Shown in pieces: positions 1 through 64,000 of a stretch of 64,000 bases of DNA. The stretch is from Phymorhynchus buccinoides. Lineage: Eukaryota; Mollusca; Gastropoda; Neogastropoda; Raphitomidae. The stretch covers positions 769,167 to 833,166 of the forward strand of contig CM065698.1 of NCBI GenBank assembly GCA_017654935.2, read 5' to 3'. A program made the position numbers and the translations under genes. Every line of letters begins with the position of its first letter. Within the stretch, counting starts at the first letter, position 1. The notes under the pieces are model-generated. The model was not told the DNA's origin, searched no databases, and worked only from the letters and a program-made list of their open reading frames with translations.

Positions 1-421
1 CCTTTTGTTGCTACGCTCCCGCCTGCACCGCTCTTACCCTCTCAAGCTGCGACCCACCCGAAAGCAGTCTTCGCAGACGCTAAGCCTGGAAGAGGCTAAA
101 AGTTAATTAAACTTAGTGGTTTTTCAAGAAAGACAAGGTTAAACGGAAACAACAATATCACAACATCAAATATCGAAACAGCTAAGTGCTTAGCTGAACC
201 TTTAGATAAAGCTAGCCAAAACCAATGACTTTGCACCACATAGAACAAGAAAGAAGAAAAAAGTATTATGTTTGTAATAAAGCTACGGATAATTCAAACC
301 CTATAAATTTCTCCAATCAAATATACCGACTTGCTAGAGCCTTCGCAGTATAAAAAAAGGTAAATAAAGCAACAGGTGAGTGAGTATAACTATGCTGCGT
401 ACAGTAATAAAACAACTTCCC
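1..421. other. No recognisable gene; AT-rich lead-in to a LINE remnant
   Basis: No convincing coding or repeat signal was found. It probably belongs to the 5' part of the decayed LINE that follows, but no conserved motif could be read. Confidence 0.3.
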
Positions 422-1363
422 CTAAATTATTTACAAATTTTACACGGATTTTATTCCAGATGTTGGGAGGGGGGGAAAATTCCACAAGCTTGGAAAGAGG
501 CCAAAGTAATAGGGAGGGGGGGGGGACGGCAAAGGGTACAAAATTCCTAAATGTTATTGGCCCATCTCGGTGGTCCCCTCACCTGTGTTATGTCTAATGC
601 AGTACTCGTGAGAACACGACTAGTATTGCTACAGGGGGCGGACATGGGTGGATTGCCCCCCTTCTGAAGGCTTGGATTGAGGTGTAATCGATGGTGACCT
701 AGTGGAACAGAGCGTTGCTTACTGTGAGCCGCTCCTCGCTTGTCAAATTAGAGCTGGTTATTTGCGCGAGGGCCCAAATGTGGCGGGACCCCTCGATGCC
801 AAAGTTTTAAAACAGAATCAAACAAAAATCGAAGGTTATTTAAAAAATTGTAGACCCCTTTGGGGGAAAAAACTATTGAGGATTAAAAAACAGAAAAAAA
901 AAAACTAAAAGGAGGAAATCCCACCAAGCAAAGCAGGAATATTTAAGTCAACGTTGACAGGTCCAATATTAAAAATCAATTTTCCCCAGACTATAGAACC
1001 GTCAAAGGTGAGGCTTAACCTGGGGACTTGTTCAACATCATGCTCCACGACATACAGAACGTATCATAGGCAATCAAAAAATTTCTATGTATGGCCGATG
1101 ATATTCACGATATATTGACACCCCCAAATACTAAAAAATACTCTATTAATGCGAATAAAGAACATCAAGGCGGTTCAATGTATAAACAGCCATAGCTACA
1201 TACCTCCGGGATAATCGGCTTCTTCATTGTCACAGTGACAAATGCCGAGTTTATGGTTGTTTCTCAACAAAAGAGACTATACAAACTGATTTTACAAGCA
1301 TTATACCTAAAGGTTACGCGAAAAAAAACCAGAGCACAAAGGTTTAATTATCTTGGGAGTTAA
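422..1363 (+). pseudogene. Decayed non-LTR reverse transcriptase (N-terminal and palm pieces)
   Basis: Short stretches read as reverse transcriptase, with stops and frame changes between them. From 422 one frame gives LNYLQILHGFYSRCW and then IPQAWKEAKV, the usual start of a LINE RT domain. At 1022-1113 another stretch reads GDLFNIMLHDI, a stop, then FLCMADDI; this matches the LFN(I/L)ML...DI and YADD blocks, with Met in place of the usual Tyr/Phe before ADD. At 1327-1360 the piece RFNYLG precedes a stop at 1361. Downstream, 1364-2875 continues the same protein. The element cannot encode a working enzyme. It is an old I-superfamily-like copy; the exact clade is not determined. Confidence 0.6.
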
Positions 1364-2875
1364 GCGTCTTGCCCCTTTCTTTTTTTTACGTTAAATTGGA
1401 CACCACACATTGAACATACAGCAAAAAAGGCTTCGCAAGCCTTAAATTTTATTAAAGTAATCTCTAAAGAAAGATGGGCTAAGGACCCAAAATTCTTGGT
1501 TAATTTGGTTAGGGCCCTGGTGCGCAGCCGATTAACCTATGGAATGGAAGCCTTCCACTCATTAACCAAAACTCAGTTTTCAAAACTACAAGCTATAGAA
1601 ACTAAGGCACTTAAAATTGCACTCGGTGTCCCTGTGTACGCAGTAAACAAGTTAGTGTACAGGGACATCGGGTGGCTGCCATTAGAAAACTTGATGAGGG
1701 TAAACTGTGCCAATTTTCTGGTGCGCTGGTATGCAGCCAAGACGGACTCTTTTAAAGAATTCAAAATGAATATAATAGACCCCTTTTTGAACTATGAGAT
1801 TAAAAAGAAAAAGAATCCCACAGCAAGTGATAAGAACACCAACATAATTCATTTCTCAGATAACCTGTTTAAAGAGGCTAACCTGGACTTACAGGAGGTC
1901 TCAATACACCCTTCAGCGTGCTTTCCCCCATGGGAAAGAGAAGAAATTCAATATGATACAACCTTAAATAGTAAATTTTCGAAAGAAGAGGTTAATCTAA
2001 TAAGTATAGCAGCTAAAGAAAAAATTGAAGCAGCAAAATATCATTTACAAATCTATACTGATGGGTCTAAAATTGACCATAAGGTGGGGTGCGCGTTTAC
2101 CATCCCCACCTTAGATATAACAAAATCTTTTCAACTAAATGACCATCTTTCAATTTTTAGTGCCGAGTTATGGGCAATACTTGAAGTATGCTCCTTCCTA
2201 AATAACCTAACCAATCCTCCAATAAATGTAGTTATCTACACAGATTCACTATCCTCCATCCAGGCCCTTCAGGGAGAAACAAACAACAGACTAGAAATTA
2301 TAAATGAAATCAGAATATTAATACATCAAATTATACTTAAGGGAACCTCAATTGTCATAACCTGGATACCCTCCCATTGTGGAATATTGGGCAATGACCG
2401 AGCTGATAGGGCGGCTAAAAATGCCGCTGAAGGAAGATCAGGTACCCTAATTAACATCAAATTATCTATAAAAGAATCCAAAAGTAAATTAAAAAGAGCA
2501 GCATTCCAAGAGTGGAGCAGAGAGCTTGAAAGCTATGCCAAAGCCCACTCTTGGGACCATATAATAGTAAAAGGCGGCCTTTTTCTGCCCATTAAACCAA
2601 CCGTACAATCATTAATTTTTAGATTAAGAACTAGTTCAAATCCATGTACTTATATTGAAGTAATCTGTGAATGTGGGAAAACCCTCAACATGGAACACCT
2701 TTTTAATCCATGTATAAATATAACAAAAGAATTAACTCCACTTATTCAAAAACTTAAACTATACAACATAATGTATTCTAAACTAATAATTCATAAACAT
2801 ACAATAGAGGGATGGGCCCCGTTGGTCTGGCTGGCCGAAGCCTTAGTCAAAACGTCCTTTGGTCAGCATTTCTGA
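1364..2875 (+). pseudogene. LINE ORF2 3' part: RT thumb region plus RNase H domain
   Basis: The frame is open from 1364 to the stop at 2873-2875. It begins inside the protein (TLNWTPHIEHTAKKASQAL), so there is no genuine start codon. Counting from codon 1496 as residue 1, residues 1-85 are the RT C-terminal region (RSRLTYGMEAF, IETKALKIALGVP). Residues 186-310 are an RNase H fold with IYTDGS (Asp189), FSAELWAI (Glu224), VIYTDSL (Asp250) and WIPSHCGILGN...AD (His294, Asp304), so all expected acidic residues are present. Near the C terminus CECG...EHLFNPC is the Cys/His cluster typical of this LINE group. Intact RNase H inside a broken RT suggests a fairly recent but 5'-decayed copy. Confidence 0.8.
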
Positions 2876-3240
2876 TCAAGAAGGGACAAAAACCAAAATA
2901 AGATTTAACTGTAAACTTTTAAATAAATGATTTTAATGACGGGTATAGGGTCCCTCCGGACAGCGGGCCGCGTACCTACCCACAGTCCACTCCCAAACCC
3001 ATACAAATTTTAGTTTTCCCTTTTTTAACTTACGGCATGTATTACACATGACCGGTAGGATTCTTTTGATTCCGAGTACATTTTACTCCCCTTCCCCTAG
3101 TAGATGGGTGCGCGGCCCGACCTCCGGGGGGGTGCCTTCGTAGTCGCGAACGTGAAATTACGGTCAGGGTTATCCCAATAGGTCCCCCCGCACTTAATGC
3201 TGGACCTATATAACGACGCCCTACCACTGTTTTGGCCGGA
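2876..3240 (+). other. Probable LINE 3' UTR
   Basis: GC-rich sequence directly follows the ORF2 stop and holds no gene. It is interpreted as the 3' UTR of the RNase H LINE from position only. No poly(A) or simple-repeat tail could be placed with confidence. Confidence 0.4.
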
Positions 3241-3960
3241 GAGGAGGGGTCCCTCTACCTCCCTCCCTCCGACCTAAACAAGTAGGAATCGTTAACTATC
3301 CCCGTCATAAAGTACTAGTTTTAAACCTTGGTTTTAAAAAATATCTTAAATATAGATGGTTTTTAATAAACTATTAAAATAACAAAATTTCTTTAAAAAT
3401 CTTAACAATTGAAGACTGGGGGTCCAGAAGCAACTTTTTTCTGCCCGGGCTCGGCCAAATTTGTTAGTGCCTTTCTTTTTGAGTCTGAGTTAGAGTTAAG
3501 TTTGTAAATATTTTTTCTTGAGACCCCAGTCTAAAAATTATTTTTTTCATACAATCTTTTCTCACTATGTGAGAAATTGATTGACCTATTCTTTTTAAAC
3601 AAATATAGTATAAATAGTTGTCCACTTGTAGTGATAACTTTTTAACAATGAATATTTTTCAAAAATAAAGTCTCTAAGACACAAAACATGTAAATATCGT
3701 TTTTTCGACCTTAAAATTGAATTTTTTAACATTTTCATTAAATACTCGTTCTTTTAAACATTATTGTGGTCCTGAAGTTTTAATCATTAGGCTCTTGCCA
3801 GGAGGGGTGCAGCTCAAAAAATGTAATTTTAATCACTCACTTTTATCTAAAAAGTCAAGTTTTAACTAGACAGTAGTCTCGTACGGGCCATGGCTCATAA
3901 AATGTAAAAACCTTGACCTTTATTCAAGAGATAAACAATTATAAATAATAAAATAAATAT
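3241..3960. other. AT-rich sequence, nothing recognised
   Basis: About 700 bases of AT-rich DNA with homopolymer runs. No ORF, tandem repeat or terminal inverted repeat was found. Confidence 0.4.
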
Positions 3961-4149
3961 CTAAAGTAAAATAAAAACAGCTTTTTTCTCTTCCCCTTCC
4001 CCCCATTTCCAAATAACTAAAAGTAGAACGTAATGTCCCATATGGCTTCGGCCGAGAGGACGAAAAGCATAATTAACCTTGGCAGCCTCCAAAAAGAGAG
4101 TGACAGAGAGATGGAAAAAACGGGTTTCTGGGGGGGGGGGGGCGGGGGG

Positions 4150-4484
<335 letters not shown>

Positions 4485-4580
<96 letters not shown>

Positions 4581-4600
4581 GGGGGGGGAGGGGGGGGGGG
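4485..4600. repeat. (GA)n microsatellite with G-run
   Basis: GA tract to about 4578 followed by poly-G interrupted by A. It forms the right flank of the 133-bp module. Confidence 0.95.
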
Positions 4601-4730
4601 AAGAAAAAGAGGGAGGCGAAACACATACATAGCCTATGTATGCAGATAAAACCGGAAAGGCAGACAGACAGACAGTCAAAGACACACGCCTACCTGTCTC
4701 TGCCCAGTTGTGACTTCATTTTGTTTTCAG

Positions 4731-6145
4731 GACATTATCCCGTTATCTTTATGCAGGATCACTGAACCTTGTACAGACATTATCCTATTATCTTTATGCA
4801 GAATCACTGAACCTTGTACAGACATTATCCCGTTATCTTTATGCAGAATCACTGAACCTTGTACAGACATTATCCCGTTATCTTTATGCAGAATCACTGA
4901 ACCTTGTACAGACATATTATTTTTACGCAGAATCACTGAACCTTGTACAGACATTATCCCGTTATCTTTATGCAGAATCACTGAACCTTGTACAGACATT
5001 ATCCCGTTATCTTTATGCAGAATCACTGAACCTTGTACAGACATATTATTTTTACGCAGAATCACTGAACCTTGTACAAACATTATCCTATTATCTTTAT
5101 GCAGAATCATTGAACCTTGTACAGACATTATCCCGTTATCTTTATGTAGAATCACTTAACTTTGTACAGAGATTATCCTATTATCTTTATACAGAATCAC
5201 CGAATCTTGTACAGACATTATCCTGTTATCTTTATGTAGAATCAATTAACTTTGTACAGAGATTATCTTATTATCTTTATACAGAATCACCGAACCTTGT
5301 ACAGACATTATCCTGTTATCTTTATGTAGAATCACTTAACTTTGTACAGAGATTATCCTATTATCTTTATACAGAATCACCGAACCTTGTACAGACATTA
5401 TCATATTATCATTATGCAGAATCAGTGTACCTTGTACAGACATATTATCTTTACGCAGAATCAGTGTTCTTTGTTTATATATTATCTTTACTCAGAATCA
5501 GTGTTCTTTGTACAGACATTATTCTGTTGTCTTTACGCATAATCAGAGTTCTGTGTACAGACATTATCCTATTATCTTTATACAGAATCAGTGTTCTTTG
5601 TACAGACATATATTATCTTTACACTGAATCAGTGTTCTTTGTAGGTACCGACATATACTATCTTAACAACACTGAATCAGTGTTCTTTGTACCAACATAA
5701 TATATTATATTATCTTTACATAGAATCAGTGTTCTTTGTACCGACATATATAATCTTTACACTGAATCAGTGTTCTTTGAACAGACATATTATCTTTACT
5801 CTGAATCAATGTTCTTTGTATATATATTATCCTATTATCTTTACACAGAATCAGTGTTCTTTGTACAGACATATTATCTTTACACAGAATCAGTGTTCTT
5901 TGTACAGACATATATATTATCTTTACATAGAATCAGTGTTCTTTGTGCAGACATAGTATCTTTATGCAGAATAAGTGTTCCTTGTACAGATATTATCCTA
6001 TTTTCTTTACACGGAATCAATGTTCCTTGTACAGTCATTATCCTATTATCTTTATGCAATATCTGTATACATTGTATACCTTCAGACATTATCCTATCAT
6101 GACGCAGTATCAGTATTCCCTGGTACAAACATTATCCTATTTTTT
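4731..6145 (+). repeat. 45-bp minisatellite, about 30 copies
   Basis: Unit core GAATCACTGAACCTTGTACA followed by GACATTATCCCGTTATCTTT. Left units are nearly identical at 45 bp with some 39-bp variants; units become diverged and shorter towards the right. Because 45 is a multiple of three and the unit lacks stops in some frames, several frames stay open for 100-200 codons; this is not evidence of coding. Each unit contains TTATCTTTATGCAG, a weak 3' splice-site lookalike, and the palindrome TGTACA. Confidence 0.95.
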
Positions 6146-6265
6146 AAGTGTTAATTACACACACATTATCCTGTTACCTTCCCTCAATGTCAGCCAGTTT
6201 GATTGCTGTGTGCCAGTGCTGACAGATGTGAACACCGCATGGAATAGACAATCGTTCAATATCAA

Positions 6266-6962
6266 CTAGAGCGTTAAGACGCTAGACCACCAGCAGCCGC
6301 GCGGCAGCATTTTCGTGCCCAGTGACCTTGATCTTTGACCTTGATTTTGGAATTTGGTCTAGATATTCTTAGTACCTATCCGCAAGCCAAATTTGAGTGT
6401 CCTAGGTCCCTGCGTTCAAACGTTATTATGCCAGATGCTCTGCAGCATTTTCGGCTCCAGTGACCTTGACCTTTGACCAATAGACCTTCATTTTTTAAAC
6501 TTGGCCTATATCATTGGTACCTACCCGCAAGCAACATTTGAGCATCCTAGGTCCCTCCATTATCGTGCCAGGTGTTTGGCAGCATTTTCGGCTCCAGTGA
6601 CTTTGACCTTTGACATATGACCTTCATGTGATTGTCCTAGGTCCCTCCGTTCAATCGTTATCGTGCCAGTTGCTCGGCAGCATTTATTTTCGGCGCCAGT
6701 GACCTTGACCTTTGACCTTCATTTTTTAACTTGGCCTAGATATCTTTAGTACCTATCTGCATGCACAATTTGAGCGTCATAGGTCTCTCTGTTATTGTGC
6801 CAGGTGTTCGGCAGCATTTTTCGGCTCCAGTGACCTTTGACCTATGACCTTCATTTTTCGAACTTGGCCTAGATATCCTAAGTACCTATCCGCATGCAAA
6901 ATTTGAGCGTCCTAGGTCCCTTCGTTCAAACGTTATCGTGTTAACATAGATAGATAGATAGA
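6266..6962 (+). repeat. Dispersed repeat with tandem TGACCT modules
   Basis: Begins CTAGAGCGTTAAGACGCTAG and ends AACATAGA followed by (GATA)n. The inside is about five diverged units of roughly 100-170 bp, each with GGCAGCATTTTCGGC, a cluster of TGACCT half-sites, CTTGGCCTAGATAT and CCTAGGTCCCT. Single-unit relatives lie at 39428-39525 (minus) and 55847-56075 (plus). At 6700-6718 and 6831-6850 the half-sites form direct repeats with one-base spacing. Confidence 0.85.
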
Positions 6963-6964
6963 TA

Positions 6965-7178
6965 GGGTAAGACGGGGTAAAAAGCGCATGGGCGGGTAAG
7001 AAGCCCACCCCAATTATCTCATGAAATGAAGCAAATTTCAGTCAAATTTTGCCCATGAGACGAGCGTTAATGTCTAGCATTCGTCTCATGGGCAAATTTG
7101 ACTGAAACTTTCTTTATTTCATGAGATAATTGGGGTGGGCTTCTTACCCGCCCATGCGCTTTTTACCCCGTCTTCCCC
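6965..7178 (+). mobile_element. Palindromic (foldback) MITE, copy 1, full length
   Basis: The left arm runs from GGGTAAGACGGGGTAAAAAG through GGGCGGGTAAGAAGCCCACC to CCCATGAGACGA. It is repeated as its reverse complement in the right arm, ending CCCGTCTTCCCC, so nearly the whole 214-bp element is an inverted repeat. TA lies on both sides (6963-6964 and 7179-7180), as expected of a Tc1/mariner-type target, although the left flank is inside (GATA)n. No coding capacity. Partial copies are at 13620-13758 and 39145-39260. Confidence 0.85.
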
Positions 7179-7180
7179 TA

Positions 7181-7720
7181 GATAGGCAGTCAGTCAGCTT
7201 CAGAATCCACTGAAAACATTACCCGCTTCGCTCTCAACGGTCGCGGCTGGTAATCACTGTGTTTGTCAATCACACATCCATCCCTTCCTCCTCCAATCAG
7301 TGATTGTGTCGTCAGCCGAACGTGCCACGGCGCGTGCTTGGTGCGCGTGAGCCTCTCTTCCGCTCTGTGCGCGTGCCTCGTCCCCCCCCCCCCCCCCCCT
7401 CCCATCCCCACCCTTCCCTCTTCCTTCGTTCTCTGCTCCGTTTTGTTCGTTCTCTTCCCTCTTCCTTCCTTCCTTCTTTCCTTCCCCGCTGGGTAGTAGG
7501 CCTAGGCCTAGTGCTGTCTTTGATGCCAGAGCAGGCAGGCAGAGGCTGCTTTAGCTACAAACGCTCTCCCTGTGTATGTGAGTTGTGCTGTGCTGGTGAC
7601 ACTGCCTGGGGGATCTTCCTGTTTCCACAGTCAAGCAGAGATGGCAGCCTGGCTCCATCAATGATCGGTGAAGAGAAGCTGTAGGAACTCTGCCATTTGT
7701 TCTCGTGCCTTGGCCGCATA
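7181..7720. other. CpG-containing low-copy region; no gene assigned
   Basis: Holds a CCAATCA box near 7296, a GC-rich CpG-containing stretch at 7315-7380, a poly-C run at 7382-7401 and the palindromic string AGGCCTAGGCCTAG near 7500. This could be promoter-like DNA or a 5' exon, but no coding exon could be supported. Confidence 0.25.
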
Positions 7721-7721
7721 G

Positions 7722-8500
7722 TAGTGACCAGTTAGTGACCGTAGAATTGTGTTGACCATCAGTTAGTGACCGTAGCATTGTATTTACCATTAGGCAGTGA
7801 CCGTAGCATTGTGTTGACCATTAGGTAGTGACCATAGCATTGTGTTGACCATTAGGCAGTGACCATAGCATTGTATTGACCATTAGGCAGTGACAATAGC
7901 ATTGTGTTGACAATCAGTTAGTTACCATATCATTGTGTTGACCATTAGGCAGTGACCATAGCATTGTGTTGACCATTAGGCAGTGACCATAGCATTGTGT
8001 TGACCATTAGGCAGTGACCATAGCATTGTGTTGTCCATTAGGCAGTGACCATAGCATTGTGTTGACCATTAGGCAGTGACCATAGCATTGTGTTGACCAT
8101 TAGGCAGTGACCATAGCATTGTGTTGACCATTAGGCAGTGACCGTAGCATTGTGTTGACCATTAGGTAGTGACCATAGCATTGTGTTGACCATTAGGCAG
8201 TGACCATAGCATTGTGTTGACCATTAGGCAGTGACCATAGCATTGTGTTGACCATTAGGCAGTGACCATAGCATTGTGTTGTCCATTAGGCAGTGACCAT
8301 AGCATTGTGTTGACCATTAGGCAGTGACCATAGCATTGTGTTGATCATTAGGCAGTGACCATAGCATTGTGTTGACCATTAGGCAGTGACCATAGCATTG
8401 TGTTGACCATTAGGCAGTGACCATAGCATTGTGTTGACCATTAGGCAGTGACCATAGCATTGTGTTGACCATTAGGCAGTGACCATAGCATTGTGTTGTC
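7722..8500 (+). repeat. 31-bp minisatellite, about 25 copies
   Basis: Unit GACCATTAGGCAGTGACCAT followed by AGCATTGTGTT. Copies are highly uniform, with scattered substitutions such as GTCC or GATC for GACC. Divergence is highest at the left edge. Confidence 0.95.
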
Positions 8501-8567
8501 CACTGCATCTCTCTTCCCTCTGTGTGTGGTCCAAGGCTGACTGGCACGTGAGTTGCCTGGTGAGTAG

Positions 8568-8614
8568 TTAGATGATGATGGTGATGCTGGTGATGCTGCT
8601 GGTGATGATGATGG

Positions 8615-8647
<33 letters not shown>

Positions 8648-8760
8648 CAACGATGATGATGACGTCGTCTGTGAGGCCCCAGGCTGCTGAGTACCTACGT
8701 GGGTACCAGAGTTAGATGATGTTAATGTTTATGATGATGTTGATGATATTGTTGATGTCG
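8568..8760. repeat. (GAT)n trinucleotide microsatellite
   Basis: Imperfect GAT/ATG repeat, read as polyserine on the opposite strand. Not coding. Confidence 0.9.
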
Positions 8761-8835
8761 TCCTTTCGTCTCCATACATTTTTTAGCTGATGGCAAAACG
8801 GGTATCATGATTATTTCTATGTGTACTATTGTATA

Positions 8836-9150
8836 GTGTGTGTGTGTGTGTGTGTGTGCGTGTGCGTGTGCGTGTGCGTGTGCGTGTGCGTGCGCGCGCG
8901 CGTGTGCGTGCGTGCGTGAGTGTGCGTGCGTGTGTGTGTGTGTGCATGCATGCGTGCGTACGTGCGTGCGTGCGTGCGTCCATTGCGTGCGTGCGTGCGT
9001 GCGTGCGTGCCGCTGCGTGCGTGCCGCTGCGTGCGTGCCGCTGCGTGCGTGCGTGTGTGTGTGCGTATGTGTGTGTGCGTATGCGCGCATATACGTATGT
9101 GTGCGTATGCGCGCGCTTGTGCGTGTGTCTGAGTGCGCGCGTGTCATTTG
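8836..9150. repeat. (GT)n/(GTGC)n compound microsatellite
   Basis: GT, GCGT and CGTG repeats with occasional interruptions. All overlapping frames (Cys-Val or Thr-His repeats) are artefacts. Confidence 0.95.
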
Positions 9151-9166
9151 TGTCTGACCATGAGCA

Positions 9167-10024
9167 TCCGATAGCAGAGGAGACACTGCTATTCTGAAAA
9201 GCTGGGTTAAATTTTGGCAAAGATGCTATCCCCCATCCAATTGTCTCACTCCCACTGTGATAGGGTATAGATCTCGATAGCATTCTGAAAAGCTATCCCG
9301 CATCCAATTGTCTCACTCCCACTGTGATAGGGTATAGATCTCGATAGCATTCTGAAAAGCTATCCCGCATCCAATTGTCTCACTCCCACTGTGATAGGGT
9401 CTAGATCTCGATAGCATTCTGAAAAGCTATCCCCCATCCAATTGTCTCATTCCCACTGTGATAGGGTATAGATCTCGATAGCATTCTGAAAAGCTATCCC
9501 GCATCCAATTGTCTCATTCCCACTGTGATAGGGTATAGATCTCGATAGCATTCTGAAAAGCTATCCCCCATCCAATTGTCTCATTCCCACTGTGATAGGG
9601 TATAGATCTCGATAGCATTCTGAAAAGCTATCCCGCATCCAATTGTCTCATTCCCACTGTGATAGGGTATAGATCTCGATAGCATTCTGAAAAGCTATCC
9701 CGCATCCAATTGTCTCATTCCCACTGTGATAGGGTATAGATCTCGATAGCATTCTGAAAAGCTATCCCGCATCCAATTGTCTCATTCCCACTGTGATAGG
9801 GTATAGATCTCGATAGCATTCTGAAAAGCTATCCCCCATCCAATTGTCTCATTCCCACTGTGATAGGGTATAGATCTCGATAGCATTCTGAAAAGCTATC
9901 CCGCATCCAATTGTCTCATTCCCACTGTTGCTATAGATAGGGCATAGATCTCGATAGCAGAGGAGCCACTGCTATTCTGAAAAGCTATCCCCCATCCAAT
10001 TGTCTCATTCCCACTGTTGCTATA
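9167..10024 (+). repeat. 67-bp minisatellite, about 12 copies
   Basis: Unit GATAGCATTCTGAAAAGCTA then TCCCGCATCCAATTGTCTCA then TTCCCACTGTGATAGGGTAT then AGATCTC. The spacing of 67 was checked at 9276 and 9343. GATAGC and GCTATC within the unit form a 6-bp inverted repeat with a 10-base spacer. The first and last units share an extra GCAGAGGAG(A/C)CACTGCTATT. On the minus strand the unit carries GATAGCTTTTCAG, a weak acceptor-like string. Confidence 0.95.
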
Positions 10025-10042
10025 AAACTGACTGCGCGCACG

Positions 10043-10200
10043 CACGTGTGAAAGTCCGCTTAATGTCCTTCGGTCTGGAACAGACACATAAACATATGGG
10101 ACATTAGTAGATATAAAGATGGTGGGAACGATCCTGGAGGCAATGCCCGGAGGCAGTGCAACACCAGGAAAGTCCCGAATGTTTAACAATACAGATATGC
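10043..10200 (+). repeat. Dispersed ~130-bp repeat (GGACATTAGTAGATATAAAG family), copy 1
   Basis: Conserved blocks are ACAGACACATA, GGGACATTAGTAGATATAAA, GATGGTGGGAACGATCCTGG and AACACCAGGAAAGTCC. Relatives with the same block order are at 56205-56318 (with a second partial copy at 56540-56590) and 61003-61136. No terminal repeats or coding capacity; class unknown. Confidence 0.75.
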
Positions 10201-10258
10201 ATTGAATAAAGCGCGCACGCACAAAAGTTGTATGGGTTTTTAGGCCATAGCTTTTGAC

Positions 10259-10263
<5 letters not shown>

Positions 10264-10353
<90 letters not shown>
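10264..10353. repeat. (GA)n microsatellite
   Basis: About 90 bases of pure GA, the left flank of module copy 2. Confidence 0.98.
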
Positions 10354-10357
<4 letters not shown>

Positions 10358-10891
10358 GTGTCAGCCCTGTTTTCCCATAGATCTACATATTGCGTCTTGT
10401 GAAAAAAATTAAAATGTATCTCTTTAACAGAACATAATTGATAACTTTATTCCAATTATTTAAAAGAATGGAAACGTAGCCTACATAACATATTTTGGTA
10501 ACTAAATGTGATGTTTTAAATGTTTCGTTGTTGATGTTGATGTATATATTGTACATAATATGCTATTCGCATAGTCCCCATCCTTTTTCCTGTTTTTGTG
10601 TGTGGAATATTTGCTTGTTTCTTTAATTAATTGTTTACTTGTATATTTTCCTTTTCTTGTTCGCTACTTTGGAATGTTTAGTTCTTTATTTTTTCTTTAT
10701 ATCATTTTTTATGGATGGCTTGTTGAAAAAAAGCATGTTTTGCTTATACAATGTTCCCATCTGGAAATAAAATTTTGACTTGACTTGACTTGACTTGACT
10801 TGACTTGTGAACGTAGGTCCTTTCTTTGAACTGAAAGTTTCATTAGTTTACAGAAAGGCCACCGGATAGATAGGCCTATCGATTAGACTTC

Positions 10892-10894
<3 letters not shown>
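10354..10894 (+). repeat. GA-flanked module, copy 2 (interrupted by an insertion)
   Basis: Outer parts match 4352-4484 almost base for base. The match is split after CTTGTGAA (10396-10403) and resumes with CTTGTGAA (10804-10811). This is the filled-site version of the module. Confidence 0.9.
10404..10803 (+). mobile_element. 400-bp retroposon with (TTGAC)n tail
   Basis: Bounded by an exact 8-bp duplication, CTTGTGAA, that is single in the empty copy at 4394-4401. The insert is AT-rich, lacks a coding frame and ends GGAAATAAAATTTTGACTTG followed by five more TTGAC-like repeats. A simple-repeat tail plus target-site duplication is the signature of target-primed reverse transcription. It is probably a 5'-truncated LINE 3' UTR or a SINE. 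Another 3' end with the same tail is at 17600-17637. Confidence 0.85.

Positions 10895-10964
<70 letters not shown>
10895..10964. repeat. (GA)n microsatellite
   Basis: GA tract forming the right flank of module copy 2. Confidence 0.98.
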
Positions 10965-10966
<2 letters not shown>

Positions 10967-11830
10967 ACTGAACATGTTTATTGTACTTTGGCCTTAGTTC
11001 CGAAACCCCCCTCCCACCAAAAAAAAAAAAGGAGAAGAAGAGAAAGAAAAAACCCCAAGAAAGACAGAGAGCCATACTCACTATTTTGTTGAACAAAATA
11101 ATCGTCCATTCTAAGGTACAATTTAAAGGAAGTTTTGGCACTTTCTTTTGTTAAAAAAGCTTCAGCTTCAGGGCCCTAGACCCCCGCCCTTGTTTGTACC
11201 CCCCCCCCCCCCCTCTAATGTGTCCCAGGTCCGGCCTGAGCAATCAAAAACACATCAACCCAGCGGAAACATAATGACAATAGCGAAAGGTATGCAACCA
11301 AAATTAAAAAAATGATGTTAATTAGGCCTAAATACGATGACAATTAAGCTCCGTTGCATGAGCATACCGGTGTAGTCACCAACAAAACCGGAATAGCAAC
11401 TAATAAGTCATTTAAACAACTAGGTGAACAAACGATTCACTTATCACTCAATTAACTACCATTGTGGTTTTTATATATTGAGCAACATAAAAACAAAGAT
11501 AGAAGCAAGCAAACAATGAAGCACAATCAACCAATGTAAGGTTATTGGCAAAAGCCCAAAGTAGGTGAATGAAATGAATGCTGCAATAACTATGCCACGT
11601 GGTATGGACACACGGTTCAATTATCGAACAAATCATTTAAATATCCAAAGCAATAAACTATTCAAATAACTAAGTAACCAATAATTTACTAATTTAACCA
11701 TTTACCATCACTATGTTTTTATACATTAATCAGCCAAAAATCAAACAAACAAGCGAGCAAAAAACATAAACTTAACTAACCAGTCAGTCAGACAGTCAGT
11801 GCGATATTGATATTACATCAATTACAAGCA
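10965..11830. other. AT-rich unique sequence, no gene recognised
   Basis: Contains a poly-A stretch (11020s) and a poly-C run (about 11198-11213). The rest is low-copy AT-rich DNA with only short random frames. Part may be 5' sequence of the LINE remnant that follows. Confidence 0.4.
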
Positions 11831-11841
11831 TACCAACAATG

Positions 11842-12718
11842 CCTATTGTACCTCAGTGGGAGCATATTTCTGTTAATTTGATACAGATTATACCGCTTTG
11901 AAAAAAGATGATAATTGAACCAAAAGAACATCTAGAAAACACATACCCGTATCATCCTAAAATTTATACAGATGGTTCAGTTTTGGAATCATACACAGGA
12001 GCTGGATTTGTGATCCCTGACTTAAAAATGAGAAAATCGTTTTGTCTAGGAAAAGGCTTTTCTGTATTTACTGCTGAACTGTATGCAATTCTAATGGCAC
12101 TATCCTGGATAGCTGATATGGATATTGCTATCTATAGTATTTTACTTTGTGTTGACTCCAAATCTGTTCTTTATAGTTTACAAAACTGGAATGCAAACAC
12201 CAGAAGAGATTTAATTTTTTATGTAAAATATCTAACACATTCTATTATGTCTAAATGAATTAACGTAGAATTCTGCTGGATTCAATCGCACTGTGGTATC
12301 GTTGGGAATGAACTAGCTGATAAATTAGCGAAAGAAGGTGCTAGTAGAAAATCTTCAGATTGTTCAATAAAACTAGAAAAACACGAAATAAATTCAATGT
12401 TAGAAAATAGTATATAATAATGAAAAGTTTCCTTCAAAATCTAAGATATTATTATTTTCAAGATCTTTATCTAGCCTTATCTATAAAATTCGATTAAACT
12501 CGCGGAGAACCAAATTTTCTAAAGATGTAGAATGCGCTTGTGGTCACCCAATATCAGTTCAACACATTCTTTTAGAATGTCCATTATTATTATTGTTATG
12601 CAAACTATCTGGGATACAAGTTGGACAAATTGGAACTTTAAAAGATGTAGCTTACAGCCATGAAATGATCAAAATTGCTACAGTCTTATCCAGCTCTGGA
12701 ATTGCAAGCTTACTATAG
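11842..12718 (+). pseudogene. Second LINE remnant with RNase H and C-terminal Cys/His cluster
   Basis: From 11842 the frame reads QWEHISVNLIQIIPL, a stop at 11899, then PKIYTDGS (RNase H first Asp), FTAELYAILMALSW (Glu), LLCVDSKSVLYSL (Asp). After a stop at 12256-12258 the same frame continues [20 protein letters not shown] (His and last Asp) to 12417. A shift to the +1 frame at 12419 restores IYKIRLNSRRTKF, CACGHPISVQHILLECP and a natural end at 12716-12718. Domain order matches the element at 1364-2875, but the sequence differs strongly, so it is a different family or subfamily. Two stops and one frameshift make it dead. Confidence 0.8.
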
Positions 12719-12802
12719 TTCATGAGTTAATTAACTTTAATTTTGTTTTCTTTGTCACTTTTTAAAAATAATTAATGTGTTAGTTTTTTTGTGTTGTTTT
12801 TT

Positions 12803-12990
12803 CCTACACATTCACAGACATAAAATCATATGCATAGTTACACTTACTCATACACACGCACTCATATTCACATACATACACACGCACACTCACAGACATA
12901 AAATCATATGCATAGTTACACTTACTCATACACACGCACTCATATTCACATACATACACACGCACACACACACATACACACGCGCGCACT
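12803..12990. repeat. CA-rich microsatellite with a 78-bp tandem duplication
   Basis: A segment starting CACAGACATAAAATCATATG occurs at 12813 and again at 12891, exactly 78 bases apart, followed by (CACA/CACG) repeats. Confidence 0.9.
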
Positions 12991-13104
12991 CACGCACACA
13001 TACTAAAAAAATTGTTTTTAAATTTATTTATTTTATTTTTACTTTTTTTATAGTCTAATATCACCATTGTGTGAACAGACTTTAAATTAAATCAATCAAA
13101 ATCA

Positions 13105-13255
13105 AATCAGTCAGAGACAGAGAGGCAGACAGAGACAGATACAGACTGAGAGACAGAGAGGCAGACAGAGACAGATACATAGAGGCTGACAGAGACAGAT
13201 ACATAGAGGCAGACAGAGACAGAGACTGAGAGACAGACAGAAAGAGAGAGGTGGG
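13105..13255. repeat. CAGAGA-rich tandem repeat
   Basis: Repeats of AGAGACAGAGAGGCAGACAG and AGAGACAGATACATAGAGGC, about four imperfect units. Confidence 0.85.
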
Positions 13256-13257
13256 GT

Positions 13258-13500
<243 letters not shown>

Positions 13501-13619
13501 ATAAAACAAAAGGAAAAAACCGCCAACAAATCCAAGGTGGTTCCTATTTTAATCACAAGCTTTCGAGAGGTGTCCTCTCTTCTTCAGGCATGACACACTG
13601 GTAAGCAGACAGTAGGTTA

Positions 13620-13758
13620 AGCAAATTTCAGTCAAATTTGCCCATGAGACGAATGCTATTCGTCTCATGGGCAAAATGAGACTGAAATTTGCTTTATTTC
13701 ATGAGATAATTGGGGTGGGCTTCTTACCCGCCCATGCGCTTTTTACCCCGTCTTCCCC
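13620..13758 (+). mobile_element. Palindromic MITE, copy 2, left arm truncated
   Basis: Matches the inner left arm (GCAAATTTCAGTCAAATTTG), the central hairpin and the complete right arm ending CGTCTTCCCC, followed by TA. The outer left arm, about 60 bases, is missing. A poly-G run (13764-13792) directly follows. Confidence 0.85.
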
Positions 13759-13799
13759 TATATGGGGGGGGGGGGGGGGGGGGGGGGGGGGGATAGGAA

Positions 13800-14744
13800 T
13801 TACTGGTCAGTAGGCTAATGGCTGGAGGATGTCGGTTCAAACGAATCTCTTTCAAGATAGACTGGGGTGTCTGCCAGCCAGACATCACAGAGAAGAATGG
13901 TCGCCAAGGAAGTCCTGAAGGGATAACCGCCATCAAATGTCAGACATTGAGCATGATGCCACGACAGCAAGATGGAGTCAACCTCTTTTCTCTGGACAGA
14001 CCTAATTCTGTGACTGCTTGTACAACAGTTTCACAAGGCAATCTTTCAACTTTGATTGAAAGAAGAAACGGCTGTTTTGTAAACTTACTATGTTTAAATT
14101 TTTTTGTTGTTGTTGTTGTTGCTGTTGCTGCTGCTGCTCCTGTTATTGTTGACAGACAGACAGATAAGTCTACTTTGGTTGTTTTCTGATTACTTAATTA
14201 AAATTTAAAACAAAAGAATAGATGTAGAGTACCAAAGGGGGCTCTCATACCCTTCAAAATGACGCAAACAATGACGCAAGCATGACGTTATTTCTATACA
14301 ATCTCTACGATTTCAAAGGGGGGTACGCACGTACCCAACCAACGCGCAGACCTGTTACTCAGTGTTAGTACGAAGATAGATCGGCAGTAAAATTTGCGTC
14401 CGTAGCAACACCGAGACTCTCGCGTGACGGCACGATATATTTACATAAAATGTATCGTCTGCACAGTTTAGATCTGGACAGACGATCCTTTTTGAAACAG
14501 GGAAAAACTCTAAGATTATTGTAAGACTACGAGAAAAGTGCCGCAGGTGAAATTTTAAATAAAGGAGAGAGTCATATGTACATTATGTTCTGTTTTCAAG
14601 TCAAATAAGAAGTTTTGAGCCCTAGATTCAGTGGAAAATCATCATCACAATCTGCATCGATCTGTCAGTGCGTGTCGAAGGCGAAGCAAGTGAGTTTTTG
14701 CAAACTTGTAAAAACGAATAGTATAGACATCGATTTTCAGGGTG
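13800..14744. other. Low-copy region, no gene recognised
   Basis: A 123-codon plus frame (13818-14189) ends in a (GTT)n-derived Val/Ala run and resembles no known family, so it is not called. Around 14258-14290 there are three CRE-like strings (TGACGCAA twice and TGACGTTA) in CpG-containing sequence, a possible regulatory region but unproven. Confidence 0.3.
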
Positions 14745-14875
14745 TGCACTGATTTCGGCCCATGATATGTTTGGTAATTTCGGCCCAAAGCTATAGTCAC
14801 TTTGGCCCAGGGCTATAGTCACTTCGGCTCAGGGCTATAGTCACTTCGGGTCACTTCGGTTCGGCCCACGGCCCA
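14745..14875 (-). repeat. 22-bp satellite, short inverted outlier
   Basis: Four or five diverged units of GGGCTATAGTCACTTCGGCC. This is the reverse complement of the satellite at 16020-16807, so the two blocks form a large inverted pair. Confidence 0.85.
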
Positions 14876-15119
14876 CACCTGTAGTTATCTCAGCGCACAA
14901 CAAAAGTCATCTTTCACAGATTCACAGAGACTATGCTATAGGCTATAAGCCTTTTGCCCTCGATAGTGTAATTTCTTTGTTCAGAGCTTGATTGACTTTA
15001 TGGCCCGTGGAGTAGTTAGTTTATAACTAACACTCCATTTTACAATTGTATGTCCAAATTGGTGGAAAACATTAGTGTTGCTAATTCCTTATCAATGTGC
15101 AACTGCAGGTGGTGCATTG

Positions 15120-15445
15120 ACAGCATTATAGTAGTAGTAGTAGTAGTAGTAGTAGTAGGGGTAGGGACTAAATAAGCCGTCAAGCTTTTTGGCAAACTAT
15201 TCCATCAAAATAAATTTATTATTCTGTTTGTAAAATATGAGTGGTATTGGTTTGCTCTTTGGTTAGATTGAAATTGTGACCTCTAGTGACATTATGATTA
15301 GATAATTCAAAGTGCTGAGTAGTAGTTGAGGAATCATATAATCCATGCATAATCTTAAAAAACTTATATCATGTCACCTCTGACTCTCCTATATTCTAAA
15401 CTAGGCAACTTCAACCACTTCAGGTAATCTTCATAATTCAGGTCA
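15120..15445 (-). pseudogene. 3' end of an L2/CR1-like LINE, minus strand
   Basis: Read on the minus strand it encodes DYLKWLKLPSLEYRRVRGDM, then FKIMHGLYD, VTRGHNFNL and WNSLPKSL. These are the conserved C-terminal blocks of L2/CR1 ORF2. It ends at a (CTA)n tail (the TAG repeat at 15131-15158 on the plus strand), the same tail as the LINE ending at 52512. It is 5'-truncated and carries frame disruptions. Confidence 0.75.
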
Positions 15446-15467
15446 CGGGTACCAATTATGCATATTG

Positions 15468-15676
15468 GCCCACATCAAAAGTAATCTTGGCCCTATCAAA
15501 AGTAATATTGGCCCACATCAAAAGTAATCTTGGCCCTATCAAAAGTAATATTGGCCCACATCAAAAGTAATCTTGGCCCTATCAAAAGTAATATTGGCCC
15601 ACATCAAAAGTAATCTTGGTCCTATCAAAAGTAATATTGGCCCACATCAAAAGTAATCTTGGTCCTATCAAAAGCA
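15468..15676 (+). repeat. 43-bp minisatellite, about 5 copies
   Basis: Unit ACATCAAAAGTAATCTTGGC then CCTATCAAAAGTAATATTGG then CCC. Each unit is itself two related half-units of about 21 bp. Confidence 0.95.
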
Positions 15677-16019
15677 ACAACCCACAAGTGATTCAAGGCA
15701 CCAAGAATATTTCTTCATGTTATGTTATTCAATTTTCAATCTTGTCTTATCTACTGTGCATGTCATGGGTCACATCAAACAAATGTCCATGTAAATCATG
15801 AGAATGGACTGTAAAAGGGTCGGTTTAGGCCTACTGACTGGTTGGTTGATTTTTGAAAGTGATCAAGGATTGCATGGCTAGGCCTACATGGCTGACTGAT
15901 GGACTGATGGAATGGTTGAAAGTTCGATTGATTAATTGATTGATTGATTTTATTTATGCTGCGTGAACATAGTGTTTGGATGAATGATATATAATGACTG
16001 TATAAAAAGACTGTTGCTT

Positions 16020-16807
16020 GGGCCGAAATGGCTATAGCCTTGAGCCGAAATGACTATAGTCTTGGGCCAAAATGACTAGACTATAGCCCTGGGCCTTGGA
16101 CCGAAATGACCATAGCATTGGGCCGAAATGATTATTGCCTTGGGCCGAAATGACCATTGCCTTGGGCCGAAATGACTATAGCCCTGGACCGAAATGACTA
16201 TAGCCCTGGGCCGAAATGACTGTATCCCTGGGCCGAAATGACTGTATCCCTGGGCCGAAATGACTATAGCCCTGGGCCGAAATGACTATAGCCCTGGGCC
16301 GAAATGACTGTAGCCCTGGGCCGAAATGACTATAGCCCTGGGCCGAAATGACTATAGCCCTGGGCCGAAATGACTATAAAAAAAAAAAAAAAAACCTCTG
16401 GGCCGAAATGACTATAGCCCTGGACCGAAATGACTATAGCCCTGGGCCGAAATGACTATAGCCCTGGGCCGAAATGACTATAGCCCTGGGCCGAAATGAC
16501 TATAGCCCTGGGCCGAAATGACTATAGGCCCTGGGCCGAAATGACTATAGCCCTGGGCCGAAATGACTGTAGCCCTGGGCCGAAATGACTATAGCCCTGG
16601 GCCGAAATGACTATAGCCCTGGGCACGAAAATGACTATAGCCCTGGGCCGAAATGACTGTAGCCCTGGGCCGAAATGACTATTAGCCCTGGGCCGAAATG
16701 ACTGTTGCCCTTGGCCGAAATGACTATAGCCCTGGGGCCGAAATGACTATAGCCCTGGGCCGAAATGACTATAGCCTTGGGCCGAAATGACTATAGCCCT
16801 GGGCCGA
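16020..16807 (+). repeat. 22-bp satellite, about 35 copies
   Basis: Unit GGCCGAAATGACTATAGCCC then TG. It is interrupted once by a poly-A stretch at 16378-16394. Sparse substitutions (CTATAG to CTGTAG) and a few one-base insertions. Confidence 0.97.
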
Positions 16808-17170
16808 AGTGAGTGGCAACACTAATTTTTGGCAGCTTATTTCTGTCCTTTCATATTATTGTAAAGGTTTCTGCTTGTGAGTGAATGTGTTTAGTATTTA
16901 AGACAGTTTTACATAAGCATGGAGCAAATTGACATGTTTTTAAGAATACTGTGGTGATTCCGCAATGTCAGAATTTTTTTTCGAAAGGATTTACAGACAG
17001 ACAGACAGGCCTGCAGACAGACAAAGAGACTGACAAACAGACACATTAAAAACCAAAGACCAACAGGCAGGCAGACTAGAAACGAGCGACACGCAGACAG
17101 GGGGGAACACGCAGACAGAGAAAAAACAACATTAAAAAAAAAAACCCAACAACAGAACAGCAGGATAACG
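16808..17170. other. Unique DNA with a CAGA-rich stretch
   Basis: Low-copy AT-rich DNA, then CAGACAGACAGGC-type repeats at 16990-17110 and a short A-run. No gene. Confidence 0.5.
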
Positions 17171-17637
17171 CAGGGCTTGAAATCAATATGTGTGTATGCA
17201 ATAGTAAAGTCTTACGTCCTCCATCGGCCTAAGCCATAATTATGGGACATTGCTGTAACTTTTGTGTGTATGTGGAATGGAGTTACACTATGTGTGTGAA
17301 TAGTGACTGCAGTTCAATTGACATCCATAACAGACCATCATATCACCACCAACATTATCATCATCAACAACACACACACACATACGCACATACTGTTGTC
17401 AGTATTATGTAAACATGATTATTGGCCATTGTGCTTGCAACATATGTGTATTTTTTCCATATTTGTTTTCATTGTAAATTGATTTTTTGGTTTACAGTTT
17501 TTGTTTTTCATCTTGTTTGCTTCAGTTGTGTTTTTCTTATTTATTTATGACGACAGGATGAAAACAAAGTTTTGTTTAGCTTATTTCCTTTATCGTCATT
17601 AAAGATCATTTTGACTTGACTGTTGACTTGACTTGAC
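17171..17637 (+). mobile_element. Retroposon 3' end with TTGAC tail
   Basis: AT-rich sequence ends ATTAAAGATCATTTTGACTT then GACTGTTGACTTGACTTGAC, the same kind of tail as the insertion at 10404-10803. The left boundary is not defined; the coordinate is approximate. No coding frame. The CA-rich block begins directly after the tail. Confidence 0.5.
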
Positions 17638-18215
17638 ACGGCGCACGACGCACACACACACACACGCGCAGCACGCACGCGCACATACACGCATGCAACG
17701 CACGCATTCACACACGAAAACGCACACACACACACACACACATGAGCGCGCGACAGCTACCACATATTTAGCAACACACACACGTGCGCACGGCAGACAC
17801 ACATGCACATGCGCACACACATGCACACACGTACAGACGCACATACACACGCACGAGTGCACGCACGCATGCAGTCACACAAATGTACACATCATATGTA
17901 TGCACGCGCGCACACGCACGCCAACACGCACGCACACGCACGCACGCACACGCACACAACACACACACACCACACACACACCACACACACGCTCTACTCG
18001 CGCGTGCACGCACACACACTCGCGCGCGCGCACCGCACGCACGCACGTCACGCGGGCACGCACGGGGCCAGCACGCACGCACGCGCACGGCACTCACACC
18101 GCACGCACGCGCACGCAACACCGGCACACGACACACACACACACACACACACACACCACAGACACAAACACACCACACACACAACACACACACACACAAA
18201 CTAACACACACAACC
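17638..18215. repeat. (CA)n/(CACG)n compound microsatellite
   Basis: Long CA, CACG and ACGC repeats. Open frames of up to 209 codons on both strands are Thr/His or Cys/Val artefacts. Confidence 0.95.
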
Positions 18216-18500
18216 ACTTGTTTTTTGTGTCCATTCATTGACTATTGCAATCTTCTTCCAGATTGCATGAGACTAGACTGGAGAGCAGAGAGAGAGAGAG
18301 AAGCCGGAGAGAGAGAGAGAAGAGAGAGGAGACGAGAGAGAAGGGGCGAGCAGGAGAGAGAAGGAGAGGGGAGAGAGAGAGAGAGGGAGAGAAGATTAGA
18401 ATTGATTGAATGAAAAATTTTATTTTATAAGAGGGTAAGTAGAATAAGCAATGGGGGGGGGACATGTTTTTTTACATCCAGCCCTCTGTGAAAAAAAAAG
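18216..18500 (+). repeat. Duplicated block, copy A right part (GA tract plus tail module)
   Basis: GA-rich tract (18285-18395), then ATTGAATGAA, TTTTATAAGAGGGTAA, AGAATAAGC and TTTTTTTACATCCAGCCCTC. The same order recurs at 19300-19495. Confidence 0.7.
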
Positions 18501-19230
18501 ATCATTTTGACTTGGGGGGGACTTGACTTGTACTGGACAACGGCGACGCACAACACACACACAAAACACGGCGCGCACACGCGCACATACCCACGCTATG
18601 CACGCACGGCAATTTCAACGACACGGAAAAACCGGCACACCAGTGACACACCCACCATGAGCGCCGCCCCACACCACAACACCATTATGCACCCACACCC
18701 CACGTTGCGCCACGGCACAACAATGAACTATGCGGCCAAACGACATTGCAACACCACGTTACAGGGGGGGGGACCTCACGTAGTGATACACCGCCACTAT
18801 TGCACGCCCACGCCATTTGGCAGGGTTCACACCCAACTGGACACATCAGTAAATGTACGGGCACAACATGCGGCGGCACAGTGGTACCGCCCCAACGCAC
18901 GCAACACGCGCAACCGTCACGACACACATCACACACAATTTACCCGGTGCACCCACACCCCAGCACTCACACACACACAAAACACAAACACACACACACA
19001 CACACAGCAAAAACCATACTCGCGGGCAGGCGTTGCACGCAACAACACACAACAACTCTCGCCGCGGGGCGCCCCCACACGCCCTCACCGTGCACGACGC
19101 ACGCACGCACGGCAGCGCAACGCACGGACCAACACGACACACACACACACCACACACACATACACACACACCCCCACAAACACACACCCACACAACCACA
19201 CCACAACACACAACACCACACACCACTTGG
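18501..19230. repeat. Duplicated block, copy B left part (TTGAC remnant plus CA tract)
   Basis: Starts GATCATTTTGACTT, a G-run and ACTTGACTTG, then degenerate CA/CACG sequence. The order mirrors 17600-18215. The scattered G and C insertions look like sequence noise or old divergence. Confidence 0.7.
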
Positions 19231-19500
19231 GTGGTGTTCATGTTCTTGATTCCCATTTAGCTTCTTTTCCAATTTCATGGGGGGACTATGGAACCTGGCA
19301 CTGATGAGAGGCAGAGAGAAGACGAGAGAGAGGGGAGGGATAAGGAGAGGGTAGGGAGCGAGAGAGAGAGGAGAGTAGAGAGAAGAGAGAGAGAGTAGGA
19401 ATTAGAAATTGAATGAATTTTTATTACATTTTATAGAGGGTAATAGAATAAGCAAAATAACATGCTTTTTTTTACATGTCCAGCCCTCTGGAGAAAAAAA
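19231..19500 (+). repeat. Duplicated block, copy B right part
   Basis: GA-rich tract, then ATTGAATGAATTTTTATTAC, ATAGAGGGTAATAGAATAAG, and TTTTTTTTACATGTCCAGCC. It corresponds to 18216-18500. Confidence 0.7.
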
Positions 19501-20320
19501 AAAAAAATTGAAATGGGGAAAAATTTTCTATTTTTTTTTTTCAACAAATGAGCACAGACATATAAGAATGCAAAAAATTACAAAACCCCTATATAGGTCA
19601 AGCACACACCAATATAACAAACAAAAATCAAAAACCTTAAATATTAAATTAACTTATAAACTTCATTTTGAACGTGCATGATAAAATTAAGGAGTAGGGT
19701 GCCTAATGCACCTACTCACGGAGAAACAAAAACCAAAAATAACTACTAAAACGTACTTTTTCATTACTCATACTTTCAAATGCACAATAAAAAAAAATGT
19801 TAGGGAAGTGCCAACAAAAACCCCATATTAATAAGCCAATCCCCTAATCCTGACTTTAACTAACTCACGCTCTTAAAATGTGGTACGTATTTAAAGACGG
19901 ACCCAAATTCATGCATGTTAATAAAATCCAAACCTTTAAAAGACTCTTACTTTTACGTACTCATCTTAAAACATGCGACCAAATTGTGTAAATATGTAAG
20001 AATAATGTGTGTTAACACCATAACCAAGTATTCAAGAACACATTTTTTTGTCATAGATTTTTACATATCAGACTTTTAACGTTGCCACACCCTAGGCTCG
20101 CCGCGCTAATTTGTAAGACAGTTAAAGGATTATAGCTCACGTGACAAAAAAGGCTAAAAGCTTTATTCACGGAGGACGGGACAGAGAGAGCAAAAAGAGC
20201 TAGAGACATAGGAGAGGGCAGAGGGGGGTGAAGAGACCGGATTTATTGTGGAGTGGTGGTGCCTGAAGCAGGGTGACATTTTTTTGGGGGGGACATGAAT
20301 TGGTTACTTCTCTGTTCTTC
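19501..20320. other. AT-rich low-copy DNA, nothing recognised
   Basis: No stable ORF, tandem array or inverted repeat. It ends shortly before the first unit of the 49-bp array. Confidence 0.45.
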
Positions 20321-20324
20321 TCTC

Positions 20325-23300
20325 TGTTCAGATTGTATCCACAGTGGAACATCTCAATTTGTTCCATGAATCTGTTTTCTTCTCTCTGTGTTCAGATTTG
20401 TATCCACAGCCCATTCAATTTCTTTTCTTCTGTTCAGATTGTATCTCTTGACATCAATGTCTTTATCTGTAATTCTCTCTGTTCAGATTGCATCCACAGC
20501 CATCAATGTCTTTTCTCGCTGTTCTTCTATCCTGTTCAGACTTGGTTATCCCCCAAGGGACCATCATTGTCTTTTCTTCTGGTTCCTTCTCTCTGTTCAG
20601 GATTGTGGCATCAGACATGAAGGTCTTTCTCTGTTCTTCTCTGTGTTCAGATTGCTTTCCACAGACATCAATGTCTTTCTCTGTTCTTCTCTGTTTTCAG
20701 ATTGCATCCACAGCCTCCAAATGACTTTCTCTGGTTTTCTTCTTTCTGTTCAGATTGTTATTCCCCCAGCCATGAATGAATTTCTCTGCTCTTCTCTCTG
20801 TTCAGATTGTATCCACAGACTTCAATGTCAGAATCTGTTATCCAACAGGGGGAACATTGTATCCACAAACATGAATGTCTTTTCTCTGTTCTTCTCTGTG
20901 TTCAGATTGTTTCCACAGACATGAATGTCTTTCTCTGTGTTCAGATTGTATCCACAGCCATCAATGTCTTCTCTCTTGTTCTTCCTGCTGCTGTTTCAGG
21001 CTGTATCCCCACCCATGAATGTCTCAATCTGTTCTTTAATCTGTTCAGATTGTATCCACAGACATCAATGTGTTTCTCAGATCTTCTCTCTGTCCAGACC
21101 CAATCCACAGACATGAATGTCTTTCTCTGTTTCTTCTCTCTGTTCAGATTGAATCCACAAACATCATTGTCTTTCTCTGTTCTTCTCTCTGTTCAGATTG
21201 TTCATCCAACAGGACATTGAATTGTATATTCTCTGTTCTTCTCTCTGTTTTCAGGATTGTATCTCCACAGGTGAACAGAAATGGGTCTTTTTCCTCTGTT
21301 CTTCTCTCTGTTCAGATTGTATCCACAGACATCAATGTCTTTCTCTGTTCTTCTCTCTGTTCAGATTGTATCCACAGACATCAATGTCTTTCTCTGTTCT
21401 TCTCTCTGTTCAGATTGGCATCCACAGACATGAATGTCTTTATCTGTTCTTCTCTTCTGTTCAGGATTGTGATCCCCTCCATCAATGGTCTTTCTCGTTC
21501 AGAATGGGGAGGGAGGTATCCACAGACATGCATGTCTTGGGGTCTCTGTTCTTCTGTGTTCAGATTGTATCCACAGACATCAATGTCTTTCTCTGTGTTC
21601 TTCTCTCTGTTTCAGATTGTAATCCACAGACATGACATGTCTTGTGGGTCTCTTGTTCTTCTCTCTGTGTGGGTGCGAGATTGTATCCACAGACATCAAT
21701 TGTCTGTTCTCTGTTCTTCTCTCTGTTCTAGATTGTATCCACAAACATGAATGTCTTTCACTGTTCTTCTCTCTGTTTCATGATTGAAATCCACAGACGA
21801 TGCATTGGCGTTTCTCTGTTCATATTGGAGGGGGAGGGTTCCACAAACATCAATGCCTTCTCTTTCTTCTTCTCTATGTTCAGATTGAATCCACAGACAC
21901 CATGTCTTTCTCTGTTCAGCATTGAATCCACAGCCATCAATTTGTCTTCTCTGTAGATTTGAATCCACAGAACATCAATGTCTTTCTCTGTTCAGATGTA
22001 TCTAAGACATAATGTCTTGTCTCTGTTCTTCTCTCTGCTCAAAGTGTATCCACAGACATCATGTCTTTTATCTGTTCTTCTCTCTGTTCAGATTGCATCC
22101 ACAGACATCAAGTCTTTATCTGTTCTTCTCTGTGTTCAGATTGTATCAACAGGACATCAAAACCTTCTCATGTGTTAGTATCTCTGTTCAGCTTGAATCA
22201 CAGCCATTCAATGTCTTCTCTTGTTCTTCTCTCTGTTCAGATGCATCCACAGACCATCATGTCTTTCTCTGTCTTATAGCGCTTCAGATTGTATCCACAG
22301 CCATCATGTTCTTTCTCTGTTCTCTTCTCTCTGTCAGATTGTTATCCACAGACATCAATGTCTTTCTCTGTTATTCTCTGTGTTCCTTCACTCAGATGTA
22401 TCCACCGACATCAAAATCTTTCTATGTTCTTGTCTTCGTTTCAGGTGGCAGCCACAGCATCAATGTCTTTCTCTGTTCTTCTCTCTGTCAGATGCATCCA
22501 CAGCCATCAATGTCTTTCTCTGTCTTCTTCGGTTCAGCTTGTATCCACAGCATCAATGTCTTTCTATGTTCTCTCTCTGTTAGATTGTATCCACAGCCAT
22601 CAGTCTTTCTATGTCTTCTCTCTGTTCAGATTGTATCCACAGACATGAATGTCTTTCTATGTTCAGATTGTATCCCCCCTACAGACATCAATGTCTTTCT
22701 CTGTTCTTCTCTTGTTCAGATTGTATCCACAAGACATGAAGGTCTTTCTCTGGTCAGATTGCATCCACAGCCATCCAATGTCTTTATCTGTTTTCTCTCT
22801 GTTCCGATTGTATCCACAGACATCAAGGTCTTCTCTGTTCTTACTCTCTGTTCAGATTGTATCCAGAGACATGAATGTCTTTATCTGTTCAGATTGTATC
22901 CCCACAGACATCAATGTCTTTATCTGTTCTTCTCCTGTTTCAGATTGTCATCCACAGACATGAATGTCTTCCTCTGTTCAGATTTGCATCACACAGCCAT
23001 CAATGTCTTTCTCTGTTCTTCTCTCTGTTCAGATTTGTATCCCCAGACATGAATATCTTTCCTCTGTCTTCTCTCTGTTCAGATTTGTATCCACAGACAT
23101 GAATGTCTTTCTCTGTTCCGATTGCTATCCCCAGACATGAATGTCTTTCTTGTTCTTCTCTCTGCTCAGATTGAATCACAGCCTATGTGAATGTCATTAT
23201 CTGTCTTCTCTGTGGTTCAGATTGTATCCACAGAAATGAATGTCTTTCTTCTGTTTCTTCTACTTAGTTCAGATGCACCACAGCCATCAATGTCTTCTCC

Positions 23301-26300
23301 TGTTCTTCTCTCTGTTCAGATTGTATCCACAGACATGAATGTCTTTCTCTGTGTTTCAGATTGTATCCACAGACAGATGTCTTTCTATGTTATTATCTAG
23401 TTCAGATTGCATCCACAGACATCAATGTCTTTCTCTGTGTCTTCTCTCGTTCAGATTGTATCCACAGCCATGAATTGTCTTTATCTGTTCTCTCTGTGTT
23501 CGATTGTATCCAGAGGACCTCAAATGTCTTTTCTCTGTTCTTCTCTCTGTTCAGATTGACATCCACAGCCATCAATGTCTTCTCTGTTCTTCTCTCGTTC
23601 AGATTGATCACAGACATTCAATGTCTTCTCATGTTCTTCTCTTGTTAGATTGTATCCACAGACACAATGTCTTTCTCTGTTCTGTCTCTCTGTTCAGATT
23701 GTATCGACAGACATGAATGTCTACTCTGTTCTTCTCTCTGTCAGATTGCATCCACAGCCATAAATGTCTTTCTCTGGTCTTCTCTCTGTTCAGATTGCAT
23801 CCACAGACATGAATGTCTTTCTCTGTCAGATTCATCACAGCATCAATGTCTTTCTATGTTCTTCTCTGTGTCAGAGTATCACAGACATCAATGTCTTTCT
23901 CTGTTTTCTGTCTGTTCAGATTGTACTCCACCGACATGATGTCTTGCTCTGTTCTTCTCTCTGTTCAGATGCATCCACAGACATCAATGTCTTTCTCTGT
24001 TCTTCTCTGTGTTCAGATTGCATCCACAGACATCAATGCTACTCTGTTCTTGCTCTCTGTTCAGATGTATCACAGCCATGAATGTCTTTATCTGTTCTTC
24101 TCTGTGTTCTATTGTATCCACAGCCATCAATGACTTTCTCTGTTCTCTCTTGCTCAGATTGCATCCACAGCCATCAATGTCTTTCTCTGTCTTCTCTCTG
24201 TCAGATGTATCCACAGACCTCAATGTCTTTCTCTGTTCTTCTCTCTGTTCAGATTGATCCACAGACATCAATGTCTTTCTTGTTCAGATTGTATCCAACA
24301 GACATGAATGTCTTCTATGGTCTTCTATAGTCAGATTGTATCCACAGACATCAATGTTTTCTCTGTACTTCTCTCGTTAAGATTGTATCCACAGCCATCA
24401 ATGTCGTTTCTCTGTTATTCTCTTTGCTTCAGATTGCATCCACAGACATGAATGTCTTTCTTGTTCTTCTCTCTGTTCAGATGGCATCAAAGCATCATGT
24501 CTTTCTCTGGTCTTCTCTCTGTTCAGATTGCATCCACAGCAATCAATGTCTTTCTCTGTTCTTCTCTCGGCCTCAGATGGTATCACAGACATGCATGTCT
24601 TTCTCTGTTCTTTCCCTGTGACAGATTGCATCCACAGCCATCAATGTCTTCGTTCCTTCTCTTGCCAGATGTATCACAGACTATGAATGTCCTTCTTGTT
24701 CTTCTCTCTGCCTCAGATTGAATCCACAGCCATGAAGAGTCTTTATCTGTTCTCTCTCTGTTCAAGATTGTATCCACAGACATGGAATGTCTTCTTGTTC
24801 AGATTGTATCCACAGCCATGAAGGTCTTTATCTGATTCTTCTCTCTGTCAGATTGTCATCCACAGACAGAAGTCTTTATTCTCTGTTCGATTGTATCCAC
24901 AAACATCAAGTCTTTCTATGTCTTCTCTCTGGTTCAGATTGAATCCACAGCCATCAATGTCTTCTCTGTTTCTCCTCTGTTCAGATTGCACACAGCCATG
25001 AAGCGCTTTATCTGTTCTTTCTGTGTTCAGATTGTATCCACAGACATGAATGTCTCTCTGGCCTTCTCTTGTTCAGATTGTAACCACAGACATGAATGTC
25101 TTTATATGTTTTCTCTGTGTTCATATTGTATCCACAGACATGAATGTCTTTCTATGTTCTTCTCTCTGTTCAGATGAATCCACAGACATCAATGTCTTTC
25201 TTGTCAGATTGTATCCACATACATGAAGGTTTTCTCTGTTCTTCTCCTGCTCAGATTGCATCCACAGCCATGAAATGTACTTTATCTGTTCTCTCTTGCT
25301 TCAGATTGATCCACAGACATCAATGTCTTTATCTGTTCTTCCCTCTGTGTTCAGATTGTATCACAGAAATCAAAACCTTCCTCTGTTCTTCTCTCGTTCA
25401 GATTGCATCCACAGCCATCAATGTCTTTCCTGTTCTTCTCTGTGTTCAGATGTATCCACAGACAGCAATGTCTTCTACTGTTCTCTCTCTTTCAGATTGT
25501 ATCCACAGGACATGAATGCTCTTTCTTGTCAGATTGTATCCCACAGACATCAATGTCTTTCTCTGTTCTTCTCTCTGTTCAGAATTGCATCCACACCATC
25601 AATGTTTTTCTCTGTTTTCTACTGTTCAGATTGTAATCCACAGACATGAATGTCTTCTCTGTTCTTCTCTCTGTTCAGATTGTAGCACAGTACATGAATG
25701 TCTTTCTCGTCAGATTTTATCACAGACTATGAATGTCTTTCTCTGTTATTCTCTCTGCTCAGATTGCATCCACAGCATGAATGGTCTTTATCTGTCTCTC
25801 TGTTTCAGATTGTATCACAGGACAGAATGTCTTCTCTGTTCTTCTCTCTGTTCAAGATTGTATCCACAGACATCAAATGTATTCTCTGTTCCATCTCTGT
25901 TTCAGATTGTATCCACGACATTCAATGTCTTTCTCTGTGCTTCTTCTCTGCCTCAGATTGCATCCACAGCCATGAATGTATTTATATGTTTCTTCTCTGT
26001 GTCAGATTGTATCCACAGACAATGAATGTCTTCTCTGTCTTCTCTCTGGTCAGATTGTATCACAAAAGACATGAATGTCTGTATCTGTTCTTCTCTGTGT
26101 TCAGATTGTATCCACAGACATCAATGTCTTTCTCTGTTCTTCCTCCTGTCAGATGCATCCACGCACATCAATGTCTTTCTATGTTCGTCTCTTATGTTCA
26201 GATTGATCCACAGACATGCACATGTCTTTCTCTGTTCTTCTACTATGTTCAGATTGCATCCACAGACATCAATGTCTTTCTCTGTTCTCTCTCCTGTTCA

Positions 26301-29300
26301 GATTGTATCCACAGCCATCAATGTCTTTCTCTGTTTTCTCTTGTCAGATTTGTCATCCACAGGACAGCAATGTCTTTCTATGTTTTCTCTCTGTTCAGAT
26401 TGTATCCACATAGAAATCAATGTCTTTCTCTGTTCTTATCTCTGTTCAGATTGTATCACAGGACATGAATGTCTTCTTGTTCAGATTGTATCCACGACAT
26501 CACATGTCTTGCTCTGTTCTTCTTCTGTTCAGATGTATCACAGACATGAATGTCTTTCTCTGTTCAGATGGTTCCACAGCATCAATGTCTTTCTCTGTTC
26601 TTCTCTCTGTTCAGCTTGTATTCACAGACATCAATGTCTTTTCTCTGTTCTCTCTTGTCAGATTGCATCACAGCCATCAATGTCTTTCTCTGTATTGTTT
26701 CTCTCTTCCTGTTCAGATTGTATCCACAGACATGAATGTCTTTCTCGTTCCGATGATAGCCACAGACATGAATGTCTTCTTGTTCAGATTGTATCCACAA
26801 ACATCACGGTCTTTACTCTGTCTTCTCTCTGTAAGATTGTCATCCACAGACATCAATGTCTGTTTCTCTGTTCTTCTCTCTGTTCAGATTGTATCCACAG
26901 ACCTGATGTCTTTCTTGTTCAGATTGTATCACAGACATCAATAGTCTTTCTCTGTTCTTCTCTCTGTTCAGATTGTATCCACAGACAGATGGTCTTTTCT
27001 GTTCAGATTGATCCACACAAACATCAATGTCTTATTTTCTTCTCTGCTGTTCAGATGTATCCCAAGACATGAAGTCTTCTCTGTTCTTCTCTGTGTTCAG
27101 ATTGTATCACAGACATCAATGTCTTTCTCATGTTCTTCTCTGTGTTCAGATTGTATCCACAGACATCAAGGTCTTTATCTGTCCTTCTTCTCTCTGTTCA
27201 GATTTGTATCCACAGAATCAAGTCTTTCTCTGTTCTTCTCTCTGTTCAGATTGTATCCCAGAATCAATGTCTTTCTCTGTTCTCTCTTCTGTTCAGATTG
27301 TCTCCACAGACATGAATGTATTCTCTGTCAGATTCGTCATCCACAGACATCAATGTTTTCTCCGTCTTCTCTCTGCTCAGATTGAATTCACAGCCATTCA
27401 ATGATCTTTCTCTGTTCTTCTCTCCGTTCAGATTGTATCAACAGCCATCCAAAGTCTTTCTCTGTTCTTTCTCTGCTTCAGATGCATCGACAGCCATCAA
27501 TGTATTTCTCTGTTCTTCTCTCTGTAGATGTATCCCAGACATCAATGTCTTTATCCGTTCTTCTCTCTGTTTCAGAATTGTAATCCACAGACATGAATGT
27601 CTTTCTCCTGTTAAGATTGGAATACACAGACATCAATGTCTTTCTCTGTTCTTCTCTCGTTCAGATTGTAGTCCACAAGACATGAATGTCTTTCTCATGT
27701 TCAGATTGTATACACAGGACATCAATGTCTTTCCTGTTCTCTTTCTGTCAGATTGTATCCACAGACATGAATGTCTTTTCTCTGTTCTTCTCTCTGTCAG
27801 ATTGATCCACAGCCATCAATTGTCTTCTCTGTTCTTCTCTCTGTTCAGATTGTAGCCACAGACATGAATGTCTTTCTCTCGTTAAGATTTGTATCACAGA
27901 ATGAATGTCTTCTCTGTCAGATTGTATCAAAACATCATTGTCTTCTCTGTTCGTCTCTCTGTTCAGATTTATCCACAGACATCAATCCCTTCTCTCTTTC
28001 TCTGTTCTCTCTCTGTTCAGATTGTATCACAGACATGAATATATTTCTCTGTTCAGATGGTATCACAGACATCAATGTCTTCTCGGGTTTCTCTCTCTGT
28101 TCAGATTGTATTCCAGCAGACATGAATGTCTTTCTATGTTCAGATTGTATCCACAACATCAATGTCTTTCTCTGTTCATTCGCTCTGTCAGATTGTATTC
28201 CACAGACATGAAGTCTTTCTCTTTTCTTCTCTGTGTTCAGATTGTATCCACAGACATCAATGTCTTTTCTCTGTTATTCTCTGTGTTCAGATATGTTATC
28301 CAACGACATCAATGTTTTATCTTGTTCTGCTTCTCGTCAGATTGGTATCCAAGACATCAATGTCTTTCTCTGTCTTCTCTCTGTCAGATTGTCTCAAAGA
28401 CATCATGTACTTTCTCTGTTCTTATCTCTGTTCAGATTGTTTCCACAAAGACATGAATGTCTTTCTCTGTTCAGATTGTATCCACAGGACTATCAATGTT
28501 TTTCTCTGTTCTTCTCTACATGCTCAGAGATTGCATCCAAAAGCCAATCAATGTCTTTCTCTCGTTCTTCTTCTGTTCAGATTGCATCCACAGCCATCAA
28601 TGTCTTTCTTCTGTCTTCTCTCTGTTCAGCATTGTACCACAGGACATGAATGTCTTTCTCTGTTATTCTTCTTGTTCAGATTGTATACACAGACATGAAT
28701 GTCTTTCTCTGTTCAGATTGTATCCACAGACCGAATGTCTTTCTCTGTTCTTCTCTGTGTCAGATTGTATCCACAGACTCAATGTCTTTCGCTGTTCTTC
28801 TCTGTTGTTCACGATTGTATCCACAGACATTCAATGTCTTTATCTGTTATTCTCTTGTTCGATTGTTATCCACAGAACATCAATGTCTTTCCTGTTCTTC
28901 TCCTCTGTTCAAGATTGTATCCACAGAATCAAGTCTTTCTCTGTTCTTCTCTCTGTTCAATGTATCCACAGACATGATGTCTTTCCTCTCTGTGCAGATT
29001 GTATCCACCGAATCAATGTTTTTCTCGGTTCTTCTCTACTGCTCATATTGCATCCACAGCCATAAGGTCTGCTCTGTTCTTCTCTGTGACTCAGATTGCA
29101 TCCACAGCAATCAATGTACTTTATCCTGTTCTTTCTCTCTGTCGATTGTATCCACAGACATGAATGACTTTCTGTTCAGAATTGTATCCACAGACATCAA
29201 GTTTTTCTCTGTTCTTCTCTGTGCTCAGATTTTTGGCATCCCACAGCCATCAATGTCTTTATCTGTTCTTCTCTCTGACTCAGATTGCATCCACAGCCCA

Positions 29301-29427
29301 TCAATGTCTTATCGGTTCTTCGCTATGCCTCAGATTGCATCCAGCCATCAATGATCTTTATCTTCTCCTACCGTCAGATTGCATCCACAAGCCATCAATG
29401 TCTTTATCTGTTCTTCTCTCTGCTCAG
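20325..29427 (+). repeat. 49-bp minisatellite A, about 185 copies (9.1 kb)
   Basis: Unit: ATTGTATCCACAGACATCAA then TGTCTTTCTCTGTTCTTCTC then TCTGTTCAG; spacing of 49 was checked at 21331 and 21380. Frequent alternatives are ATTGCATCC, ACAGCCATC and ACATGAATG. Every unit carries a 20-base pyrimidine tract ending in CAG, a textbook 3' splice site. AGACAT-CA/GA-ATGTCT is a perfect 6-2-6 dyad. Many units have one-base deletions or insertions, so none of the overlapping 60-350-codon frames is credible as coding. The last unit runs straight into a possible exon at 29428. Confidence 0.97.
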
Positions 29428-29483
29428 ATTCCATCCTCAGCGAACGCCATTGACAAGAAACAGTGCACACACAGCAGAAAAAG
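29428..29483 (+). CDS. Possible exon at the end of minisatellite A
   Basis: TTCTTCTCTCTGCTCAG (the last array unit) is followed by ATTCCATCCTCAGCGAACGC, which is related to the array unit start ATTGCATCCACAGCC but then becomes unique. The frame reads IPSSANAIDKKQCTHSRK and reaches a possible donor, AAAAAG|GTGGAG, at 29483/29484. The same frame stays open to 29553. No protein family is recognised. The idea that this is the original exon whose acceptor seeded the array rests on the analogy with 54638-54793 and 44946-45018; on its own the evidence is weak. Confidence 0.25.
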
Positions 29484-29599
29484 GTGGAGAGTGGTGCTGG
29501 AGCTGTTGGGATCTGTTTGCTGGCTGCACACTACTGTCTATTATCGCCATTGACAAAACAACATGCCCTCCGAATGATTAAGTCTGACAGTAATAGCTT

Positions 29600-29832
29600 C
29601 CCACGACATTTTTTCTGCTGAATATATATATATATATATATATATACCTAACAACTAAAGTCAGGTACCCACGACATTGTTTCTGCTGAATATATATGCC
29701 TACCTAACAACTAAAGTCAGGTACCCACGACATTTTTTCTGCTGAATATATATACCTACCTAACAACTAAAGTCAGGTACCCACGACATTTTTTCTGCTG
29801 AATATATATACCTACCTAACAACTAAAGTCGT
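29600..29832 (+). repeat. 56-bp tandem repeat, 4 copies
   Basis: Unit GGTACCCACGACATTTTTTC then TGCTGAATATATATACCTAC then CTAACAACTAAAGTCA. The first unit has an expanded (TA)n. Confidence 0.95.
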
Positions 29833-30221
29833 GCTGTTTTTTCAGGCCATTTTCTTTCACTGTTTCCGGCCAGAAAAAAGTCAAATGACAAAGTTGAAGT
29901 GGATGAGGAATTGTCAGAAATAGCTTCCATCAATTGTCTCTGGCTTTTGTGCTTTTTGGATGTTAACGTGTTCCACTGACTGGGATTGAGACACAGCCAA
30001 AGAAGACATTTTTATCATTGTCGTTTTCAGAATCATAACCAACGCTGTCGAGAAAGTTAAAATTAACTAGCTGTTTCTTTCGTACCAACTGCCAATGTCT
30101 GTAGAATTTTCGTCGAGAAAACTTTTAGTTTTCGTCATGAAAGTCGGTTACTTTGCGCCATTCTCTGTGCGTGCCCTTTGTGTGCTGTGTTTGTGCCATA
30201 TGCACACTGGTGGCACATAAA
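29833..30221. other. Low-copy spacer between the two 49-bp arrays
   Basis: Unique sequence without a supported gene. Confidence 0.5.
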
Positions 30222-33127
30222 GTTGTTTTTCCCTGCAGACTACAACAGCCATGTAGTGAGGATAAAGCAGTAAGTTATTTTCCCCTACAGACTACAGCCC
30301 TGTAGTGAGGATAAAGCAGTAAGTTGTTTTTCCCTGCAGACTACAGCCCTATAGTGAGGATAAAGCAGTAAGTTGTTTTTACCTACAGACTACGCCCCCT
30401 CCCCCTATAGTCGAGGCGGATAAAACGCACGGTACGTATGTTTTCCCCTGCAGACTCAGAATATAGTGAGGAATAAAGCAGTGTAGGTGTTAAGTTGTTT
30501 TTCCTGCAGACTTACAGCCCGTAGTGAGGATATAAAGCACGGGTCGTTTGGGGTTAAGGTTTTTTTGTTTCTTTTATGTTAAGTTGTTTTTTTTACCCTG
30601 CAGGACTAAGCCCTAAGTGAGGAGTAGAGCAAATAAGTTGTTTTTCCCTACAGAATACAGCCGTAGTTGAGGATAAAGCAGTAAGGTCGTTTTCTTCCCT
30701 GCAGACTACAGCCCTGTAGTGAGGTAATAAAGCAGATAAGTTGAGTTTTTTTACATACCAGGACTACAGCCCACTATAGTTGGGATAACGCAGGTAAGGT
30801 TGTTTGTCCTTCCCCTGCCAGAACTACAGCCCTAAAGTGAGGTAAAGCAGTAAGTTGTCTTTCCCTGCAGATTACAGCCCTGTAGTGAGGATAAAGCAGT
30901 AAGTGTGTTTTTCCTGCAGACTACAGCCCCGTAGTGAGGTTTAAAGCAGGTTAAGTTGGTTTTTTTTTACCGACAGACTACAGCCCTATAGTGCAGGATA
31001 ACGCAGTAAGTTGTTTTTTTCCCCTGCCGGACTAAGCCCTATAGTGAGGATAAAGCAGTTAAGTTGTTTTCCTACAGACTACAGCCCTGTAGTGAGGATA
31101 AAGCAGTTTAAGTTGTTTTTACATACAGACTACAGCCCTATAGTGAGGGGGATAACGAAGTAAGTTGTTTTTTTACCCTGCATAGACCTACAGCCTTATA
31201 GTGAGGACTATAGCAGGTAAGTTGTTTTTTCCCGGCAGACTACAGCCCTGCCCTGTAGTTGAGGATAAGCAGTAAGTTGTTTTTTACCTAAGACTTACAG
31301 GCCCTATAGGAGGAAGAACGCATTAAGTTTGTTTTTTCCCTGAAGCTACAGCCCTTATAGTGAGGATATAAAGCAGATTAAGTTCGTTTTTCCCTGCCAG
31401 ACTAAGCCCTGTAGTGAGGAATTAAAGCAGTTTAAGTTGTTTTTTCCCCTGACAGACTACAGCCCTATAGTGAGGATATAGCAGGATAGTGTTTTCCTAC
31501 AGACTTACAGCCCTATAGTGAGGATAGAGCCAAGTAAGTTGTTTTTACCTACATACTACAGCCCTAATAGTGAGGGGGGCGGATTAAAGCAGTTTTTTAG
31601 TTGTTTATTTTTTATTTTTATTTTTTTTAAAGTTGTTTTTTTTTCCCTACAGTGGGAATACAGCCCATCGTGAGGATAACGCAGTTCAAGTTGTTTTTCC
31701 CTACAGACTACAGCCCTGTAGTGAGGATTTTAAAACAGTAAGTTGTTTTCCCCTACAGACTACAGCCCCTGTAGTGAGGAAAAATAAAGCAGTTGTTTAA
31801 GTCTGTTTTTTCTACAGACTACAAAACGTAGTTGAGGGATTAAAGCAGTTTAAGAGTTACGTTCGTTTTTGTTATTTTTCCTACAAGACTAACAAGCCCA
31901 TAGTGAGGATAAGCAGTTGTTTTAAGTTGTTTTCCCCTGCAGACTACAGAATTTGCTGTGTGAGGATAAAGCAGTAAGTTTTTTTTTCCCTGGCACAGAC
32001 TACAGCCCTATAGTGAGGATAGCAAAATTAATTTAAATTGCTTTTTTTTCCTACAACGGACTACAGCCCTGATAGTGAGGGGGATAGAGCAATATAAATT
32101 GTTTTTTCCTACAGGACTACAGCCTATAGTGAGGATAGAGGCAAATAAACTGTTTTTCCCGGCCAGAATAACAGCCTATAGTGAGGAAAAGCAGTAAGTT
32201 GTTTTCCCCTACAGGAATACAGCCCTGTAGTGAGGATAATTAAAAGCAGTTTTTTAAAAGTAAGTTGGTTTTCCACGCAGACTACAGCCCTTTGTAGTGA
32301 GGATTAAAGCAGCTATAGTTGTTTTTCCCTTGCAGATACATGCCGACATAGTGAGGATTAGAGCAGTGAGTTGTTTTTCCCTGACAGAGCTACAGTCCCT
32401 ATAGTGAGAGACATAAAGAGTCAGTGTTTTTCCCGGCAGACCTACAAGCCCTGTAGTGGAGGATAATAAGCAGTAAGTGTTTTTTTCCCTGACCAGACTA
32501 CCAACCCTTATAGGTGAGGATAATTTAAGCAGTTATTAAGTTGTTTTTCCACTAACAAGACTACAGCCCTGTAGTGAGGATCTAAAGCAGGTAAGGCCCT
32601 TATTAGTGAGGAATAAACGGCACAGAAAGTTGTTTTTCCCTGCAGACTACAGCCCTGTATTAGTGAGGGGATAAAGCAGTAAGTTGCTTTTCCTACAGAC
32701 TTACAGCCCTATAGTGAGGATAAAGCAAGTTTTAAGTTTGTTTTTCCCACAGGACTACAGCCCTGTAGTGGGGGATAAAGCAGTTAAGTTGTTTTTCCTA
32801 ACAGCTACAGCCCTATAGTGAGGAGGGGTGATTAGAGCAAATAAATGTTTTTTTTCCTACAGACTCCAGCCCTATGTGAGGGATAGAGCAAAATGTTTTT
32901 TCCATACAGACTTAAAGCCCTATAGCGAGGGGGGATAGAGCAATATAAATTGTTTTTCCTGCAGACTACAGCCCTTAGTGATGGGAAAGGATAAAGTCGT
33001 GAATTCGTTTTCCCCTACCAGACTACAGACATGTAGTGAGATAAAGAGTAAAGTTATTTTCCCCTACAGACTACAGTGTCCTTGTAGTGAGGGATTAAAG
33101 CAGTAAGTTGTTTTTTACCAACAACAA
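30222..33127 (+). repeat. 49-bp minisatellite B, about 58 copies (2.9 kb)
   Basis: Unit: ACTACAGCCCTGTAGTGAGG then ATAAAGCAGTAAGTTGTTTT then TCCCTGCAG; spacing of 49 was checked at 30301 and 30350. Each unit has an acceptor (TTTTTCCCTGCAG) and a donor (GCA|GTAAGT), bracketing a 28-31-base pseudo-exon. CTACAG-CC-CTGTAG is a perfect 6-2-6 dyad. The first unit differs (ACTACAACAGCCATGTAG). Copies carry abundant small indels. Not related in sequence to array A despite the identical period. Confidence 0.97.
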
Positions 33128-33514
33128 CCACAGGTCCCTACAGCGAGGGGTAACACTCCATCATGCAGTGTTATAGAACAAGGCTTCAGGCGTACAATGG
33201 GCCAAGGGTAGACTTCCAAAATCATTGAAACCCATCCTATGTCGTAAAGCATTTAATCAAGGTCTGGGGAAGTCGAGGATACAAAATTTCTATGTGAACA
33301 CGTCCCCCAGAATCAACCGGAAAATATATTCAATAGTCTGCGATAAATGTTTTCGAAAACGATTTCGACCAGAGAGAAGATGAGAGACCAGAGGCAGCAA
33401 CCCGTTTTCCCCCGTGAGAAGAACGGAGGACCGGGTCATCTGTGTTCCAACAGGACGCCATCTGAGCCTCAGTGTGCGCTGTGTTTCATTTGTTAGTGAC
33501 TACATCGTAGCACA
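33128..33514. other. Low-copy DNA, no gene recognised
   Basis: Begins with a degenerate array-B unit (CCACAGGTCCCTACAGCGAG). The rest is unique; no conserved motif. Confidence 0.4.
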
Positions 33515-33830
33515 TACCACGGACATCCTCTGTGGCAGTCGGTAGGTCTGGAATCCTATCACCAGGCTGAGTGGGTTTTTTCGCGACCACCTCTAGAACA
33601 CTTCCTCCTGTGTTGCAGTGGTGAGGTTCTCGGAATCCATCAACAGTGCTGAGTGTTTTTTTAGCGACCACGTGCCAGACATCCTCTGTGCAGTGGTGAG
33701 GTCTGGAATTATCACTCAGTGCTGAGTGTTTTAGGACCACGTCAAGACATCCTATGTTGACAGTGGTGCAGGTCTGGAATCACCACCAGTGCCGAGTGTT
33801 TGAGCGACCACATCCAGACATCCCTGTGTA
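33515..33830 (-). repeat. ~75-bp tandem repeat, about 4 noisy copies
   Basis: Plus-strand unit: GCAGTGGTGAGGTCTGGAAT ... CAGTGCTGAGTGTTTT ... GCGACCACG ... CAGACATCCTCTGTG. Open on the minus strand for 60-80 codons per frame, with indels between copies. Coding cannot be supported. Confidence 0.8.
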
Positions 33831-34015
33831 TTTTTTTTTTGCCATTTGCAGTAGGTGAGGTGTACCCCCCGCGTCGGTCTTCTCCTTTCTTTGTCCTCCC
33901 CCTTCAGTGGACACACAGCCCGTTGTTTGTGGCAGCTGAGTGAGGGCCGGAGGTGGCAGTGGAGTCTAGGGGTCTCCAGTGTGACACCACAGCTCCTGTC
34001 TGCCTTTGGCTGCAG

Positions 34016-34092
34016 CTGAAGGGAGGGGTGTGGATGTGGCCAGGTACTATGCAGATGACCCATGGACAGGCGGGCTAATGTCTCCAGAAAAG
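34016..34092 (+). CDS. Possible internal exon, 77 nt, phase 1 to 0
   Basis: Preceded by TCTGCCTTTGGCTGCAG and followed by a strong donor, AAAAG|GTAAAG. After two bases that would finish a split codon, one frame is open across all 25 codons (EGRGVDVARYYADDPWTGG...PEK); the other two frames contain stops. The local sequence is balanced and not repetitive, unlike everything around it. No family is recognised. Its phase-0 end fits the phase-0 start of the possible exon at 40021. Gene identity and expression are unknown. Confidence 0.35.
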
Positions 34093-34185
34093 GTAAAGAA
34101 GATAGGCGGAACGCAGGGGTGACGCTGGTCGGGTAGTACATCGCTTGTTCTGGCCTGTTGTGTCTCGGTCTGTCTGGTCTTGTTC

Positions 34186-34236
34186 TTGTTCCTGTCTCTC
34201 TATATCCCTCTTCTCCTCCCTCCTCCCTCTCTCTCC

Positions 34237-34272
<36 letters not shown>

Positions 34273-34390
34273 CTCTTCTCCATTCTCCCTCAGCATTTTT
34301 AAAAAAGTTGTCGATTTTTTCGTCAAGTGTCATTATCTCTCCCTCTCCCTCCCCCCCCCCCCCCCCCCCACCACCCCCCCCTCTCTTCTA
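34186..34390. repeat. (CT)n tract with poly-C run
   Basis: CT-rich to 34285, again at 34335-34348, then C-run 34349-34380. The Arg/Glu frames on the minus strand are artefacts. Confidence 0.95.
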
Positions 34391-34569
34391 AGAGCAATAA
34401 CAATAACGTTTAACCAGCTTTGCAAGTTTTGTTTTAAAAATATAAACCTGGACACGTCAGTAAAAGCCTTTTTTGTCCGCCGTTTCACTATGTATAGTTG
34501 AACCTTGAATTCTGATGGAAGGACGATGATAAAGGTAAGGAATTTCGTTTCTATGCTATCTAGGGTCAG

Positions 34570-34742
34570 ATTAAGCTCTCTTCTCCTCTCTCTTCTCTTC
34601 TATCTCTTCTCTCTCTCTCCTCTCTCTCTCTATCTCTCGCTCTCTTCCTCTCTTCCCTCTCTCTCTCTCTCCTCTTCTCTCTCTCTTCTCTCTCTCTCCT
34701 CTCTCTTCTCTCTCTCTATCTCTCTCTCTCTATCTCTCTAAG
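34570..34742. repeat. (CT)n microsatellite
   Basis: Imperfect CTCT/TCTC repeat ending CTCTCTAAGAG. Confidence 0.95.
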
Positions 34743-34799
34743 AGATGCGTACATGTGGTATTCAGCTGTAGCCTGGCTTGTGAATTGTTTCTCCTTCCG

Positions 34800-35655
34800 T
34801 TTTGCTCATGTACATGCCATTCTTCTGTCATACACTGCCTGAGGGCCTACAAAATCACCGGATAAACATTATTCATAACGCTTGTAGAAATGCTTTTTCT
34901 GACACATTAATGAAGACAAAGACAAAAGTAATGGTTTTCCTAAAGGCGGTTCATAGGAAACAACACGAAAGATGGACTTTGGATATAAAAAAAAGAAAAA
35001 GAATGTCGAAGTAGTCAAACCAGTGTAATCATCGCTGGTTTTGTCTTCACAACTAGAATGAGTTTGAACAGATGTGTTGAGGCTTGGCAGTGATGAAGGG
35101 CAGTGAGAGCATGGTACAGAGTGTTAAATGTATTAGTAAACTGATGATATTTCAAAGAATAGAATTGTTTCTTTTAAAAATTAAAAATTATTTTTCCAAG
35201 GACGAATATGTATTGTTGTATGCTTCGAAAGTGGGGCCTACATAGATTAAATAATATTGAAAAAGTCATACCTGTGCATGTAAACGATTTATCGGGTTCC
35301 CCTTAAAGTACCCAAAGTTGTCTATGGACGAGGACTGGGCGATACCCGCTTATATAAATAGTTCTGTCAGATCATTAATCACTGGTTCAAAATTTGAAAA
35401 TGGACGTTAAGAACTTCAACGTAAAGGCGTATTCAATCTTTTTAAATGGCTGAAGAGGAAAGACTATGCGCGGCAACTGTTGTTAAGAATACTTTATTTA
35501 GTTTTAGGCTTGGTTTTATGCTTGGAGAAATCACGGTGTGGGCCTGAGTGAAACTTTCTTTTATGGTCCTGTTCAAACAAGAAATGATTGATAATGATTT
35601 GCAAGACTGGTTCAGTTCAGTTCTGAATAAGGACACTTACTTTAACATAGCGGTT
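34800..35655 (+). pseudogene. LINE reverse transcriptase remnant (KTKVMVF type)
   Basis: Frames switch repeatedly, but the order of motifs is that of an animal LINE RT C-terminal half: EGLQNHRINIIHNACRN, KTKVMVFLK, HRKQHERW (34840-34985), then TTRMSLNRCVEAW-like sequence (about 35050), YASKVGP (about 35220), a cluster around PLKYPKL and INSSVRSLI (35305-35375), and finally FKQEMIDNDLQDWF (about 35570) and KDTYFNIAVCF. Roughly 850 bases with many stops, so it is an old copy. The family is not determined; it is distinct from the L2-like and RNase H elements in this window. Confidence 0.6.
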
Positions 35656-36370
35656 TGTTTTTAAGGGGGGGGGTGCCGGCGTGGTAGACCTAGCCTAAAA
35701 GAAGCAAACAAAACATCTCTTCTGTTTTTGAAGTTCTATGAAGTTTTAAACAAAAATGATTATTAATTAATATGAAATTAAAAGTTGTTCTTTTTTTTGT
35801 ATCATGGGATTGATGTGCCATTTTGCATTAAAAAAGCTGAACAATACACCAAAATCTCTTGCGTCAAAAATATTGGCAAAAAATTGTAGCATTTTGGGCC
35901 ATTTGGAAAATATATTTGAAAAGACACCAAAAGATCATCTCGGAATATTTGCAACCACAGTGTATACAAATGAGTAAACTAGGCCTTGTCATAGTCCTTT
36001 TTAAAAATAATTGTTTTAGTTTTATTTTAGACATAAGATCATGATTTATATTAAAATTTGTCGTGTATATACATTTTAAATCATAAAAATTTACTTTGCG
36101 ACATATCTCTTATTCCCATGGACAAGACTCCGATATGGCACCTCATTTAATCAAAGCAGTCCAAAAAACTATTTTTTAAACATATTAGTGCAAAAGTGAC
36201 TTATGCTATTTTTAAGTTAAACCACAGATAGTTCTCATTAATTTTGATTTTGATGAGACATGTAATGTTTTTAAACGTTGATAAGTTTTATGTATGTTTT
36301 TAGGCTGTGTTTTTTCACTTTCCAGGCTAAATTTGGGGAGCTTCCATTGGAGAGATTCATTTTAGGTTCG
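35656..36370. other. AT-rich DNA, no gene recognised
   Basis: A G-run at 35667-35675 and otherwise AT-rich DNA. The 61-codon plus frame at 35859 has no recognisable similarity. Confidence 0.45.
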
Positions 36371-36667
36371 CATGCGTGTTCGCCTGAATGCATACATGAG
36401 TGCGCAATGCCGTGTTAGTGCATGAGTGTTTGTTTGCTGGTGCGTGGTGATATTCGCGTGCGTGATTCTTGCGTGCGCGTGCGCGTATTGTGCGTGCGTA
36501 TGTGTGCTTGTGCAGGTAGAAAAGTCCGCACACACACATATACGCATGCACTCACTAATACGCGCATGCGCACGCAGCAAGCACGCACGCGAATATGGAC
36601 ACACACACACACACACAAACACACAAGCACGCACGACACACACACCACCAACACACACACACACACA

Positions 36668-36711
<44 letters not shown>

Positions 36712-36715
36712 ACAG
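36371..36715. repeat. GTGC/CACA microsatellite cluster
   Basis: GTGCGTG-type repeats to 36510, then CA/CACG to 36712. The overlapping long frames are artefacts. Confidence 0.9.
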
Positions 36716-37200
36716 GAATTGAGGAGTACAAAATACCTAGGCACAGTTTTAGAACAAGATAAGCAAACTTACTGTTGATAAACACATAGAAGAGTCAGTC
36801 CAGGATCTTTTGTTACAGAGGCTAAGGACTATTGGTGGTCTGTTCAGATATTATTTCAAACTACTAGTATGTTGCATTGAATCTTGTTCTACTTGTGTCA
36901 TTATCTGTTCGGTTGGCAACGCTTGAGTGTAAAAAGTACGCGTGTGTTGAGTGATATGGGGAGTGTGCAGTAATGTTTTGGTGCAAGGCAGAGTGGTATG
37001 CAAAGTTGTATGACAGACAAGTAGTCAAAGAAACAGGAAAGTTCTTAATGATAAACAGTCCATGTTCTGGCAAAATACTATGAAGTATTACCATCGGCCG
37101 TCGATACAGAAATCTAAAACTGAAAATAAGAGCCAGGAAAAAATTCTACCAAGATCAACTTCATCTGTTGAACTCTTAATGCACTGCATGAGTGATTGTT
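36716..37200 (+). pseudogene. LINE reverse transcriptase C-terminal remnant (KYLGTVL type)
   Basis: Right after the CA repeat, ELRSTKYLGTVLEQDKQTYC, a stop, HIEESVQDLLLQRLRTIGG and YYFKLLVCCIESC follow. About 37030-37165 gives INSPCSG, GRRYRNLKLKIRARKKFYQD and LLNS. These are the YLGT(V/I)LD, QRL..LR and PSGRRYR..K...R...F blocks common in fish- and mollusc-type LINE RTs. Several stops and a frame change. Its 5' part is replaced by the microsatellite. Confidence 0.6.
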
Positions 37201-38510
37201 TTGCGGAGACAGCTTGTCCATCTCTTAGGGATGAATCTGTATTCGTATCGCTCCAGTTTGTTAACTACAATAGTGCAGTGTTATGTTATTAGTTTATATC
37301 TTTAATTGTTGATAAATGTGTTTATTGCTAGTCGTGTTTTTGTGTTGTTGATAAATGGGTTTATTGTTGCTGTTTTTTATGTGCAACCGGCTGCAATTCT
37401 CAGTTATGAGATAAGAAAGATGATTGTTTGATTTGACCACACACACAGGGAGGGATCGGTTGCACAGGTCTGGTAACAAAAGAAAGAAGGGAATGTGTAT
37501 GGCAAACATTGCGGGACAGTGGCCTACAATGATTGTGGTTTTCTGAGCCTCCGCGCGGTTGTCTTTAAAGAGGCTGACACGAGTTGACCATTTTACGAGA
37601 GAGAGATAAGAGTCAATTACGAAGTGCGCGCGCAACAGAGCAGATGCTGAATTTATTATGTCCATAGATCTTTGTACGGCTTAGCGCTAGTGGGCAGAGG
37701 ACCTCAACAAGGTATCAAAGGGTACCGCGCAGCGGCCTTAGGAATGTTCACACATTCGCTCTCCGTATAGTTACTTTTACTGAAGGCCAAGCCATGTCAG
37801 TCGAACGAAGAGTAAGAGAGAGAGGAGGGGGGGGGGGGGGGGGGAGTGTGCGAGTTGTAGTAGAAAAACTGAAAATTCTTTAAAATAATGAATAGACAGA
37901 TACATAAAATGTATAGTATTTTTTATGAACGATCACGTAGATAGTGGATGTTCTTATTAAGAATTTTGTCTTAGTCATTTAAAAAAATAATAATAAAGGG
38001 ATGCGGGAATTATCGTCGTTCCTAATGAATTGTTAATTTAATATTTAAGTTATGTATTCTGAGGATTAGGTACTGGAAAAAGCAGGAAAGGTCCCTAAGT
38101 TTTTTAAACGATAAAGATGGTCTAAAGCCAGAAATTATGGCTTTTAGCTTTCAGTTTTTATGAACAATTAACGAGTTTCTTTCCCCCGACGTGGCATAGA
38201 CTACCCATTAAATTATTTTTTATGGTAGAAAAGGGGAGTGGGTGGGGCGGGGTAGACCAGAAGTAGGCGTGGGGGGTCTGGAGAGAGATGTCGAGGAATT
38301 GTGTTGAATAAGGTAACGACAAATTAAGGTAACAACAATTGCTGAAATTTGCAGGAAGTGCAAACACACACCACTCTCTCTATCATTTAATTTTGCATCA
38401 TGACATTGTATGTCTGAAGCGTAATGCACATGGGAGCAGCCAATCTAAATGCTATGACTGATATGTGTGAACGGGTGTGCTCGAGTAATTGGGTGTAAGC
38501 GGTGTGTAGT
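37201..38510. other. Low-copy AT-rich DNA, no gene supported
   Basis: Includes a poly-G run (37826-37845) in a purine-rich patch. Minus frames of 69-123 codons here show no motif. Confidence 0.4.
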
Positions 38511-38933
38511 GCGTATATGAGGTTGTGTGTGTGTTGTGTGTGTGTATGTGTGTGTGACGCGTGTGCGTGGTGGCGTGCGAGTACGTGCGCTCAGAGAGAG
38601 ATGATGGAGAAGAGGAGTGTGTGTGTGTGTGTGGGTGTGTTGTGGGTGTGTGTGTGTGCGATGCCGTACGCTCTGAGAGACGAGAGAGAGAGAATATGAG
38701 AGCGAGAGATTATAAAATTGTTCATTTAATTTGAAATGTATTATAATGAAATGTATTGTTGCCACTTTTTGCATGTTATGATTTTGTTAAAAGAAAATCC
38801 CATTGTCGTGTTTTGCCCTGAGGGCATGGTGCAAAAAGCTGTATTAGCGTATCCAATTTCCCTCATTAAAAAAAAAAAGTTCGTGTTCGTATTCGTATTC
38901 TCTCTCTCTCTCTCTCTCTCCTCTCTTCTCTCG

Positions 38934-38964
<31 letters not shown>

Positions 38965-39000
38965 TCACTCTCTCTCCCTCTCTCTCGCTCTCTCTCAACA
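38511..39000. repeat. (GT)n and (CT)n microsatellites
   Basis: GT-rich at 38519-38660, unique DNA at 38705-38880, CT-rich at 38899-38996. Confidence 0.9.
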
Positions 39001-39059
39001 AAAGATGGGTTGGACATGAAATTACTACTCGAGCAAATAGAAATTAACCAAGGGGATTT

Positions 39060-39140
39060 GCAATCGTTGTGGCGTGCGACAATGTGGACCTACCGACAGA
39101 CCGGAGTGAGTATAGGTTTGTGGCTTGTGCCACAAAAAAG
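39060..39140 (+). mobile_element. 3' fragment of the hairpin-ended element
   Basis: GTGCGACAATGTGGACCTAC, CGACAGACCGGAGTGAG and GGTTTGTGGCTTGTGCCACA match the right end of the insertion at 49836-50226, including the terminal stem-loop. Only the right end is present. Confidence 0.7.
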
Positions 39141-39144
39141 AGAG

Positions 39145-39260
39145 TAGGGGAAGACGGTTAAAAAGCGCATGGCGGGTAAGAAGCCCACCCCAATTATCTC
39201 AGAAATGAAGCAATCTCAGTCTCATTTTGCCATGAGAACAAGCGTTACATGTTAGCATCT
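39145..39260 (+). mobile_element. Palindromic MITE, copy 3, left arm only
   Basis: After TA: GGGGAAGACGG, AAAAAGCGCATGG, GGGTAAGAAGCCCACCCCAA and the inner arm to GCCATGAGA. The right arm is absent. Compared with copy 1 it has several one-base deletions. Confidence 0.8.
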
Positions 39261-39427
39261 AAACTAGGGGCTTTTTCCTGCGTTTGCCAGTACCCTAATC
39301 CTCAGAATAGCAATAACGTAAAATACAAATTACAATGATTAGGAACTAACGGTAATTAGCGTATCACTTTTATTATTTTTTTTAATGATTAAGACAAAAC
39401 TCTTATAAGAAACATCATTACTTCCTC

Positions 39428-39525
39428 TCGTTCTAGGCCAAGTTCGATAAGAAGGTCAGATCAAGGTCAGGGTCATTGGACGAAAAACGCTGCCCGCGGT
39501 TGGATTTAGCGTCTTAAACGCTCTA
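39428..39525 (-). repeat. TGACCT-module dispersed repeat, minus-strand copy
   Basis: On the minus strand it begins CTAGAGCGTTTAAGACGCTA and continues GGCAGCGTTTTTCGTCC, AATGACCCTGACCTTGATCT and GAACTTGGCCTAGAA. Same order as 6266-6962 but a single unit. Confidence 0.75.
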
Positions 39526-40020
39526 GTCTTTGATCATGGCCTTCGGTTGCAAGTATCGATACGATAGCAGAGACGTGTCACATTCCTTGACCACTGCACC
39601 GGTAGGCGTTTGATACCTTGTCAGTTCTTTGACCACCGCGCAAAGCCTACTGAATAGCTTGAATTAAAACAAATTAAGCTATCTGCAGGCGGCATGTACT
39701 GGTGATTGACTCTTATCTCGCCCATCGCCTAAACTTTGTCAACTCGGTAATAATCAAGTTTACTTTACGACGCCGGCTTGGTAACTCAGAAAACGTTATC
39801 ATCTCATCTGCATACTGTGGACGGTGCCATAGCGATGAGGTTTAACGAGGCGTGGTTACGCTAAACCTATCTGTATTATTTAAAAAATCGGGAATTATGG
39901 TTCGTAGTGCCTCCAGGCATCTGCCTCAAGTTATTGTTCCCACCATAGTTGTATTACAAAGATACCCATAGGTGTCGGTTCAGACGAGAGACGTAAAGCA
40001 CCTTTTTTTTTAAAACTCAG
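39526..40020. other. Low-copy DNA, no gene recognised
   Basis: Balanced composition with a few short inverted strings. It ends in a possible splice acceptor at 40019-40020. Confidence 0.4.
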
Positions 40021-40236
40021 AAAAACATTCCCAACGGGGTGTCCGTGGGAGAGGATCTCTCTCTCGCACGTGATGACACCGATGCAAGGGTGCAGTTGCA
40101 TTGGAAGTCTCGCTGGGTAGGCAGCCAGTGGAAGGGGACGATGGATCTCCTCCTCACATGGGAGTTGAACGACTTGCGAACTGGATGGATCGACGGGCAG
40201 CAACTTGGACCATCTTACATTACTGTCCCGCATTAA
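40021..40236 (+). CDS. Possible terminal exon, 71 codons
   Basis: CCTTTTTTTTTTAAAACTCAG is a good acceptor directly before an open frame: KNIPNGVSVGEDLSLARDDT, then VQLHWKSRWVGSQWKG, LLLTWELNDLRTGWIDGQQL and a stop at 40234-40236. The TW...L...DGQ pattern is reminiscent of the W..h..TW....l..yhDG core of laminin-G/pentraxin-type beta sandwiches, but that is a guess from a short string. The start phase (0) fits the end of the possible exon at 34016-34092. The minus strand is also open here, which weakens the call. Confidence 0.3.
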   Translation, partial: KNIPNGVSVGEDLSLARDDTDARVQLHWKSRWVGSQWKGTMDLLLTWELNDLRTGWIDGQQLGPSYITVPH

Positions 40237-40299
40237 ATTCTTAACAACCACATCTTTCTTTTGTTACCCAGCGTCAAACACCCCCACCACCTATCCTCC

Positions 40300-40665
40300 C
40301 TCTGTGTGTGTGTGTGTGTGCGCGTGTCATGCGTGGTGTGGTGTGTGCGCGTGTGGAGTGTGTGTGTGTGTGTGTGTGTGAGTGCCTGTGGGTGTGTAAG
40401 CGAATAGTTCCCACCACACAAGCAACACACGCGCGCATTGCCGCACGCACGCACGTACGTACACACTCATAATTTTATTATACTATGTACTGACTATGAA
40501 ATACGCCGCATGCGCACTACGCAAGCAAACACGCACGTGATATAGCACAAAACGCACACAAACATACATTCATGCACATAAACACGCATATGCGTACGCA
40601 TGCATGCATTCAGGAAAAATACGCATGCACCACGCATGCTCGCAAAAATAATTACACACTCGGTG
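40300..40665. repeat. (GT)n then CA/CACG-rich microsatellites
   Basis: GT tract 40304-40383, CA/CACG-rich 40415-40640. Simple-sequence frames only. Confidence 0.9.
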
Positions 40666-41262
40666 TCACAGAAGAAAAAAAGGTAAATAACACTACATTA
40701 ATCAAATATTTCTTGAACAAACAAAACCCATCCCGTAGCTTTTACTATTCCCAAGACAACCCGACACAACTGCGCGTGATGAAACCTCTGTTACTACAAT
40801 CATGAAATCCGAGTAACGTCATCTTGCCATTCCCTCCCTGTTCCTTGGCGTGTCACTTTCACTTCAAGACATTGACTGGGCGAAAATAGCCTGCAGGCAA
40901 TTAACATTCTTCTACTAAAATTCTTAAATTATCAGCCCACGAATCCCTCCCCCACCTGTCGGCGTCGGTGCAGTGCGTGCGTGCGTTGAGGTGTCGTATG
41001 TGTCTGTGTGTGTATGTATGTAATAAACTATGTGCATTCTGATAGTGTGATGTGTCTGTGACTGTGTAAGACTAGTGATAGAGGTTATGAGACTAAAATG
41101 GGACTAATCAAGATTTCACAACTAAGCGCATGTCACACAGCAATAAAAAACGCACACGACGCATACGGACACACAAAAACTGAATGTCCGGTTTTGACTC
41201 CAAAATCAAACACAGATGTACAAGAAAAACAACAGTACTAGGACGGTTATCTGGAAATGCCA
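40666..41262. other. Low-copy DNA, no gene recognised
   Basis: Mixed AT-rich sequence with a short GTGC patch near 40975. Confidence 0.4.
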
Positions 41263-41396
41263 AAATTTGACTCAAAAATAAAAGTACTGATATTAAACAA
41301 TAATTTTTGTATCAAAAGATTATTTATATTTTGTTCTGATTGTACTGAAAATTTTGCCCAATTTTGTAGAGTCAAAATTAATATTTTGAGTCAAAC
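41263..41396. repeat. Short inverted repeat flank of the gap
   Basis: ATTTGACTCAAAA at 41265 and ATTTTGAGTCAAA at 41381 are inverted copies about 110 bases apart; the right one touches the gap. It may be part of a small foldback element cut by the gap. Confidence 0.4.
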
Positions 41397-41399
41397 TCA

Positions 41400-41899
41400 N
41401 NNNNNNNNNNNNNNNNNNNNNNNNNNNNNNNNNNNNNNNNNNNNNNNNNNNNNNNNNNNNNNNNNNNNNNNNNNNNNNNNNNNNNNNNNNNNNNNNNNNN
41501 NNNNNNNNNNNNNNNNNNNNNNNNNNNNNNNNNNNNNNNNNNNNNNNNNNNNNNNNNNNNNNNNNNNNNNNNNNNNNNNNNNNNNNNNNNNNNNNNNNNN
41601 NNNNNNNNNNNNNNNNNNNNNNNNNNNNNNNNNNNNNNNNNNNNNNNNNNNNNNNNNNNNNNNNNNNNNNNNNNNNNNNNNNNNNNNNNNNNNNNNNNNN
41701 NNNNNNNNNNNNNNNNNNNNNNNNNNNNNNNNNNNNNNNNNNNNNNNNNNNNNNNNNNNNNNNNNNNNNNNNNNNNNNNNNNNNNNNNNNNNNNNNNNNN
41801 NNNNNNNNNNNNNNNNNNNNNNNNNNNNNNNNNNNNNNNNNNNNNNNNNNNNNNNNNNNNNNNNNNNNNNNNNNNNNNNNNNNNNNNNNNNNNNNNNNN
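41400..41899. other. Assembly gap, 500 N
   Basis: Exactly 500 Ns, so the size is a convention rather than a measurement. The right edge enters the 50-bp satellite directly. Confidence 1.
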
Positions 41900-44205
41900 A
41901 CTTAACAATGACCCACACATGCTCACCAAACAACACCCATGAAGTCACCACTTAATGACCCACACATGCTCACCAAACAACATCCATGAAGTCACCACTT
42001 AATGACCCACACATGCTCACCAAACAACATCCATGAAGTCACCACTTAATGACCCACACATGCTCACCAAACAACATCCCATGAAGTCACCACTTAATGA
42101 CCCACACATGCTCACCAAACAACACCCATGAAGTCACCACTTAACAATGACCCACACATGCTCACCAAACAACACCCATGAAGTCACCACTTAACAATGA
42201 CCCACACATGCTCACCAAACAACACCCATGAAGTCACCACTTAACAATGACCCACACATGCTCACAAAACAACACCCATGAAGTCACCACTTAACAATGA
42301 CCCACACATGCTCACCAAACAACACCCATGAAGTCACCACTTAACAATGACCCACACATGCTCACCAAACAACACCCATGAAGTCACCACTTAACAATGA
42401 CCCACACATGCTCACCAAACAACACCCATGAAGTCACCACTTAACAATGACCCACACATGCTCACCAAACAACACCCATGAAGTCACCACTTAACACATG
42501 ACCCACACATGCTCACCAAACAACACCCATGAAGTCACCACTTAACAATGACCCACACATGCTCACAAAACAACACCCATGAAGTCACCACTTAATGACC
42601 CACACATGCTCACCAAACAACACCCATGAAGTCACCACTTAACAATGACCCACACATGCTCACCAAACAACACCCATGAAGTCACCACTTAATGACCCAC
42701 ACATGCTCACCAAACAACACCCATGAAGTCACCACTTAATGACCCACACATGCTCACCAAACAACACCCATGAAGTCACCACTTAACAATGACCCACACA
42801 TGCTCACAAAACAACACCCATGAAGTCACCACTTAATGACCCACACATGCTCACCAAACAACATCCATGAAGTCACCACTTAATGACCCACACATGCTCA
42901 CCAAACAACACCCATGAAGTCACCACTTAACAATGACCCACACATGCTCACCAAACAACACCCATGAAGTCACCACTTAACAATGACCCACACATGCTCA
43001 CCAAACAACACCCATGAAGTCACCACTTAACAATGACCCACACATGCTCACCAAACAACACCCATGAAGTCACCACTTAATGACCCACACATGCTCACCA
43101 AACAACATCCCATGAAGTCGCCACTTAACAATGACCCACACATGCTCACCAAACAACATCCATGAAGTCACCACTTAACAATGACCCACACATGCTCACC
43201 AAACAACACCCATGAAGTCACCACTTAACAATGACCCACACATGCTCACCAAACAACACCCATGAAGTCACCACTTAACAATGACCCACACATGCTCACA
43301 AAACAACACCCATGAAGTCACCACTTAACAATGACCCACACATGCTCACCAAACAACACCCATGAAGTCACCACTTAACAATGACCCACACATGCTCACC
43401 AAACAACACCCATGAAGTCACCACTTAACAATGACCCACACATGCTCACCAAACAACACCCATGAAGTCACCACTTAACAATGACCCACACATGCTCACA
43501 AAACAACACCCATGAAGTCACCACTTAACAATGACCCACACATGCTCACCAAACAACACCCATGAAGTCACCACTTAACAATGACCCACACATGCTCACC
43601 AAACAACACCCATGAAGTCACCACTTAACAATGACCCACACATGCTCACCAAACAACACCCATGAAGTCACCACTTAATGACCCACACATGCTCACCAAA
43701 CAACACCCATGAAGTCACCACTTAACAATGACCCACACATGCTCACCAAACAACACCCATGAAGTCACCACTTAACAATGACCCACACATGCTCACAAAA
43801 CAACACCCATGAAGTCACCACTTAACAATGACCCACACATGCTCACCAAACAACACCCATGAAGTCACCACTTAACATTAACAATGACCCACACATGCTC
43901 ACAAAACAACACCCATGAAGTCACCACTTAAAATGACCCACACATGCTCACCAAACAACACCCATGAAGTCACCACTTAACAATGACCCACACATGCTCA
44001 CCAAACAACACCCATGAAGTCACCACTTAACAATGACCCACACATGCTCACAAAACAACACCCATGAAGTCACCACTTAATGACCCACACATGCTCACCA
44101 AACAACACCCATGAAGTCACCACTTAACAATGACCCACACATGCTCACCAAACAATGACCCATGAAGTCACCACTTAATGACCCACACATGCTCACCAAA
44201 CAATT
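41900..44205 (-). repeat. 50/47-bp satellite, about 47 copies
   Basis: Plus unit: CTTAACAATGACCCACACAT then GCTCACCAAACAACACCCAT then GAAGTCACCA; a 47-bp variant lacks ACA after CTTA. Copies are almost identical, in contrast to the noisy arrays at 20-33 kb. On the minus strand each unit has TTGTTTG|GTGAGC, a good donor lookalike. AAGT-CACC-ACTT is a short dyad. Confidence 0.98.
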
Positions 44206-44422
44206 GTAGACAATGCTTAGACTATCAGACCATCATGTACTTTTTGTTTTTGCATTAATACTTTACGTTAGTAGTTAGATACAGAGTTTAACTATTTTCC
44301 AGACAATAAAGATTTTATTCAACACAATCTTCTTTCTAAAACAGACACACAAAAACAACAAAGAAAACAAGCCCACTATTTCCGGTGGTCCTTTCTTAAG
44401 GAGGCACTAGTGATGATAGCAC
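44206..44422 (-). other. Unique segment with minus-strand acceptor-like and AATAAA signals
   Basis: On the minus strand TTTTTGTGTGTCTGTTTTAG is followed by AAAGAAGATTGTGTTGAATA, then an AATAAA. This could be a terminal exon of the receptor-like gene, because one base completes the split codon left by exon 44946-45018, giving about 20 codons before a stop. It has no domain signature, so it is not called as a CDS. Confidence 0.25.
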
Positions 44423-44880
44423 CAGCAGAAAGGTGGCACAGTGGTTAAGACGTTCACCTGCCAAATGTAATGCGTGACTGCAACGTGAGTGACACGGGTT
44501 CGAATCCCGGCCTCACCCTTTCTTTCTAGTTCGACAGGAAAATCGAACTGAACATCGAGTCCTTCGGATGGGGACTTAAAGCTAGTCTGACCCATGCACT
44601 TTACGCACGTAAAAATCCCACGGCAGTTGAAAGTCGGCAAGAGCAGGGAGAAATCCCGCTGCCTGGTATGGACAAATTGAAAGCTAGGTTTTCCAAGTGT
44701 GCCCCCCCCCCCTCCTCCCCCTGTGCCCCCCCCCTCTTCACCCTGTGCCCCCCCCCCCCCACCTCCCCCCCCAAACACAATTGGGTAGGCGCTGCACTTG
44801 CGGCGACGCGCTCTCCAGGAGAGAGCAGCCCGAATTTCACAGAGATAAGTCTCTGTGACTAGAATATACCAAATACCAAA
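44423..44880 (+). mobile_element. tRNA-derived SINE, copy 1
   Basis: Starts with a tRNA-like head: A-box-like TGGCACAGTGG and B box GGTTCGAATCC. Then a central domain with CCTTCGGATGGGGACTTAAA and CATGCACTTTACGCACGTAA, a poly-C expansion (44702-44775), and a tail with ACGCGCTCTCCAGGAGAGAG, CCCGAATTTCACAGAGA and repeated ATACCAAAT. The second copy, 52748-53140, has the same layout. It needs a LINE partner for mobility. The Pol III promoter boxes look intact. Confidence 0.85.
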
Positions 44881-44945
44881 TTATCTAAACACTATTATTT
44901 TTCGCTGTAGAACTGTGTCTACAAGCATCCATGGTAGGGCCTCAC

Positions 44946-45018
44946 TTTTTCTGGGGTCGACACAGGTAGAAGTCTTCCTTGTCTTGGACAGTGTTGGGAG
45001 GGCAGGGCCTGCATTCCC
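44946..45018 (-). CDS. TNF-receptor-like gene, third exon in window (73 nt, phase 1 to 2)
   Basis: On the minus strand GTGTTGTGTGTTTCAG (acceptor) precedes GG GAA TGC AGG CCC TGC; the exon reads ECRPCPPNTVQDKEDFYLCR and reaches the donor AAAAA|GTGAGG at 44946/44945. Two leading bases complete the codon started by the last base of exon 54638-54793, giving Gly-Gly-Glu-Cys. C.PCP.NT is a classic opening of a TNFR cysteine-rich module, and its spacing after C.PG....TG in the previous exon fits. The 56-bp satellite (45019-47270) begins at this acceptor, with the first 8-9 exon bases repeated in each unit. The rest of the receptor (membrane span, cytoplasmic part) was not found at lower coordinates. 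Confidence 0.6.
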
Positions 45019-47270
45019 CTGAAACACACAACACACATCATCCATGATGGACAACACTAAGTGTGCATTCCTCTGAATCACACAACACACATCATCCATG
45101 ATGGACAACACTTTGTGTGCATTCCTCTGAAACACACAACGCACATCATCCATGATGGACAACACTAAGTGTGTGCATTCCTCTGAAACACACATCATCC
45201 ATGATGGACAACACTAAGTGTGCATTCCTCTGAAACACACAACGCACATCATTCATGATGGACAACACTCAGTGTGTGCATTCCTCTGAAACACACATCA
45301 TCCATGATGGACAACACTAAGTGTGCATTCCTCTGAAACACACATCATCCATGATGGACAACACTAAGTGTGTGCATTCCTCTGAAACACACAACACACA
45401 TCATCCATGATGGACAACACTAAGTGTGCATTCCTCTGAAACACACAACACACATCATCCATGATGGACAACACTAAGTGTGCATTCCTCTGAAACACAC
45501 AACACACATCATCCATGATGGACAACACTAAGTGTGTGCATTCCTCTGAAACACACAACACACATCATCCATGATGGACAACACTAAGTGTGCATTCCTC
45601 TGAAACACACAACACACATCATCCATGATGGACAACACTAAGTGTGCATTCCTCTGAAACACACAACACACATCATCCATGATGGACAACACTAAGTGTG
45701 TGCATTCCTCTGAAACACACAACACACATCATCCATGATGGACAACACTAAGTGTGTGCATTCCTCTGAAACACACAACACACATCATCCATGATGGACA
45801 ACACTAAGTGTGTGCATTCCTCTGAAACACACAACACACATCATCCATGATGGACAACACTAAGTGTGCATTCCTCTGAAACACACAACACACATCATCC
45901 ATGATGGACAACACTAAGTGTGCATTCCTCTGAAACACACAACACACATCATCCATGATGGACAACACTAAGTGTGCATTCCTCTGAAACACAACACATC
46001 ATCCATGATGGACAACACTAAGTGTGTACATTCCTCTGAAACACACAACACACATCATCCATGATGGACAACACTAAGTGTGTGCATTCCTCTGAAACAC
46101 ACAACACACATCATCCATGATGGACAACACTAAGTGTGTGCATTCCTCTGAAACACACAACTCACATCATCCATGATGGACAACACTAAGTGTGTGCATT
46201 CCTCTGAAACACACAACACACATCATCCATGATGGACAACACTAAGTGTGTGCATTCCTCTGAAACACACAACGCACATCATCCATGATGGACAACACTA
46301 AGTGTGTGCATTCCTCTGAAACACACAACGCACATCATCCATGATGGACAACACTAAGTGTGTGCATTCCTCTGAAACACACAACACACATCATCCATGA
46401 TGGACAACACTAAGTGTGTGCATTCCTCTGAAACACACAACACACATCATCCATGATGGACAACACTAAGTGTGTGCATTCCTCTGAAACACACAACGCA
46501 CATCATCCATGATGGACAACACTAAGTGTGCATTCCTCTGAAACACACAACACACATCATCCATGATGGACAACACTAAGTGTGTGCATTCCTCTGAAAC
46601 ACACAACGCACATCATCCATGATGGACAACACTAAGTGTGTGCATTCCTCTGAAACACACAACACACATCATCCATGATGGACAACACTAAGTGTGTGCA
46701 TTCCTCTGAAACACACAACACACATCATCCATGATGGACAACACTAAGTGTGTGCATTCCTCTGAAACACACAACACACATCATCCATGATGGACAACAC
46801 TAAGTGTGTGCATTCCTCTGAAACACACAACACACATCATCTATAACGGACAACAGTAAGTGTGTGCATTCCTTTGAAACACAACGCACATCATCCATGA
46901 TGGACAACACTAAGTGTGCATTCCTCTGAAACACACAACACACATCATCCATGATGGACAACACTAAGTGTGTGCATTCCTCTGAAACACACAACACACA
47001 ACGCACATCATCCATGATGGACAACAGTAGTGGACACTAAGTGTGTGCATTCCTCTGAAACACACAACACACATCATCTATAACGGACAACACTAAGTGT
47101 GTGCATTCCTCTGAAACACACAACACACATCATCCATGATGGACAACACTAAGTGTGTGCATTCCTCTGAAACACACAACACACATCATCCATGATGGAC
47201 AACACTAAGTGTGTGCATTCCTCTGAAACACACAACACACATCATCTATAACGGACAACACTAAGTGTGT
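45019..47270 (-). repeat. 56/54-bp satellite made of an amplified splice acceptor, about 40 copies
   Basis: Minus unit: AGGAATGCACACACTTAGTG then TTGTCCATCATGGATGATGT then GTGTTGTGTGTTTCAG; a 54-bp form lacks one CA. Each unit ends in the same acceptor as exon 44946-45018 and restarts with the exon-like AGGAATGCA. CATCAT-CC-ATGATG is a perfect 6-2-6 dyad, kept in nearly all copies; a few have CATCATCTATAACGG instead. Copies are very uniform. Confidence 0.97.
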
Positions 47271-47436
47271 GCGATTTAAGATGTGCATAAGGCAGTCAAA
47301 AGTGGTCCTTATGTTTATCTGTAGCATCATTGATAATAAATAGTTTATTATGTATTCTGTTGTTGACCAAAATATCTACAACAGTACAAGTTGCTTATTC
47401 TAATGTAGGCTGACCCAAGATTGCAGAACAGGTAGT
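47271..47436. other. Unique spacer
   Basis: No gene or repeat recognised. Confidence 0.5.
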
Positions 47437-47565
47437 TAAAGACCCACCAGATCATGTGTCAAAATCACGGGTTTCACGTGTTTTCCCTCTTATAGCTGGC
47501 AAGAAATCTTGTTTTGACCAGGTTTTACTCCCATACAAATGCCCCCAAATTGAAAACGTAACATT
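47437..47565 (+). mobile_element. MITE-like repeat, left member of an inverted pair
   Basis: TTAAAGACCCACCAGATCAT ... ATAGCTGG ... CCCATACAAATGCCCCCAAA. The reverse complement of 52525-52640 has the same order (TTAAAGATACACTGACCCAC ... ATAGCTGTGACC ... AAATGCCCCCAACTTGAAA). The two copies flank the L2-like LINE in opposite orientation. Confidence 0.6.
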
Positions 47566-47589
47566 GTTTTCACTAAGTTGGGTAAGTCT

Positions 47590-49050
47590 AGCTTTCAGTG
47601 GGTCTGTGACCAGTGCCTAGAGGAACAAAAAGAACCCCAAACCGCTATGGACGCAAAAATTGATTGGATGGTGGAAATGATCATCAAGCCGACCTCGGAC
47701 CGCTAGAGTGGATACTATGAACTCGAAACTGAAAGTTGATATTGTGGAAGAGAAGATTGAAGAAATTGTGGAGAAGAAGGTATTTGAGGCCCTGGAAGAG
47801 GAAAGAGAAAAGGAAAAGAACAAAAAGAATATCATAATAGTAAACTTGAAAGAAAGTCCCAAGAGTTCTTTTGATGAGAAAAAACAGGATGACTTGACAC
47901 AGGCAAAAAAACTGATGGAAAAAATTGTTGATGCGAGTGACATTGATTTGAGTGAGCCAGTGCGATTGGGGAGAGAAGGAGGAAACAGGCCTAGGATGCT
48001 TAAACTGACAGTAAACAGTGAAAAGAAAAAGAGAGAAATATTGAAAAATGCCCCTAAACTGAATGAGCAACAAACTGAGCGATCCAAGAGGGTTTACATT
48101 AATGCAGACTACACACCAAAGGAAAGGGAAATGTACAAAGCACTGCGGTTGGAGAAGAAGAGAGAAATGAAAGGACTACACAGACTACACACCAAAGGAA
48201 AGGGAACTGTACAAAGCACTGCGGTTGGAGAAGAAGAGAGAAATGAAAGGACTAACAGAGCACACCAAAGGAAAGGGAAATGTACAAAGCACTTTGGAGA
48301 AGGAAGACTACACACCAAAGGAAAGAAATGTAGAATGAAAGGACTACACAGACTACACACCAAAGGAAAGGGAAATGTACAAAGCACTGCGAATTACACA
48401 CCAAAGGAGAAGACAGCACTGCGATTGGAGAAGAAGAGAGAAATGAAAGGACTACACAGACTACACACCAAAAGAAAGGGAACTGTACAAAGCACTGCGA
48501 TTGGAGAAGAGAGAAATGAAAGGACTACACAGACTACACACCAAAGGAAAGGGAAATGTACAAAGCACTGCGGTTGGAGAAGAGAGAAATGAAAGGACTA
48601 CACAGACTACACACCAAAGGAAAGGGAAATGTACAAAGCACTGCGGTTGGAGAAGAAGAGAGAGAATGAAAGGACTACACAGACTACACACCAAAGGAAA
48701 GGGAAATGTACAAAGCACTGCGGTTGGAGAAGAAGAGAGAGAATGAAAGGACTACACAGACTACACACCAAAGGAAAGGGAAATGTACAAAGCACTGCGG
48801 TTGGAGAAGAAGAGAGAATGAAAACTACACAGACTACACACCAAAGGAAAGGGAAATGTACAAAGCACTGCGATTGGAGAAGAAGGAGAGAGAAATGAAA
48901 GGTGAAAAGAATCTAGTGATAAGGCATGGGAAAGTGGTAGTGAAGTCAGATATAGAGAAAGCTAACCCCAAGGAAGACGGTGGCAAGAGTGCCAAACACG
49001 TCTGGCAGTGCTTCAGGCCATTGACTGACAAACTCGGAGGATGCAAATAG
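47590..49050 (+). pseudogene. L2/CR1-like LINE ORF1 with internal tandem expansion
   Basis: The element is 5'-truncated: it enters at FQWVCDQCLEEQKEP, the end of a PHD-type finger. After IDWMVEMIIKPTSDR a one-base frame change leads to MNSKLKVDIVEEKIEEIVEK (ATG at 47717), a charged coiled-coil-like segment, then KNIIIVNLKES, DASDIDLSEPVRLGREG, RPRMLKLTV and REILKNAP (RRM-like nucleic-acid-binding part). The C-terminal piece YINADYTPKEREMYKALRLE is followed by about ten tandem copies and partial copies of its own 70-79-bp coding unit (48109-48900). GEKNLVIRHGKVVVK and the stop at 49048-49050 complete ORF1. A single copy would be normal for this family. The expansions mix frames, so the full ORF1 is not intact. 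Confidence 0.85.
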
Positions 49051-49051
49051 T

Positions 49052-49843
49052 GTAAATAAAAGTTATGATTTGTTTGGTGATAATTCTAAAAGAAAGTTTG
49101 AATGGAAACACTGTAATATAGAAACTGATGATTCAATTACTGTTGTATATAGCAATGTGGATAGTTTGTTGAATAAAAAAGATGAGCTATTATGTCGTAT
49201 TGATGAATTGAAACCAGCCATTATTGGCCTCACAGAAATTCTTCCTAAATATAAAGGACATAACAACATTAATAAGAATATTACTGATGTAGAGTTAGGT
49301 ATTAAAGATTATACTCTTTTCAGAAATGATAACCCCCATAGAGGAGTGGCAATCTGGATAGAAGATTCTCTGAATGCTAGACAATGTAAACTAAATGATT
49401 TTAAATTCCAGGAGAGTGTTTGGTGTGAATTTACAACCACTAAAAATGAAAATGTTCTTATTGGTTGCGTGTGCAAGAGTCCAAATTCGACCAAGGAAAA
49501 TGTAGATAACCTATGCAAACTCTTGAAATCAAATAAATTATCACAGTATAATAAAGTGTGTGTGTTTGGAGATTTTAACTATCCAAACATTAAATGGCAG
49601 GGACAGTGGACAAGTGGGGAAGACAGTGACTTCATAGAATGTTTAAGGGATGCCTACCTCATACAAAAAGTCACGAAACCAACAAGAAATAGGCTTGGAC
49701 AAAACTCTAATATTCTAGACTTAGTTCTTGTCAACAGTGAGGGATTAGTGTCTGATATCATTCATTGTGACCCCATAGGAAAAAGTGACCACGATGTACT
49801 TATTTTTAAGCTGCATGTCCAAACAAGCGCAAAATCGCAATAG
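49052..49843 (+). pseudogene. L2/CR1-like LINE ORF2, AP endonuclease domain
   Basis: Open from shortly after the ORF1 stop. Endonuclease motifs appear in order: VVYSNVDSLLNKKDEL, PAIIGLTEILPK, GVAIWIEDSLN, VCVFGDFNYPNIKW (the GDFN catalytic motif), ILDLVLVN and IGKSDHDVLIF (the catalytic SDH). All catalytic residues seem present. The frame stops at 49841-49843 because a foreign ~390-bp insertion starts just before. It acts by nicking target DNA for target-primed reverse transcription. No credible ATG; ORF2 of this family is commonly translated by reinitiation. Confidence 0.88.
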
Positions 49844-50226
49844 TTTGTGGCGCGCGGTCTATTTTTACCACTCCAATCAGGAGTCATCTCCCCTGGCTTT
49901 TCAATAATTTTAATCTGTAAACCAGAATGTTATCTCTGCACCATTTCGTAACTTTTTATATCTTTTGGAAAACATTTAAAACTATGTATCCTACTTATAC
50001 TCATCAAAAGAAGCACCGCATACTCGTCGTGTCTGTTGTAGTGTCTGTATTACGTATGTTTATTATTTTGTACGCTTTTAAAATACATCATTTTAAAGAG
50101 CGGCCTCAATTAATTTTGAAGTGTAGCCTCGATTTGAAGTGCGACCATTTTGTCAAAATGTGCGACAATTTTGGAACGACAGACCGACCGAGACCGACAA
50201 AGTGAGTTATAGGTTTGTGGCTTAAG
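49836..50226 (+). mobile_element. ~390-bp insertion with hairpin end inside LINE ORF2
   Basis: The LINE protein breaks at FKLHVQTS and resumes at KRRYHFNLKKGNYSEMN. The intervening DNA begins AGTTTGTGGCGCGCGGTC and ends with the perfect 22-base palindrome GTTTGTGGCTT-AAGCCACAAAC at 50213-50234; the exact right boundary within it is uncertain. The terminal GTTTGTGGC strings are inverted relative to each other. The right end matches 39060-39140. Inside, ATTTTAAAGAGCGGCCTCAA resembles 52534-52553. No coding frame. Confidence 0.7.
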
Positions 50227-52378
50227 CCACAAACAAAAAGTAAAACTGTACATAAAAGACGATACCATTTTAATTTAAAGAAAGGAAACTATTCTGAAAT
50301 GAACAAAATCCGTAATAATGTTTCTTGGTCTGAAGTACTTCACAAAGATGTAAATATGTCCTGGAACAATATAAAAGAGATAATTACTGTTTTAATGGAC
50401 AAGTTTATACCAAAGGTGAAATGTAATACTAAAAAAAGGAAACCTCTGTGGATGACTAGAAAAGCTATGAGATTAATAAATAAAAAATGAAAGGCTTATT
50501 GGAGGTTTCTCAGAAGAAAAAGAGGGTATAGGTATAGGTATTACATTAAAATTAGAAATAAATGTACCAAAGCAATAAAAAGAGCAAAGAAGAATTATGA
50601 AAAAAAAGGTAGCACATGACTGTAAAGCGAATTCAAAACAATTTTGGAAATTTGTACAAGAGAAAACCAAGAGTAAGGCAGAGATCAGCACACTCGTTGA
50701 TGATAAAGGTGACTTCGCAGAATCAGACTCCCAAAAGGCTGAGACTTTAAATAATTATTTTTCAAGTGTTTTTACCAGGGAAAACAAGGAGGATTTACCT
50801 AAACTAACCAGTTGTTCTTATTCAGATGGTATTAGTATTTCAGATGTAAGGGTAACCCCGGAGGCTGTGAAGAAAAAAACTAGATAATTTAGACCCTTCT
50901 AAAGCGCAAGGACCAGATTGTATCCCACCAAAGGTTTTAAAAGAATTAAGTGAAGAACTCTCGATACCACTATGTACACTTTTTAATGCTTCTTTAGAAA
51001 CTTGTGTTATCCCAGATGACTGGAAAACTGCTATTGTAACTGCTGTTTTTAAAAAGGGGACTAAATCAGATCCCGGCAACTATAGACCAGTAAGTCTAAC
51101 ATGCATAGTAAGTTTTAGAATCACTTATTAGAGATGCAATAGTTTCTCATATGATAGATAATAGTTTGTACTCTAAATGTCAACATGGTTTCAGAACTAA
51201 AAGGTCTTGTGTGACACAACTTCTTGAAGTAATGGAAGATTTTACAAGTATTTTAGATGATAGTTGTGCTCTTGATGTTATTTACTTAGATTTTAAAAAG
51301 GCTTTTGATTCTGTGCCACACGAAAGGTTATTATTGAAATTAAAGGCATATGGTATCTGTGATGACCTACTAAAATGGATAAGAACATTTTTATGTGGAA
51401 GGAAGCAAAGGGTTCGTGTGGGCTCATCATGCTCCATAAATACTGATGTTTTAAGTGGAATCCCACAAGGCAGTATCCTTGGCCCTGTTTTATTTACCAT
51501 TTTTATAAATGACTTACCTGATTTTGTCCAAAGTACATGTAAAATATTTGCTGACGACACGAAAATTTATAACGTTATAACCGAACATAGTGTCATACAA
51601 AGTGATCTAGATAAATTACAGAAATGGTCAGAGGATTGGAATCTGTACTTTAACGTGTCTAAATGCAAGGTAATGCATATTGGCAAAAACAACCCCGAGT
51701 ATGATTATTTTATGAAACTTGAAAATGATGTACAAAAGATAGAGCCATGTAAAGAAGAAAAAGATCTTGGAGTCACATTTGATATTTTATTATTATTTGA
51801 TATTCATATTCAAAAAGCAGTTAGCAAAGCAAACCAGATGTTGGGTATAATTAAAAGAACATTTATGAAAATAGATAAGGAAACATTTTTGTTATTATAT
51901 AAGTCTATGGTTCGCCCTCACTTAGAATATGGTAACGTTATCTGGTACCTATATCTTAAGAGACAATCATTATCAGTTGAAAGAGTCCAAAGGAGAGCAA
52001 CAAAATTAGTAAAAAGTTGTAAAGATCTAACGTACCATGACAGATTCAAACTGTTAAACTTACATTCACTAAAGGGTAGGCGGATAAGAGGTGACCTCAT
52101 TCAAATGTACAAAAATTTTCACAACTTAGTTGATATCACATCAGTTTTGAGTCTCTCTTCTCACCATCCTTGTCTGACACAACTAGAAACCAAGAGGGGA
52201 AAGTACAAGTTCAACGGTATAACACTAACAAACGTAAGCATTGTTTTAGTAACAGAGTTGCTAACTCCTGGAACTCACTGCCACCTGAACTAAAAAATGC
52301 ACCATCTACTAACGCCTTCAAAAATCTACTTGACAAAAATGAAAATTTTAGTGAAATGTTTTATGATTATGATGATTG
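50227..52378 (+). pseudogene. L2/CR1-like LINE ORF2, linker and reverse transcriptase
   Basis: Linker SEMNKIRNNVSWSEV, WNNIKEIITVLMDKFIPK and RKPLWMTRKAMRLINK; a stop (50488-50490) and frame changes; [68 protein letters not shown] 5-base deletion near 51110 precedes the open stretch 51151-52293: HGFRTKRSCVTQLLE, VIYLDFKKAFDSVPHERLL (first catalytic Asp), SGIPQGSILGPVLFTIFIND, KIFADDTKIYN (FADD at 51547-51558), LEYGNVIWYLYLK, VQRRATKLV. A shift near 52170 gives NRVANSWNSLPPELKNAPS and LLDKNE, the family's usual C terminus, ending at 52378. At least four lesions; inactive but young. Confidence 0.88.
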
Positions 52379-52512
52379 ATATTGCAATCATAGTTTGATT
52401 GTTTTCGCATGCAAATGCAACCTAATTATAGAAAACATTCTGGATGGGACGTATTATAAGCCGTGAGGCTTAGGCAGAAGCCAGTCCCTCTACTACTACT
52501 ACTACTACTATT
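52379..52512 (+). other. LINE 3' UTR with (CTA)n tail
   Basis: GGGACGTATTATAAGCCGTG and AGGCTTAGGCAGAAGCC can form a short stem-loop (AAGCC ... GGCTT). Seven CTA repeats (52491-52511) follow. The minus-strand fragment at 15120-15445 has the same kind of tail. Confidence 0.8.
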
Positions 52513-52524
52513 ATTTTAAAGAGC

Positions 52525-52640
52525 AGCCTCAATTTCAAGTTGGGGGCATTTCTATATGGGTCACAGCTATGCAGAAAAAAACCAAGGGACTTAATCGTGG
52601 TGGGTCAGTGTATCTTTAAAAAGCAGAAAATTAGAGATGA
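52525..52640 (-). mobile_element. MITE-like repeat, right member of the inverted pair
   Basis: On the minus strand it begins TTAAAGATACACTGACCCAC and ends CTTGAAATTGAGGCTGCTCT. It is homologous to 47437-47565 in the opposite orientation. Confidence 0.6.
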
Positions 52641-52747
52641 CTCCCAGATTAATCTGTGACTGAAGTAGTAACAAATCAATGTAACATTGATCATTGACAC
52701 TACCTGTATCAACGTATACAGAACTTGGTAAAGGGATGACACTTTAA

Positions 52748-53140
52748 CGGTGTAGAGTGGCACAGTGGTAGCGCGTTCGCTTCGTGTCAAGTAAACCCGA
52801 GTTCGAACCTGGGTACAGGGGATTTTTCCTCTCACTTTGCACTAGGCCTTACGGTCTGAACGTGGAGTCTTTTGGATGAGACGATAAACCGAGGTCCCGT
52901 GTGCCCATGCACTTAGCATACATTAAACCCAGTGGCAACGAAAAAGTTGCCATTTGGTCAAAATTTACCCCCCCCCCCCCCCCTCCCCCCATCAGTCACA
53001 CAAAAATCGCATGCAAAAAAACCCAACAAAAACATTGGGTGGCGCGCCTCTGGCTGCAACGCGCTCTCCAGGTGGGAGCAACCCGAATTTCACAGAGACG
53101 CCTCTGTGACTATAAAGTACCTAATACCTAATACTTTGAG
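52748..53140 (+). mobile_element. tRNA-derived SINE, copy 2
   Basis: A-box-like GTGGCACAGTGGTAGCGCG and B box GAGTTCGAACCTGGG; central domain TTTTGGATGAGACGATAAAC and CCATGCACTTAGCATAC; C-run (52969-52990) at the same site as in copy 1; tail GCAACGCGCTCTCCAGG, CCCGAATTTCACAGAGACG and repeated TACCTAA. Confidence 0.88.
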
Positions 53141-53165
53141 ATTGTGCCTTGATATAATCTACGAC

Positions 53166-54593
53166 TTAACCCTCTCGCATTCACAGCGGATGTAAACGGG
53201 ATCTCCCTGAACTGCCCGATGTTTTCAGAACGCAATTTGGCGTAGCCATGTGGTCTGTACTTTTCCATCACGTGCACACAGCATGAGAGAGAGCATGGAA
53301 GGGTCACAGAAGTCGGCAGCACGTTGGGCATAGACCAATGAACGTCCTTCTATTATGATGGGGTGTAGTTCTGTGTGTATTCAGAAAGAAAGGCAACAAA
53401 CCCTGCGTGGAACTTGTGAATGGAAGTGTGAGAGCGAAACAATGAATTGGTCGTCTGCTAGATATGCTACGGCCTGTGATTGTGAGGATTTCTCAGAATT
53501 TCGGAAGAGGAGTAGGATAATATTATCGAGGAAATGGAAAAATAGGACAATGAAGAGTAAGAATAGGAGTGAGGTGTGGATTTAGGTGGTAATTTAGAGC
53601 AAAACGATAGCGATTCCGAAGGCAAGTTGTCAACATTCTACTCCCATCGCTTCAAACAAAATGGCGACCACTAACGGCGTGCAGGGCGGCATGCGTTTCA
53701 ACAATGTTCTGGCCCCAACACGCACTTCCAAACACTGCAGTCCCTCTCCATCATTCTTTTTGTTTTGACCCCTCACATTCTTCAAAACAGCAGCAGATGA
53801 AACAAACATACGCAATACAAAAGCAAGTAAACAAAGGCTCAATTGACCCACTTTGGAAGAAGGTCACACACGATGAAAATGTCTAGGCCTAGGCCTACGT
53901 GTTGCCTTTATTATTGTGTATCATAGCAAGAATAAATAATGTTTCCGTGATAACCATGACACAGCTGTAGAATTGTGTTCAGGGTGGAGGGTGGGGTGCA
54001 CACCTGTGTCATGGGGTGACATCAATGCAATGACACAGTTAGTGGTGGTACACACTGTACAGCTCTGGGGGATTGTGTGTGTGTGTGTATATATATAAAG
54101 TGTATTATAGCGTGGGAAAGTGCATACAAACCATGTACAGTTGTGGTTTGAACTACTTCAAGATAGGTTTTATTGGTGACAGTTGACAATTTTCTGCGAC
54201 ACTCACTGGATTAGCAGTATGACTATGAGCTGAAGCGATGGACAGAGAACCGACCAGGTCAGGTAGGCTTCGGCTTTCACTTTTACCAAACTAACATGCA
54301 TGTGCATGAGTAAACCTCATGTCAGTGTGCTGTTTTACAATGTTAACCATAAAATGTGACACATTTGGTGACATTTAGTTGACAATGACACGACCATTCA
54401 CTCTGAGACACTCAAAACACACCCACGAACAAAGCATCGTGACCAAACATGCAAATTTTCATGGCTGTAGATATTTATTTCTGGCTATGGTGAAGCATAA
54501 ACCACACTAACCCATTTTGGGGCTACATTTCCCAAAAGAATACGAAATCTAGCAGAAGTTTGGTCTCAAACAATACGAATATAAGAGGGTTAA
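53166..54593. mobile_element. Possible TTAA-flanked non-autonomous element, 1.4 kb
   Basis: TTAACCCTCTCGCATTC at 53166 and, inverted, TTAACCCTCTTATATTC ending at 54593: 14 of 17 positions match and TTAA is at both ends, as in piggyBac-type elements. A second TTAA follows at 54594-54597. The interior has only short frames (one reads NLEQNDSDSEGKL, reminiscent of acidic transposase N termini but too short to mean much). The boundaries may be coincidental. Confidence 0.3.
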
Positions 54594-54637
54594 TTAACAA
54601 ATAATTGTTCATTCTTTAAACCGTCATTGATGCTAAC

Positions 54638-54793
54638 CTGTATGTGTGGGCTGGAATCCAGGTCTGCAGAACTCGTTAAAAGGTTGGCAGTTAGACATGG
54701 CGCCAAGATTAATTTGAGGCTTGAGGTAGAAGTGTCCCGTCTCCAGCTTACAGAAACAGTTGGCACTGTCTTCAACAGACTCTTTGTCTTTCT
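54638..54793 (-). CDS. TNF-receptor-like gene, second exon in window (156 nt, phase 1 to 1)
   Basis: Minus strand: acceptor TTTGTATTGCAG at 54794-54805, donor ACAG|GTTAGC at 54638/54637. After two leading bases the exon reads KDKESVEDSANCFCKLETGH, FYLKPQINLGAMSNCQPFNE, FCRPGFQPTHT plus one base. CFC.LETGHFYL and C.....C.PGF.P are typical of a TNFR cysteine-rich repeat. Its phase-1 start matches the phase-1 end of exon 57130-57297 (junction codon GAG) and its end matches exon 44946-45018. The product would be extracellular, part of a ligand-binding region. The acceptor side is the founding unit of the satellite at 54794-55830. Other cysteine-rich families remain possible, but CxCxxGxFY favours TNFR. 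Confidence 0.7.
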
Positions 54794-55830
54794 CTGCAAT
54801 ACAAACAAATACAGCTCACAGAAACAGTTGACACTGTCCTCAACAGACTGTCTTTCTCTGCAATACAAACAGATACAGTTCACAGAAACAGTTGGCACTG
54901 TCCTCAACAGACTGTCTTTCTCTGCAATACAAACACCAGCTCACAGAAACAGTTGACACTGTCCTCAACAGACTCTGTGTCTTTCTCTGCAATACAAACA
55001 CCAGCTCACAGAAACAGTTGACACTGTCCTCAACAGACTCTGTGTCTTTCTCTGCAATACAAACACCAGCTCACAGAAACAGTTGACACTGTCCTCAACA
55101 GACTGTCTTTCTCTGCAATACAAACACCAGCTCACAGAAACAGTTGACACTGTCTTCAACAGACTCTTTGTCTTTCTCTGCAATACAAACAGATACAGCT
55201 CACAGAAACAGTTGACACTGTCCTCAACAGACTGTCTTTCTCTGCAATACAAACACCAGCTCACAGAAACAGTTGACACTGTCCTCAACAGACTCTGTGT
55301 CTTTCTCTGCAATACAAACACCAGCTCACAGAAACAGTTGGCACTGTCCTCAACAGACTGTCTTTCTCTGCAATACAAACACCAGCTCACAGAAACAGTT
55401 GACACTGTCTTCAACAGACTCTTTGTCTTTCTCTGCAATACAAACAGATACAGCTCACAGAAACAGTTGGCACTGTCCTCAACAGACTGTCTTTCTCTGC
55501 AATACAAACACCAGCTCACAGAAACAGTTGACACTGTCCTCAACAGACTGTGTCTTTCTCTGCAATACAAACACCAGCTCACAGAAACAGTTGACACTGT
55601 CCTCAACAGACTGTGTCTTTCTCTGCAATACAAACACCAGCTCACAGAAACAGTTGACACTGTCCTCAACAGACTGTGTCTTTCTCTGCAATACAAACAC
55701 CAGCTCACAGAAACAGTTGACACTGTCCTCAACAGACTCTGTGTCTTTCTCTGCAATACAAACACCAGCTCACAGAAACAGTTGACACTGTCCTCAACAG
55801 ACTCTGTGTCTTTCTCTGCAATACAAACAC
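54794..55830 (-). repeat. 61/65-bp satellite made of an amplified intron-exon junction, 17 acceptors
   Basis: Minus unit: AGAAAGACAGTCTGTTGAGG then ACAGTGTCAACTGTTTCTGT then GAGCTGGTGTTTGTATTGCAG; 65-bp units read GACACAGAGTCTG. About 45 bases of each unit are copied from the start of exon 54638-54793, the rest from the intron end. Seventeen TTGTATTGCAG acceptors were counted including the exon's own. Each unit also has CT|GTGAGC, a possible donor. A 315-codon minus frame crosses the array by chance of repeat length. Confidence 0.95.
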
Positions 55831-55846
55831 ACACACAAAAACTAGA

Positions 55847-56075
55847 GCGTAAGACGCTATAACACCATCCACGATGTACATTTTTTTGCTCCAACCAGCA
55901 CACTTTCTGCACCGCGCTGCATTATTTCTGCTCCAGTGACCTTGACCTTTGACCAATGACCTTCATTTTCAAACTTGGCCTAGATATCCTAACTACCTAT
56001 GCGCATGCAAAATTTGAGGGTCCCACGTCCCTCCATTCCAATGTTATTGAGCTAACATAGACGGCCAGGAACAAA
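55847..56075 (+). repeat. TGACCT-module dispersed repeat, single-unit copy
   Basis: ACTAGAGCGTAAGACGCTAT at the left; half-sites TGACCT at 55937 and 55943 and TGACCA at 55950; CTTGGCCTAGATATCC; ends GAGCTAACATAGACGG. It lies in the intron between the first two receptor-like exons. Confidence 0.85.
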
Positions 56076-56204
56076 GAGACAGACATCAGTGCAAACATTC
56101 CCACCTTGGCTTCACAGCTAGCACCAAGGTGGAGCCCTTCTCTACAAGCACACACACATGGGTGGGAAAATTATTTGGTTATTCAAAATTACCCTTTTTT
56201 TCCC

Positions 56205-56590
56205 CCTCCGGCCTGGAACAGGCACATATGGGACATTAATAACTATAAAGATAGTGGGATGATCCTGGAGGTACTGCAATACCAGGAAAGTCCAAAAGTT
56301 TTTCAATAATCAAGATAGTTAACCCTTTCGCCGCCAGACATTTTTAGCCCCCAAATACCATTAATTTAACTGGGTAGAGAATTTTTTATCTGAATATTGG
56401 GAATTCATCTGTGACATGTACCTCTCAAAATTAAGAAAATAGGATCTTCGGATAACAGACCCTGATTTGATGCCTTTTAGTGGCATGGGTGTTAAACCAT
56501 TGTGGCGCATAAATGCAACATTGGCGGTGAAAGGGTTAAACAAATACCAGGAAAGTCCCGCAGTTTCTTAATAATCAAGAGAGTTAAACA
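56205..56590 (+). repeat. GGACATTA dispersed repeat, copy 2, with tandem 3' part split by a MITE
   Basis: GGAACAGGCACATATGGGAC ... ATACCAGGAAAGTCCAAAAG ... TCAATAATCAAGATAG, then the TTAA MITE, then a second AATACCAGGAAAGTCC ... TTAATAATCAAGAGAGTTAA. The 3' segment was therefore duplicated in tandem. Confidence 0.75.
56323..56535. mobile_element. piggyBac-type MITE, 213 bp
   Basis: TTAA at 56319-56322 and 56536-56539. Terminal inverted repeats CCCTTTCGCCGCCA and TGGCGGTGAAAGGG match at 13 of 14 positions. No coding frame. TTAA target plus CCCTTT ends is the usual signature of piggyBac-derived MITEs. Confidence 0.8.
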
Positions 56591-57040
56591 CATCCCCCCG
56601 TGGGGATACCGGGGGTTCTTTTGTATAAATAGTTCCCCCCTTCTGGAAGTTCTGTGCTTGTAACTTCCTCTAATTCTGCCAGACTCTGCCTTTTCCCTTT
56701 GCTTACTGTCATCTATCTTTCTGCCTTACCAGGGGGGGGGGGGGGTGGGGGGAAAAAACACTTTCAAAAAGGGGGGGGGATCAGGGGGGGGGGGGGGGTC
56801 AGAGGAAGAGAACTATATCTTCAAGTATTAAGATCCTCCAAAGTCGGAGTGTGGCTGTCCACGTGGAGGGGTAATCAAAAACGGTCACACACGTTATGTT
56901 CTCATCCCTAGCTGGTGCATTTGTACCATAGTGTTCAAGTGCTTCGGCTGTGTGGGATGATCCCTGGAGTCTTTAAGCCAGGGTAAGGCAAACAACAACA
57001 CCAAGTATTAAGACACATTTAGGTGTTTTTTTAAATGTCT
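56591..57040. other. Intronic DNA with poly-G runs
   Basis: G-runs at 56731-56752, 56771-56779 and 56785-56799. The remainder is unique. Confidence 0.6.
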
Positions 57041-57152
57041 TTTTCTGACATCATTTTATGAACAATTGTTTACCGTTCTGTGCTTGGCACTTGTCATTTT
57101 CTGACATCATTTTATGAACAATTGTTTACCGTTCTGTGCTTGGCACTTGTCG
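57041..57152 (-). repeat. 56-bp tandem duplication of an exon-intron donor
   Basis: TTTTCTGACATCATTTTATG ... CGTTCTGTGCTTGGCACTTG occurs from 57041 and again from 57097, with the exon's own end from 57153. On the minus strand each copy carries the exon end CAAGCACAGAACG and the donor GTAAAC. The copied donor lies 56 bases downstream of the proximal one. Confidence 0.9.
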
Positions 57153-57297
57153 TTTTCTGACACGGAGGGGAAGATCTTGAGGACGTGGCATGGCTCCACG
57201 GCGAAGGACGACGTCCGTTTGTACAGGCCGTAATTGTCGGGGCATTTCCAGCAGCGGTCCGCTTCGCCGTTGTTCTCACAATACTTCACCACATGGT
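57130..57297 (-). CDS. TNF-receptor-like gene, first exon in window (168 nt, phase 1 to 1)
   Basis: Minus strand: acceptor TTTGGTTGGTTCAG ends at 57298; donor AACG|GTAAAC at 57130/57129. After two leading bases the exon reads HVVKYCENNGEADRCWKCPD, NYGLYKRTSSFAVEPCH, SVSENDKCQAQN plus one base. YC......C..CP..YGLY with later PC and KC is the pattern of a TNFR cysteine-rich repeat. Codon use is balanced and GC-richer than the surroundings. It is a symmetric phase 1-1 exon, like the next one. If the duplicated distal donor were used instead, the frame would hit TGA after about seven codons. Signal peptide and earlier repeats must lie at higher coordinates. Confidence 0.7.
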
Positions 57298-58200
57298 CTG
57301 AACCAACCAAATAATAATAATCATCATAATAAACGGACATGGGAGCGGTGCTGTGGAATGTTGCATGCTGGTGGCCTGAATTAAACACACGTTCACTGCT
57401 TAACATCTGTATTTCTTCTTGTTGTTTTATGTTTATTGTGGTTGTGTAGTCTTTCCCCCCTTTACCTCACGTGTATGCAAATGTGTTTGTACGCCTGTAT
57501 GCATGCATATAGCCGTGCGAGTGGTGTACAGCCTAATATAATGACGTGAGTGTGCCTGTGTGTGTGTGTGTGTGTGTGTGTTTTGGTATCCATCTGCCTG
57601 CCTGTCTGTGTGCATGCATGTACAAATTGAAATCCTACATAGAACACATATGAAGTAGACGAGATGTGAAAGAACCCATCAACTTTTTTTTTAGTTTCTG
57701 TAATCATGGTCAGTTCTTGCTTCCAAACAATTGCATTTATATGTAATCAGTCAGTTCGAAATAACTGCAGACCTAAAAGACATAAACCCAGGGGCGGATC
57801 TGGGGGGTTACATGGGTTGCGCCCCCCCCCCCCCTCTCCGCTAGAAAATAAAAATAAAGAACACATTTTTTAAAAGAGGGGGAAATCCATGACATCATAC
57901 AATTTCATGCCAGAGTTTGATCTTATTCTTCAAGGAAAGGCCTTCTTTGCATCTTTTAAAATCAAATTACTGTCAGCCCCATAAAGCAATTGGAGCTCCC
58001 TCACTACTCTGGACTGATTGATCCTCCCCTGATTAGCATATAACGGAAATTAATGAACAGTTCACTCATTTTTCCAAATGCTTTGTTTCCAAAACACACA
58101 CACACACACACAGATCTGTACTTCAGTCGGAAGTGAGTTTTATTTCTTAGTGAATGAAATATAAGATGTATAAGGAAAAAGAAAGAGATAAAAAAAATTC
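57298..58200. other. Low-copy DNA with microsatellites and a possible transposon end
   Basis: (GT)n at 57556-57581 and (CA)n at 58096-58112. At 57790 CAGGGGCGGATCTGGGGGG resembles common hAT-type terminal sequence, but no partner terminus was found. No exon supported. Confidence 0.35.
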
Positions 58201-58212
58201 TTACTAACGGAA

Positions 58213-60262
58213 ACCAGGGTGTTGGTGTTGTTGTTGGGGTGGGGTGTATGTTGGTGTTGGTGTTGGTGTTTTTGTATGGGGTGTTGGTGTTGTTGTTTTT
58301 GTATGGGGTGTTGGTGTTGTTGTTTTTGTATGGGGTGTTGGTGTTGTTTTTGTATGTTGTTTGTTGTTTTTGTATGGGGTGTTGGTGTTGTTGTTTTTGT
58401 ATGGGGTGTTGGTGTTGTTTTTGTATGGGGTGTTGGTTGTTGTTTTTGTACGGGGTGTTGGTGTTGGTGTTTTTGTATGGGGTGTTGGTGTTGGTGTTTT
58501 TGTATGGGGTGTTGGTGTTGGTGTTTTTGTACGGGGTGTTGGTGTTGGTGTTTTTGTACGGGGTGTTGGTGTTGGTGTTTTTGTATGGGGTGTTGTTGGT
58601 GTTTTTGTATGGGGTGTTGGTGTTGGTGTTTTTGTATGGGGTGTTGGTGTTGGTGTTTTTGTATGGGGTGTTGGTGTTGTTTTTGTATGGGGTGTTGGTG
58701 TTGGTGTTTTTGTATGGGGGTGTTGGTGTTGGTGTTGTTGTATGGGGTGTTGGTGTTGTTTTTGTATGGGGTGTTGGTGTTGGTTTTGTTGGGGGTGTTG
58801 GTGTTGGTGTTTTTGTATGGGATGTTGGTGTTGGTGTTGGTGTTTTTGCATGGGGTGTTGGTGTTGGTGTTTTTGTATGGGGTGTTGGTGTTGGTGTTTT
58901 TGTATGGGGTGTTGGTGTTGGTGTTTTTGTATGGGGTGTTGGTGTTGGTGTTTTTGTATGGGGTGTTGGTGTTGGTGTTTTTGTATGGGGTGTTGGTGTT
59001 GGTGTTTTTGTATGGGGTGTTGGTGTTGGTGTTTTTGTATGGGGTGTTGGTGTTGGTGTTTTTGTATGGGGTGTTGGTGTTGGTGTTTTTGTATGGGGTG
59101 TTGGTGTTGGTGTTTTTGTATGGGGTGTTGGTGTTGGTGTTTTTGTATGGGGTGTTGGTGTTGGTGTTTTTGTATGGGGTGTTGGTGTTGGTGTTTTTGT
59201 ATGGGGTGTTGGTGTTGGTGTTTTTGTATGGGGTGTTGGTGTTGGTGTTTTTGTATGGGGTGTTGGTGTTGGTGTTTTTGTATGGGGTGTTGGTGTTGGT
59301 GTTTTTGTACGGGGTGTTGGTGTTGGTGTTTTTGTATGGGGTGTTGGTGTTGGTGTTTTTGTATGGGGTGTTGGTGTTGGTGTTTTTGTATGGGGTGTTG
59401 GTGTTGGTGTTTTTGTATGGGGTGTTGGTGTTGGTGTTTTTGTACGGGGTGTTGGTGTTGGTGTTTTTGTATGGGGTGTTGGTGTTGGTGTTTTTGTATG
59501 GGGTGTTTGGTGTTGGTGTTTTTGTATGGGGTGTTGGTGTTGGTGTTTTTGTATGGGGTGTTGGTGTTGGTGTTTTTGTATGGGGTGTTGGTGTTGGTGT
59601 TTTTGTATGGGGTGTTGGTGTTGGTGTTTTTGTATGGGGTGTTGGTGTTGGTGTTTTTGTATGGGGTGTTGGTGTTGGTGTTTTTGTATGGGGTGTTGGT
59701 GTTGGTGTTTTTGTACGGGGTGTTGGTGTTGGTGTTTTTGTACGGGGTGTTGGTGTTGGTGTTTTTGTACGGGGTGTTGGTGTTGGTGTTTTTGTACGGG
59801 GTGTTGGTGTTGGTGTTTTTGTATGGGGTGTTGGTGTTGGTGTTTTTGTATGGGGTGTTGGTGTTGGTGTTTTTGTATGGGGTGTTGGTGTTGGTGTTTT
59901 TGTACGGGGTGTTGGTGTTGGTGTTTTTGTACGGGGTGTTGGTGTTGGTGTTTTTGTACGGGGTGTTGGTGTTGGTGTTTTTGTACGGGGTGTTGGTGTT
60001 GGTGTTTTTGTATGGGGTGTTGGTGTTGGTGTTTTTGTATGGGGTGTTGGTGTTGGTGTTTTTGTATGGGGTGTTGGTGTTGGTGTTTTTGTACGGGGTG
60101 TTGGTGTTGGTGTTTTTGTATGGGGTGTTGGTGTTGGTGTTTTTGTACGGGGTGTTGGTGTTGGTGTTTTTGTATGGGGTGTTGGTGTTGGTGTTTTTGT
60201 ATGGGGTGTTGGTGTTGGTGTTTTTGCACGGGGTGTTGGTGTTGGTGTTTTTTGTTGGTGTT
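58213..60262 (+). repeat. 27-bp satellite, about 75 copies
   Basis: Unit TGTTGGTGTTGGTGTTTTTG then TATGGGG (TACGGGG variant). Very uniform from 58850 rightwards, with shorter variants at the left. No stop codon in any frame of either strand, so four overlapping frames of 680-754 codons arise. The minus frame changes identity along its length (KHQHQHPIQ, then TPTPTPHTK, then NTNTPYKNT) as single-base indels shift it, which argues against coding. Confidence 0.97.
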
Positions 60263-60734
60263 TTTCAATGTTTTTTAATTTATATCTGGCCTTTACTTGT
60301 AGGACTACAATTTAAATGGGAAAGATATCTTTTTTTTTATATTCAAAAATAAAACTGAATGAAAGAACTCCAACAACTAATGAACATAAAAAGAATATTT
60401 TTGAACTCATTTGAATTAATTCTATATATACAGTACTGTCTCTCTCTGTGTCTGTCTCTCTCTCTGTGTCTCTGTCTCTCTCTCTCTTCTCTCTCACACT
60501 CAAGTATTCATTTATTTAATTATATTGTAGATCATGTTATCATTCAGGTAACCATTAAATATCCAATCAAAAGCCATCATCATCATCATCATCATCATTA
60601 TCAACAAAAACCTTCTTCGTTGTCGTTTTTCTACTTTTTTGTCTCTCTGTTTCTCTCATGCTTAAAACTGGTTGCTTGATTACTGCTTTGTTACAATTCT
60701 GTATACCTGAAAGGGGGAAATGGAATTAAATCAA

Positions 60735-60794
<60 letters not shown>

Positions 60795-61002
60795 CTTCTC
60801 TCTCTCTCTCTCTGTATCTCTGGTACATACACACACACGCACACATGCTCAGTTGATGATTTAGTACATGATTTGTGCATATTAAACTCACAGATTATTT
60901 CTCTTTTGTTTGTAACCTTCACTTCGCGTGCAAACTGTTATCATTAGGCCTAGAATTGGATTTGCATTTGAATTCCAAGAAACAAGAAAAAGAAATATCT
61001 GT
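60263..61002. repeat. AT-rich DNA with CT, CAT and CT/GA microsatellites
   Basis: (CT/GT) 60437-60496, (CAT)n 60576-60598, (CT)n 60738-60812. No gene. Confidence 0.85.
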
Positions 61003-61136
61003 TTAACATCCTCCAGTATGAAACAGACACATATAGGACATTAGTAGATATAAAGATGGTGGGAACGATCCTGGAGGCAAAGCCCGGAGGCAGTGCAACA
61101 CCAGGAAAGTCCCCATTTTTGGACAATACAGATATT
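61003..61136 (+). repeat. GGACATTA dispersed repeat, copy 3
   Basis: GAAACAGACACATATAGGAC, GTGGGAACGATCCTGGAGGC, AACACCAGGAAAGTCCCC; very close to copy 1 at 10043-10200. Confidence 0.85.
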
Positions 61137-61307
61137 ATTTTAAAACTCCAACACATTAACAGCATAATACAGTTCACTGTTAACACTGTTGTTACTACCT
61201 GTTAGTACTGCCTCAGCCTGCCTAGCACGCAAAAGCATCGCAGCTGTGCCTGTCTTTTTACAGAGGGAAAAACCAGAGTGCTCGCTCTTTCTATAGTAAG
61301 CCTTTTG

Positions 61308-62165
61308 ACCACACTACACTACACTATACTACACCACACCACTACACACACTACACTACACTACACTACACTACACTACACTACACTACACACATACACT
61401 ACACTACACTACACTACACCACACTACACTACACTACACTACACTACACTAGTACTACACTACACTACACTACACTATATACACTACACTACACTACACT
61501 ACACCATACTACACCACACTACACTACACTACATACCACACTATACCACACCACACTACACTACACTACACCACACTACACATACTCTACACTACACTAC
61601 ACTACACTACACCACACTACACTACACTATACTACACTACACACTATACCACACTACACTACACTACACTATACTACACCACACTACACTACACCATGGT
61701 ACACTACACCACACTACACCACACCACACTACAACACTACACCACACCACACCACACCACACTACGTTACACTATTACACTACACCACACTACACTACAC
61801 CATGGTACACTACACCACACTACACCACAACAGTACACTACACCACACCACACTACGTTACACTATTACACTACACCACACTATACTACACCACAGTACA
61901 CTACACTGTTACACTACACTACACCACACTACACTACACTACAACACTGACCCGGGCTGCAGTTGACAGGCTCACAACACTTGGCTCTGCCTTCAACACC
62001 ACACTACACCACACTACACTATTACAATACACCACTACACTACACTACACTACACTACACTACGCTAAACCACACTACACTATAACACTGACCCGGGCTG
62101 CAGTTGACAGGCTCACAACACTTGGCTCTGCCTTCAACACCACACTACACCACACTACACTAAAC
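61308..62165. repeat. (ACACT)n pentanucleotide satellite with two embedded 52-bp copies
   Basis: ACACT/ACACC repeats. A unique string starting GACCCGGGCTGCAGTTGACA and ending CTCTGCCTTCAACACC is embedded at 61949-62000 and again at 62090-62141. Thr/His frames are artefacts. Confidence 0.95.
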
Positions 62166-62676
62166 CACACTACACTCTCACACACTGTGGCTGTGGCCTC
62201 ATCACTGTGGAAGATCTGACCTGGGTACACTGTGACCTCTGACCTTCACTTCTGACCCCCAGTCCAATAGCTGCAACCAAGGTCATGCTAGAGTCAGTGG
62301 AATGAAAATATTATTATATTGTAATTCTAAAGGCACCAAACCCTTTCTCTCTCCTCTCTCACTCATTCACACACACAAGCACCCACATACACATATGAGC
62401 GCGCGTCCACGACCATCCACTTTACATCAACGTTAAGAAATATCAAATTTACAATTACAAACAAAGCAGTCAGAACAATCAAAGTACACCAGCATACGGC
62501 CAATTTCAAAATAACGCCCCCACTTCAAACAAACCACAATCAATCATCAATATTTTATTGTTCCATTTTCCAGACATTCTTTTTGCAAAGATAAACAAAT
62601 ATGGTATTTAGAAAAACCCTAAAATAAATAGGCAACTATTCCAAATATCGCGCGCACCTACACACACACACACACA
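62166..62676. other. Low-copy DNA up to the gap
   Basis: Contains TGACCTCTGACCT (62233-62245) and a CA-rich patch at 62365. No gene supported. Confidence 0.5.
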
Positions 62677-63176
62677 NNNNNNNNNNNNNNNNNNNNNNNN
62701 NNNNNNNNNNNNNNNNNNNNNNNNNNNNNNNNNNNNNNNNNNNNNNNNNNNNNNNNNNNNNNNNNNNNNNNNNNNNNNNNNNNNNNNNNNNNNNNNNNNN
62801 NNNNNNNNNNNNNNNNNNNNNNNNNNNNNNNNNNNNNNNNNNNNNNNNNNNNNNNNNNNNNNNNNNNNNNNNNNNNNNNNNNNNNNNNNNNNNNNNNNNN
62901 NNNNNNNNNNNNNNNNNNNNNNNNNNNNNNNNNNNNNNNNNNNNNNNNNNNNNNNNNNNNNNNNNNNNNNNNNNNNNNNNNNNNNNNNNNNNNNNNNNNN
63001 NNNNNNNNNNNNNNNNNNNNNNNNNNNNNNNNNNNNNNNNNNNNNNNNNNNNNNNNNNNNNNNNNNNNNNNNNNNNNNNNNNNNNNNNNNNNNNNNNNNN
63101 NNNNNNNNNNNNNNNNNNNNNNNNNNNNNNNNNNNNNNNNNNNNNNNNNNNNNNNNNNNNNNNNNNNNNNNNNNNN
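62677..63176. other. Assembly gap, 500 N
   Basis: Exactly 500 Ns between a (CA)n and a CT-rich noisy array. Confidence 1.
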
Positions 63177-63223
63177 TCATTTTTCTCTCTCTCTCTTCTC
63201 ACTAATTTCTCTCTCTCGTCTTC

Positions 63224-63255
<32 letters not shown>

Positions 63256-63485
63256 GAGGGGCTATAACTATCTAGGACGAAATTGTTCACGTCCTAGTGA
63301 CTTGTTCTCTCTCTCTCAGAGCTAGAACTATCTTAGACAATGGTTCACAACTAGTGTTCATTGTTCTCATTTCTCGAGGCTAGAACTATCTAGGACAAAT
63401 GGTCCAGTCCTATTGATCATTGTTCTCTTTCTCCTCAGAGGCCTGAATATCTAGGACAAATGGTTCACAGTCCTATTGATCTTGT

Positions 63486-63517
<32 letters not shown>

Positions 63518-64000
63518 CCCGTCCCCCCCCTCCCCCCCCCCCCCCCCCCCCCTCCCCCCCCGTTTCACCTCTCTCTCTCTCCTCGAGGCTAGACCTATTG
63601 GACAAATGGTTCACGTCCTTTGATCATTGTTCTCTTCTCTCGAGGCTAGAACTTCTAGGAACATGGTTCACAGTCTTATTATCTAGTTGTAACTTTTTTT
63701 CTCTTCCTTCTCTCCTTCTCTCTCTCTCTCTCAGAGGCTAGAACTATCTAGGACAATGGTTCACAGTCTATTGTCATATGTTCTCTTTCTCTCGGAGGGC
63801 TAGAACTATTCAGGACCATGGTTTCACAATCCTATTGAGCATTGTTCTCATCTCTCTCTCTCGTCTCTATCTCTCTATCTCATCTCTCTCTTCTCTCTCC
63901 GTGTCTCTCTCTTCCTCTCTCTCTCTCTCTCTCTCTCTCAAGGCTAACTATCTAGGACAATGTTCACAGTCCTAATGATCATTGTTCTCTTTCTCTCAGA
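63177..64000 (+). repeat. ~65-bp CT-rich minisatellite, noisy, runs off the window
   Basis: Unit: CTCTCTCTCAGAGGCTAGAA then CTATCTAGGACAATGGTTCA then CAGTCCTATTGATCATTGTT. Roughly ten units separated by CT tracts of varying length and a C-run (63520-63560), with many small indels. Each unit again has a pyrimidine tract ending in CAG or CGAG. Confidence 0.9.

Follow-up and report, generated by a model that had tools for sequence, protein, structure and literature searches.

Minisatellites that extend over exon-intron boundaries are known from lancelets (amphioxus), where they have been termed mirages (PMC3087553). They occur at both 5' and 3' boundaries in these animals (PMC3087553, PMC3902484). 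In BflGb6 the 3' end of an intron is duplicated together with the start of exon 2, the inner units are homogenised, the edge unit is distinct and two haplotypes carry 6 and 3 units, and in BflGb9 a 3' exon boundary is duplicated; mirage units in lancelet Adh3 measure 10-72 bp, and both the Adh3 data and RT-PCR on globins suggest that mirages leave regular splicing undisturbed (PMC3087553). Two further cases reside in lancelet PGBD5, and TnC is cited as another (PMC3902484). Duplications bearing the splice signals of a border can also create introns (PMC4974935).

For a mollusc, no report of a junction array was recognised among the titles and abstract openings listed from CC-licensed PMC papers, which is no proof of absence. 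The structures described here lie in a 64,000-nucleotide stretch of contig CM065698.1 of the gastropod Phymorhynchus buccinoides, hereafter the window. They resemble lancelet mirages in that the tandem repeats include the exon-intron boundary, here at the predicted acceptors of exons E3 and E2 and at the predicted donor of exon E1. They also agree with the lancelet cases in that the array terminates in the authentic exon edge and holds homogenised copies inside (E3 and E2 arrays). In contrast to the published examples the host is a gastropod and not a cephalochordate, three junctions of one gene fragment are affected, and 41 junctions are present at E3, compared with the 6 and 3 units of BflGb6. 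The structures are of a known kind, apparently found here in a different animal lineage, and their copies are more numerous.

A predicted gene fragment and the array at its third acceptor

Three exons are predicted on the minus strand (slashes mark splice junctions): E1 (57130-57297, 168 nt, starting HVVKYCENNGEADRCWKCPDNYGLY, acceptor TTTGGTTGGTTCAG/ACC), E2 (54638-54793, 156 nt, starting EKDKESVEDSANCFCKLETGHFYLKPQ, donor CAG/GTTAGC with 6.9 bits) and E3 (44946-45018, 73 nt, ECRPCPPNTVQDKEDFYLCRPQK, donor AAA/GTGAGG with 7.8 bits). E3 starts at the last acceptor of its array and continues the frame of E1-E2; phase-1 junctions join the three into one open frame of 131 residues, and E3 itself ends in phase 2, unlike E1 and E2. 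The predicted product is cysteine-rich. Taking family matches at E <= 0.1, Pfam returned just two, both below the curated cut-offs: an ELAPOR1-like TNFR domain (PF23091, E=9e-4, 19.6 bits versus a cut-off of 33.2) and Ephrin_rec_like (PF07699, E=0.013, 15.8 bits versus 23.1). A PDB search gave no solved structure at E <= 1, and a protein homologue search gave no relative (2 candidates, 0 at E <= 1). Because of these sub-threshold scores and the lack of a structural match or relative in these searches, 'TNF-receptor-like' is to be read as a weak resemblance of the predicted product and not as membership in the TNF-receptor-like or ELAPOR1-like families. The search for further exons with Pfam in 33.1-41.4 kb (plus strand) and 36.0-44.9 kb (minus strand) yielded just DUF3915, below its cut-off.

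The acceptor of E3 lies at the end of a minus-strand array (45010-47272) with a period of 56, 41.1 copies and 93% matches in Tandem Repeats Finder (TRF). Cutting the array at each CAG of the minus strand results in 41 acceptor-like junctions, that is the presumed E3 acceptor at 45018 and 40 upstream decoys, and thus bears out by count the claim of an earlier note that the acceptor of this exon is amplified about 40 times. Each unit comprises the end of the intron plus 9 exon bases. The unit size of 56/54 bp given in that note was likewise recovered: 23 of the 40 full units have 56 bp and 12 have 54 bp, the remainder consisting of two units of 47 bp and single units of 49, 52 and 73 bp. That every unit ends and restarts in the same way was too strong a statement, since it nearly holds for the starts (AGGAATGCA, exact in 38/40) but not for the ends, where the 16-mer GTGTTGTGTGTTTCAG is exact in only 27/40 and is otherwise replaced by GCGTTG- and GAGTTG- variants, GATTCAG, TTTCAAAG or shortened ends. 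The restart does match the beginning of the exon: E3 opens with GGGAATGCA, 8 of whose 9 bases are identical to the unit start (binomial P(>=8/9) = 1e-4). Likeness drops beyond these 9 bases (11/20 over 20 bases), the last junction opening into GGGAATGCAGGCCCTGCC and nearly all others into AGGAATGCACAC. In total, 14 distinct unit types were distinguished between unique flanks, and the unit just before the true acceptor has the same sequence as other units.

The intron between E2 and E3 also contains, on its plus strand, a broken LINE-type element (47600-52700) with matches to Exo_endo_phos_2 (E=2e-11) and RVT_1 (E=1.5e-26). A reverse-transcriptase/RNase H ORF in the window has 85 relatives among the 7993 scored candidates that share most words with it. 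The best relative with a named organism, third among those listed, belongs to a gastropod, Batillaria attramentaria (identity 43% over 73%). Most entries carry no organism, and arthropods make up the remaining named animals. A SINE-like stretch presumably recalls gastropod elements, and ARAGORN found no tRNA gene in the window.

Companion arrays and their placement at splice junctions

A second acceptor array occupies positions 54743-55830 on the minus strand and contains 16 units of 61-65 bp upstream of E2, each built from about 14 intron bases and about 51 exon bases. Its 17 junctions represent 16 decoys and the presumed E2 acceptor, and the first 51 bases of the E2 exon are identical at 49 positions to one of the unit types, of which there are nine, set between unique flanks and arranged with a higher period of 255 bp. 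The companion array earlier in the gene is therefore real, as is the earlier note's observation of two separate arrays with different units in one gene, each in register with a presumed acceptor and on the strand of the gene. A third junction array in the same gene, on the minus strand at 57036-57162, is an addition to that note. It comprises 2.3 copies of a 56-bp unit made of about 32 nt of exon end and about 24 nt of intron, and holds two identical donors, ACG/GTAAAC (5.6 bits), 56 bp apart. Arrays thus span three of the six exon ends examined, the acceptors of E3 and E2 and the donor of E1, and are missing from the E1 acceptor and the donors of E2 and E3. Since the third array covers the presumed 5' splice site of E1, the phenomenon is not confined to intron 3' ends, the recurrent process proposed for these ends in the earlier note is not supported as stated, and a restriction of any such process to them was rejected.

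It is very unlikely that mis-assembly created the copy number or the arrays themselves. The window does contain 1000 N, and TRF gives only 68% matches and 17% indels for the noisy array at 20-29 kb, but matches are as high as 92-94% in the clean arrays of E3 and E2, which combine 14 and 9 unit types, respectively, with unique flanks. The number of copies in these two arrays may be off. Repeats in 20400-33800 are mostly noisier than the junction arrays (about 67-80% matches with many indels in TRF), and this region is possibly unpolished long-read sequence.

Tandem repeats with a period of at least 20 cover 27065 of the 63000 known bases, i.e. 43% of the window, and an overlap with exon ends by itself therefore means little; on coverage alone the probability that at least three of six are overlapped is 0.52. 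When arrays were placed at random (20000 placements of 35 arrays, counting those that end inside an exon), on average 0.38 spanned a junction, with P(>=2)=0.057 and P(>=3)=0.006. As it was in part the arrays that drew attention to the exons, these values are too small. This limit applies equally to the values obtained when only the 28 arrays of at least 100 bp were placed (P(>=2)=0.045, P(>=3)=0.004) and to that for exon ends no further than one unit from the edge of an array (P=0.002). Taken alone, the two acceptor arrays are borderline. The argument of the earlier note that two such arrays are unlikely to be chance is weak in view of 43% repeat coverage and a two-junction P of about 0.05, and the claim that two arrays by themselves exceed chance was rejected on the basis of random placement (P=0.057). 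Once the donor array is added, random placement becomes an unlikely source of the set.

These figures bear on the possibility that a process acts preferentially at splice junctions, donors included, with a sequence- or transcription-linked structure that seeds the duplications and with an enrichment of junction arrays throughout the genome. We regard such a process as doubtful. It would fit the three spanned junctions out of six in one gene fragment (P=0.006 by random placement), the presence in the window of another acceptor-rich array of pronounced strand bias (20419-29441; 169 acceptor-like sites versus 1) and the fact that 9 of 26 array consensuses reach an acceptor P <= 0.05 on at least one strand, although five of these nine are pieces of a single family at 30-33 kb. 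On the other hand, 43% of the window is tandem repeat, and two large arrays (41900-44203 and 58245-60252) are devoid of acceptor-like sites of at least 7.3 bits on either strand, so that arrays in general are not acceptor-derived. Moreover, selection would be expected to purge arrays lying deep in exons and would thereby leave survivors at junctions in the absence of any targeting. Neither is a tendency to fold common to the junction arrays, for which DNA folding z-scores of -1.4 (E3), 0.45 (E2) and -3.4 (E1 donor) were obtained; lower values occur elsewhere (-4.6 at 16093-16812, -4.1 at 31682-31823). DNA hairpins as a common cause were rejected on account of these differences between the three arrays (26 arrays folded, one of them without z-score).

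The acceptor-rich array at 20419-29441 (plus strand), a candidate for an array of this type on the opposite strand, consists of about 190 copies of a unit of about 49 bp with a strong acceptor, TTCTCTCTGTTCAG/ATTG..., and its sites of at least 7.3 bits number 169 on the plus and 1 on the minus strand. A putative exon of the plus strand, ATTCCATCCTCAGCGAACGCCATTGAC, follows its last copy at about 29428. The candidate array at 30220-33115 (plus strand), reported by TRF in several pieces, has units of about 49-54 bp in which an acceptor (TTTTTCCCTACAG) and a donor-like GCA/GTAAGT (GCAGTAAGT) enclose a stretch of about 28 nt, much like an amplified microexon; it contains 44 acceptor-like sites of at least 7.3 bits on the plus and 26 on the minus strand. 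An exon-looking stretch, EGRGVDVARYYADDPWTGGLMSPEK, lies between AG and GTAAAG at about 34016-34092 (plus strand), and the 32-residue peptide derived from it has no Pfam match. Short arrays with a strong acceptor-like TTCTCTCTCTCTCAG are embedded in CT-rich DNA at 63244-63497 and 63721-63858 (plus strand), and their acceptors stand out from shuffled sequences with P values of 0.00 and 0.01, respectively.

Splice-signal strength and the fate of decoy sites

Acceptors and donors were scored with hand-entered frequency matrices, and the acceptor threshold of 7.3 bits was set after scores had been seen. With this threshold, acceptor-like sites are restricted to the minus strand in the E3 array (35 versus 0) and in the E2 array (17 versus 0), and occur at 2.3 (plus) and 1.9 (minus) per kb in the non-repeat part of the window. 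The true acceptors reach 9.1 bits (E3) and 9.3 bits (E2), their decoys 5.7-8.1 and 7.4-8.6 bits, respectively. Compared with shuffled units on the minus strand, the consensus acceptor has a P of 0.03 for the E3 array and of 0.23 for the E2 array, and 9 of the 26 consensuses tested arrive at 0.05 on some strand; because of these values the consensus alone is not strong evidence.

It has to be considered at this point that E3, or even the whole gene fragment, may be no real exon and its array a satellite that merely carries CAG after a T-rich stretch. In addition to the unremarkable acceptor of the E2-array consensus, this explanation could invoke the weakness of the homology, the phase-2 end of E3 that E1 and E2 do not share, and the abundance of acceptor-like motifs, which number about 2 per kb outside repeats. 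It is nevertheless unlikely, as matching phases link three predicted exons into a cysteine-rich frame of 131 residues with a TNFR-like stretch and as three independent arrays align with three predicted boundaries.

Strong donors are scarce within the acceptor arrays. At a limit of 5.6 bits, the score of the presumed E1 donor, the stretch of the E2 array holds only the donor of E2 itself and that of the E3 array the donor of E3 plus one in a single variant unit, compared with 2.7 per kb in the non-repeat background. Much hinges on the limit chosen: with 5.0 bits the E2 array still has none, whereas the E3 array has 31 weak donor-like sites (GATGTGTGT, 5.1 bits), half a bit below the presumed E1 donor, besides the one strong site. 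Splicing to a decoy acceptor with retention of the array downstream of it would meet a stop codon in 39 of 40 cases for E3 and in 15 of 16 for E2; the two remaining cases, one in each array, stay open but are frameshifted. Use of the second E1 donor would lead to a stop as well.

Decoys that remain within 0.7-3.4 bits of the true site and almost invariably introduce stops could themselves be functional, either by slowing or regulating the splicing of the intron or by feeding unproductive, stop-containing isoforms. The E3-array unit, as RNA, also folds better than its shuffled counterparts (z -2.8, dimer -3.7), and this fold pairs its pyrimidine tract. A function of this kind is improbable in our opinion, because homogenisation of the array would alone suffice to make the units alike, the E2-array unit has no such fold (z 0.28), and lancelet mirages are reported to leave regular splicing undisturbed (PMC3087553). 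The exon-derived start of the E3-array unit can pair as RNA with the pyrimidine tract of its own unit. RNA hairpins were rejected as the reason why the true acceptor should win: the unit in front of the E3 acceptor can form the same hairpin as the others, and folding thus fails to explain use of the last acceptor.

Probable origin of the arrays and possible consequences

In our view the arrays are probably minisatellites of the mirage type, i.e. short duplications of a junction that were later expanded and of which the copy beside the exon is still used. By chance, a short tandem duplication of about 56-65 bp would have straddled an exon-intron boundary and would have taken along the splice site and between 9 and about 51 bases of the exon. 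Slippage or unequal exchange may then have multiplied the unit to 41 acceptor junctions at E3, 17 at E2 and two donors at E1. Recurrence of unit types along both acceptor arrays, their length variants and the 255-bp higher period of the E2 array are what slippage and exchange would be expected to produce. The unit of the E3 array joins the outer flank in the intron, ATCGCACACACTTAG, to the exon, GGAATGCAGGCC, as GGAATGCACACACTTAG at a common GCA, which the flank (ATCGCACACAC) shares with the exon (AATGCAGGCC). This GCA would fit a short slippage-type duplication with later expansion, the microhomology amounting to 3 nt read by eye in one array and to at most one shared base in the E2 array.

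Splicing by exon definition is well established. In a presumably expressed gene, it would pair the last acceptor with the true donor, and the last copy is predicted to be in use because it adjoins the exon body and a strong donor, which the decoys do not. The copies further upstream would be decoys within the intron and may be tolerated for want of a strong donor close to any of them. The choice of the last acceptor would be clearer at E2 than at E3, given the 31 weak donors in the E3 array. The small difference in score between decoys and true acceptors counts against the mirage account.

Intron gain by tandem duplication, as in ATP2A1 and potato RdRp, differs from the present case in that no new intron or exon is evident here and that the junction arrays described here contain either acceptors or donors and not an AGGT exon segment providing both ends. 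The nearest approach in the window is the unit at 30220-33115 with both signals. Human alternatively spliced introns have reportedly arisen from tandem arrays, in work by Zhuo et al. of 2007 that links arrays to introns by its title. One may speculate, though we hold this to be doubtful, that splice junctions in this genome are recurrent birth sites of minisatellites, that many introns begin or end in arrays in which a splice site has been cloned tens to hundreds of times, and that units with acceptor and donor-like signals such as those at 30220-33115 form a permanent reserve from which microexons and new introns could arise.

On this evidence, mirages of the lancelet type extend to a further animal lineage, where they reach higher copy numbers. 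The locus offers a natural test of acceptor choice, in which the E3 acceptor, set apart mainly by its position next to a real exon with a strong donor, faces the competition of some 40 similar 3' splice sites. Should junction arrays turn out to be common, they would constitute a testable source of intron change.
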